NCBI GenBank assembly: GCA_963930775.1
Contig: OZ005689.1
Coordinates: 3,038,001-3,102,000 of the forward strand
Reading direction: 5' to 3'
DNA: 64,000 bases
Origin: Cliona cf. orientalis
Taxonomy: Eukaryota > Porifera > Demospongiae > Clionaida > Clionaidae
Positions 1 through 64,000 of the stretch are shown here, one piece after another. Position 1 is the stretch's first letter; each line of letters begins with the position of its first letter. Below the pieces are notes generated by a model. That model made no database searches and was not told the DNA's origin. It saw only the letters and a program-made list of their open reading frames with translations. The position numbers were made by a program, and so were the translations under genes.

Positions 1-65
1 TTCTTGGAATCAAATCTGTGGTTGAGCTATAGTGCAGTTTCTGACAGAAGAGAGTGACTACTGAC

Positions 66-3000
66 CTCCCACGTGATGTAGAGAGATAGCTCAAGAGGTA
101 GTAGCACGATGTTTTGGGGAGGGCCACTTGGAGCTGCATGAGAAAGTAAGCATATCTCTTACATTTATAAAACTCATGTTAAAAATTTAATAGATAATGT
201 CCCCAGGCTCTCCCAGCATTTTAATATTTACATATAGAAAAGGTGGGAGGGCTGGCTAGACAATATCAGTATGTACTCATGAGAACTTATCAAACAAAGT
301 ACACATTCCAAAATTAAACCACATACCAGTTTCCCTTGTGGAATCCACAGAAGATACATCAGTACCAGCTATTCCATCTGCATAGATCGGTCTGATGGTG
401 AATTCGTACTGCGTTCCCCCGGCAAGATTCTGCACCGTTCTACTCCTAGATGTCCCACCAGAGGTAAACTCCATCACTGGGATATTGGGGGCTCCGACAA
501 CCCTTATTTCCAGCTCATAGGACTGAGGGATGTTGCCCGGTCTGGGGGTCCACAGGACGAAGACTGTGGAGGAACTGAGCACTGTGACATCCAATGAGAG
601 AACAGGGACACCTGAAAGAAACGTTAGTACAATGATAAGCAATACTATCCTCATAAACAATATCAAAATGGCACCAAAATTCATAGAAGAATGAGTTAAC
701 AGGTCCATGTATGGTAAACATTGCAAATAAATTCATGATGTTTGCTTCATACATTTGGGGGGTGTGTATTGCCATAGCAACGCAGGCATTGAATATTCTC
801 AAATTATAGTACATGTAAGTGAGTGACTAAAATTAATATCTGCATATGCAGTTTAGTAGCAACTGAGATAACAATATCTCTGATGAAATGCAATGTATAA
901 ACAGAGTTACTGCATAGTACGAAATTTTAGGGAGGAACTGGCTAAGTGGGCAAATGTTGGCAGATTAAAAAAAACCTTCTAGATGAGCATGGACACCTAT
1001 GACATTAAGCATTCACACTGCCAAAAATTACGGCCATCTTGCCAAATTTAATGCCCACCCAGCTGCAGATTATCTGCTACATGGTAGTTACCTCTCACAA
1101 TGATTTCAACTTGTCCACTGTCACTCCCCACAGAGTTCGACGCCACACAGGTGTACATACCAACACTCGCAGCATTGGCTGCAAAGACAGTGAGATCGCC
1201 ATTTAACTCCACTCGATACCTGTTCTGAGTCAGTCCGCTGGGAGGGGTCCACTGCACCATGGGGGAGGGTTGCCCCTCCGAGGGGCAGGAGAGGGTGAAG
1301 GTCTGGCCAAGAGTGGCCGTGATCGGTACGGTTGGGTTTGGGATGTTGACAGATGGAGCATCTGTGAAAGACGGAAGAAAGAAGCAGTATTAAATTTTTC
1401 CGTACTTTAAACACTCCCTTCATTTTTTGTCTCTAACTCCACAATCCATGCTCTGATTCAAACTTAATTAGGGCCCAGGAATAATAAAATAGCTACATGC
1501 CCACCGTTCTAGTTTATAGTACGTATACATGCATGTAATTAATGTGCAATCTATAATTTAAACAGGCAATGCACACACATGTATAGAACTCCTGCTATCA
1601 CAAACAAAGCTGCTTACAGTTGACGGAGATGGTCCCCATGGCACTTGACTGTCCATACTGGTTCTGAATCTCACACACAAACGTCCCACTATCCTCCCGA
1701 AGCACACTGGCAATGTTTAGCTGTCCTGTCACTCCCGTGGAAAACCGACTGGCAGGGAGGACCTGGCCGTCCTGACGAGACCAGGTGACCGTACCCTCGG
1801 GAAAGTTAAAACGAGTGAGACAGGAAATGGAGGCATTGATAGCTCCCTCGTTGAGAGTGACTGATTCCACTTCACTGGCCACTGGCGCACCTGAAGTATG
1901 AAGATAAATGATGTAATGATGATGTCATACTAATATTATGGTGTTACGTACAAGATCCAAATTACTATATCTTTCATATGTTATATCCCAGACTCTTTTG
2001 TGCACTCTAGGTAAAAAAACCCTTAACTAAACTCCCTAAGATCAATCACCAGCCGAGTATCAACACTTCTTTAGGTACAATGACCATCTATCTCTTCATA
2101 CATAATAATAATTATGACTACCATTATTGCAGCACGTACCTTCTACTCTGACCATGGCATCTTGTCTCATGCTACCGAGACGATTCTCAACAAGACACTC
2201 GTACATCCCACTGTCCTCTCTCTCAACGTCATGCAGCTGCAACCCGTTAGAGAATTTGGTGAACGTCGTTCCAAAGTTAGGCAGCTGGGTTCTCTGTTCA
2301 AAGATGTCCGTCTTGAACCAGGTGGTCCACGGTTGGGGGAAACCGTTTGGAACACAGCTGAGGAATGCTGTGGTTCCAGGGGCCAGGTCCATGCTTGAAG
2401 GGGAAATTGTGATTCGAGGGGGCTCTGTGTGAGCAAGTGGAGAATTAGAGGTTAGTATGAATCGAAAAAATAACAATAGAAAAAGAAGATTCTTGGTGTT
2501 TGCAATGGTGGTAAACAACTTAAGCTGTATTTTGGAAATTCAGAATAGATGTCTTAAAATTTTCAGCACTTACATACCTCCGACAGTTACATACACTTGT
2601 GATGTCACAAACTCAAACCCAGTGCTGACATTGCACCGATAAACTCCAGTATAGCTCTCTGAAGGATTGGACACAGTGAGAGATCCATTGGGCCAAGTCT
2701 GGAGCCGTGGATCTCTGGCCAAAGAGAGAAGGGTCCCGTTGAGGTACCAGGATTGGATGGAGTTTGGAGGGCCCGTCCACATGCAGTCGAGGGTGAACGG
2801 CGTACCAATGGTGAGGTAGAGGGGTGTGGTCGTTGCCTGGGTGATCCTGGGTGGAGCTGTACATGTATGAAATTAATGTAATTATGCTCACTTAATTATT
2901 GCTACATAATAGTTGCACTAACAAATATGAGCATGTCCACATTAAATTTAGCAACATGCAGTTATCACAAACAAATCATGAGCTGCAACAACTTGCGTCA

Positions 3001-5960
3001 GGGTACGTGAGTGAGTTTAATCACAGACACACACCACTACCAGGCAGCCTTTCTACATACACATGTACAATTACTTACACAGGACAGTGAGGGTGGCTTG
3101 AGCACGAATAGTTGCTATAGAGTTACCAGCAGTACACTGGTAGACACCGGCATCGTCCGACGACACACTGAACAAATTTAGAGTTATTCCAGTGTCCACT
3201 GCTGACGACTGTAGTGTCCGTCCGACCCTTGTCCAAGTGTACGAGGGGGGAGGGGGACCAACGGCCTCGCATCGAAATGTGACGTCTTGGCCGGAGGACA
3301 CTGTTATATCACTAGGTGTGAGAGTGAAGAGGGGTGGACCTGTGTGCGTATGTGTGTATGTATATGTGTATGTGTGTACGCATGTGTGTGTGTGTGTGTG
3401 GTATATATGTGGTGGGTGTGGCAGTATCATGAATATCATTACAGAATGCAATTTCAACTATGTATATCTACATGTATATGGTCTGTATTCAGCAACACAT
3501 CAATAGCTATGTATGAACTAGGAAATAAGGCCATCATAATTATTGAGTATCTCCTACTAGTTTATGTGAGTAGACATATACCGCTTACCTTCCACAACAA
3601 TATTGAAGTCTGCTCTGACTTGTCCAGCTCGATTGGTGGCCACACATGTATAGGTACCAGAGTCACTTCTTGTTAGGATGCCAAACTGAGGGACTCCCCC
3701 TATTATTGGAATGGGACTCCCATTGGGTTGGAACCAGGAATAAGTAGGGGTAGGCTCCCCTGTGGCTTCACAATTGGGAGGTGGAGGGTTCAGGAAGACG
3801 TTCTCGAGTACAGTGAGGTTTGAGGGTGCAACAGTGATCCTAGGAGGAACTGTGTATGCAGGTTTGATTGTAATGAGTTAACTGAATGGGATAATTAATT
3901 TTGTATAAACCTGAGTATGCCACAAAATGTGTTTGAGAATAAAATGCATTGTGTCATACTAAGTATTATAGGAACATGATATAAAGTAGATTCTTATTTA
4001 CGTACCATCGATTACTAAAACTGCAGTGACTGTCTCCATATCACCAAATGAATCAGCAGCTGTGCACACATAGTTGCCACCATCCTGTAGCTGGACGTTC
4101 GAAACAGTCAAAGCCAGGCTGTTAGCCGTGCGAGCAATGCCCGTTGTTATGACACTAGATCCTCTACTCCATTGGATGGAGGTCAGGTGAATGCCATCAG
4201 GTGCTGAGCATGTGACGACAGTGTTGTCGCCCTGGACGACCGTGACAGGACTGCCAGGAGATAGTGATAGAGTGAGAGGTGGAGGGGGAGCTGTGTATAT
4301 GAGGAGGGAGGGAGGGAGGGAGGGAGAAAGAGAGAGGAATTACATAACACATGTTGGTGTGTGTGTGCATGCATATTATATATATTATACATGTGGTAAG
4401 GATGTTGTTGAAATTCCACTGTTCCAAATAAGGAAGTTGTGTTTACCCGGGATACAACCACATCCACAATAGTCTACCACAACTTGTAACTCTCATTCAT
4501 CAGATGACTCTGTGGCGCAACGGTAGCGCGTCTGACTCCAGATCAGAAGGTTGCGTGTTCGAATCACGTCAGGGTCATTAATTTTTTCTTTATTCCTTTT
4601 TTTCCCTATGCTAGGCTGACCAGTACACAGTTTTAACACAGACTCCTTGATGTTGCAGCGACAATAATGTAATGGTGACATAAGCCAAGATTTCCTTTTA
4701 TAGGCACAGGCTCAAACAGACTTAGAATATTTTATATACTCAGAAGATACACAAAATTCAATGTACTATAACATTATTATCTGAGGGTAATTACTGAGCT
4801 GCCTTCAACGACCATTTTATTAAGTCATGAGGATTGTTACTATAATAATTATTCCTGCTCATTTTTGAGACAGTTAAGATCTCTACTTAGAGATGAGGCT
4901 ATAATATACGTGTAGTACACTCACTTCCGACTGTCAGCCGTCCAGAGGTTGTGTTCCTCCCAAAGCTATTTTGGGCCGTACAGATGTAGTAGCCTTCGTC
5001 CGACTCCTGCACATTTGTCACGGTGAGAGTGGTGGAGGGTGATATGGTGACTCTACCACCAGTCGTGAGGTTTCGCTGGACACCCGCTGAGTCGTACGAC
5101 CAGGTGACAGTGGCAGAGGGAATGCTGAGGACGTCACAGCTGAACTCTGCCCTCCCTCCTACAGCGACCGTGATGGAAGGTAGAGGTGTTCCAAACTCAG
5201 GGTGGCCTAAAAGAGTGACAAAACATTCACTTTGATAGAGGTATATACAATAAATTGTGCAACCAGTGCACTGTGGTGATATTTCTTAAGCAAATAAAAA
5301 ATGGAGGATACATAAAGTTTAAATTTGACTACAAAATTGACTCTAGCCTTGACTCAAGTGCATGGAGACGAAGCTAAAGTGAACGGGCCCAAACACCCCA
5401 CACCCAAATGAATAATTGGACTCAAAATTATGTCTTCTTTTATACTTCTTTCTGGATTTATCTTTGTATCAGTATCAAGTGTATTCATGTTGTTTACCAT
5501 GAACAGTCAGTGTTCCAACACTGCTGGCTGCTAGGATCTGGTTGGAATTGCCCACGGCAATGCACTGGTATCCTCCGGCGTCTGGATATATGACAGAGCT
5601 GATCCTCAACTCACTATCACCAGCACTCGAGTCATAGGAGATGGTGAATCTAGAGTCGATAGGGGTGACCGTGACGCCATCTTTGAACCAGAGAATGTTC
5701 TCGGGAGGCGTGGGGTCCCTGGCAGAGCATCTTAGCGTGGTGGGGTAGCCCACGAGGACGGTGGATGTGGCGGGAGAATCTCGAAACACCAGTTGGCAAA
5801 GACCGCCTGCGGTTGAAACATAATAAGCCATGCAACGAGCCCCTCCCACCACAGTGACGCTGCACACAATGCGGTTTGCAGAAATTATCATAGCTTAGCG
5901 CTCACCTGTAAAGACTGACAGCAGAGAGAGACAGAAAAGAAAACCTTGCTCTGTTTCCAT
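66..5960 (-). CDS. Multi-Ig plus FN3 cell-surface protein, 3' end beyond window
   Basis: Twelve coding exons: 5906-5960, 5498-5806, 4925-5206, 4006-4290, 3589-3849, 3079-3339, 2578-2856, 2140-2424, 1618-1890, 1092-1361, 327-611, 66-133. All junctions are GT-AG and keep one frame (about 971 codons seen). Exon 1 is a signal peptide starting METEQG and ending in phase 1. The next nine exons are each one Ig domain, phase 1 at both ends, with the Cys...Trp...Asp-x-Gly-x-Tyr-x-Cys pattern (for example DAGGYQC in the first, DDAGVYQC in the fifth). Exon 327-611 is an FN3 domain. Exon 66-133 starts a second FN3 and stops after Trp-Glu at a phase-0 donor, so the gene continues left of the window, where a membrane segment may lie. 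This is the layout of Robo/contactin-like adhesion or recognition proteins; I cannot name an orthologue. It diverges from the gene at 6159. Confidence 0.85.
4506..4577 (+). tRNA. trnW-CCA: tRNA-Trp (anticodon CCA)
   Basis: A complete 72-nt cloverleaf without intron. The acceptor stem 4506-4512 pairs with 4570-4576 (one G-T wobble), the anticodon loop 4536-4542 carries CCA at 4538-4540, the T loop is TTCGAAT, and the discriminator base is A at 4577. A T-run that fits RNA polymerase III termination begins about 7 nt downstream. The gene lies on the plus strand inside an intron (4291-4924) of the minus-strand Ig gene, so the two transcription units are antisense. It closely resembles the usual animal tRNA-Trp. 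Confidence 0.95.
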
Positions 5961-6158
5961 ACTAAGTTTATTTGAAACCCTATCCGCTGATTTGAAGTAA
6001 TACAATTTTTGAACGTATTGTGACCACTGCAAATCAAGTGAATGTGGGTGGAGCTAAAACCGACACGCGTACGCCCATACTGGATGGGAGTATGCGGATC
6101 CGGATTCGAATTCGGCGCTGTTCTATTCCACTTTGCGATCTAAAGCTCGCGAGCCAGC
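5961..6158. promoter_or_regulatory. Short divergent promoter between two receptor genes
   Basis: Only 198 bp separate the start codon at 5960 (minus) from the proposed start codon at 6159 (plus), so both genes must share this region for their 5' UTRs and promoters. I see no clear TATA box. A CpG-containing segment lies near 6060-6120. The assignment rests on gene layout alone. Confidence 0.5.
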
Positions 6159-9100
6159 ATGCCAGGGGTCGGCTCTACTTTCTCGTGTTGTCTACTTGTA
6201 CTTTCCCTCCATCGTTCAGCTTCAATTTGTGTGCCGGAACTGACAGGTATCTTATCAAGTTATAGTGGGTTATATGGCTCTTTTATGTGGGTTTATGTAC
6301 GTACAGTGATGTGTGGGTGACGCTAACCACATGTTTATACAGTACCAGTATGTGATTTTATGAACAGTACAACAGTGGTAATTGTTAAGGTCACATGAGA
6401 CACTGAATGGGTCTGAAGTGAAATCAGTCACATTTAATACATGGTAGTCTCGTGCCCAGCCCCCTTTCACGCACGCGGAGAGAAGGGGTCTGGCCAAACG
6501 TGTATGGGGCCCGTGTCGCCGAGGAATGTATGATGTCACGTATTTCTGGTGTGCATGAATAAGAAACGCGAATGAATTAACATTCCATTGGGCACCAAGG
6601 GTCAGTATATTCCGTACGAATGCGCACGCGCACAATCATTAATGTGCATTCCATTCATGCCTGCGCAGTCATGTGACTTGATCGGTGCATCTGATTAGCG
6701 CGCACTGTACATTGCACGGGCGACACGGGCCCTATACACGTTTGGCCAGATCCCTTCTCTCCGCGTGCGTGAAAGGGGCTGGGCACGAGACTAATTACAT
6801 GGTTGATTTTACCAAGTCAGTAAATTCTATTATACATATACAATACTATATTTATACCAGGAATCAACCCATTAAATATCTACTACGTCTATGTATGATA
6901 CAATCATATGGGAGTATGTTCCAACAAATTAAAATGAGCACATGCTTCGCCGAACAGTGAATAGTACCAGAGGCGTAGGAAGATGGTTTGGTGTGTATAA
7001 AACTGAGCCTATAGGTATGTAACTATCAGAAAATGCAGGGGCACCATCCCCCAGAGCCCCCATGGTTCCTATGCCTATGAGTACAGAGATTGTGGGATAG
7101 AGCTAAGTAATTGAAACCTTATGCTACCTTTACTACACCTATTTTTATGTGATAATAATTATGCACATATATATAGTGACATTGTTGTGACTGCTATTCA
7201 TGATGATTGAAAGGACAACAATAGCTTCCCCGCATGTAACCATGAATCTTTGTGCTGGCACCTATTGTATATATCGTGAGGCCATTTTTACCCCGCGTGT
7301 ATGTGCAAGGGGTAAAGCAATCGGTTTACATGTATCTGTCTATCGTTGTCGTCATCGGCACAAAAATCACCAGATCTCGTGTTCTAGGCATCTGTGCGTG
7401 CTGTAAGCACAACCAATCGGTAGATATTGGTGAAAAACTGGTTTGTATACGTGCTTTGAATTGCTCAAAAGGGCTTACTAGTGCTACAAATCGTGCATTT
7501 TCTGTTCAGTATACCTGTAGTTTATCAACCACACCCACTCTCTTGGCATATGCTGATACGACTGCGCATGCTCAAGCTCAGTGTTGGAAAGGGTCATCAA
7601 ATCACAAAACGGCTCTGCCGCAGAGTGTTGCAATACTACGCTACAGTGGCTCCAGAGTGCACGGGGTATGTGCTCTGCAGAGCTCTAGTAGTTTACTTAA
7701 TAGTTTGTGCACATGACTATACTTATCCTATTGTTTGTTTATCATAGCTCCTCTTGAAGCTGGATGCGCTTGCCCAGATGAAACATTGATATTCACATGT
7801 GTTACACAGGGAGGAATACGTACTGAGTGGAGAGGAAGTGCTTTTAATTGTCCTGATACTCAAAACCAAATACTATTGCGACATATACGTAATACTAGCT
7901 CACAAACTTTCCAGTGTAATGATGGATCAATAACAGGGCGACTACTGAACGTCAGTGATGATTGCTATACTTCACAGCTTAATATTACTGTCACTGCCAG
8001 AGTAAATAATGAAATAGTGCAGTGCATGCACACATCTGACACAGCAGTACCAGCTGTACCTGTCGGTAGTGCTAGAATTCTCCAAATATCAGGTAGGTAC
8101 ATGTAACACTAATGTATGTTGAGTCTACTGACCTAATTCAATTCAGGTCCATATCCACCACCATACAATGTTACACTAGTTACTATTGCTAATGGAAAGC
8201 TTCTTTTTAACTGGGATTCAGTTAACAACAGCTGCCCTTACTTTCTGATTACGGCTGATGACTGTGGTATTTGTGCCAATTCTACAAATTCAACTAATAT
8301 CACTTGCTCGACAATCAATAATATGCTATTGACTAGCAATGCTGCAACCGTGTGTACTTTCAGAATTCAAAGTGTAATATGTGGTCACATTAGCAATCAT
8401 AGTGATCCAATCTCGGTGAGACTAAAAGGTATGTGATTGTGTATAATGTAATTGGAGATAATATTTCCATTCACAATTGCTTTTTATAAAAATAGTTCCT
8501 GATGCACCAAAAGTACAAATCATCCCTCGCTATTTTAGTGATAATCGGTCCCTAGCTTTCTTCAGACTTCGTGTTCAACAAGTGGTATGTTTTACTGTGT
8601 GCAGTCAAGACGGTGTATGATTATGTATAGTTATCATAATAATTATTATTGTCTTACAGGATTCATTCCATTTTACTGATAGCATCTCCAGCCATGTATC
8701 AAATTATAGCATTTCATTTTACAACTCCTCCTCTAATGTGATGAGTACAACATCCACTCGTCCCGTTTGTGATGCAGATATTTGTCACTATTTTTTCAAT
8801 ATGTCCTCTATTATTTGTGTGGAAGATCAAAAACTGACCATCTCAGCGATTAATCAGCTTGGACAAGGATCTGCAACTATGATTACACTTGGTATGGAAT
8901 ATGTCATTAAACAACATTGCTGATGCTTAACAACTGTCTATATAATCATTTCTAGGTTGTTTCAATAATTTCGTCAGAATCGAAGCCGATTCTTCCTCTT
9001 ATACTATTAAATGCATATTTCTAAATCAGATAGATACTGAGAAATCTTGCGGTGTTATATATGGACTATGTCATCAGGAAATGAATCGAACTATTGCACG

Positions 9101-12100
9101 TGGACCCACAAGGAATAATTCTATCACTATAACACTTGAAACAGACCATATAAATCAACCGTTGTGCTTTATTGTAAATGCTACAATTGGAATACTAAAC
9201 ATTGAAGTAGAAGGAATGCTCCGTAAGTACTGTGTGTGCATGGACTTACTACAATTATGTGTGTAGAGTGTATATCAATATACGTAGACTTCCCCCACCC
9301 ATGGGACTCCCGCACACATATAAGGCAATGTACCGAAGGAAGAGAAATTTTGGGGGTGGGGAGGACAGAGGGGATTCAAGGCCCCTCTGTCATTTTTCAA
9401 TGTATATTTTTCAGTGTGCCTTGTAATAAAAAAAAAGCGAAAGCCTTACGAATGCTCTCTGATACTTGCTCAGCCACTATAAGCATCAGTAATTATTTTG
9501 GAGAGACCACAGCAAGCATATTCATGAGTACAATAATAATTATGCCACAGCTACAAAACCACTGTTAACCATGCTGCTTTCACTATTCATGTTTATACAG
9601 TACTACAGTGGAACCCCGCTTAGCGGACACCCCTCAACAGCGGACACCTGCGATATAACGGACAATTCTGAATGTCCGGATTGTATTTCCATAGACTTCA
9701 ATACATTCAAACCCCCTCAATAGCGGACACCCCGTTATTCCGTATAACGGACACTTATTTTGGTCCCGTTCGAGCCTGCGCAATAATGAACAACCTCGCA
9801 TAATGGACAGTTAGGCCACACCCACCATTAAAATCAGTCGGTTTCAGCGACCAGTAACTACAGTAAAGCCTAAATATGTCTCATATTCTTGCTTAGAAGC
9901 TGTCAGTTGACAGACTCTCTCATCAGTACGGTCTTCATCGTCGTCCACAGTAGTGCTTTATCATAGCTGGCCGCGATTGTAGGAGGGGTGTGGTCAACCA
10001 CTAACCCCTGAGCTAAGGATACCTCGCTACAACGGACAAAATTTTTGGTCCCAATGGTGTCCACTTTAGAGGGATTCCACTGTTTATACATAGCACCATC
10101 TTTTCCCCTCCTCTTATTTTAAGGATATAATCATAGCCACGCATTATCCATGCTCTATATATTATGTATTACAGATTCTGTACCAAGTAATTCTGACACT
10201 AGTGAAAATATAATCATTGCCGTGATTGTATCAATTATTATACTTGTGTTGGTGGTGGTGTTTAGTATAATAATAGCTGTTGTTCTTGTGAAAAAGAAAC
10301 TGAAAGGAAAGAAGGATGAAAGCCAAACTGAAACTGTTGATATGCAGGTATATAAAGCATAATCAGTATCATTAGTACCACAGGGCATGCAGGTAATCTC
10401 GTTCCCAGACCTAGTCCTTGAGGAGGGAAAAGGGATTGGGTCATGATTCGGATGACTTGGGCTGTTTGCTTGGCTTTGCTGGCTCTGGCCACTCATACTG
10501 ACACAGGTATGCTTGAATCAGATCTGATTGGCCAGCAAGGCTTCATGGGTGATTAAACGTCGTAAAATTGTGCTTTCAAATTACAACTATTAGCAAGTCA
10601 TATGCAGTGCTGCCAAAGATTAGGATTTTTATCCTAATATTAGGATTTTTGAGCATCAATTTTGCTTTATTAGCATATGCAAATTAGTAATATTAGGATT
10701 TTGTTAGCCTTCTACTCCCATAAGGTACAGTGCTTTCCATGATTATCTCAGGATTTATGGTATAATTCATTGTCAAAAGATTATGGCAGCCCTGCATATG
10801 ACCGGCTAAAGCCGTGATATTATGATTGGGATGTCCTTAGCAAGTTATATGACTGGTTAAAGCTGTGATCTGATTGGGATATCCTCCATGGGTCGTCAAC
10901 TGGACTGAGATTTTTATCCATAGTTGAGTTGCCAGACTCTTTCCTCCCCTTGAGGGTCACAGGGAGTCTGGGGATGAGACTACAGCACATACAGTCCTGT
11001 TCCTAGATCCCATTTGATGTCTTCCCTCCTTGATGACCATCATCAAGGAGGGGAAGATCTTGTGTTACACAGGCCTGTACACAGCCTTTCTTAAAGGGGG
11101 ATTACATGGGGGCGTGGCTCAGACAGGTATGCTGTGGGCATTAGCCCACAGCCCACCTAAATTTTGGAAATTTAGACTCTTTGAGGGTGATTCTGAGGCA
11201 TTCTGACAATAATAATGGGCTGATGCTGCTAGCTACTAGACTAGCACTATAATAATATTATGTACACTGGCTATGCAATTGCGCAATCTATTGCACATCC
11301 GGTGTGCGTTATTTGGAAAACAACACTTCGTTTTGTACAGAAGCATATCAATGTCATGCCCCACCTTACCCTAGTGCGGGCAAAGGGTCGGGATTTGTAA
11401 GGATTTAGGTGGGGAATAGCTGCCCCAGGGGTGGGGAATTTACCTTAGTCTGGAAATCAGCACAGAACTACTAAAAATACCCTTACTGGGCTATATATAG
11501 TGTCACCATGACGTTAGTACTTAGACCTCAAGTAGTAGCCTTGGTTAACACTAATGTGGCTTAAGTGAGTGTTATGTAAACTGTATGTCTAGCATTGTGC
11601 ACCTGCACAAGGACCTGCATATTCAGTAGTAGGTGGGGATTGGTGTGTCTTTTGATTACAGGAGCTTCCCCCAGGGGTGGGATAATTGATAAAAGTAGTG
11701 GTCAAATCCCCACCCTATCCCCACATATGCCCGCACTAGGGTAGGTGGGGCAATACATTGATAGGTGCATAAGTTACACCTGGATTATTTCTAGCGCTAT
11801 GCTAGGTGGCCAAAAAAGGGGGGTTCGTCCGAACCCCCTCGAACCTCCCCTGTGTACGGGCCTAGTGTGCCATCACATCATTGCTTGTGAGCCAATACAG
11901 CCCTATTCACATGATTTGCTGAGCTTGCAGAACCCTCACCGCTACATGCATGCATGACTCATGCACGTTTAGATCTATACTAGCATATCTCGCTGTGTAT
12001 GCCGGTTCAATATCAGGAGTATTGAACTGGCTACATACCCTGCACCTGAACAGGGTTCTGTTACTAGAGTCAGTGCATGATCTAAGAGTTGGAGGAAGGC

Positions 12101-13092
12101 ACCTGGCTATGTATATCACTATTATAAATTGAGCCATTGCCTGCATTGATGACTGACCAGCAAGGCACAGGATGGCAATCATGTAAGCACATGCAGACTG
12201 GCAACAGCTCAGTGCACACTATACTACACCACTGGGCAAGACTTAACATGACCACTCTTCCTTGATGCCTACATGGTATACCTTGAATACATACTTTCTC
12301 TCAGACGACCCTTACGATTATTTAACACAGGATGGATGGACGGACGGACAAAAATTGCCAAACGATTGCTATAATCCTCCGCCTACGCTTTGCGGCAAGG
12401 GTTAATAATATACGAGTTCCCAAGGCCTTCGTTAGTATGCATAATATGATGGTGGGGGAGGGGGTTGGACAGGAATCAAACTATATTATTAATATAGGGC
12501 AGGTCTCATTATCTTGATTACGGTACATGTAACTACCTTGTATAGAATGGGGCTTAAGTATACCATGTGGTTAATTATATTATGTTAAGTCAAGTCACAT
12601 TGCTAATTTTGCAGTTACTGTATCTGTTATGCTTGTCCTATACTATAATAATAATATTGATTATTGATTGTATTAATTTTATAGCAACTACCCCCTCATG
12701 CAAAATACTTCGAGAGTGTTGTTAGAGGACACCATGTGTACAAAGTCATTTGGACACCTAGAATAGGGGAAGAACTTCCAACTGAACGTGAATTAGATAA
12801 TAAGTGGGATAAGTATGCAATAGCAATAATGAAGTCGGAAGATATAGTTGGGCATATTCCAAGAGATATTTCAAAAATATGTACAACATTTATTGAACGA
12901 GGAGGAAAGATTGAATGTAAAATTACTAAGCATCCACAACAGCAAAAAGATACAATGACCAAAGATGAGGAAAGATTAGAGGTTCCCTGTATTTATAAGC
13001 TTTCGATTGAAGACAAGCAAAATTTACAGGATACCGAAGAAAACCTTAATCGAAAAGATCGTTCTCTAGTCAAGTGGGTGAAACATTGGTAG
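6159..13092 (+). CDS. Cys-rich Ig-like/FN3-like receptor with a cytoplasmic HIRAN-like domain
   Basis: Proposed exons: 6159-6246, 7748-8092, 8147-8428, 8496-8584, 8660-8891, 8956-9222, 10175-10347, 12685-13092; phases match throughout and give 627 residues. Residues 1-22 look like a signal peptide (hydrophobic run CCLLVLSL). Residues 30-144 form a Cys-rich Ig-like module with GCACPDE and WRGSAFNC. Residues 145-238 are FN3-like with paired Cys (CGICANS, VICGHIS), followed by two further FN3-like modules to about 434. Many N-x-S/T sites fit an extracellular region. Residues about 446-473 are one membrane span followed by Lys-rich sequence. The last exon begins in phase 0 and encodes a HIRAN-like domain (RGHHVYKVIW, DIVGHIPRDI, EVPCIYK). 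If the last donor is not used, the tail would end MQVYKA. Exon 1 is the least certain; an alternative exon, 7330-7402, has a weaker leader. It is related to the genes at 14677 and 23185. Confidence 0.72.
6447..6792. mobile_element. MITE with GTCTCG-type inverted ends (family A)
   Basis: About 75-bp inverted arms, 6447-6522 and 6717-6792, beginning GTCTCGTGCCCAGCCCC and differing at a few bases. They enclose about 195 bp with no coding capacity. It lies in the first intron of the receptor at 6159. The same terminal motif bounds elements at 10396-10982 and 36981-37302, so it is a repeated non-autonomous family. Confidence 0.75.
9606..10082. mobile_element. Pogo/Tigger-like MITE
   Basis: The element starts CAGTGGAACCCC and ends in its inverse, with both subterminal arms running into GGACACC. 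The interior repeats the words AGCGGACACC and ATAACGGAC. CAGTGGAA-type termini are typical of the pogo/Tigger branch of Tc1/mariner. There is a TA at the left edge (9604-9605); the right flank is less clean. No transposase. It sits in the intron 9223-10174 of the receptor at 6159. Confidence 0.75.
10396..10982. mobile_element. Family A MITE copy with a nested smaller element
   Basis: Left end ATCTCGTTCCCAGACC near 10396, right end the inverse of AGTCTCATCCCCAGAC near 10982. The outer arms stay complementary for about 40 bp with mismatches. Inside, about 10612-10796, is a second inverted-repeat unit with ends GCTGCCAAAGATT and its imperfect inverse, which looks like a nested insertion. The element lies in the 2.3-kb intron before the HIRAN-like exon. 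Confidence 0.6.
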
Positions 13093-14676
13093 GTCTAGTA
13101 CTTTTGTGGGTCGCTTATCTTAGGTTAGGTTGCCATCACTGTAATAATTTTGTGCTGGCCACCATATGCCAAGTTGCTAAGCTAAAGAAGTAAATTATGT
13201 CATTTTGGACACAATTATTGTTAAATTTTCAAATAATTATAATTGATATTTTTTATTATTATTTTTTGTGATCATGAAAGTAGCTAAGTGAGGCTGGTGG
13301 AGAACTGTAGCACGCATGCACAAACTTATGGATCCCCCCTCCCCACCAATCTTATCACTAATAATATTAATTATTTTGTGTACAAAACTGAAAAACCAAT
13401 GTGACAATAATAATTATTTATGATAAATTGAAATCCGTATAACGGGAAATTTATATTTTCACGGATAGGCAATTTTTACCTTTTCACATTCACTGACACA
13501 ATTATGCTTATTTCACGAGTTGATTCAATTTGTGATTTTAACTATAAATTAAATCTGATCATGATCCATGCATGCAGTGCTTAACATAATAAAGCTAGGG
13601 GATTGGGCCGGGGGAAGCTTCCATTGTCCCCCTATATCTTGCGTTACGACATTCCGCTGACACCATGCACAACCTGCTCAGGAACCATTAGATGGGGTGA
13701 AAATTGTGTGTGGAGCTTTGCATGCAATCGTATGACGTTGTCAGATGATCGATGGCACACAATCGTCATTGCAATTAATGTGTGTGTCCAAGAGTGGATT
13801 GAAGAAAGGGAGAGGACTCTATGTAATAATATTATATTATTATAGCTAGTACCTACAAGAGCGGAGAGAAGAAAGTATCTCACACCAATATATCTGCCTA
13901 TAAAAGCTCTTTTTGTGGTACAAATTAAGTACACCATGTAGTTCTATGTTTAGTACTACAATTAGACAATTAACTTAAGGTGTTATTACAACTACATAAC
14001 TGTATAAATATAAAGCATGTCTGGTGACTTGTACTACAAAAGCAGCTTTTCAGCTGTTAGATACTCTCCCTTTTATAACACTCTTGCTACCTGTATCAGA
14101 CATACTCTGGATACAAAAGTTGCAATAAGTCGGCTTGACAAGGTGTTATCATAACTGCTATGTAGTATGTGATCTTATTGCTAAAATACTACAATGCTAA
14201 TGGCCAATAGTATACAATGTAGCAATGTATATGTATACTAATAAGCTGTAGCACTTGTACACAAATTCATAGATTTTTTCACGAAAAAAGGATGAGAACA
14301 ATCATGTGCCCTATAATATACCAGTTAATAATGTACACATACCTATTATGCTCAAATTAGTTATGCCAGCATAATATTAATTTTACCCCCTGCTTCCAGG
14401 ATGGTGCAGGGGTAGCCCAACTGGTGGACTAGTAAAGGGTCGATCAATCAGCTGGTACCCACTTTAATTTATAATCCAAACATATTATTATGATAAATTT
14501 TGGTGCCCACAACTTGCAAACTTCTCTTAAGAAACACCTGGTGACATGACAATGCTGTCACTCAGCTGCATGGATGCTCTATATATATCCATCAGCCCAA
14601 ATAATTGTTATACGATAGTTTTATCATGACATTGTGCATGCATGCCGTCATAAAATTTATATAATTATTATTATAG
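13093..14676. other. Intergenic, 1.6 kb, AT-rich
   Basis: This lies between the stop codons of two convergent receptor genes (6159-13092 plus, 14677-15785 minus). I see no exon with matching phase and no RNA gene. A short word near 14437-14465 (AATCAGCTGGT then CCCACTTT) recurs near 41740, so some of this is dispersed repeat. Short ORFs near 13603-13937 have no protein-like composition. Confidence 0.6.
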
Positions 14677-15785
14677 CTATTGGCTAACTGGCATAACTAC
14701 ATGTTCATATGCAATGTTTTCTTTAGTGTCAATGACAGTTGAAATTGGCAAATGACTTGTTACTGCTTGAATTTGTGCAGTTGATGCTCTATTTGTTACC
14801 TCAAAGTGGTTTTGCCTTGCCTTGAATAACATCAGTGATAAAACAGCAATACATGCTATCAATGAGACAGATAGCAGACCAGTAGCAGCTACTGCTCCCT
14901 GATATCCTGCAGAAATTATAATTTGGGTGTCAATTGCTAGTTATTATGGGCTCTAATTTTAACTAATACCTCTTAATTTAAAAGTGGTCGTATCGCTCAA
15001 AACATCCTCCTTACTAGTAATAACAATATTATCATCTGACTTAACATCAAACTTTATCATCAACTCAAGAATCTTTGAATCTCCAGAAATATTCCCACAG
15101 ACCACATTCTGTATAGCAAATGTGCACACGCTGTTATTATGCACGTCACTACAAGTGACATTGGTATGGTTGGTGGTAGTGGGGCAGCTGCCACAGTTTG
15201 ATGCCTCTATGTTGTAATGGATAGCAGCACAATCAGGGGCAGCTGGACTAGTACTCCAATCAACTGTCAAACGTGAATCAGTAGCTCTCCAAGTTGAATC
15301 AGTGATTGGTGGGAAAGGAACTGCAAATAATTTTACAGAATTATAATAATATAATAATTATAATATAATGTGTGTGCTATGTAATAATAAATATAGGATA
15401 CAAATATCAGTCAGTATACCTGTGATTAAATCAATTGAAAAATTTCCTATTGGGGTTGTTATCCTCCCGTCATCATAAACACACTCGATGGTTTCACCAC
15501 TCATATCACGATTGACTGTCATAACCAATTGTGAAATGTACCTATTATTTTCTATTCTCAAACTCTTCCCTTTGATTGCTCCACCATTACAGTTGCCAAA
15601 TGCACCCTCCTCTGATACAAATTGGCTATGAAGGAGGTTTATTGAGTCTAAACTGATTTCACAGTTGAATGCTGTTCCCCTCCAAACCGTAATTCCACCA
15701 AGACCTCCCACAACTGTACACTCGTATATCTGAACATCATCTGGGCAGACACAACCACTGGTTGTTAGTTTTCTGATTTTACTTA
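14677..15785 (-). CDS. Cys-rich Ig-like/FN3-like receptor with ITIM-like tail, 5' exon not found
   Basis: Exons 15420-15785, 14970-15320 and 14677-14906, with phases 1-1, 1-1 and 1-stop, give about 315 residues. The first holds the family Ig-like module (GCVCPDD, VWRGTAFNC, CNGGAI, YISQL). The second holds the FN3-like module (NCGSCPTTT, VVCGNIS). The third starts GYQGAVAA, forms one membrane span of about 23 residues, then a tail of about 40 residues ending IAYEHVVMPVSQ. IAYEHV matches the ITIM pattern [I/V/L/S]-x-Tyr-x-x-[I/V/L]. The acceptor at 15786 needs an upstream phase-1 signal-peptide exon that I could not find up to about 17.4 kb; it may lie further away or be missing. Related to the receptor ending at 13092, with which it is convergent, but the tails are unrelated. 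Confidence 0.75.
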
Positions 15786-17760
15786 CTGTAGCTATCAGAG
15801 AATTATACAATCATGGCATGTATAATACTATTAAAATAATAACAATGCACATAATGATGAATAATAATTTATTTGGCCATCACTTATAATAAAATCATTT
15901 CCCATTCCCAACCCGCATCCTCACTTATTATTGGCAGTTTCATTGGCCACACCATCTAATTCAAGGTGGGTTTGGGGGTGTGGTCAGATTCTGTAGATAG
16001 CTCAGTTGTTACTGCATCATAAGTCAGCTAATACCAGCAGATTGTTGATACATGCATGGGTTGTTGACAAATTATGAACTTCAAGGGGACGGAAACAAGT
16101 AATATTACAAGTCATGGCCTATTATGTCACTGTTTATGGTACCTGATGTTTCTGAGTAGCTGTGGTGCAGATACATGACGTACATGATCAGAAAAACTGT
16201 TGACTTGTCAATGAGCATAACTGTATAGCTATAATATAACAGAAATTTTGTTTGCTCTTGTATATCAAATTTGGGAACTTGCAGATAAGCTCATGATTGA
16301 TATATAATACCAAAACAGAAAGTATACATTACATTACTAAACTTATGTATAGTGCTATATACTTTCTGTTCGGGATAGCTCTCTATTTTATACTTTGAAA
16401 CCACGTGAAGTGTTCTGATAAAGGGGTAATCTTTAATAGTAGAGGCAGTTTCAATTGGTACACTTCAGGAATAGCTATACCTTAAAGTGTGGCATATTTT
16501 GTCAACTGGAATACTATAATATTATTCGCTAAAATTAATGAAAAATTAGATCGATCAGATCTTCGACTGTGTACAATCTAACACACCAGTACCAATGATA
16601 ATGGGTACATATAGAATGGATCGGAGATTGATTGCTCTGATTTAAATTTTGATAATAGTGAAATGGCTGAATGTTCAATGCATATTCACTCCATGACCTA
16701 TAATAATGATGCTAAGTCTTCTGTTTATTATTCACCTCAAAGAATAAAAACTGCCTCATGCACCCTTATAGTTCATATCACAGCTTGGGAGATTGGTACT
16801 AACTTAGTCTAATATGCAAACTCACTCAGGTAGCAGGCTGAATGCATTCTATAATACTGTTACAGTATTATAATAATATTATACTACTAGGTGTATTATA
16901 GCAGCTTGATGTATCCATGCATAATATTATTATTATGGTACTGAAGTGGAGGGCTGCTCTAGACTAAGTCTGGTGTATACAATGTCATACCAATTTCTCA
17001 CAGAATTATCAGTGCTATTATGTATAATGAAATTACTTTGCCATCAGTCAAGATATTGCATATGGTATATTATACATACACCCCTGACATGTATACGCAC
17101 ACACAAACATACACTCAATAGCGTTTTGATATCATTAATTTTAATGTCGTTTTGAATTAGTTGACATAATATTATAATAGCTATGTGGTCGGATAAATAC
17201 AACGTATACAATACTATCCTTTATGTACATGTTGTAACAAAATTTAATAGGTAATAGAGTAAGGGGCAAACAAACATGCATTATTATACTTGCATTATTA
17301 TGTAGTCTACGTACAACTGCATGCAGCTAAAATTAATAAAGCTATAGAGTAAAATTAATGCAGGTTTGCTGTATGGGCGTTTAATACAGTCCCTCTCCTC
17401 TCTAATGTCTTATGGTTGTAATAAGGCTCACAATCAATGATATACAAGCTATACACAGAGGAAGTAGTAATATTAAATCACCTTGCACTGATACGGCAAC
17501 ACTGGCAGGAAATATTTCCGCTTTGATCGCGATGTTTGAATTATCACCAATTGTAGATGGCGTGCAGGTAGACGTTTACAATGGCCCAATGCAACGATCA
17601 ATCCTTACTTATGAAAGTGCTAATAAATGGACATACTTCCGTAAAATCATACGCGTTGCAAACCACACCCCTCGCCGCTCCGCGCTCAAGCAGGTTGCAC
17701 CAGGAAATGGTACAGGTCGACATACGCATCCCGTATATATAGCGCGTAGCACCTAAATAA
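15786..17760. other. Upstream region of the 14677-15785 gene, no supported gene
   Basis: About 2 kb, AT-rich. It should hold the missing first exon and promoter of the minus-strand receptor, but no candidate has a hydrophobic leader with a phase-1 donor. The open frame 17412-17756 (plus) encodes no recognisable motif. TATAATATTAT-type stretches near 16850-16940 are low complexity. Confidence 0.5.
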
Positions 17761-20014
17761 CGCCAGAACAGCATCCATCCACAACCCTGTAAGGGCCGCT
17801 TGGTCTGGAGATACAATCATGCTGACTGGAGTTTGGCTTCCAGCCTTATTGAAAACACCAATTGGGATTTATTATTTTTCAGTGGAAACATAGAACGTTC
17901 CTGGACGTCCTGGCACCAGCACTTCTTATCAATCATGAATAAAAGTATTCCCAACACAGTATTGAGGTCCAGACGTAACTTGCCCTGGTTGAATAAACAG
18001 TTAATTCAGGCAATGCGCAGAAGAAACAAACTATTTAAGCAGGCCAAAATATCTGGTGACTTTTCAAAATATAAAGTGGCCCGCAACCAAACATTGCAGC
18101 AACTTCGCACTGCCAAACATTCCTACCTTGCACAGCTGAATCCAAGGGACCCTAAGGCATTCTGGAAGACGGTGAAGTTCCTGAGCAAAAATCAGAATTC
18201 AATTCCTACACTAACTCAAGGTGAAACTGTTGCTTCACAAAGCACTGAAAAAGCAAGTATGCTGAACAATTTCTTTTCCTCTTGTTTCAATACTGCCTTT
18301 CTGCCTCTGACCTTGATATGCAACCATGATCGAAACAACCATACTGAAATGTCTCTACTCTGCACTGAAGATGAAGTACATGACTTGCTACTGACACTAG
18401 ATGTCACAAAATCCAATGGGCCGGATGGAATTTCCTCATCAATGTTAAAGCACACTGCTGATGCCATTGCTCCATCCCTAACGAAATTGTTTAATCTCTC
18501 TATACAATTGGGTCAGTTACCATCTCAGTGGAAACGCTCCTTAATTGTACCGATTCCTAAAAGCTCCTCAACAGGTTCTCCGTCATGTTATCGTCCAATC
18601 TCATTATTGCCTATTGTCAGCAAAGTCCTAGAAAGGCACATATGCAATATTCTCATGGATCACCTTCAATCCCTTAACTTTATCTCAAACAACCAGTGGG
18701 GTTTTCTGGAAGGCCGATCGACTGTAACTGCCCTCATTAAATGTACGGACGACTGGCTAAAAGAGCTCGAGCTAGGAAACGATGTATGTGCAATTTTCTT
18801 CGACTTTCGCAAAGCATTCGATTCGGTACCACATGAACCGCTACTCCGCAAGCTATCTACCCTGAACTTGGACAACTGCATTCTTACTTGGCTTCATAAC
18901 TACCTTTGCAATAGACAGCAGGCAGTTATTGTTGATGGAGATGAATCAGAAAGCTGTTCTGTTTTATCTGGTGTTCCTCAGGGATCTGTTCTCGGTCCAG
19001 TTTTATTTCTTGTCTACATCAATGACCTCACAAGGGTGATTGTTCATCCTAGTTCAATCGTTAACATGTTTGCAGATGATGTTCTCCTCTATCATAGTAT
19101 CAGTTGCTCAGATGACTATCTTGATGCTCAGCAGTCTATTACGGCCATCGAGCAGTGGTCTTCAGATAATTACCTCCAATTGAATAGCCTGAAGTGTAAA
19201 AGTATGATCATCTCTAGAAAGAAGACTCCTACTACTCCCCATCATGCACTTGTCTTAAATAATGGTACACTAGAACAAGTAGAAAGCTACAAATACCTTG
19301 GTCTTCTTCTTACTGCTGATCTATCTTGGTCATCTCACATTTCCTCTATCTGTCTCAAAGCACGGAAAGTCCTTGGCTTGTTATACAGGAGGTTCTACGG
19401 TAATGTAAGCCAGGATGTCCTAAAACAGTTATATCTCTCGCTTGTAAGACCTCACCTAGAATACGGCTGCCATGTGTGGAATCCTCATCTTGAAAAGGAC
19501 AAGAAGGCACTGGAAGACGTGCAGAAATTTGCTTGCAGGATCGCTACAGCACACTGGGATGAGAGCTATGATACTCTATTGGAACTCCTCCACCTTCAGC
19601 CACTTCAGGAACGTAGGACACATGCCAGACTCGGGCTAATGTATAGAATTTTATACAAACTATCATACTTCCCAGCAGAAACATTTAAGCTTCGAAACTT
19701 AACACAGCCAAACCGTTGTTCACACCAGCTTGAACTCCAAGTCCCATTTGCTCGCACAAATTCATATTTTTACTCCTTTGTACCTCATACTTCCTCCTTA
19801 TGGAACTCCTTACCTAAGGATATCATTAATCTGTCTACCTCTTACCACTCATTTAAGTACCATTTACGCTCACAATAGTCTTAATTATTATACCATACTA
19901 CTATACCATACTACTATCTCATAGTTATCTTTATTTAGTTTTGGGTGCACTTTGCTATTAGCTTATTGCTACTTGTGTATCCTGTGCATATTGAAATGCA
20001 TAAAGTATTATAGA

Positions 20015-20051
<37 letters not shown>
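17761..20051 (+). mobile_element. 5'-truncated LINE (jockey/CR1-type) with poly(A) tail
   Basis: The element carries the reverse-transcriptase ORF at 17800-19878, a short 3' UTR, and a pure A tract of 36 bases at 20016-20051. The frame is open back to about 17761, just upstream of which is a stop. No AP endonuclease is present, so the 5' half is missing, as expected of incomplete target-primed reverse transcription. No convincing target-site duplication is visible; the 10-mer AGGAAATGGT occurs at 17702 and 20058 but not at the exact edges. Confidence 0.85.
17800..19878 (+). CDS. LINE reverse transcriptase ORF, N-terminally truncated
   Basis: An intact frame of 692 residues, opened here at a non-ATG codon because the true N-terminus is missing. 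Reverse-transcriptase blocks appear in order: SNGPDGISSSMLK, YRPISLLPIVSKVLE, FFDFRKAFDSVPHEPLL, SGVPQGSVLGPVLFLVYIND, then the catalytic FADDVLLY with the Asp pair, and KYLGLLL downstream. The C-terminal block (VPHTSSLWNSLPKDI) is typical of the jockey/CR1 group. There is no internal stop or frameshift over 2 kb, so the copy is young. It works in cis on its own RNA to prime at nicked DNA, but this copy lacks the endonuclease. Degraded relatives occur near 22070-22300 and 38843-38960. Confidence 0.92.
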   Translation: MVWRYNHADWSLASSLIENTNWDLLFFSGNIERSWTSWHQHFLSIMNKSIPNTVLRSRRNLPWLNKQLIQAMRRRNKLFKQAKISGDFSKYKVARNQTLQQLRTAKHSYLAQLNPRDPKAFWKTVKFLSKNQNSIPTLTQGETVASQSTEKASMLNNFFSSCFNTAFLPLTLICNHDRNNHTEMSLLCTEDEVHDLLLTLDVTKSNGPDGISSSMLKHTADAIAPSLTKLFNLSIQLGQLPSQWKRSLIVPIPKSSSTGSPSCYRPISLLPIVSKVLERHICNILMDHLQSLNFISNNQWGFLEGRSTVTALIKCTDDWLKELELGNDVCAIFFDFRKAFDSVPHEPLLRKLSTLNLDNCILTWLHNYLCNRQQAVIVDGDESESCSVLSGVPQGSVLGPVLFLVYINDLTRVIVHPSSIVNMFADDVLLYHSISCSDDYLDAQQSITAIEQWSSDNYLQLNSLKCKSMIISRKKTPTTPHHALVLNNGTLEQVESYKYLGLLLTADLSWSSHISSICLKARKVLGLLYRRFYGNVSQDVLKQLYLSLVRPHLEYGCHVWNPHLEKDKKALEDVQKFACRIATAHWDESYDTLLELLHLQPLQERRTHARLGLMYRILYKLSYFPAETFKLRNLTQPNRCSHQLELQVPFARTNSYFYSFVPHTSSLWNSLPKDIINLSTSYHSFKYHLRSQ

Positions 20052-20052
<1 letters not shown>

Positions 20053-20126
20053 ATGGTAGGAAATGGTCGTTACCAAACTCCTTATCCAATGTCCACGTGT
20101 TCATTGACCTTTGATCTCCACTGAGA

Positions 20127-20840
20127 ATGGCGACGAAGAGGGTGTCGGCTCTGGTTGACTTGGTTTGTCGTAATATTAACATGGTGAGACTGCTTTCTAA
20201 TCACACAGAAAGAAGAACCGTCATGTTGCCTTACCGTAGCGCTAGCAACTTCGGCACCATTGATGACCCCATTGAAGGTACAATCAACTCGTTGGCAAAA
20301 GATTTACAACGCCTAAACGTCGATTACGCCATAGCGGGTGGTAATGCTCTGAAGGTACACGGGTTCAAGAGATTCACTACCGGTGTGGATGTCCTGCTTG
20401 CCAAAGGTGGCAAAAATTTTTTTGCTGAAAACTTAGTTGGCAGAGGCTATGCACCACGTTTTGAGAAAGCCAGGAGTAAATTTAAACACACTTCTTTCAA
20501 TGTTGATATTGATCTTCTTGAATGTGGTGATTTTCCTGGGGATGGTAAACCCAAGGAGGTAGCTTTTCCAGACCCCAAAGAGAATTCTTTTGAATTGGTC
20601 AATTCATCTGGAGTTATAGTAAATTACTTACAGTTGTCATCAATGATTGAACTAAAACTGGCCAGTTACCAGAGCCTACCAAATGAAAGAGAAAAAGACA
20701 AACTGGATGTGATTGAGTTGGTGAAGGTTACTAAAATAGATGAAGATTTTGCCATTAAGTTACATCCTTCCGTTAGGAATCTTTATGTGGAATGCTACCA
20801 AAGAGCGAAAAAAGAACTATTGAAAGAAGAACTTGAATGA
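20127..20840 (+). CDS. Intronless nucleotidyltransferase-fold protein (AbiEii-like)
   Basis: Single exon, 237 residues, ATG at 20127. The core IAGGNALKVHGFKRFTT resembles the Gly-Gly...His-Gly...Arg signature of minimal nucleotidyltransferases of the AbiEii/DUF6036 type, and MIELKLASYQ...REKDKLDVIELV resembles their C-terminal Arg-x-Lys-Asp-x-x-Asp-Val motif. Where such enzymes have Asp-x-Asp, this protein reads Gly-Val-Asp, so one metal-binding Asp seems lost; a later NVDIDLLE may supply the third acid. The first 40 residues are basic and could be a mitochondrial presequence. Its relatives are mostly bacterial and it lacks introns in an intron-rich region, so bacterial origin by transfer or retroposition is possible. 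The LINE poly(A) tract ends 75 bp upstream of the ATG. Substrate unknown. Confidence 0.65.
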   Translation: MATKRVSALVDLVCRNINMVRLLSNHTERRTVMLPYRSASNFGTIDDPIEGTINSLAKDLQRLNVDYAIAGGNALKVHGFKRFTTGVDVLLAKGGKNFFAENLVGRGYAPRFEKARSKFKHTSFNVDIDLLECGDFPGDGKPKEVAFPDPKENSFELVNSSGVIVNYLQLSSMIELKLASYQSLPNEREKDKLDVIELVKVTKIDEDFAIKLHPSVRNLYVECYQRAKKELLKEELE

Positions 20841-21254
20841 TAATTATAGACAGCATTGCATGAAGTTGACAAAGTATAGCATTAGATCACATTATGTGTT
20901 CCTGCATATGGTAAATGAAACAAACAGCAGGCTGATGTCAGAGAAAGGTCTGGTATATTATGCTTAATAACGTAAGAAATTCAGATTCTGTGAATCTATA
21001 TATATAGCTAATTTATTAACATAAGGTCTAGATCTACCTTTAATCATTGGGGTGAGCCTCACACAGTACTATAATAATATAATAATAATGGTGAGACAAC
21101 AATAGACTTGGGGTGTGGTCTCTATGGCATGTACCTCATGTAGCTGAGCTGTACACCCAATTCGGGAACCTTTTCCACTCAAATCAGTATAGAGGGTGAA
21201 ACCCATGCTAACAGTATAATATAATAACGACAGGTACAGGGTTTATATATAATA
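20841..21254. other. Intergenic spacer after the nucleotidyltransferase gene
   Basis: About 400 bp of AT-rich sequence holding the 3' UTR of the gene ending at 20840. I see no coding or RNA feature. Confidence 0.5.
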
Positions 21255-21390
21255 GTTAGACACTGTTTAGGAGGTTTCTATGTGATTTAGAAGACCGAAG
21301 GGCTCTATGTAGAATCCCGAGCGAAGCGAGGGTTCTACTGAGCCCTGAGGTCTTCTAAATCACGTAGAAACCGACTAAACAGTGTCTAAC
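21255..21390. repeat. 136-bp near-perfect palindrome (foldback element)
   Basis: Arms 21255-21306 and 21340-21390 are almost exactly complementary, starting GTTAGACACTGTTTAG, and the inner loop also pairs (AGAATCCC with GGGTTCT) around GAGCGAAGCGAG. The whole unit can form one long hairpin. It is probably a small foldback transposon. Confidence 0.75.
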
Positions 21391-21470
21391 AACTTTAGAT
21401 CCTAGCAACAATGCCCATAGGCTTGACATTTAAACTGCTGCCTAGCAACAATCCTAACCATAGGCAACAA

Positions 21471-21535
21471 TTTTTTACAGGTTTATATGAAAAATTTACA
21501 GGTTTATATGAGCTTTTTACAGGTTTATATGAGAA
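21471..21535. repeat. Three tandem copies of a TTTACAGGTTTATATGA unit
   Basis: Three units of about 20-24 bp, each containing TTTACAGGTTTATATGA, lie in direct order directly after two copies of CCTAGCAACAAT (near 21406 and 21441). This may be the tail of the foldback element at 21255. Confidence 0.7.
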
Positions 21536-22069
21536 ATAGATACCTGCTCCTGACCAATCAGATAACAGTATTTGTTACAACTAGGATCTAATAATTTTTA
21601 ACCCTGTAAATAACAGAATATGTCACTCACTCAAGCGTGGTCTACATGTAGTGCTATACAGCTGCACTCGACACCTGAAGTTGCATGTAGCCTGTATACA
21701 TAAGACAATGATAACTTCCGAAATTGAATCTGACATTAATGATTCTTATGAATTGTTCGTTTGTGTACAATTTTTGGAATCAGTTCTAATAGTGTGACCC
21801 TCCACGACAAAACCAACCATATTACGCTCGATATCTATCTGAGATACAGGCCTATTTAGTTGCCCAATGCAAGGTGATAATTATCATTAATTTTTTCACC
21901 TACTTTTTAGCATAGATCAATAGAGGAATCATTCCTCTACACAAAAATCTGCTGAACGCTATACAGTAAGTTATGGCTAGAAGAAGTCGGCCGTGTACGT
22001 AGCTAACATTGACCATCCATGTTATGGAGCCGTTGCCATAGTTGCAGGTAGGCAAGCATGGCAGCTGCA

Positions 22070-22300
22070 CACAGAAAAAACTCTGCAGTCACTTCTTTCT
22101 TCGATTTTGTGTACTAATAATCCAGATGGAATTTCAGCTAGAATATTGAAAGAAACAGCTACTTTCATTTCTGCTACGATCACCACAATCTTTATTATGT
22201 CAATTTCAACGTGTGTATTACCTGATCAATGGAAAAGATCCGCTCTTGTTGTTCCAATCCCCAAATCCGGTGATCCATCAAACCCAGCTAGATGTCCTCA
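22070..22300 (+). pseudogene. LINE reverse-transcriptase fragment
   Basis: An open stretch encodes NNPDGISARILKETATFI and later VLPDQWKRSALVVPIPKSG. These align with the SNGPDGISSSML and PSQWKRSLIVPIPKSS blocks of the LINE ORF at 17800. Only this short part of the reverse transcriptase survives, so it is a dead fragment. The similarity is moderate, pointing to a related family rather than a recent copy. Confidence 0.75.
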
Positions 22301-23184
22301 ATTTGGTCATTTTTACCTACCTTTGATATGCAAAGTATAATCATGTTTTCAATGTGACATTTCATGAAGTCTCCTTTTTTTAAAAAAAAAAGTTATGCGC
22401 GGTGCATATTATAGTTTCCAAGTGCAGTCAGAATAAATAATAATAATTATTACAATTTGAGCTGCAAAATTCATAGATCCAGGCGAAAAGAAAGTCATTA
22501 CCATCTTGAATTAATTCCAGCTAGTTATATATAGATTTGAGTTGTTTTTTTTTTTGTAGGATCCAAGGTCACTGAAAAGTCACCCCATTCGTGTCGCTGT
22601 AAGTATTTGGGAGAGTCTCCTGTGATTCATTTCGCTAAACCTGGAAACGCAATAGAGCTACAGAAGTCACTAGTAGTATTATTGTTTTTTTTTGGTTTCT
22701 AAAATTAGCTACTCACAGTCTGAACATAACTTAATTTGTAGTACCAGCTGTAGGTGTAGACATTTAGGCTTAGTAAATTCACTGAATGTAGCTATATTGT
22801 TACCAAAACATGTTCAATTAATTGTTTGAAACATTGATAGAACAGATTTTGTCATGAACTTGGCTTAAATGTACAAAGCCAAACTGGAAGAATTTGCTGA
22901 ACTACCCGGTATAATTATTATAATGGAAGAAAAATGGGATAGTGAATACTATCCACAATGCTTCATGCAACCACATGCAATTGTTGCTGTAATAACATAT
23001 CACTTAGGGCATTGTTATGGAAACAATTTAATAAGAAATTGATTTTGATCGTAGGTTGTTACTGTAACAACTTATTTATGGCACTGCTTTGGGAACTGGC
23101 TTATCAATGCAAACCCTAGAGGTTTGGAGTTTGAAGGAAAGGCCCACAACTCTTCTGGTATAGGTGGTTACTGATGCCAAGGCC

Positions 23185-24068
23185 ATGATGAAGTTGCTAG
23201 TAAGTTAGTTAGGATAGTACCAGAAACCTAGATTAAGTGTGAAATGTTATGTATGTAATTACAGGTCATACTCGTGATAGAAATAATAAACTGTGTGTCA
23301 GCCTCAGGTAAGGCTACTTCCATTGATGATATTTAATACATTGATCATGGTGACACTGTGTATCTGTATTACATTCAGAATCTGGCTTGGGGCATATTCT
23401 GGTAACGGAGAATAAATGTACGTGTGAGACTTTAACGTTGGAGTGCAAAGTTGTTGGATTTGGAAGCACAGTGCTAAGACTTCAAGGAAATTCAATCATC
23501 TGTGGCGAAATAATTCTTCTTCACAGTCGCTACACTAGTAGCACTAGAAGTAGCACAGTATGCAATAATGGTGCTATAGAACTAAGAGGCTGGAGCCTTG
23601 CATGGGGTCGAAGATAATTGTTTCATATCACAGCTTCAAATAAAATTCAATGATAACTTCGCTGAAAACCTGGTTAGCTGTATCCATGATAATGGCACGA
23701 CTGAAAACGTGGTTGGAAATTATTTGATTCATGCAATTGGTAAATACACAATGGATTATGATGATATAATATTGTATTTTCGTCTCTGACTAGTATAGAT
23801 CCTCTACCTCCACCATCAGATATCAGCTGGGAAAGAGTCAGCACAGAGGAAATTGTGTTTTCATGGAGTCCAGTGGTCTCCAATTGCTCATCCATTCACT
23901 ATAATATTCTTGATTCAAACTGTGGTGTTTGCCCTAATTCCACCATTGATACCAACATCACGTGTACAAACGTGTCCGCGAATGATTTGTCCATTTGCAC
24001 GCTTGCCGTACAAACAGTCGTGTGTGGGAACATTTTTGGAGAATGGAGTCAAGTCCACCTTCAAAATG
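23185..24068 (+). pseudogene. Frameshifted third member of the Cys-rich receptor family
   Basis: Exon 23185-23199 (MMKLL) joins in phase 0 to 23265-23307, together giving the signal peptide MMKLLVILVIEIINCVSAS. Exon 23379-23739 holds the Ig-like module (NKCTCETLTLEC, LLHSRYTSS, VCNNGAIEL, CFISQL), and exon 23799-24068 the FN3-like module (NCGVCPNST, TVVCGNIF). The Ig-like exon is 361 nt, one more than a multiple of three, and its frame breaks near 23590-23610: upstream runs into a stop at 23617-23619, downstream resumes one base over (HGVEDNCF). The WRGxAFNC motif is also degraded (RLQGNSIIC). A possible next exon at 24161 reads DIHSLSIGAIISYI and stops where a membrane span should follow. 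Either a pseudogene or one base wrong in the assembly; the missing span favours a pseudogene. Confidence 0.72.
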
Positions 24069-24204
24069 GTATGCCTTAATATAGCTACAGAGTCAACAGA
24101 TTTGGTATTGAATTTGCGTGCATATATACATAATATTATTATTATACATATGTCTACTAGATATCCACAGTTTGTCAATTGGAGCTATAATATCGTATAT
24201 ATAG

Positions 24205-25300
24205 GCATAATATATTAGCTGTTAGGTGTATTGTTATGCTTTTGGGAATGGTTCTGATCTTATTATGTATAATAATAATAATATGATAGCTGAAAAATAT
24301 TCAAAACCCAATCCTGACCCCTTGGAGGGGGGACCATGTAGACAGGTGAATGGATTGGGTGCATACAGGTTGGCAACATTACAATTATCAAACTTGTATC
24401 ACAATATCATATTATATGTTTTTAAATATATCCTTCCTTCACAGAATGCAATAATGATAATATACATATTACGTTGGTTCCACGTTCTAGATTGAGACTC
24501 GCATTGAGAGTCCATCGGAGGACAAAGAAAGTCAAATAACTCATATATTAATATCATGTGTGGAACTTTTCATTTGACTCAGTCATTACTTCAATATTAT
24601 TTTTAGTATAGCCATGCAGGATAGTTCAGTCTTATAATTAGCCTAATTGGAAGGCCTTCTGACATTCATTCATGTCTGTATTGATAGCAGCCAAAGTGTA
24701 CTAAGACCACTAGCTACACACACTTTAATTGATTCTGTGTTGATAATAAGGCTATTCAATTTTTTTATATTATTATAGCTATTCCCTCTAAGATTTTTGC
24801 TGCTTCAAACAAGTGATTTTAATCTAGCTAATCATTACTAATAATGATGTCTCATGTTTGATATGTATTAATAATTATTATTCAAATAGCAGCATTATAT
24901 TATAGAAATGTACACAATGTCATACAAGATACATAGAGAGAGAGAGATGGTAGTGGAGACAGAACTCGAGACTGAGCACCGTGACTCTGAACTGAACTGG
25001 CTAATTCACAGTATAAATATATATACCACACACAGGAAGACACACAAACAGGAAATTAAATAGGATGTACTGGGGGTATGATACTATGTTTTTTTTTGGG
25101 ATGACGAGATCTATAGCAATATCATAAAATTATTATTATATTATATCCTAGGTACATCACTTTTTGTAATAGATACTATATATACACACAGGCAGAAAAC
25201 AAAAATCTTGATCTATAATTGCATTGATGTGCAAATATAGATATGCAAAATTAAAAATTCAGTGTGTACTGAAATTTGTGAATTTTTAATTTGGCAATCT
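24205..25300. other. Intergenic, about 1.1 kb, AT-rich
   Basis: No exon of matching phase found on either strand. A stretch near 24670-24725 (TTGATAGCAGCCAAA then GTACTA) recurs as a tandem pair at 52070-52155, so it is dispersed repeat. A short GA microsatellite lies near 24935-24948. Confidence 0.5.
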
Positions 25301-25547
25301 ACCATATAGCCGGAAAATTTGGCGGGGAATTAAATTTGGCGGTTTGGCGGTCTATATTACGACCGCCAAATTAAAATCCGCCAAAATTTCCTACTCACAT
25401 ATGTACATATGGCCAAAATTTCCTACTCACATATGTACATATGTACATATGGCGATCCCGTACCGAACCCGCCAATATTCCTGCAATAGCGATTTTGGGC
25501 TCAACCGCCAAATTTAATTCCCACCAATATTTCCGGCTATACGGTAT
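25301..25547. mobile_element. MITE with ATAGCCGGAAA-type inverted ends
   Basis: Ends near 25301 and 25547 are inverted copies of TATAGCCGGAAAATTTGG, extending about 40 bp with mismatches through GGAATTAAATTTGGCGG. The middle has a direct repeat of TTTCCTACTCACATATGTA. No coding capacity. It sits just beyond the 3' end of the minus-strand receptor gene. Confidence 0.7.
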
Positions 25548-25619
25548 ACCGAATTCTCCAAATTACAATCGCCAAGTTAAAAATCTTGCCAAAGTTTTCC
25601 TCTACTAGTACAGTATTAC

Positions 25620-28600
25620 TTACCGAATTTGTTCGAAAATATTTTCTACTTCATCTGCAGGTGGAATCATAGCCATATAAACTGCCACAATAATATTAGT
25701 TATTGTCCCTTTACCTTTCCATGCTTCTTCACTCTTGTGATCTTCAATAGTTACTTTCTTATTAATGAAGTATTTTTGTACTTGATCTATGCCGTCCTTC
25801 CTTCCTTTCTCTTTGATTTTTGGCCAAAGAAGAATAAGAACTATTAGCAATATGGTGAGAAGTATAACTGCAATTGTTGCCAGTGTAATGCCAAATATAG
25901 CTCCAGGAGACAGACTTTGATTCTGAGACACTGTATGTGTTCATAATAATTTAAAGTGACTATAATATACAAATCCAAGTGTAATTGTTGTAGTTTTATT
26001 GTCTGTTACTGTCTTAGTCTTTGATTTTGCTCTTAGACTACCACTAATTATTAGCAAACGTTAATATTTAAGCATAAGAAAATACATTTGATGCTTGCGG
26101 GTAAGCCACACCCCTCAATATGAGTGTGCTTGAGTGATGAACTAGCTATAAAATCTGTAGTACAGTCAAGTGATTCTCGAATGATGTATGACAAGTCCAA
26201 AATTATACCCCTAGCTACCAAACTGCCAAATGAAAATAAAAGAAAGATAAAAATGGATTCTTGCTTCTTTTCTCCCTCCCCCCTCCTTCTCTCTCTCAGG
26301 CAAGGGCTGCTATGGATAAATTTTGAATCAGGACTGCCCGAGCCAGCCCTCTGAAAGCGGGATAGTTGGATCCGAGATCTAGATTATTTATGCAAACAGC
26401 CAGCTATTATATAGTAAGAACTTGAGTGGTGCAGCACCACTCTGCCACTCATTAGCTAGAACCCTGGGGTAATAATATTTGTGTGGTGTATGCTTGTATC
26501 TATGATTTTAGAATCTTTGTATTTGCTGTATATAGCTATCAATCACCAGCCTCGTGCTGTAAGTATCCTGCAATAATGAACCTTGAATTTTATCCCTAGG
26601 ATCTAGAAATATACTGACTACACTCACAATTTGCCATGATACATGTACTTAAGACATATCAAACTAACCTTGTACTTTTACAGGAAATGATTTGGAAGAA
26701 AACCCAGCAATGTTACTGATATTACACTGATATGTTCCATTGAATAAACTTGTGGCCATGGCAATGGTAAGACGTGAAGATTTGTCTGTAGTTATAATTT
26801 CTCTGCTGCACAACATACTGTTATCTGTTTCATTGAACACAATTCCATCCTTCTTCCATACAACATTAGGAGTTGGTGTCCCATTAAACATACACTCAAT
26901 CGAAAATGGTTCACCGATTTGAGGATTAGGAGTGAGGCTTGTAGCAGCTGTAATAACAGGTTTAACTGCGAAGAGTCAAATATCATCATAATAATGTTAT
27001 TATCATTGCATACGTTAGATAATTAGAATTCACTTACCACAAAAGTCAAACTGTTCTGTAGCTATAGCCTGTGGTAAACCTTGTTTATTTATAGCAATAC
27101 AGGTGTATTGACCTCCAGCATTTACAGCAACATTTGTAATAGCAATCTAAAATTTAATTATAATAATTAAATATGTACAGAGCCACGAAGCTACATGTAT
27201 CAAGTGTGGATTACACTTAAGATGATAATAATATTATTAAAGGCTGATAATTAAAGTGGCATGCACAATTTAATTATCATATATATGGCGGGTAATTTTC
27301 ATGGGGTGCTAATTTTCGTTATTTTCGTGGTTGATTTGCAGTCACGAAATTTTCCTACCCATGAAAATTAATGCCTATGGTGATATGGTAATATGCAAGT
27401 CCATGATGATGGGTGTGGCCATAAACATCGTGGCAGCACGGCCAACACTTCCCAGTGTTAGCAAGCAACAGTAGCCACTGCTGATAGCGTCTTGGACACT
27501 AATATTCTTCTATCTCATACTATTTGTCCAAGGCTCTGTAGGTATGGCTTAGTAATAAAGAAGATGGTGAGCAAGATCGCGAGCGCATGTATTGATTACA
27601 TCGTCACTTGTGCAGCAGTGCCAAGTCCCTGCACTGGTTGCTGTCACGAAATTTAAAACCACAAAAATTAATTTTGAGGGCCTTTTCGGACTTTCCATGA
27701 AAATTAGCGCCCACAAAAATTACCCGCCATACGTATGCACAAGCGATCACAGGCTAATATGTGTAATACAGCTACTTCTCTAGGGTAAACAGAACTGTTA
27801 AACTGATTTATTAAGGGCCTGGAGAAACAGTTATAATATAGAACTTTTGTTAATTTTTACCGCTGCGGTTTGTGATTTCATAGTATCTTCAGGGTATAAT
27901 ATACACAGCCATTATACCTGAACGCATTCACAAGCAGTTCAACACTCCTATATAGCTCATCTATTCCTGACATGTACAGTGAATAATGCATGGAGATTAT
28001 TATCATGTGCATCCATGAAAATGAAACTGTTGAAACCTTGAAGACTGAGCCTTCAAATTCTGTGAAAATTGGACCCCACAAAAAGTTTCCACTATAATAT
28101 GATCATTGTTCTTACCTGGTCATAAAATTCCTCAGTAATAGTTTCAAAATCACCTTCTTGTGGGGAAATAATTACGTCATTCAGCCGAAAGTCTATCTTA
28201 GGGCGGGGAAACCCTTGAACATTACAGCGAAGAGCTACAGTGGTACCCTTCTTCAAGCAGGTTTCATTCAGGGTCAGGCCAGTAATAGAAATGGGTACTA
28301 ATTAATAATAATAATAGTATTAACTCATGGAAGAAGCGGTGATGATAATCAGCGTACATACCTGGAATAGTAATGTAAAGAGGCTTTGGTAGCTGAATGG
28401 TTTCATTGGTATGATTCATGATCAGTTCTGCAGAGTAACTCCCAGATGTAGTATTCAATACTGTCACATTCAACGTAAAAGTCCAGTTCAGCTGTAGGTT
28501 CTCAGAGTATTCCATACAAGGATTGTTAAATACAATGTTGTCATTAACTGTTAAAAGAGTGCCATTGAAAGTCCATTTTATGCTTGGACAGGGATATGCC

Positions 28601-31600
28601 ACAACATCAACAGAAAAGCTCACAATACTACCACTTTCTCTTGTAAAGAGGGCACCAACATCTCGATCATCAGTGGCATTAAGTGTTTTGAAATCATATG
28701 GCTGTACTTGAGGTAAGACTGAAAAAAGGATAGTTCACTGAGAGTTGATTGCATTACACCCATCAATGCAATCAGTTCATAGATAATAGAAAGTTTTCCC
28801 TGCGAAATGCTCCATTCCTACGGATCCACAAAAGTTTTCTCCTCCCGAAAGTTTCCCACTATACGATAGTAGCCCAGGACATGGTGCACATGCATGCATT
28901 AACCATTTCAAGCTATGCACAATAATAATATTATTATTGTAGACTATAATACTATTGCATGCATACTTAGTCTAGCATACATTGATTACACTGTGCATGG
29001 CAATTCTATCTTAAGCGTCTTCTCTTGGGATCCTTGTGAGCTAAGCTGCAAATTAATTGGTTACTATCTATTTTCTCTAGCTAGCTGATTGATAAAGTCT
29101 CATGATCAGCCATGTGCTCTATGGTGATCAGGACTGGCATGCCAGTTGCAATTATTTATTAATAAGGGGAGACAACAAGGAGTGAGCGAGCAAAAGAAGC
29201 TCACTCCTTGTAAAGTATTACGGGTGCTCATGTCCAATCAAAACTGAATACATTCAATTTTGATTGAACATGAGCACACATAATACTTTAATTAAGTGCG
29301 TGATTCACCTGTTTCAAGTCCAACTTCCCCACTATGATTAATCCCACTTACTTGGTTGTCTTATCTCCAGCAGCCAGGCTTGCTGATCATCCCCAAACTC
29401 ATTGCTAACAATGCACTGGTAGATACCAGAATGGCTGACTTGAGCAGAGCGAATGATTAATTTGTTGCCGACAACATATATTATACCATTAGTATTGTTG
29501 GTGGGAATACGAGCTCCATTGAAGTAAAATGCAAGGTTGGGAAGAGGATATCCTTCAAATTCACATATATATGTCAGGTTCATTTCTCCAACTAAACGAT
29601 CTCTTTCATCTTCTAAACTGTTGGTTATTCTGGGAACCTCTGACAGTGTATGTGTGATTTTATACTATTATCCTTTGCTTGTATCCATAATGTATGGTGG
29701 GTAATTTTCAAGGGGTGCTAAATTTCATTGTTTTCATGGTTGATTTGGCAGTCATGAAAGTTTCTACCTACAAATATTAAATTTAGAAGCCTACGGTATG
29801 CAAGTGGACAGATGATGGGTGTGGCCAAAAACATCAGTGGCAGTGCGGCTAAATGATCCCAGTATCAGCCAGCAATAATCATTACTGTCATCCAGCTGAT
29901 GGTATCTTCGATGCTAATATTCTTCTCTCTCCTGCTATTTATCCAAGTCTCTTTGCAAATGTAGATTAGTGACGAAATTATGAGTGAGATCGAGCATGTG
30001 TACATCATGTTTGCATATGCACCGTGCTTTTGCTGTCACAAAACACGAAAATTAATTCTGAGGGCTATCTCTGACTTTCCACGAAATTAGCACCCCCAAA
30101 GATTATCCACCACATGGTATCATACATATAAATTTTTACCTGGAGATAATTTTCGCCAATTTGCTACCTGCTCTTGTTGGTGAAAATTAAATTTATCACG
30201 CTACTTTTTTATTTTATCTTGTTATAAAAGATTGCACAGAGGATAATGATCACATTGACAAAAATTTTTCACCAAATTTTTCTACAATACAAAGGTAGCT
30301 GGGCTTCTAACTTACGGTTTACTGTTAAGCTCCCCCTCCTTGTCGCTTCTAAGCCATCGTATCTTATATCAGCCTTTAGTGGAAATATTCCTGGTGATAT
30401 CGATGGTGGGAGAGTAATAGTTCCAACGCCTCCTTTCACAGGTACTTCAATACTTTCGTTCCAGAAAAGCACGTTTACAGTTTGATTTGAAGCACTACCA
30501 AACACTCCACCAATATAGGAAAATTGAAAACTTGTGTTTCCTACAAATGCTGTCTGGTTTCCTATTTGTTTGTACTCCTCAAGCTCCCCCTGAGTTAGAG
30601 TATCAGTCAACACATATCTGGTAGGAGCTGAGACTTCTTGACTCAAATTGGCATTGGTGACTGCACAATAATATTGTCCATTAAAATCCTTAGGTTGCAG
30701 ATGTTTCAAAAACAAGTAATGCCGATTATCAAGAAAGGTCACATCCGTCCTTTCTTGAATTTCATTGGTATCATTGTACCACTTAATTTGAACAGGAGGT
30801 TTGGCATCAAGAATAGCACACTCAAGAGCAACATCAGAGCCTAATGCTGCAGGGATTGCACTTGTTCCTTCTTGAAATCCATCAAAATCTGAATTATTGT
30901 GCATATTTACATCATTGATATTACATTATACATTATGCTATTATAGAACTTACAAGCATAGTAGATAGTTATACTCCTGCTCCTGATCGCTACATCAAAG
31001 CCAATAATATCATCCCTAGCTATGCAGTAGTAGTCCACTCCTTCCCGGCTGGCATACTCTCCCTCAGTGATGTTAGGCACTATGAGACTGCCTTCTTCAT
31101 TCACCATGGATCCTGGGATCTCCTGATCCTCTCTGAACCAGGTGTAGTTCACAGTGGGAGATGGATCAACAATGGGACAGGGTAGGGTCAAGGTTTGTGG
31201 ATTGCCATTTTCATCAGTTTCAAAGGTATAGACGTTAGGGTGTTGGCTTGCAAAGGCTAATCTATGCGCTGAAAAGATACATAAGAACTATAATAGACTA
31301 GTATATAACTTATTGTTATAGTTCCAAGACAGTATCACAGCTGTTAGCAATCCATAATCATGATTAATCTTATAATCCTATAGTCATTTACTTTCCTTAT
31401 ACTTTCCCCTATGTACTGATTAATCCCTAATTGTACTCGAATTATTGCCTGGAGCGTGGTTCATAATAATCATACTCTTATTTCAAGTATGGCGCACCAA
31501 CATTCACAATGACAGAGTTGTTGGTAAGGTTTTTCAGTCTCAACAATCTCTGTCCTGTCAACTAAAAGGAGACTTACGCCTTTATTTTGTACGTTCTTGC

Positions 31601-34600
31601 CATCATTTTTATCCTGTTGGAGTGTATAATGGTACCACTGGTAGCTATATATGGCACTCATTACCATATGCATAAATTGAACTACATGACTAATATGCAA
31701 TCACACACATTCTTGTCCAATTAGGGAAAAATTGTACACACAATTGTCAAAATTAGACTCGGCTTGCCTCATCCAATTTTGACTATTGCTAATACGATTA
31801 TTGTATTTCCCTAATTGGACAAGAATGTGTGTAATTATCTATACTAATCAAATAAAATAGTTAGTAGCTGTATAATTATTATACTATTGTGCCCAAAATT
31901 CTGCAATTCCTATGAATTTCTACCAATCTATAGCATCAGTGTTTGTGGGTATATAGCTACATGATGCAGAAAGCACTAAATTAACCGATTATGGGCGATA
32001 GACGCCAATTGGCGTCATATACGTAATGTACGTTATAGGCGATTGACGCCAAATGGCGTCAAAGCTGTTTTCTTCGCGTTTTTCGTGCATAGCGCTAGGC
32101 TACTACGCTCTACGTCCGGTTTGTGGTTAGCCGCTGACCGCCGCTACTAAGTTATGGCTTCAGGTCGCGCCGGTAGCAATTAAGTGGGTGTGACCGACAC
32201 CGTTAACCAAGCCGCTCGATCGCCATTACGATCGACCCGGGTGAAAGTTCGAGGCTATTATCATTGAACCAACAGAGCTACAGCCATGGCGCTTGGTCCA
32301 TAGCTAGACGAGTGGATAGCGACTACCTACGAGTAGCCGCTTTGTGAAGCCAACCTTGAACGCGAGCGGCAGACTTGAAGACGGCGGCCATGATCGAGGT
32401 AAGAAGGCTTCTAAGCTTTTAGACGCTACTACAGCGTTTAGTTCGATAGTGTACGGCGGAACAGAAGAACGTGAGGCTTCTGGCAACTTATGTAGTTGTC
32501 AACAAAGCCTTTAGAGGTAGCTAAGGCCCGTTACTTAGCTACAATAAGCTTGTCTATAGGACGCTTTATTTTCATGTTAAATATTTCGGAGTTCAAAGTT
32601 CAATTGACCCGTACAACCCCGCCCATAATCGGTTAAAAAGGTACAGCTTGAACTATAGGGGCTGGCGAGGTGAGTGCCCTGCTTGTAATTTGAATGCAGC
32701 TGGGCTAGGGATGACCTACTCAGCAACATTAAGGCATGGCTGGCCATAGTCAATGTAGCAAAATGCAAAAAAATTCATATCTTCCAAACGCCTTAACGTA
32801 AATCTGCCAAATTTAAGATTTGATAATAACTCATGATCCTTGATGACCATACTCACTTGTGAGGTCATGTGACCTTGTATCGCCAATAACGAAGCAAAAG
32901 TATGGACTGCAAGAAAAGGATTTGTTCCCATAGAGATCAAGACATGAAATTTTGTGAGCACATGTACTTTAATACCTAATTATTGTATCTGGCTGTGGAT
33001 CAATTAATTATGTTTAATTAAGGAAATAGGGACTTTTTCTAATTAATGCACACCACACTCGGTAACATTATTGGCCATAACTTATTAATGACAGCATGAT
33101 TAAACTTCCACAGCAAGTTACAATTAGTAGGTAAGTAGGTCTATGTTTCTATGCAAGTATCATGTCTTGATCTCCATGGGAACAAATCCTCATTTTGCAG
33201 TCTTTTTTAAGGGACATTATTCACCCTGCAGCTGCCATATAAGGTCACATGACCATAAAAGTGGGTGTGGTCACTAAGGACCATGAGTTCTTATCAGATC
33301 TTAAATATGAAGGTTTATCATCATGGCGTTATGAAGATATGAAACATCAGCATTTCTATGGGCCACCCGTGCCTTAATACCCCTGAGTACTCCTAGTAGG
33401 CTGATCATGAATTAATTTTTTGCCTATAATACTTGCTCTACGTTCATCAAAGAGTGTGCCGGGCTACCACAATTTGGACAGCGTCTAAGAGTGGAAAGGT
33501 ATAACATGGACTTGCACTGACGATCATTTTGCGATCACTCAGTGATACTGGAGCTGACGGCAATAACCTCTGCATGTAGCTATAGTTGGACATCAACTGT
33601 TACAGCTTTCTTTTGCTGGACCTGTTCTATTTACATTCGAATAAGCCATTTATGTACTATCTATTTAGCTAAGGGGCCTTGTCCAAAGTCCTTGTGGAAA
33701 AATTAACGTCATTATGACGTTAACATTTTACCCCCCTCCCCCCCCCCCTCTCTTAACGTCACAGCATTTCAGCATAGATTCAATACTGAAACTCTGATTC
33801 TGCTCCATTTAGCCTACACATTTGGTATTCACTTGTATTCTACAGTGCTAGCTATGTCTTCATGGATTCATTGCATACCTGTGCTTCTTTAATAGTTTCT
33901 TCCTTGCCTGTAGCTACGTGCGCACTTTTAGCTACATAGTGCTTGATACAGCTGTCACTAAAATGCAAATTTGACACTGCTGGAGGTGTGTCCAGACTTG
34001 TTCAACCACAAGAATGCATAATCACAACTAAAGCTAAAGTCTGCTGACAATGCAGTTATAAACATCATGGACCAAGACCCCCTCCCTCCCTAACATCATA
34101 ATGACGTTAATTTTTCCACCAGGACTTTGGACAAGCCCCCTAACACCAATCGAATGATGATATTAATTTTTGGCCCTTCGGATAATTAGAGCGAGTACGG
34201 TATAATACCATTCTCAAAATGCCTGATAATGCTCAAAAAGTGGAAGTGTTACAGTAACAGTAGCTACCTATAGATACAGTGGGAATCAAATTAAAGTTCA
34301 CATAGTGTATGCATACTGTGTATGTAGGTAGTTACTACCTACGCAGCTTACTAATACTGTAGAACAAACACAACAGCTGTACACACAATGTCATGCACTC
34401 ACTATTGAAGTGTGACATTGTGGACAGACAAGCTCTGGTACTAGTGTAAACCATAGATGGCAGTGAAGCCATGCCTAGAATAAACACTGGGTGTGGTGGA
34501 TGGCTCTCATCAATCTGCTGGGTGTTCATACCCACCATCACAAAATTCTTAATTTCCATAATAATAATTATAATATTATTTGCGTGGACTATACTACATA

Positions 34601-37600
34601 TGCTGCTGGGCACATCCATACTTCTAATTATAAGTTCATAAATTTTCTGCCTTCTTGACACACTGCCTTTTGCTGGGAGCATTCTCGGTGACTATGCAGC
34701 GTCTCTTGATTTTTAAACTTCCATTGCAAAACATCATCTTAGGGCACTTATTCCCCTATGATAGCTGTCACCATGATAATAATAGATGCTATTAATGTTA
34801 AGGCATCTAATTAACCTAACATGATAAATTACAAACATTAAGGAAATGCTATGATAATAGTGATCATAGTTATATCCCGAGTCTCAATCAACAAAAAATC
34901 GGCCAACCAATGAAGTAATTATGATGTAAGACTGTTTCACAAATTAATTTTAATGTTTAGCTCGCATGAAAGGTTATTGGGGTCCAGAATTCGAACCTAG
35001 TGTAGAAGAGATCATGGACTATCGATGATATAATATTATGCATGGCGATTCTCTCAGTTTGCTTTCCGAAGTTTGGTGAGCTTGTACTCTGGGGGGATTT
35101 CCCTATTCAATCTCGCATATGGCAGATGGAGATCACGTCTGGATTAAAAGGCCAAAACATGACCACTAAAGTTTAGCTATCATAACCTCTACAAGGTTAG
35201 GTATACTTCATGAGAAAGTTATTAGAACATTGGTAGGGCTGCATGCACGGCTCCAATTACACAAACGAGATGTATACTACTGTAGCACATAACCATACAC
35301 AGATATGTAGAATCTCAGGGGCTGATCCGGGGGGGGGGGGGGGGGGGGGTGGTGGTTAGCTAGGGTGGCTAGCCACCCCCCTTCACCAGTTCTTTTATGC
35401 AACATAGTATAGGAGATGTCCACCATTATTAAACAGCCACCCCCTTTGCACCAGTATGGTTTACTATGGGTAGCCACCCTATCAGCCACCTGGGCAATGC
35501 AAATTTTCTGGATCAGCGCCTGACATGTATGTAGATACACAAACTATACTGATTAACTACCTCATGTACTAATAATGAGGCATGCCATTAAATTCGTGTA
35601 TAGCCATAACAGTACTTGATCCCCAACATTATTTGTTGGTCCCCTCCTAAAGAAAAAAAATTAAATATTAATTTACTTTCAGAAGTATATATAACTGTAG
35701 ACAACTAGTACTGTTTTGACCATCAAGTATTAGTGCAGGGCAGTACTATAATATATCCTAAAAAAATGGACTTCTACATGCAGATAAGGGAACACATGGT
35801 ACACTCTCTCTGGCTTAGAAAATTTAACAAAGCTAGCTCAGTCACAAGTGAAGTTGCATCCCAGATTCTATCACATTATAGTTAACATACCCCTACTATG
35901 TGGTTATGCGTGAGTGTATGTAGGGGTGTGTTAATGTTTTCAAATGTCATATAATAACACTACAATTGTGGTATCTGAGTATGACCACTGGGACAGCCCG
36001 GAATTGTTGGCCATTGCCTAGCAACCAAAGTTTTTGTAGGCAAATTGTCATCTACCAGTCTGAGAGCGGTATGGGTGATCATAGTGTAGGACAATGATGA
36101 GAGGGGATCATGGGCCAACAAACTAGTTACTGTTATGGGGTGCATTTGACCATGCAGCTCATGCTCCCAATTAAGGGCATCCTTGGAACTATAATATTAA
36201 ACTTGTATCCATGCAGAGTCAATCTATACTCAATACATCTAGCTAGCCATCATATAAATCCGTGAGAACTAATCATTAAAGGGGGTGATAGAAAGAGAGA
36301 GCTTATAGGGTTTCATCTAGCGACAAAATTTGGAGTGGAAGCGTGATAAATGAGTGGGCATGTATAGCACACAAACTTAATTCCTTAGACGTATTTTAGG
36401 AGAATTCCTCCAGATTGTTTCGGGTAAATTTTGATCAAAAACGAATTCTAGTGATTTGATTTGGTGACTTATTGTGATATTATGATGCTTAATTTAATTA
36501 AAGTCAAATTGGGGGGGGGGGGGAAGCTTCCCTTTGTCCTCCCCACTGGAATCCGGGATGAAATCCTGGCTTATCGTTTAATAAGTAGGCCTCGATCAGC
36601 TCAAGCAAGTGAGGAGAAGCTACTACAGCTGTAGTATAAGCCAGACGAATTACACACTACTGAGGTTATCAGGCAAGGAGCACATTAGAACGAGTAGTAA
36701 GTCAAGCAGAGCCGAGCATAGCATATTATACTTTTACTAAGCTGTTTGTCTATGAAATTCCATCTGTTGACTCTGTTAGGTCTGTGCCTTTGCTAGGCTG
36801 TATCTTGGGCTGAGTCTGGCCAGCAGCTAGCCAGTCAGATTGATGGTTGGTGGCTCCCTGGTCCCTACACCTGTATATGTAACACTTCTTAACAGTAGAT
36901 GTACGCGCGTGCTGCTCTGTATATAATATCATATTATTTAGCTTAACAGCAGGCTAAACGCATGCGCAGAAGACCTACTAGTCTCGTTCCCAGACCCCAC
37001 CACGCACATGAGGAAAGGGTCTGGTACACATTGAGCACTTTCTTGGGCGCACAGGATGCAGCTTGTCATGTGACTGTCACGACAACGCATCATTTTGGCA
37101 TAGCAACGCATCAACCACTCTCACGAGCAGCAATAGCTGGCTATAGTGCAGTATCACATGATAGCTAATCACATATAAGCCACATATGCATGGCGCGACC
37201 CTGATTGGTGCGACAGAATTCAGATATGCCAAGTCAGCAAGTCCCAAAAAGCATGCACCAGCCCCTCTCCTCCTATTGGGGGTGGGGTCTGGGGACGAGA
37301 CTACAGAAGTGACCATATGCACACACCCTTCACTTATAGTCTAATGGGTTCTCAATAAACAACTGTTGCTTATTCAGGCTTAATGTTTGGTGGGGAAAGG
37401 GGGTTGCAGACAGGGCCCCTATTATAGCTAGCTATAATTGGTGTTAACATAGAGTATAGGGGCACCAAACAATACCTCAGCAATCATGATAGTCTCATAA
37501 ATACATATAGCTAACTACATGACTGAATACACTTTGTTATAGTAACTTGCCAATTCATCACATGTGTAACTACAAGTTCTTCCTTTCATGATTAGAGTCT

Positions 37601-37789
37601 ACCTGATTCAGTGAACATTCAGGGTATTATTAGCTATATTAATATGTCGGCATGCTTACACACACCATAATATTATGTAACTTTTATAAATACACAGCTA
37701 TACTTACTGCCATGACTGCTCCTAGTTCGACCTGGCACAGAAAGTACCAACACCAAAGCACCAACTAAACCATGATGAATAGCCATCAT
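25620..37789 (-). CDS. Seven-Ig-domain type I membrane receptor with a YMAM tail (left half of a head-to-head pair)
   Basis: Exons 37708-37789 (signal peptide MMAIHHGLVGALVLVLS), 30954-31268 (Ig1), 30316-30888 (Ig2 plus an Ig-like third), 29352-29639 (Ig4), 28362-28718 (Ig5), 28116-28297 with 27038-27146 (Ig6, split in phase 0), 26669-26965 (Ig7), 25620-25930 (membrane span and tail). All phases agree; 837 residues. The span is about residues 744-770, then a tail with AVYMAMIPP near residue 819; Tyr-x-x-Met is a known SH2 (PI3-kinase type) motif. The TAA stop at 25620-25622 overlaps a GTAAGT, so a further exon is possible. The first intron is 6.4 kb and full of MITEs, so the link to the 37.7-kb leader is the weakest join; it rests on phase and on the layout of the paralogue at 38461. 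Probably a surface recognition receptor. Confidence 0.8.
27284..27732. mobile_element. MITE with TATGGCGGGTAATTTT ends
   Basis: About 449 bp bounded by inverted TATGGCGGGTAATTTT; arms stay similar for about 35 bp (GTGCTAATTTTC against GCGCTAATTTTC). It lies in the intron 27147-28115 of the minus-strand receptor. A diverged full-length relative is at 29693-30117, and a shorter relative at 54437-54580. Confidence 0.75.
29175..29290. repeat. Two adjacent hairpins
   Basis: 29175-29211 pairs ACAAGGAGTGAGC with its inverse; 29211-29290 pairs TAAAGTATTACGGGTGCTCA with a near-exact inverse ending at 29290. Both have short loops. They lie between the exons 28362-28718 and 29352-29639. Confidence 0.7.
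29693..30117. mobile_element. Second copy of the TATGGCGGGTAATTTT MITE family
   Basis: Starts TATGGTGGGTAATTTTCA and ends in a decayed inverse near 30117. The internal order matches 27284-27732 (AATATTCTTCT, then a Ser/Cys-like ACTTTCCACGAAA block). It is more diverged than the copy at 27284. It lies in the intron 29640-30315. Confidence 0.65.
31703..31832. mobile_element. 130-bp MITE with perfect 27-bp inverted ends
   Basis: Both ends are exact inverted copies of 27 bp, starting ACACACATTCTTGTCC and going on through AATTAGGGAAA. The exact match suggests recent movement. It lies in the giant first intron of the minus-strand receptor. Confidence 0.8.
31981..32636. mobile_element. piggyBac-like MITE flanked by TTAA
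   Basis: Perfect 17-bp ends TTAACCGATTATGGGCG at 31981-31997 and its inverse at 32620-32636. Counting TTAA as target duplication leaves 13-bp inverted repeats CCGATTATGGGCG, the arrangement piggyBac elements use. Just inside the left end are two palindromic words, GACGCCAATTGGCGTC and GACGCCAAATGGCGTC. The interior of about 600 bp is GC-richer than its surroundings and carries no transposase. Confidence 0.78.
32727..33379. mobile_element. Long foldback element
   Basis: About 230-bp arms in inverted order: the left starts ATTAAGGCATGGCTGGCC, the right ends with the inverse of ATTAAGGCACGGGTGGCC. The arms share ATTCATATCTTC-type, TTTAAGAT and GATCAAGACATGA words with scattered differences, around a central AT-rich stretch. 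Non-coding, old, in the giant intron. Confidence 0.65.
33673..34140. mobile_element. MITE with CTTGTCCAAAGTCC ends
   Basis: Left arm GGGGCCTTGTCCAAAGTCC and right arm its inverse (GGGGGCTTGTCCAAAGTCC), about 50 bp each, running through AATTAACGTCATTATGA. A C-rich run (33730-33750) lies inside the left arm. No coding capacity. Confidence 0.75.
34141..36980. other. Remainder of the giant intron, no gene seen
   Basis: About 2.8 kb with no exon of matching phase. It holds a G homopolymer (35329-35349) followed by short imperfect copies of GTGGCTAGCCACCC, and a second G run near 36510-36522. Short ORFs here have no protein-like composition. Confidence 0.5.
35329..35349 (+). repeat. Run of 21 G
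   Basis: An unbroken G homopolymer, read directly. It could form G-quadruplex structures and is also prone to sequencing error, so its exact length is uncertain. Confidence 0.8.
36981..37302. mobile_element. Family A MITE copy
   Basis: Bounded by GTCTCGTTCCCAGACCCC at 36981 and an inverse differing at one base at 37302. Same terminal motif as the elements at 6447 and 10396. It lies about 400 bp downstream of the leader exon, in the giant intron. Confidence 0.75.
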
Positions 37790-38460
37790 CTTGGTACCGC
37801 CGGAATTGAAAGTTTAAAACGATAGCCGTGGGTTTAATTTCAATAAAATGATGATAGCTAGCTAGCTGCTGTCATGTACGCCCTACTATGAGAAAGTTAT
37901 TACAAACATCCCAAGGAAACGCTAGCTATTTATATATAGTAGGCGGATACCTGGACTAGAGACATCCCACGCTACGGTTCAAGAGTCTACACACCCGCTA
38001 TAATGTGCTTCACCGAATTGATAGGCGTGGCCAACAAACGCGACCCTCGTAAACCTGAATACCGAATCCAACTAGAAAATAAATTATTAATTACATCTAT
38101 ACATCATTGCAGTAACAGTAGTAAAGTAAGTAGTAATTCTTTGACAGGTATGCTGCATCTATACAAAGTAGGTTTTCATGCAGGTCCTGCATACAGCTAA
38201 TTAAACACAAAATTAACTAGTCTATAATTTAATGTGAGTTTGGGAGTGCCATCATATGTAAATAGAGCATCTCGAGCTCGTTGAAAAGCAATCATATAAT
38301 AATTTTTGTGACGGGGGGTACATACGTGGGGGTGTCGCTGTGCGCATGCGTATTTAGATCCACATAGGCTGCTGCATGTGTGTACCGACGAGGAAAGCAC
38401 TCCTTAACTCTCGCTAAAAGATCGTAACGAATCGAATATACCAGCCTGATTACGTGCAAG
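37790..38460. promoter_or_regulatory. Divergent promoter of the paired seven-Ig receptors
   Basis: 671 bp separate the two start codons (37789 minus, 38461 plus), so both promoters lie here. A TATATATAG stretch is near 37932. Not otherwise dissected. Confidence 0.5.
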
Positions 38461-41400
38461 ATGATACTCCAAAATGTTATCATCACCTTCAGTTTCGTAC
38501 TAGGCTTGCTGCTGAACAGTACCAACATCAAGGCTACACACAATCGTAAGCTGTGGTGCCATCTAGGCATAACTATTATAAATAACTCTTTTGTTATTAA
38601 AACCTTAAGAGTAAATCAGTTAAAATTTTCTGTATGCATGGCACAGGCAAAGTTGTTTCAGATCAACCTGTGTGTTCTCAGAGTAGCTATGGTCAAAAAT
38701 AATAATAATTATGATAGTTATGCTTTACATCAAATTTGAGTGATTGTAATAAAAAAAGCAGGCTTTCATAGTACCCTATTTTTCTAATAATATGTAGCTA
38801 ATAGATGCTGCTTTTGTTAGACACACAAACGATAACCAATAAAGACTGAGAACCTAACTTGTATTTGAAATGAGGTGGCTGAAATAAATTCCGATGATGA
38901 GGGAGTGAGTTCCAAAGTGATGCAGTGTGTGGAACAAAAGTGGAATACGATAACAATAATTAATGTGTGCATGGGGATAAGGAACAACATGAATACAAAT
39001 ATTGTAAGTGATTGGTGCAACTGCTGAGAGATTGCTGATGGGTAGATATTAGGATTAGTATCCTTAGGAAAGTAGCATGTAGCTAACTGCAATGATATCA
39101 TCTTATTTAATGTACAGTATCTGGATCACCACCTGTCATTGGAAGCCAATGCCCTAATGTCTATACCTTTGAAACTGATGAAAATGGCAATCCACAAACC
39201 TTGACCCTACCCTGTCCCATTGTTGATCCATCTCCCACTGTGAACTACACCTGGTTCAGAGAGGACCAGGAGCTCCCAGGATCCATGGTGAATGAAGAAG
39301 GCAGTCTCACAGTACCAAACATCACTGAGGGAGAGTATGCCAGCCGGGAGGGAGTGGACTACTACTGCATAGCTAGGGATGATGTTGGCTTTGATGTAGC
39401 AGTCAGGAGTAGAACTATTACTGTCTACTATGCTTGTGAGTCGGAAATTCAATGATAATTATCATGACTGTTATACGCATGCACCTTATCTAGATTTTGA
39501 TGGATTTGTCCGAACAATGAACTCAGACAGAAATACAATTGAAGTTCCAGTTCCTGTGGCATTGGGCTCTGATGTTGCTCTGATGTGTGATGTACTTGAC
39601 GCCAATCCTCCTCCTCAGATTAAATGGTATGATAACCAGGGAGAAATTCAAGAAATAATACAAGGGAACGAAGTACGCTTCCTAGATAACAGACATTTTC
39701 TATACTTGAGAAGGCTACAAGTTACACACCTGGAGCAGCAGTATTATTGTGCAGTCACTAACGCCAATTTGAGCCAGGAAGTAGTTGCTCCTACCAGATA
39801 TGTACTAACTGATAATTTAAGACAAGGAGTGCTCATGGACTACAAGCCAATTGGTGATTTGAGAGCATTTGTTGGAAATACAAGTTTTGAATTTGCCTAC
39901 GTTGGTGGAGTGTTTGGTGATACTTCAAATGTAACGCGTAACACACTAACTTTCAATAACGATGATGTATCTGTTCTTGGGAATATTGGAAAGATTAAAG
40001 AAATGTCATTGCTTTCATCTGGAATATTTATGCTCAGAGCCAGAGTCACTTACATCAACAAAGTTGAAACAAAGAGAGGAACCCTAACTGTTTATCGTGA
40101 GTTAATTCCATTAATAAATCCTCATAAATTTCAATGCCATAAGATTGCAGGTGTTCCCAGGATCACAACCGTTTTCCAAGATGAAAGAGAGCACTTAGTT
40201 GGTGAACACAATCTAACATATCCATGTGAATTTGAGGGATTCCCATATCCGAGGGTTACATTTTATTTCAATGGAGTTCGTATTGTAGCTAATAGTTTTG
40301 GTAATGTTATTATCATCAATAACACTCTGATTATTCCCACTCCTCAAGTCTCCCATTCTGGCATCTACCAGTGCATTGTCAGCAATGAGTTTGGGGACGA
40401 TCAGCTAGCCTGGCTGCTGGAAATTAGGCAACCAAGTAAGTTGAATATAGCTATAATTATGATCTCATATACAGTTCGGGTTTGGGTTCGATTTCAATCC
40501 CATGCATGCTTGCATTCCATGGGCCAGCCGAAATTCTGTATTTGTATATACTGATATGCTTATTCTTGCACTCTCAATAATGTTTCAGTTTCACCTCTGG
40601 TGCTGCCATACAACTTTACGAAGCTAGGTGCATTTAATGATCAAGATCTTGGTGCTCTCTTTGTGAGGGATAATGGCAGCATTGTAACCATCTCCGTGGA
40701 TGTTGTAGCAGATCCTTGCCCTGACATTTTGTGGAGTTTTAATGGTACTAGACTGGGGTCTAGTAATAAGACATTTGCATACAATAATGCTTGCATCACA
40801 ACGATGAGTACTATAAGAAGCCCCAACTGGACATTTTTTCTGAATGTTACACTAACAGAAAGTACTTCAGGCTATTACTCTGCAAGCTTTACTAATGTTG
40901 CTGGAACAATCTTTCTGCCCAGAACTTACATAACAATTCCTGGTATGTTCACAATAATATTCATTCTAATCATCGTTAAAATTATGTTATTCAACTAGAG
41001 CCTGTCTCTGCCATTGGCTTATCATTAAATAACACCTGCTTATTGGAAGGCAGTACTGTATCACTTAAATGTGAAATTAGAGGATTTCCACGCCCGAGAG
41101 TAGACTTCAGACACGAAGGCATAAACGCTACTTCAAAATTTGAGAATATTCTATTGGAATTTTACAATCAGGCAAGGAAACTGATGGTAGCAACATGCAG
41201 GCTATCTATCTCTTAAGTCCCCATGCATGATTGTATACGACGTTGCTATTGTAAACATGCATGAACTATCATGCATGCATGGAGATCGAAAAGGAAAAGT
41301 GCAGGATTAACCAGATTGTTCTTGTTTATCACATTCTGCTCTATCCTGCTCATTTCCTCCTGATCTGCATATTCAGTTTCTACTATCATTATTACTATGC

Positions 41401-43484
41401 TATATCACAAATATAAAAATGAGGATGTAAATGGGGCAATTGTGTATTATATGGACATTTATGTTCAACACCCCCCTCCCCTTGGCCTTTGTTGACCCCC
41501 ATCAGATGAAAAATTTAAACTGCTCATCAGTAGGAGGAGGTAAATTATGCCGGCATAATATTATTTTGAGCATAATAGTTGTGTGTTAGCATTAATTTTG
41601 AGAATTATGCTAGCATTATAGGCATCTACTAGCATAATTTTGAGAATTTTAGGGCACACAATTGCAAGTAGCTGTTCAATACAACTAAGTTGACCTTTAT
41701 CACAATGCCTGGACTACATATTGTGGACTGGAAAAGGTTTAATCAATCAGCTGGTGCCCACTTTCGAATCCGAGCACATGTAAAACTAAAATGGCTACAT
41801 GTACTCGACGATAGTGTAACCAAGTCTCCTAATGTCTCATATCGGTTTTTGTTAACATTATAGTCAGTTCAACTTGAGCATAATGGGCAATGTAGTGGGA
41901 ATTATAGGTATACTTTTTGAGCATTATTAGGGATTTTTTGAGCATTTGAGAATAGCATTATAGGCCAGAAAATTAGCATAATTTACCTACCCCTACTCAT
42001 CAGATATTATTACTGTGAGCTGGCATTCAGCATTATAATTATGGAGAGTCAATCTGCGTGTACATTATTATACTATCACAATTATAATACCAAAATCCGC
42101 ATTAATTTTAGATTGTAATCAGCAATGTCACCAAGAGTAATGAGGGCTTGTACAGTTGTACTATCATCGGTATTAGCCGCTTTGTCTCGGAGATATTTTA
42201 TTTCTGCAGTAAGTTCAATAAAAATTATAATTATTGTGTAATTTTAATATCCCTAGCTTGCACCATGCAGATAATATGTTTTATTCCTATAGCTCTGCCT
42301 CGTATTACTGGTGTGGATTTCACATCAAATCCACGCATTGGAGAGTCCTTCTTTATGGAGTGTATGGTTGATGGGATACCATTGCCAAATACTGTCTGGA
42401 TGAAGGATGGAGCCCTACTAGAAGTAGAACAGGTAACAATTATTATTAGCTGTAGTGCATATTGTCATGGATATCAATTCCTTAATTATCGTGGATTGCA
42501 TATTATCATTAATTTTAGTGTCTTGGTTCTCTGATATAACTTATGTAGTTCCATAATAAATTAATAGATTGATCTAAACGTTCGAATTATCAGTATTCCC
42601 GCCAGAATGTCCTCTCGTATTGAAATTTCTAAGGCCAGTATTGATGATAGTGGAGAGTATCAGTGTATTGTTAGTAATGATGCTGGCTTGGTCAACCATT
42701 CCTTTCATATTAACTTGGTGCAAGGTCAGTTTAAATTGCTGTATACTAATACTTGATTGTATCATTCATTTATTGCCATGGCTATGAATCATGAATGTAA
42801 TTATTATCTTCAGCACCAATGCCTCTTGAAATAATCATTGGCACAACATCAGGAGTAATACTTCTCATCTTAATAATAATACTCATCGTAATCGTACTCA
42901 TGTGTGTATTATATCGACGAATGAAGGGCAAAAGCAATAAACCTCAGCCTCATAATGTCGTTGGTTAGTTAATTACTCGGTGCAATCATACAGTATAAAC
43001 TAATTCTTATTAGTGGATCACTCTCACACAGATGTAGGTAACACTTACTCAGTCAATGTGGCATACTTGAGACATCAACGGTATAATAATGTTAACATGG
43101 TACTATAGCACCTTTACTGCAGCTATGGTATAACAGTTATTTCCTTTAATTTTTTAGCACTTGCAGCTTTAAGACTTAGCATGCAATACCTAGTAACCTG
43201 TAAATCATTGTATGACAAGATAAAAATTTAATATTATTGTACCATCTTATCACTCCTTATTAATTAAAAATAACAATAGTGAGAAATCTGAGGTAACCTA
43301 CCCTGTTTATGAAACCATACCGCATTCTGATCCCGCTAAAGTATGGAAGAAAAAGGATGGAGCAACCTGCACAGATGCACAGGGTTATGAAATTGTGAAC
43401 TTGCCAACACATGAGGATGCACGGGTATCTAACAAAATCGACAATAATGATAAACTACAGGAATTGTCTGTTTCAATGTTGTGA
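38461..43484 (+). CDS. Seven-Ig-domain type I membrane receptor with Tyr-rich tail (right half of a head-to-head pair)
   Basis: Twelve exons: 38461-38545 (signal peptide MILQNVIITFSFVLGLLL), 39118-39435 (Ig1), 39494-40096 (Ig2 plus an Ig-like third), 40151-40435 (Ig4), 40589-40942 (Ig5), 40999-41171 with 42112-42208 (Ig6), 42293-42432 with 42568-42724 (Ig7), 42814-42963 (membrane span, about residues 743-769), 43032-43080 and 43280-43484 (tail). All phases agree; 871 residues, complete. The intron after 41171 uses a GC donor. The tail of about 100 residues has several Tyr, including YPVYETIP and GYEIVNLP, which resemble Src-family SH2 targets (Tyr-Glu-x-Ile/Val). It aligns domain by domain with the gene ending at 25620, but the tails are unrelated, and its Ig7 has an intron that the other lacks. 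Likely a signalling recognition receptor; ligand unknown. Confidence 0.88.
38843..38960 (-). pseudogene. C-terminal fragment of a LINE reverse transcriptase
   Basis: Read on the minus strand the segment encodes FVPHTASLWNSLPHHRNLF followed by FKYKLGSQ. This aligns with FVPHTSSLWNSLPKDI and FKYHLRSQ at the end of the LINE ORF at 17800. It is a short 3'-end remnant in the first intron of the plus-strand receptor. Confidence 0.8.
41528..41996. mobile_element. MITE-like element with GGTAAATTATGC ends
   Basis: The left edge (near 41528, CAGTAGGAGGAGGTAAATTA) and right edge (near 41996) are imperfect inverted copies through GGTAAATTATGC. The interior repeats TAGCATAATTTTGAGAATT-type words. It lies in the GC-AG intron 41172-42111. 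Confidence 0.5.
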
Positions 43485-43870
43485 GCTAAGCATGAAGAAA
43501 CAGTTCTGAATTATTAATAATAGACTGAACAGTGACAATGTATAGATCTAATCACTATAATTGTACAGTACTACCTTATAATAGATTGTGTATTATTATT
43601 ATACCATTCACTGATCATAAATGCTATAACTGGAGGAGTTTCATGATGTAAAGTCATGATATTGCATAGCAGTATAATACAGTCTGCTGCACCAAAATTA
43701 ATCTCAATGTCATGCAAATAATAATGCTGTTGTTTATGTGTACTTAATAAGAATATTGTATAATAAGGTATAAAAAGGTGGCTACTGTATTAAACATGTA
43801 GCTAATAATATTATCATAGTAACTATCTCTAAACAACTGTTAATTAGTAGCTACTCATCGTGACTGAGGT
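43485..43870. other. Spacer between convergent receptor and tubulin genes
   Basis: 386 bp shared by the 3' ends of the plus-strand receptor and the minus-strand alpha-tubulin. AT-rich, with no other feature seen. Confidence 0.6.
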
Positions 43871-45576
<1,706 letters not shown>

Positions 45577-46032
45577 CTTTGTTTCTTGTTGGGATGTTGA
45601 AGAGAAATGGATCGAGTCAGTGAATGGAAGTGCTTAGAGAGACTTTGTGACGGGAGTCTTCTCGCAAGCTATTGAGCTACTAGAGGATCGCGTGCTCTGA
45701 GAAGCAACTGACTAAACAGAAGTTTATATAGCATGCATAACATGTTGATACAAAATATATTCATCACTGCATGCATCATTGCTGTTTACGCCCCAAATTT
45801 TTTTAGCGGGAGGGTGTGGCTATTACGAGCATGCGCAGGAGATACTACACCACGGCCCACGCGAATGAAATTTCTGAGCATGCGCAAAATTAGTAGTATA
45901 ATATTATTTGAGCAGCTTTTTCTTGAAAACTGTAACAAGTAAGCAAACATGTACAGGTATGCACACTAACTCAACATGTCTAGTTCAATAGCGTTTAGCA
46001 GTTTAGTTCAAGTGATAGAGGATGATTGAGGT
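45577..46032. other. Spacer and promoter between the tandem tubulin genes
   Basis: 456 bp holding the promoter and 5' UTR of copy 1 and the 3' flank of copy 2. The 5' leader near 45641-45670 (GCTTGCGAGAAGAC on the minus strand) is conserved in copy 2 (GCTTGCGAAAAGAC near 47725). Confidence 0.65.
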
Positions 46033-47619
<1,587 letters not shown>

Positions 47620-48160
47620 TTTAAAGCTGTCTTTAGATGAAGAGGTTAAAACGAAACCGATAGAGGGGCTGAAGAGTGAGAGACGGTAGTACCAGTTCGG
47701 CTCACAAAGACTTTGCAACGAGCGTCTTTTCGCAAGCAGAATGAGCTGGCAGGGTCATGCGCGCTAATTTTATACACAGCGTTGCTAGGCGACGCCGGCG
47801 CCATGGTTACCATAGCAAAATTGACCAATCAACTGCATGGAAATTCCTATGATGTAATATTGCAACATTGGTTATTAAAGTTAATTTCTGCCATGCCGGC
47901 GGCATCTCGCGCATTGCGCTTGGCGGGACAAATCAGCTGCGTGCGGGGGCTGCGCGCGCACTCGAGCTAGCTCAGGGGGTGTGTACACAAACCCCATACG
48001 AAGATGCAATAATACTATGCTTGGCTTGTGTGAATAGCCAGACTTTAATTGAAGTTTCTGAGGCTAACAAGAGTATAGAAAGGCATTTTGGGAATCGATT
48101 AAGCACACTAATTTTCTACTTGACAGCGTAGAGGCCGTGAAGAACAGCTAAATCGCAAGT
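47620..48160. promoter_or_regulatory. Divergent promoter: alpha-tubulin copy 2 and the large Ig/FN3 receptor
   Basis: 541 bp between two start codons. Toward the tubulin there is a TATAAAA (47768-47774) and, 6-45 bp further upstream, GTTGCTAGGCGAC (47781-47793) and GGTTACCATAGCAA (47805-47818). Both resemble the RFX X-box (GTNRCC, 0-3 spacer, RGYAAC) with one or two mismatches. A CpG-rich block follows at 47890-47970. Confidence 0.55.
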
Positions 48161-51100
48161 ATGCAGCTCTGCAGAAAGGGGGGAGGGGCTGGATCAGCCT
48201 CGCAGACACTATTGCTACCTCTGATCGCGACTGTATTATGGATTGCGAGTCCTACCAGCAGTCAAATAAGTAAGACCTTCCTAATTTGCAATGTATAGGT
48301 ATACACATGTCATGATTTTCCTGTGTAAAAAGAAAGAAAAGTGCCAGATCATAACAATAATGATGATGTCATCACAGACACACCCCAGTATCCCTGTGAT
48401 GCTGAACCCACGTGTAATCTTCTTTCTCTCCTTCCCCTAGCGTTCACCAACCCTCCTAGTGACTTGGTGGTGGCCGAGGGCTCTCCTGCTAGGTTCGATT
48501 GCGAGTTCAGCACCTCCACCTCTGTGTCTATCAGCTGGGAGAAGGATGGAGCAACAGTTACTCCAGTTGGAAGGTTCAGCTACCTTGTGAATGGCAGCTT
48601 ATCGATAAGCCCCACTCAAGCTGGTGATAATGGGACGTATTCTTGTGTTGTGGCCGATCAGTCGAATCAGCAAAGAGAAGAGAGGAGTGCATCGTTGATG
48701 TTTGCCTGTAAGGAATTCAAGATAGTTTGTTATGTCTGTGTATAAGAGTACAGTGCACTCTAAACCCACATGCCACATGCCATTAATATTCATCTTTGGC
48801 AGTAGCTGTAGTTGATTAGTTTATCTTTTGATTGTTTATACTATACCTCAGCCAACTTGCATGTGTACAATACTGAATCGAAATTTGGGTGCTACATGTA
48901 TGTCTCTGTCTCTCTCTCTCCTCCTCCTCTCCCTCCCCTTCTCTCATCCCTCTCTCCTCAGTCATTCTCAACTCATTTCTCTCAAGTCCCGACAGTCAGA
49001 CTGTAGCCCATGGAGCCACCTTCATCCTCTTTTGCATCCACGGAGGGAGCTTACCAGCTGCCACTATCACTTGGACTCACAACAACGACATAATAGTGAC
49101 ATCATCCAGAATATTAATCCAGCAGTCTACATTAGGCCATGCAGACCCTCCCCAGGTCTCTAGCTCTCTGGCTATAGCGTCAGCAGTGAGGAGTGACTCT
49201 GGGAGCTATGCCTGTGTTGCCAGTAATCCACTGTTGGCACCTTCCACTGCTGTGACTAGTACACCAGCCACAGTGACAGTCAGAGGTAAGGGGGAAAGAT
49301 TAATGCTGAACCAATTTCAGGCAAACTGTTGTGCAATAATTACCAGATTTTTCTGCAAGATTTGTTATAATGAAAAGCTGTGCATAGGAATACATAGGAC
49401 CTGGTAGTACAATGTAAAGGCTGTCCTAGATGTGCATTATTATACATCTATGTACGCACCAAGGTATCAGCTTATTAATTTTTTAACGACACCCTAGCTG
49501 ATTCAATAGTGCTAATTGATTTAAGACTCATAACAACGACAAACCTAGGGTGCCAAACAAAAAATTTTTCTTCCGCACAAAACATAAGAATGTAACGTTA
49601 CATGTATGTTAATTTTGTTGCCAAAAAAGTTGTATGAGTTTATATTCTATTCCCCAGCTCCGCTCAGTGTTCCAACTATCACCCAGCATCCAACTGACAT
49701 CATTGCTATTCCTGACCAATCAGCTAACCTTTCCTGCTCCTTCAGTGGGGAGCCGCCACCCTCCGTCGTTTGGTCACATGACAATGTCACATTAACAACA
49801 TCTAGTCAGGTAAAATTTATCATGTCCTATCTATCTACCTACATTGTATGCAGTCATCCATATGATGCATATTAAAGTCAGTGTTGTATCCAAAAGTAAA
49901 GTGGGGTTTGAGGGGGTCTTGAAGTGTGACACCTACCATTCCACTACATGGCCTACCCTTGTGCGTTGAAAAAGATCGGGGAGCCTGGGGATGAGGCTAA
50001 CCTAGGCCTACCACTCTACTATGGTAGAACTTTTGGTGAATATTTACATATATATCAATCAAGGGATAAAGTTGCTACCTTGGCCCCTTATTGAAATGTG
50101 GTGCATGGCTCAGGGACTTACCCGGGAGTGGGCGCTTGCCTGGTACACTACATGTACGTACAGTAATTTGATTTCATTATCCCATCTGTGATGTAGGTAT
50201 CCATCACCACCACTGAAGTGATGTCTTCACTAACTCTCTCTGGTGTCCAAGAAAGTAATTCAGGAGAGTATCGCTGCATGGCGACCAATTCCCAGGGCTC
50301 TACAGTTAGCCAGCATGCACAACTGCAAATTGCAAGTAAGTCAACCAAAAAATCTCCTTCAGCAAAGCCTAATCTATCATGGTCATGGAGGCCCCTTCAC
50401 GTTCATTCATTGATTCATGTACATGCATATGTGTAATATTTGTTCATCTATAGCAGTCAAACTGTACTGCGACACCCTCAGCGTGCAGCATACATGTATG
50501 TACAACTACCGTTTTTGCAGGCATTGGGACAACCTTTGATCTCCAGCCCCAAGACATTGTGATAGCAATTGGTGGAGTTGGTGTCCTCAATTGCCTCTCT
50601 CCTCCCAGCCTACCCTCGGCACAAATCTCGTGGACCAAAAACTTCGCCCAGCTTCCAAACAACCAGCGATTCACGGTGCTGCAGAATGGAAGCTTGATGA
50701 TCATGGGAGCTGAACTGGAAGACCAGGGTGTCTACTACTGCACAGCAACTAACACTCTGCTGGGGATATCCAGGACTAGCCAGCCAGCACAGGTCACAAC
50801 CATTGGTAAGTCTAAGATTTAAAGAACAGCCTCAGTCAGCAGCTAAAGTCCTAGCTACAGTACATGGACATGAGAGTTTTCCTCCCTCGATCAATCCCAA
50901 GAAGAGAGCTTGGAAATTCCATGCATACTTGATGAAGTTGGGAGTAATTTTGTGACTCCTAAAAATTTAGTAGTTGTTTTAGGCTAGTACCATAGGTAGC
51001 TACATGTTATGTTGTAGTGTACATGCATGTGTGTCCATTGGATGAATGTTTAGCCTGGTGGCTACATCTCAATTAGCATGGCTGAAAGGGCTAATCCAAA

Positions 51101-54100
51101 ATTTACAAATAATTATTACTAAAGATTGTTCATTGATTCATGGCAGATCACCTTTCATTGTGGCTGATTATTGTTTTGTACACAGGTGTGCCCACAGTAG
51201 TCCCATCGACTGTGACGGTCGACTCCGGCCAATCAGTGACACTTCTCTGCTCCGCCCGGGGAAACCCCGCCCCCACCTTCTCCTGGTTCAAAGGTGAAAC
51301 TCAGCTACTGGACAGTGATCCCCGTCTGAGTATTACGGGGGGAACCCTGACAATTAGTCGTATTGTTGTCGACGACAGAGGATATTATACTTGTAGAGCA
51401 ACGTTTGCGGCTGGAACTACTGAGGCTAGGGCTTACGTCAGCGTTCGATGTAAGTTGATGGGTTTGTGTGTAGTGGAGGGAGAGGGAGAGGGAGAGGGAG
51501 AGGGAGAAGGAGTGGAAGGGAGGGAGAGGAAGAAGGAGGAGTGGAAGAGAGGGAGAGAAGGAGGGAGAGAGAGAGAGAGGGAGAGAGAGGGGGTGGGGAG
51601 GGAGAGAAGGAGAGGGAGGAAGAGAGAGAGAGAGTGAGAGAGAGAACAGCGTCCTAAATTTCATGGTACTCATTCTTTTATTGCCCTACAGCTCTTCCAG
51701 AATTTGTGAACACCAACATCTCCATCACCACCGTTGTCCAATCAGAAGTCACCTTGCCCTGTGACATCATCCCTGACCCCACTGTGACCTTCTCCTGGCA
51801 GTTTGGTGGAGTGCTGATCAATCCCAGAGGAGGGCCTTATACGATACTCCCTGATGGTAGCCTGGTGGTAGCTAACGTGGGTGAGGTTCACGAGGGGACA
51901 TACACTTGTGTGGTGACTAATCCACTGGGAGTGGCTAGTGGGACTGTCATCCTCACTGTGAATAGTAAGCGTGCTCCTTTAGATTTATAATATTATGCCC
52001 CATGCAGGCCATACAGCCATACATGATAGTTCCTAGCTTAACAAGGATGGGCACACACACTCTCACTTGTCTGTGTTGATAGCAGCCAAACTATACTAGA
52101 GCATCACAGACCCCTGTGTTGATAGCAGCCGAACTGTACTAGAGCACCACAGGCATGCATCACCCCATCTACATACATACACAATGTCATGTATGTATGT
52201 TACGTAGCATTTTTATGCTCAAAATTATATCAGAAGAAATTTCCATATTATTCATGTCAGAACAGATGTATACTTTCTATAATTTTACATTAGTTGCGCA
52301 TACTGTATAGTAGTGAAAATATTATGGTGATGTCATTTTATTAATTTTGCAGCCCCACCCACAGTAACTGCTGACTCAACAACTGTGATTGTAATAGAGG
52401 GCAACACAGTCGCCCTGGTATGCAACACCACCGGTGACCCGGTTCCAGTCCAGACCTGGTCCCGGAATGGGAATGAGTTGACGAGTGGTGGGCGATACCG
52501 AATCAGTTCGGATGGCAGAGTGCTGACGGTGCAGGGAGTCACTGAGGCCCAGGACGAAGGGGAGTTCACCTGCCACGCCTCCAACTTGGCGGGTAACAAT
52601 TCAGCCACCCTCACACTCAGTGTACAAGGTGCTCTTACGATGCATGATAGTTTAGATAATAACGTTAAAAGTGCTGAGTCATTGATTTGCTTTTTGCTTT
52701 CTTTAGTGTTGCCATCAGCAGTAGCCACGCCCACCTCACAAGAGTTATCGGCTGATGAGATTGCTTCGTTTGATTGCGTAACTTCTGGTGACCCTGCTCC
52801 TCAAGTGAGGTGGCTCAATGCAATGTCAGTTGATGTGACATCACTATCTGACCCACGGATTGAGGTGATTGATTATTCACGTACATCTGCGTTGTATATC
52901 AATGAATTGTTGATAATGCTGGTCTCTCTTCCTCTCTCTGTTACTTTCTCTCTTCACTCTTTCTCCCTCCCTCTCTCCTTCTCTTACACTCCCTTTCTCT
53001 CTTCTTATCGTACGGCTATGTTGTGGATTGATGGTTCAATTTGAATGTTCTTTAATTAATGCTGCCCCTCTCTCTTTTCCCTCTCCCATCCCTACCTCCC
53101 TTTTTCTTCAAGGTTCTCACAAATGGCACGCTGGTCATTTCTGACCTTTGTGGGAGTGATCAGCAGCAGTACTCATGTGAGGCTAGCAGTTCAATTGGAA
53201 GAAGCACATCTACTGTATCTCTTCTAGTGACTGGTAAAGCATAAACCTAAGCCAAATTGAGTTTCAATTTCATTTGATACCGTGAGCATTTCAAATTATA
53301 CCCCTCCCTCGTATATATTCACTTTAGTTTTTGCATATTACGCTTTTTTAATAGTTGCTCCAAGTGTATCCCTGTCAGCCGCTACCACAGCAACTCAGGG
53401 GAACCCCCTCTCTCTCGACTGCAATCCGATTGGTCAGCCATCCCCGAGCGTGACCTGGTATAAGGACAATGTCCAGCTAGTGCCAAACAGTCGGATTTCC
53501 ATCGACGGTGAAGATCGGTTGGTGTTCAGCTCCGTAATCTCAGCTGATGGTGGTAGCTATCGATGTGAGGCCTCTAATTCAGCTGGAATGGATTCAGCAA
53601 CAACAACCCTCACTGTATTGGGTAAGTGTACTTATCACTCATAGTTCTCAAGGCTGGGTACCTATTAGTAAGTGGCTCCATCTTTTGCTGCGATAAGGTT
53701 TGCCTGAGCAGGCAATAGCTAGGGATGGTTGGCAATGCCCCTTACAGAGAGAGGGAGAGAGAAAACAACTGGCATATAATTATTTCTTTGAATTTTGTCA
53801 ATTATGCACACACACACACTACACACACACACACATGCAGTCCCTCCCATCATCCAGCCAGCTGTCCTACCAGTGATAGCCAACGAAGGCTCCCGGGCCG
53901 TCCTAGACTGTGTTGCTATGGGAAACCCTCCACCCACTGTCTCCTGGTTCTTCAACTCTGTTCCCCTTCCCAGTCCGAGCATTCCCCGCATCCAACAAGC
54001 CAGCAATGGCAGCCTTGTTCTCTCACCCGTGGAGAAGGGAGATGAGGGAGGCTACATCTGTAGGGCTAGCAACGTAGCTGGAATGGAGTCTGCAACATTC

Positions 54101-55294
54101 CAACTGAGGGTCTATGGTAAGTGCATGCTCTTCTGTTTGAAGGTGCAATTGATATGAATGTCATTAAAAATATTTGGCAAAAGAGGTATGCTGTTTTGTT
54201 TGTGTCTCCATGGTGATCACATTGTTATTAACACCAGGAATTTACTGATAATCACTTGTGAGTGCTAATTACTGTTAGTCTAAGGATTGATAACCATGCA
54301 TATTATGGTTACTAGCTTTGGTTACTTGATCAACAAATATTTCATCCATGCATGCATTTTGGGTGGCCAAAAATTCGTTTTTGTAAAATTTATCCACTGA
54401 CCCATTGAAGTCTGAGACCTTGTATTGACTACCATACCTGTGTAGTGGAAAATTTTCAAAGGTCAAATTTTCATGTTTTTGTGGATGATTGACACACAAG
54501 AGTGAAAATTAAACCACGAAAATTAGTAAAGATCATCTATCCACGAAAATTGAACCCCTCGAAAAATTTTGCTACATGACTACTAGATGCATAACTATTA
54601 CAATAATAATTATTATGGCAGATACGCTATCAATTTTATGTATGCAGCCTCATCCCCAGGCTCCCTGATGTTATCAACATCAACGTGTGACACTGAAAGC
54701 TTAGAATAGGGTCTGGGAATGAGGCTGTGTACTATTTATGACTGAAAAGTTTATCGGATTCATTCCCTTCCAGTTGCTCCCGACATTTCAGTAGCAGAAC
54801 CCTCCGTAACTGTTGTTGAAGGAGGCACAGCTACTCTCACATGCCTGGCCACTGGTGACCCGGTTCCAGTCCAGACCTGGTCCCGGAATGGGAATGAGTT
54901 GATGAGCGGCGGGCGATACCAGATCAGTTCGGATGGCAGAGTGTTGACGGTGCAGGGAGTCACAGAGGCCCAGGACGAAGGGGAGTTCACCTGCCATGCC
55001 TCCAACTTGGCGGGTAACGATTCGGCTGATATCACACTCAATGTGCTGAGTAAGCAATATGAATTAGTGTTGTTTTGCACAACTCCATCACTATTATCTT
55101 ACCTTTGCTTATGATAGCTTCTAACCTTAAACATGCAGTATTTTGTAGCTACATGTATATGTTGCTACCACATGATCATGCAAATATTTCTAGGTTTCTA
55201 AGTTTTGCATTACTGTGTTGGAGATCCCTTCCGCAGAATTTCTTTACGCTTGAAATTTAATGCAAGAGTAGGATACACCTTCACAACATCACTC

Positions 55295-55328
<34 letters not shown>

Positions 55329-55683
55329 TCAGTTCCCCCCAGGTTCGCCCAACCTCCCACCAACAGCACAGCTGTTGAAGGAGCACAGCACATACTCACC
55401 TGTGCAGCCACCGGTGATCCCACCCCCTTAGTTACCTGGTCGTCAAGCGATGGTATGGTCGTGTCTAGTCAGGGGACGCTGTTGTTCTCATCGGTTGCCC
55501 GTGGTGACAGTGGGCTCTACACCTGTACTGCGAGTAGCAGTGCTGGGAGTGTGGAGGTGGAGATATACCTGGATGTTCAGTGTAAGCATTCGATTAGTGC
55601 CTAATTTTCACTAGATACTGTCAAATTTGCACATTTTAAGTAGATTATTTGATTTCATGGTCCCTCTCTCTCCTCCCTTAATT

Positions 55684-55740
<57 letters not shown>

Positions 55741-58700
55741 CCCCGTCCCTCTCTTCTCCTTCCCACCAGATCCTCCAGCCATCCTTCAACCTCCACAGAG
55801 TCAATCAGTTGCACTCAACTCGACCTTCGTGTTTGTTTGCATTACTGACGGCAACCCCACTCCTCAAATCTCATGGCATTTCAACGATGCAGTAATCCCT
55901 GGAGCAGTGGAGTCCTCCTACACCATTTCCACGGTAGCGGGCACCAATGGTGGTCAGTACACTTGTAGAGCTACCAATAACATCGGCACTGTGTCAGAGA
56001 GTGCCACACTCACTGTGTTGTGTAAGTTAATTATTATACTATATTATACAACGAAAATATTTTTCGGACGATCATTTATCTTATAATATTATAGTCCGTG
56101 CCCTAACCTGGAGGGCATGTACATGTAATATGCGCTCTGCTACAAGTTCAGAAGGCCCATGATTGGTCAGAATTGCAGTGCCATATGCTCAAACAAGGCT
56201 GGCCATACAGATGCATTCTCGAATGAATAGCGTGAAGCACCACACATTTCGAGAGGCGTGCTCAGCAGGCCACATGCCACCAAGCGAAGCGAGAGACGAG
56301 ATCTTTTCCTTGGTATAGTCTAGTGGTAGATTTGACTTTCGAGCAGAGCGAGAGCGTCGCCATTGCAGTGGAAAGTTTGAGCAGCTGCTGTTGATCTGCA
56401 TCGAGGGGTGTAGTTAACCCTCGGCGCATGCGTGAGGGTTACGGTAGTTGGTTTGTGTGTCTGTCTGTCTGTCTGTCTGTCTGTTATCACGCTAGCTGCT
56501 ACATACCTCGTTTGCGAGTCCAATTTGCGGTGTTGTAAGGTTCCTTATGGCGTTCCAAAGCCATGATTTGTGTGGATTTCTCCGAAAACGCTTTGTTCGC
56601 CAGTTTTGGCGTCATTTGTGGATTCTAAGCTTCTTGACTTTTCCCGAGCTATATAGCGATAGCATGACTTAACGTATAAATAGGTTGCGCGCTATATACG
56701 GTATGTACGTCTATTAACCCTCAGTGCATGCGCGGTTGCATCAATCCCACCGCTCAGTCCACTGGTGAGCTTTTGATAAGCGGGATGACAGTGGCTTCTT
56801 TTCAACTCTAAAGCTTAGCTGCTAAGCCTTATAGTTGAAAAGAAGCCACTGTCATCCCACGCTAAGCTGTCTGTATGGTACCCTTTGACTCTCTGGCTTG
56901 TATGCATGCATGACATTTAATGCAGTGCTTGAACCCAAGTGAGTTGCGATAATCAGTATTGGACATGCAATATTGCACAGTGTACTTCAGTCTTGTGCCA
57001 AGGCTTTGCATCATAGTCCTTCAAGTTAAGATTTAGCTAGCTAAGCCCCCAAGAATTAGCAGTTAGGCTACAGTGAGGGAAGTTGAGTTGATCTCGACAC
57101 CACAGTGTGGAGTTCGATTCAACACACTAGGGTTGTTGCTACTATGAGCTGTTGCACCTTGAATAACACTGCTGTGCAAGTATAACATTATCCTCATCCC
57201 TATCTCGTCCCAGCCCCAGTCCTTTAGCTACCTCCTTTTCTGCATGCAATTGTTGAAGCATTTAGCTAATGCCGAGGGTTTTGTGCTCGAGAGAGCTCTA
57301 GTTTACAAAGTAACAGATTCAAAGTTCGTGCTGCTATATCTGCATCCGCACTACATGTACTATAGTCTGGTGAACAGATGATACTGTTTAGATTTTCTCT
57401 GACTGAATGCATACTAGCCGTAATATTATTGTCCCACGACTGTGACATCAAGTGTATAGTGATGCATCTCAACAGATGATTGAACAGATGCTGATTTGAT
57501 TTAAATAAGTGTTGATTCTGGCATATACATGTGTACATACACCAAAAAAGAGGTGAATAATTAGACCTGTGTCAGTTAGATGTGAACCCTTGCGTGGAGC
57601 AAGGAACTGTTCACCATGCAGAGTTAATACTTCATGTAATGTAAATTGCTATTGTAAAACTTTCATAGCAGAAAATGTTTCAAGAGCAACATAGATAATA
57701 TGCACAAAAAGAGTAAGTCATTTTTTCATAATACTGATGCAAAATATACACGCTAAATTCGGGTTCTTGGGAGCTGTTCATATAAGGTAGCTAGCTCTAC
57801 ACATTATTGTACATACATTTCAGCAAACAGCACCAATATATTCTCGTCAGTTTCATCAGTGCAGCTTCGTAGCTCGATCCTGTCAGTGGTTGCAGCAGGG
57901 AGCTGTATACTGAAGTATGGAGGGTTGTGGAATGAACAACATGGATTACTACTTGCACAGCTTTCTCCAGTCCAAAGGCGGTCGAGCTGATCAGCCCTGT
58001 CACAGAAGTAGTTATCTCCGACTTCAGCTGGTGGGAGTGGTGCAATAGTACGATCACTGTTATCACAAGGGCAACGTCCAGTGTGACCAGCTCCAAACGA
58101 CCAGATATGTGTGCGTGATCCAGGTGCTCCATGAGTGACACTCACTCCGTCTAAGTAGTTCCCTTCGACAAAATTCTGACCTGTGGCAGAACCAAAGCGG
58201 ATAAAGGCATCAGGGCTAGTTACGCCTTCTCCAATGATTCTGCCGCACACTTTGCTGTAAGTAGTGCTAATCTCTCCACTGAATGCAGAGCGACATGACG
58301 AACTTGCTTTAGCACATCCCCTGACTGGACTAGTGACTAGGTTCCACTGACCAGGACACATTATCTGATCAGATCTACTAGTATTCAAGTAGAATACTCT
58401 TCTCCAATTTCCAGGTCCACAGATATCGATTTGTGAGATTGGATTGGTAGGAGTATTTAATTTCCGTATGATCTCACGTGTAGCATTTCCTAAAAAGTTG
58501 CGAGATTCTTGTCGGCTGTCATCAGATGGGCATTCACCACTGGTACCAGGTATTGTCACTGGAGAAATCTCAATAGGTAGTTCTTCCTGCCCCTGTGTCA
58601 TAGTTGTCACTGTACAAAGCATGAATGCTATTACACAGATCACCACTGTATGCTGGAGAAGAAGCATTATGAGCAAAAGTTGTTGGTAGTTGATTAAAGA

Positions 58701-61700
58701 AGATTTGGTGTGTAAAGTTGCTGCAAATTTTGCCCTTATATATAAAAGTTAGCCTCGTTTCCAGGCCCACTCCAATGCATGCAACATTTCAATGCTTTCT
58801 GAGTCAGTGTTCAACATGCATGCTGGGAATGCGGCTAAAATTAATGACATTATGATAAATCCTGTATTATGTGGGATCCATTGTTATTATAGTCATTTCA
58901 ACCTAATTACATGGTAGTATCTCATGCAATTTCATTAAATTTTCTACATAGCTAGCAAAGTTTTGTGGGAGCCTCACTGGGGAAAGTTATTGCTAATTCA
59001 ACCCTCGCCACAGAGTCCAGGCGGAGGGGGTCACCTGGTGATTTCTGATGAATGTATAAAATCTACAATTTCTGCAATATTCATCTACGCAGTAAAATTT
59101 TTTAAGTGCCATGAAACTAGGTCATTAATTAACTGAAATAATGATTATGACAATACAAGACTTAGTATATAATATATGTTTGATGTCACAATCATGGGAT
59201 ATCGATAATGTGGCTAATACATGTAATATGCATGAGCTACTAACAGCATTCTCAATAATATAATAGATTGCCAATTATATAGTATAGTGCACATGCACAG
59301 ATGAAAGTAGCACCGAACTTTGAATCTATGCTATTATGGCGTAGACCCCACCCCTCATTGCAGGCCAAGAGCTGCTGCTCTACCCTGGAAACTTACCCTC
59401 ATAGTGGACACTGGTGAAACCTTACAGATTCACTTTATAATAGAAAGAAGAGCTAAAAGCTATCTATAGCGCTATAAGTGCGCTAGATTTTTGATACAAC
59501 TTCAATGCTAGTGCATCCTTCCTTTACTGAACTCTATTTGGTACATCATAAAGTAATAATATAGGAAAAGGATTAACAATGCAATGTTATGTTAGAACAT
59601 CAGTTGAGCAGCCTTTATCTGTGTTTGGGAACATTCTGTTGAGCATGCACAGTTATGACACACTTTTGCCAATAATCTAAGCGTGCCTGGCCAGAGTTCT
59701 AGTTTAATTGCCACTGCACCTATAACTACAGCAGCATAGAGTACACACCATTATATTCATGATGTAGTGATGTGTCTCTACAGATGATTGAATAGATGTT
59801 ATGGCTAGTTGAGCTGCATCTTCTTGGTGGGTCTCAAGATATTGTTTGTTACAATAGAGTGAACTTGAGTATCTTTGAAAGTCCAAGTCAAACATTATCA
59901 TTATGATGGCTCCCTTAAACCACAGCGTAGCACCATCAATGGTTTTGGTTTTTTGGTATCATAATGGGTATTTGGAATAGACCGATTCCACTGTACTTCT
60001 ATAATATTATTAAGTTGGTACTTGCAAATTTAAATTATTGATATTTACCATCTTTTACCCCAGTTCCCCCATCCTCTCCAACGTTACTCCTTGCCACTGC
60101 TACTTCTCCCTCCACCTTCTCCGTCCAATGGACACCCAGCACTAACGATGGGGGCAGCCCCATTACATCATACGTCATTGAGTACCGGGACACCTCCCAG
60201 ACCAGCGGACCCTTCCAGAGCCTGAGGGTGGGGAGTGACGCGACGTCAACACAACTCAGTGGACTCACCGCATTCGTCAACTATGAGATACGAGTGAGAG
60301 GAGAGAACGCAGTGGGACTCAGTGATCCGAGTAGCACCATCTCAGGAAGAACACACCCGGATGGTGAGATCGCATGACTTCAGTGTGTAGTCTCTTGAAT
60401 GTGGTACTTGTAATGATTGCATGGACTGGTGGGTTATCATCCAATTTGCTTGGAGGGATTGCTTTGCTCAGTGTTCTTGAATCGATAATGGTTTAATCTC
60501 CGTAAAAGTACCAAATTATTCCAGGAGATTCATTATTGCTGCATGATGACTAGTAGGCCTACAAAACAGCATAAGTAGCACGATTTCTCTGTTCTGTTTA
60601 GTTAATAAAAAATCCATACTTATAGTCTACGGATGATATTAACTATGGTAGTAAGCCTACAGAACAGCATAAGTAGCACAATGTTATAAATCCATACTTA
60701 TAGTCTACGCATGATATGTTTATTGTTCCTTTAATTTGTACATGTACAGCTCCTTCAGCACCTGGCAACTTCCGTGTGACATCCTTCTCCTCCTCCACCG
60801 TCTCCCTGGCTTGGGACATTCCCGATCCCCTCAACGGACAGCTGGCCGCCTACGAGCTTAGCTATACCGACGAAATGACATCAGCCACAAACACGAGACT
60901 TCTTTTTGCTGTTACGACGTTTACTATTTCCGGCCTGCGAGTGGGTGTGGTCTATAGGGTGGAGCTTCGAGCTAGCACAGCCAGCCTACTCGGTGATTTT
61001 CTGTATGGACCCTATGCCGTGCTGAGAGTGCGAGATGGGGTGGAATTAGAGGTGCCCACCGAAGCTCCACCCACAACTCCCCTGCCCACCACCACTGAAG
61101 AGACAGATCAAGGAACAACTCAAGCAGGTGTTGCTACGACGACCGATAGACAAGTGGGCATGACCACTGCTACAACTATGGTTGCCACGACAACAGAGGA
61201 CACTGGTACAACAACGGCCCCACCCACAACGACCGATATGGAACAGAGGACTACTCAACCTGCTACCACGGCAGCTGTTCTTAATCCTCCTAGTGTGGCA
61301 CCTTCTGATTTGGTAGTGCAACCTTCAGCAGGTCAAGTATTTATTGTGTGGAGAGTAAGGGCAAATTTTATGAATAAATATTATAGTATAATATTATATC
61401 CTCAAAATTTCACTATAATGTTAATTTGGAGGTCGCCACTTATAACCGTTGTCACTTAAATATTATTTTAATCTGAACAGGAGCCAAGCTCAGGACTTGA
61501 TACCTTCATTGGCTACCAGATATTGATATCCCCCGCTCCACCTCCTCCCCTGACCACACCCATTCTACGACCTTCGACCCCAGGGATGATCCTCTACAAT
61601 CATGTCATTGCTGGTCTCGCCAACTTCACCGAGTACACCATCACCGTGGCAACGTACAACGACGATGGGGTGGGGCCACTCACGGCTCAAACAACAATAA

Positions 61701-62042
61701 CAACACCAGAGACCGGTAAGGGAATTTCATAATATTATGATGTCATGTTTTCTTGCCCTACACTTTTACAATCATATAATATTATTATTATAGTGATTGA
61801 ATTTTAGTGCACTACATGTTGGCTGCCCAAATTAATGCACTCTCACTATAATAATAATAATTATACCTGTACATACGCATACAGCTTGAAAAAGCCTAGG
61901 ATAAACATTAGGCAAAGTCTTCCGATTGATTTTGCTAGGATTTGGAGTCATACAATGCTTAGCCTCACATGTGCACATTAAATTGAAACTGCTACAAATA
62001 TATAGGTCTCTATGAAATACACATACATGTACATGCATGTAC

Positions 62043-62079
<37 letters not shown>

Positions 62080-63864
62080 GCTCCTAGTGCTCCTCAAAGT
62101 GTTGCTACGGTGACCAGTCCCAGTGGTGCAGTGATCGTATCCTGGCTACCTCCGGAGCCAAGAAATGGAGTGATACTGCAGTACCTCGTTCAAGTCTTAC
62201 TGGGTGCCACAGACCAAACTATTAACAGCCAAACAGTCTCTGTGGGCTCTTCAATGGCCGAACAAGAAATGGGAAGATCTGTTACTTTCGTGGGACTGGA
62301 TCTCGACAATTTCCAGTACAGAATTGAGGTGTATGCTTCTACAGGAGCTGGAACAGGTCCCAGTTCCATTCCAGTATTTATCGGAATGGATTCCGCCACT
62401 AATGCTACTACCATTATGGTAGATCCTCCCACTTCCACAATGGCTATTGATGATACGATGTCATCAGCAACCAATGAAGTCACCTCTTCGCCTAGCACTG
62501 CCACGGAATCTCCAACAGCTCTACCAACAACAGATACACTACAAACTACTATTAATGATAGTACTACAAAAGATGATGTACAGACTATCACTGTTGGTGG
62601 TACTGAAGCGCCAGCTCCCTTTCGAGATGACGAATATTACATCGTTCGAATTGTGCCGCCAGTCGTGGTTGCTTTGTTTATCCTGGTGATCGTGGTTGTC
62701 GTGGTGATGGGGTGCTGCTGTCGTTCAAGGATGAACAGGGAGAACAAGAAGGGACTGTACACTGTCTACCCTCCAGGAGACTATGTCATGAGGTAAGTTC
62801 AGAAATCAGTAGCAGGCAGTGCTCTGATCCCCCGACAAACTTCATTTTGTGATTTGTTGGTAACTGATGAAACTGTATAATTATTAAGTCTGAAAGGTAA
62901 TGGTAACTTGTATCAGTAAGAGAGAGTGATCAATACATGACATTATAAGACTATGCACAGTTCACTGGGCTACAACAATAATGATAAATTACTCCTTTTA
63001 TACCATCCTTCAGAAACAAGCACACTCTTGAAGGAGATCACACCGTTGCCGGGGACGACGACGTGGAGACATCCTCCTACCACATTAAGGATGCCCTGGA
63101 CGCTAACTTTACCTATAACAGCCACTCTCACTCCAACAGGCAGCCACCGTCCGTCAGACAGCACGGCCTCAGGGCAGGGGTCAATAACCAGAGCGCCGTG
63201 AACAGGGGACAGTTGGAGAGTGGAAACAGGCTAGGGAGACAACCATATCAGCCAGGCACTGGACAAGGTATGTAGTACACACACACAGGAGCTCATCAAC
63301 AGTTACACTGGTGTGGTATTGGCACCCCGAAATCCAACCTGGACCCCACCAGGTCATGGTACTATCTGTCAATGGGATGGATGTTTTTACCCCTTTTGCC
63401 ACCCCAACGGAGGCTTAGGTCCCTATTTTACAGCTAGCCTAAGGTACATACACTTGGAGCAATGGGGATAAAGAAAGGTGACTTGCTCAAAGTCACAACA
63501 GCAACGCCTTGGTGGGACTCGAACCCCCAACCCTTGGATTGGGAGCCCAAGACCTTAACCACTACACCAAGCTGCTCCCTCTGTCACGCTCATACATTCA
63601 CAGCCCACAAACTACCATCCCCTCTTCTCTACGTAGGTCACCATGGTGGTTGGCAGCAACCGCAGCAGCATCAGCAATACCCAGCGACCACCGCTGGTTG
63701 GCGTGACGCAGCAGAGGAGCCCGACTCCCGTCCTGACTCGGGTGAGCTGGAGATCATGCCCGCCGAAGTGGACATGGAGCTAGGAGGAGAGAGGGAGAGG
63801 GAGAGCCTGGGTAGTCAGTCGGAAGGATCCATGGGCTCTCTGCAAAGACTACCTTACCAACCAG
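48161..63864 (+). CDS. Large type I receptor: 13 Ig, four FN3, membrane span, long tail (3' end beyond window)
   Basis: Exons: 48161-48269 (signal peptide), 48441-48707, 48962-49285, 49658-49809 with 50197-50335, 50521-50805, 51186-51449, 51692-51964, 52353-52628, 52707-52864 with 53113-53233, 53355-53621, 53841-54116, 54774-55049, 55333-55581, 55770-56021 (13 Ig domains), 60064-60363, 60750-61354, 61481-61715, 62081-62792, 63014-63267, 63637-63864. Phases match throughout; at least 2007 codons. Four FN3 domains follow the Ig array, with a Ser/Thr/Pro-rich stretch after the second (mucin-like) and another after the fourth. The span is VVVALFILVIVVVVVMG, then a Gln/Glu-rich tail with repeated RQPYQPG and RLPYQP. 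The join across 56022-60063 rests on phase and domain order only. The layout recalls Robo/Dscam/neogenin-type guidance or adhesion receptors; I cannot name an orthologue. The gene continues beyond 63864. Confidence 0.85.
51471..51650 (+). repeat. GGGAGA-type purine microsatellite
   Basis: About 180 bp of G/A-only low-complexity sequence (GGGAGA, GAGAGG units) directly after the donor at 51450. Frames through it encode only Arg/Glu/Gly and are not genes. Confidence 0.85.
52070..52155. repeat. Two tandem copies of a 43-45-bp unit
   Basis: Each unit contains TGTGTTGATAGCAGCC followed by ACTAGAGCA and CACAG. A single related copy lies near 24680. It sits in the intron 51965-52352. Confidence 0.75.
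54437..54580. mobile_element. Short MITE related to the 27284 family
   Basis: Inverted ends of about 35 bp (GTAGTGGAAAATTTTCAAAG against an inverse ending near 54580), with TTTTCATG and CACGAAAATT words like the larger elements at 27284 and 29693. It lies in the intron 54117-54773. Confidence 0.55.
55689..55742 (+). repeat. (TC)n microsatellite before a splice acceptor
   Basis: About 50 bp of nearly pure TC leading into the acceptor at 55769. Similar tracts precede other acceptors of this gene: CT-rich 48901-48960, (CA)n 53812-53836 and about 55298-55326, and (CT)n 62044-62078. Confidence 0.8.
56022..57803. other. Intronic stretch with repeat remnants
   Basis: The first part of a 4-kb intron. 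It holds a GC-richer repeat-like block at about 56160-56760 (GCGAAGCGAGAG words, a (GTCT)n run at about 56455-56482) and a palindrome at 56782-56858. A tRNA-like segment near 57062-57200 (B-box-like GTTCGATTC) could be an old SINE. No exon of matching phase seen. Confidence 0.5.
56782..56858. repeat. 77-bp palindrome
   Basis: The left arm starts GGGATGACAGTGGCTTCTTT and pairs with 56821-56858 with two mismatches. It has almost no loop and would extrude as a hairpin. Confidence 0.8.
57804..58667 (-). CDS. Intronless secreted Cys-rich protein nested in an intron
   Basis: A single open frame of 287 residues from the ATG at 58667; an in-frame start 9 nt upstream would be non-ATG. The first 25 residues form a signal peptide (LLLQHTVVICVIAFMLC). 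The mature part has about 14 Cys and distinctive blocks CPGQWN, YSKVCGRIIGEG, YLDGVSVTHGAPGSRTHIW, CPCDN, DNYFCD, SNPCC, and a C-terminus AEMYVQ. I recall the VSVTHG...HIW...CPC...YFC pattern from uncharacterised secreted proteins of cnidarians, molluscs and sponges; no function is known to me. It lies antisense in the intron 56022-60063 of the large receptor gene, with its own upstream region about 58668-58760. Confidence 0.85.
   Translation of the reverse strand: MLLLQHTVVICVIAFMLCTVTTMTQGQEELPIEISPVTIPGTSGECPSDDSRQESRNFLGNATREIIRKLNTPTNPISQIDICGPGNWRRVFYLNTSRSDQIMCPGQWNLVTSPVRGCAKASSSCRSAFSGEISTTYSKVCGRIIGEGVTSPDAFIRFGSATGQNFVEGNYLDGVSVTHGAPGSRTHIWSFGAGHTGRCPCDNSDRTIAPLPPAEVGDNYFCDRADQLDRLWTGESCASSNPCCSFHNPPYFSIQLPAATTDRIELRSCTDETDENILVLFAEMYVQ
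58668..60063. other. Second part of the host intron, no gene seen
   Basis: About 1.4 kb, AT-rich. It holds the promoter of the nested gene. Near 59760-59800 is a diverged copy of a word also at 57460-57495 (CAGATGATTGAA then AGATG), so a dispersed repeat is present on both sides of the nested gene. Confidence 0.5.
63386..63579 (-). mobile_element. tRNA-derived SINE
   Basis: On the minus strand the head starts GGGAGCAGCTTGGTG, with an A-box-like TGGTGTAGTGGTTAAGG and a B box GGTTCGAGTCCCACC, so it is derived from a tRNA. There is no paired acceptor stem, so it is not a working tRNA. The body continues TTGTGACTTTGAGCAAGTCA, close to the conserved segment seen in vertebrate MIR/L2-type SINE tails. 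It lies in the intron 63268-63636 of the large receptor. Confidence 0.75.
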
Positions 63865-64000
63865 GTGAGTGTTATAGAGTTGTATTAGCTCTCCTTCTAT
63901 TAATGGCAAACAGTAGCCTCGTACCCAGGCTCGAGGCTAGGCAAATAGGGGATCATTGTCATGGGCCATTGTCTATATACATCCAACTCAGGCCTCAGTG

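Follow-up and report, generated by a model that had tools for sequence, protein, structure and literature searches.

A divergent pair of Ig-type receptor genes in a demosponge with a homogenised membrane-distal domain and dissimilar tails

In the demosponge Cliona cf. orientalis, two neighbouring receptor genes facing away from each other encode a membrane-distal Ig-like domain (D1) that is near-identical between them, while the stalk, transmembrane segment (TM) and tail have diverged. An earlier note on this DNA, which rightly suspected a sponge, as the mitochondrial contig of the genome bears out, had proposed a pair of immune receptors from the layout and the tails; the near-exon-restricted homogenisation of the distal domain, absent from that note, is a stronger hallmark of paired receptors. 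By analogy, the gene layout resembles that of vertebrate paired immune receptors, and we give an even chance to the reading that the two proteins follow a paired-receptor plan, with a common ligand for D1 and different signalling. The pair bears on sponge self/non-self recognition and on whether paired-receptor logic predates vertebrates. The homogenised distal domain and the two tails make a defined pair open to swapping and testing. A literature search of titles and abstract openings, with most subscription journals and preprints outside its scope, returned no description of such a sponge pair.

Two divergent receptor genes

The window, a stretch of 64,000 nucleotides, holds two intact receptor genes, one on the minus strand (37789-25620) and one on the plus strand (38461-43484), which diverge, as previously described, from a 671-bp gap between their start codons (37790-38460). 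Both reading frames are intact, and intron borders are GT-AG throughout, except that the intron following plus exon 6 is GC-AG. The proteins, of 837 and 871 amino acids, each have one N-terminal hydrophobic segment and one TM-type segment. The features are as follows.

37708..37789, minus strand: minus exon 1, signal peptide MMAIHHGLVGALVLVLSVPGRTRSSHG, inferred; phase-1 donor GTAAGT, top leader score
30954..31268, minus strand: minus exon 2, D1, homogenised with the plus gene
30316..30888, minus strand: minus exon 3, D2 and D3
29352..29639, minus strand: minus exon 4, D4
28362..28718, minus strand: minus exon 5, D5
28116..28297, minus strand: minus exon 6, first half of D6
27038..27146, minus strand: minus exon 7, second half of D6
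26669..26965, minus strand: minus exon 8, D7 undivided
25620..25930, minus strand: minus exon 9, TM and entire tail with YMAM; stop TAA overlaps the donor-like CG/GTAAGT (slash, splice point)
37790..38460, no strand: upstream region common to both genes, 671 bp
38461..38545, plus strand: plus exon 1, signal peptide
39118..39435, plus strand: plus exon 2, D1; homogenised tract about 39139-39435
39494..40096, plus strand: plus exon 3, D2 and D3
40151..40435, plus strand: plus exon 4, D4
40589..40942, plus strand: plus exon 5, D5
40999..41171, plus strand: plus exon 6, first half of D6, GC donor
42112..42208, plus strand: plus exon 7, second half of D6
42293..42432, plus strand: plus exon 8, first half of D7
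42568..42724, plus strand: plus exon 9, second half of D7
42814..42963, plus strand: plus exon 10, TM
43032..43080, plus strand: plus exon 11, small tail exon
43280..43484, plus strand: plus exon 12, tail with YETI and DAQGYEIV

The one-to-one pairing of extracellular exons reported before holds up to D6; D7 is encoded by one exon in the minus gene versus two in the plus gene, and TM plus tail by one versus three. Likewise, seven modules can be recognised in each protein, but of the seven Ig domains originally counted only five (D1, D2, D4, D6 and D7) give clear Pfam Ig matches, D5 being weak and D3 giving none. Neither protein matched a sushi domain or, in a test for sponge Ig-type receptor tyrosine kinases, a kinase domain at E values up to 0.1.

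Leaders were sought as an ATG and hydrophobic stretch followed by a phase-1 donor, over 31269-38460 on the minus strand and 37701-39117 on the plus strand. On the plus strand, 38461 was the only candidate. The assignment of the 37.7-kb leader to the minus gene is inferred: it has the top score (2.88) and is the sole minus-strand candidate with GTAAGT next to it, yet a rival at 36724, with the poorer donor GTGTGT, scores nearly as high (2.79). The other leaders within the intron were put aside on their lower scores and the lack of GTAAGT, 36724 coming near. The plus leader ends in ATHN, and candidate leaders of three paralogues (A, B2 and B3, below) end in ATHQ. The 335 bp upstream of each ATG are dissimilar between the genes (263 of 300 shuffles). 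A promoter scan at the pair, which used a bacterial consensus, gave nothing useful, and neither of two inverted-repeat pairs found around the 671-bp region accounts for the gene pair.

Homogenisation of the D1 exon

The ectodomains, previously described as matching, are homologous but unevenly so. Between the plus and minus genes D1 is 92% identical in DNA and 87-90% in amino acids, against 47-75% and 38-69% in the other segments; dS is 0.14-0.19 in D1 (0.14 and 0.185 by two computations) and at least 0.72 elsewhere, wherever computable. The pair belongs to a family of six loci (plus, minus, A, B1, B2 and B3), whose alignment, with 1299 gap-free polymorphic sites, was subjected to a fragment permutation test with three penalties and 10,000 shuffles. 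One significant plus-minus tract emerged, lying entirely inside D1 (0 of 10,000 shuffles under each penalty) and persisting with third positions only (571 sites; 0 of 10,000), whereas no strong fragment lies outside D1 (for the best one, 322 and 426 of 5000 shuffles with two penalties). In per-domain trees the two genes are sisters in all eight segments (support 0.76 in D6b, at least 0.99 elsewhere), with a path length between them of 0.15 in D1 versus 0.46-1.75 in the others. Strong constraint as the cause of the D1 similarity is ruled out by the homogenised third positions together with the distance to the four other family members, to which D1 of either gene is only 42-49% identical, inside the range of other domains. 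Since D1 is near-identical, the other segments are old and D1 does not evolve slowly, the distal exon has been homogenised; as read from the sequences, this would most simply be gene conversion, whichever its direction.

The homogenised tract is near-exon-restricted but not perfectly exon-bound. The first 21 bp of the D1 exon are unmatched, the other 297 aligned bases are 93.9% identical, and both intron 2 and exon 3, the latter over its first 60 bases, retain similarity (0 of 300 shuffles in either case).

The strongest competitor to a functional pairing is neutral gene conversion, in which the inverted repeat formed by the two genes converts exons at random, D1 happens to be the last one, and the proteins serve separate, ordinary adhesion roles. 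Ready conversion is to be expected of neighbours in inverted orientation, one homogenised exon could arise without selection, and the pair has just the single significant tract; elsewhere in the family, tracts also fall outside D1 (A-B1 in D5, 9 of 2000 shuffles; plus-B2 in D6, 17 of 2000). Adhesion roles would fit the solved structures related in sequence to the ectodomain, where DSCAM, Robo, contactin and sidekick are among the best 60 of 143 matches, mostly over D4-D7. Against chance as the choice of exon, however, stands a second tract at D1, running into the start of D2, between B1 and B3, which lie about 59 kb apart in the same orientation; plus-minus and B1-B3 are the only two of the 15 pairs tested that reach 0 of 2000. 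On balance we regard neutral conversion as rather unlikely, at something over one chance in four.

Tails and signalling

As the earlier note stated, the tails differ and carry the motifs it listed: YMAM, of the PI3K (p85) type, in the minus tail, and YPVYETI (hereafter YETI) and YEIV in the plus tail, the latter within a hemITAM-like DAQGYEIV found only in this tail of the pair. Y-x-x-M alone does not tell the tails apart, since one occurs in the plus tail too, as YRRM directly at the membrane. Forced alignment gives 23% identity in the TM and 21% in the tail, which at sequence level is no detectable similarity. Nor do the tails appear to have a common end: no second copy of either tail was found in the genome, the plus tail exons do not recur near the minus gene, and there is no convincing continuation after the last minus exon among the listed exon candidates. 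A common tail end or 3' exon was rejected on these grounds. The minus stop overlaps a good donor, however, so the gene may have an extra, undetected 3' exon.

Exposure of YMAM may be doubtful, as it sits inside the hydrophobic stretch NIIVAVYMAMI. A search of the sponge genome for p85-type iSH2 returned four matches (best E 3.3e-6); of 14 control genomes a single one, archaeal, gave a match too, below the cut-off. YETI-like sites occur in both other family members with readable tails (YESL, provisional, in A; YESI in B3); the plus tail may therefore represent the default of the family and not a special partner. YMAM might itself be an altered YE[ST][IL] family site, a suggestion drawn from position and look in tails too diverged for alignment. 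In A, the YESL exon joins the TM exon in phase only with an unseen small exon; in B1, a partial duplicate with an early-closing frame contains a TM-like exon.

A mechanism can be proposed from these features. Two old duplicates from the six-locus IgSF family face away from a common control region, and their products are exposed type I receptors, each of seven Ig-like modules. The D1 exon has been copied between the genes, which keeps D1 nearly the same, while stalk, TM and tail have drifted apart; if D1 is the ligand-contacting domain, one partner would be recognised by both receptors. Signalling from the plus receptor might then run through YETI and DAQGYEIV, and from the minus receptor through YMAM, given phosphorylation of each, so that one ligand would yield two intracellular readouts, balanced by presumed co-expression and perhaps opposed. 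That demosponges hold a split-signal pair in this full form, with a common recognition domain kept by repeated exon-sized conversion and hemITAM/YETI set against PI3K-type YMAM tails, we put forward tentatively, at somewhat less than an even chance. A non-bilaterian animal would then have paired-receptor logic that does without ITIM and ITAM motifs, whether through convergence or through ancestry.

D1 could alternatively be a face by which the two proteins adhere or dimerise, each with itself or with the other, acting in cis as part of a co-receptor or in trans recognition, with conversion keeping the interface compatible. Divergent genes 671 bp apart would favour co-expression, and trans recognition has been proposed for allorecognition receptors. 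The proposal predicts no specific tail difference, though, and AlphaFold gave no usable structure (pLDDT 42 for D1, 35 for D2-D3); we think it improbable, nearer one chance in six than one in four.

A charged TM residue is a feature of adaptor-coupled activating receptors. The activating/inhibitory split put forward at the outset is not borne out, and a strict pair of this kind appears very improbable: the opposed neighbours, the near-same, putatively ligand-binding domain on divergent tails and the conversion focused on the distal exon (edges not perfectly sharp) agree with it, as does the presence in both tails of a tyrosine whose +3 residue is hydrophobic, though this is frequent by chance (shuffling reached or exceeded the observed count 459 times in 5000 for the plus tail and 2141 times in 5000 for the minus tail), but neither tail has an ITIM, ITAM or ITSM pattern, neither TM helix has a charged residue, and the YESL and YESI of A and B3 suggest that the plus tail may be ordinary. 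Narrower motif classes gave 27, 10 and 68 of 5000, uncorrected and for classes picked after the tails were seen.

Comparison with known receptors

DSCAM, Robo, contactin and sidekick resemble the sponge proteins in sequence, mostly over D4-D7. Their architecture differs, and the sponge pair has tyrosine-bearing tails and a D1 homogenised between neighbours.

A close likeness in layout is to mammalian SIGLEC11/16, head-to-head genes 9 kb apart with N-terminal extracellular exons converted over a region of about 3 kb (PMC5701461). The sponge tract, by contrast, covers about 300 bp of one exon in genes 671 bp apart, and the homology we claim is of the Ig fold only. The SIGLEC pair has known inhibitory and activating members, with opposite roles (PMC5701461), whereas the sponge tails differ and their outputs are predicted from motifs. 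For Xenopus ceacam pairs, the arguments for pairing include opposed gene orientation and conversion confined to the N exon (PMC5112662), and both have counterparts here; the Xenopus tails bear ITIM/ITSM versus ITAM-like motifs, which the sponge tails lack, and the sponge tract is aged (dS as above) with less sharp edges.

Among invertebrates, Botryllus FF/FcoR and Hydractinia Alr are likewise Ig-type receptors with tyrosine motifs (PMC12065747). FcoR as described there combines one V-type Ig domain and one sushi domain with two Ig domains of the C2 type; canonical ITIMs or hemITAMs can be present, and its motifs include hemITAM and a core Y-x-x-I/L/V (PMC12065747); the sponge receptors differ in having no sushi match, non-canonical motifs and seven Ig-like modules.

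The receptor pair and its six-locus family

The window covers C1:3038001-3102000 (C1 being OZ005689.1); the whole genome comprises 216.8 Mb in 149 contigs. Another contig, C149 (19.6 kb), carries COX1 with eight in-frame TGA codons, 26 tRNA genes, all on one strand, and a 78-aa reading frame recognizable as atp9. The presence of atp9, of almost all tRNA genes, of TGA as a Trp codon and of a one-strand gene order is a mark of demosponge mitochondria; we take the animal to be a demosponge, which supports the sponge origin that the earlier note held possible. Exon borders of the head-to-head Ig-type receptor genes were placed by GT-AG rules, by phase and by comparing one gene with the other.

37789-25620, minus strand: minus gene, nine exons, 837 aa
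38461-43484, plus strand: plus gene, twelve exons, 871 aa
41171-41172, plus strand: GC-AG intron of the plus gene, after exon 6

The two ATGs are 671 bp apart, and both proteins show a single hydrophobic stretch at the N terminus and a single transmembrane (TM) segment. Because the minus-gene stop codon overlaps a good donor site, that gene may have one more 3' exon. Ectodomain introns are mostly phase 1 and at corresponding positions in both genes; the earlier note's one-to-one extracellular exons hold up to D6 but not for D7 (D1 being the membrane-distal module), which is split in the plus gene. Both of the proposed seven-Ig receptors could be modelled, but a module-by-module Pfam scan (all seven plus modules, three minus modules) recognized Ig domains in D1, D2, D4, D6 and D7, only weakly in D5, and gave no Ig match for D3. 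The best solved-structure matches were DSCAM, Robo 2, titin and contactin 5.

Searched against the whole genome, D1 found six clear loci and, at E 0.005 or worse, four weak matches, and the D2-D3 exon found six loci; all six lie on C1.

3.07 Mb: the pair
0.157 Mb: paralogue A
1.18 Mb: paralogue B1
1.21 Mb: paralogue B2
1.24 Mb: paralogue B3

The four paralogues share the D1-to-D7 exon order of the pair, with D7 in one exon, and segment by segment their DNA identity is 69-93%; the plus/minus pair is a separate, older branch.

D1 likeness between the plus and minus genes

The matching ectodomains described earlier are borne out for D1, with 92% DNA identity between the genes, whereas D2-D7 reach only 47-75% (D2 69, D3 61, D4 75, D5 60, D6a 61, D6b 47 and D7 57%, D6a and D6b being halves of D6). 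In D1, dS is 0.14, or 0.185 by pairwise alignment; outside D1 the lowest value is 0.72 (D4), and saturation left D6 in part not computable. Amino-acid identity is 87% or 90% in D1, varying with alignment and ends, and 38-69% in the other segments. When shared fragments were tested over 1299 polymorphic sites, with columns gapped in any of the six genes dropped, the best shared plus-minus fragment fell within D1 at three penalties and was reached in 0/10,000 shuffles, as it was again with third positions alone (571 sites); outside D1, the best plus-minus fragment was unremarkable (322/5000 and 426/5000). Per-domain trees join plus and minus as sisters in 8/8 segments (support 0.76 in D6b, at least 0.99 elsewhere), with a path length between them of 0.15 in D1 and 0.46 (D4) to 1.75 (D6b) elsewhere. 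Constraint was rejected as the cause, D1 of the pair being only 42-49% identical to that of A, B1, B2 and B3, a figure inside the 32-59% spanned by the remaining segments. The data fit a history in which one exon, D1, would have been homogenized between the two genes, most simply by gene conversion.

The homogenized tract is near exon-bound, though imperfectly, because exon 2 begins with 21 unmatched bases (239/300 shuffles as good), after which identity is 93.9% over 297 aligned bases. Similarity is slight in the 120 bases upstream (7/300), and clear but lower both in intron 2 and in the 60 bases that open exon 3 (0/300 each). It is absent when plus intron 3 is set against the 54 bases preceding minus exon 4 (148/300), and little when plus intron 4 is set against the 153 bases preceding minus exon 5 (39/300). 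The 335 bp before each ATG showed no similarity (263/300).

Across the family, D1 leads among such tracts, in small numbers. Fragments reached in 0/2000 shuffles occur in two of the 15 family pairs, plus-minus (within D1) and B1-B3 (running from D1 into the beginning of D2); others lie in D5 (A-B1, 9/2000), D6 (plus-B2, 17/2000) and D1 (B2-B3, 82/2000).

Tails and likeness to paired receptors

The tails, unrelated in the earlier note's view, show no detectable similarity to each other. Neither has a second genomic copy at E up to 10, and YETI and YEIV are present in the plus tail, together with YRRM at the membrane, and YMAM in the minus tail. DAQGYEIV, which holds YEIV, resembles a hemITAM. 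YMAM has the Y-M-x-M form of a PI3K p85 site, but it lies within a hydrophobic stretch, which counts against a signalling reading. For motif classes chosen after looking, and uncorrected, two YE-x-[IVL] sites arose in 10/5000 and a hemITAM-like site in 68/5000 plus-tail shuffles, and minus-tail shuffles yielded Y[MV]xM in 27/5000; Y-x-x-hydrophobic counts equalled or exceeded those observed in 459/5000 plus-tail and 2141/5000 minus-tail shuffles. The genome has four p85-type iSH2 matches (best E 3.3e-6), and one of 14 control genomes matched, below the cut-off. Tails are readable in two of the four other members, with YESI in B3 and, provisionally, the exon junction being unsettled, YESL in A; on this basis we suggest only that YE[ST][IL] may be the family's default site and YMAM the departure.

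In PMC5701461, SIGLEC11/16 are described as head-to-head genes whose N-terminal exons have undergone conversion. The sponge pair agrees with paired receptors in layout but not in signalling motifs, neither tail containing an ITIM, ITAM or ITSM by pattern; it is therefore likened to a paired set rather than filed as activating/inhibitory, as had been proposed. The chances that it would work like such a set seem about even. Conversion between inverted neighbours may instead be neutral. A head-to-head layout of Ig genes may also occur outside the pair: the candidate leader at 158115 on the minus strand, assigned to paralogue A, lies ~0.4 kb, by eye, from the start of the Ig-like exons of an unrelated gene, in head-to-head orientation.

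C1:158493-166099 (L038:493-8099), plus strand: unrelated Ig/Fn3/TM-like exons, by eye, head-to-head with the candidate leader of A

Structure models were too poor for use. Among papers found by searching for paired receptors of sponges or invertebrates, for receptors with ITIMs and for Ig clusters of allorecognition, none describes such a pair in a sponge by its title or the opening of its abstract.

Neighbouring genes

48329-63275, plus strand: long Ig array, at least one gene, also with an Fn3 domain
277-5894, minus strand: long Ig array, at least one gene
43871-45457 and 46033-47567, minus strand: two tandem, very similar tubulin-type genes adjoining the pair, named by eye
14677-15810, minus strand: GCxCPD-domain receptor family member
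7717-9568, plus strand: GCxCPD family member
23354-24079, plus strand: GCxCPD family member, by eye
17761-19878, plus strand: reverse transcriptase ORF, 705 codons
12685-13092, plus strand: HIRAN-domain ORF, 135 codons
20115-20840, plus strand: 241-codon ORF without a Pfam match
C1:1236632-1237588 (L032:8632-9588), plus strand: TM segment and long tail between B2 and B3

With long Ig arrays on both sides, the window is receptor-rich. The tubulin-type genes are presumably of alpha type. GCxCPD-family genes carry a GCxCPD-starting domain, for which neither Pfam nor, at E up to 1, the solved structures gave a match, followed by an Fn3-like exon (by eye). The minus-strand copy has a TM segment and a tail with AYEHV, and is 35% identical to the copy at 7717-9568. 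At least 150 matches occur genome-wide (150 of 364 candidates scored), about 60 of them (hand count) sharing one strand of C1:2.75-3.00 Mb, close to the window but outside it; the family looks like an expanded receptor complex. The tail between B2 and B3 carries eight tandem YEQV/YEKI/YEQI tyrosine motifs, spaced six residues apart.
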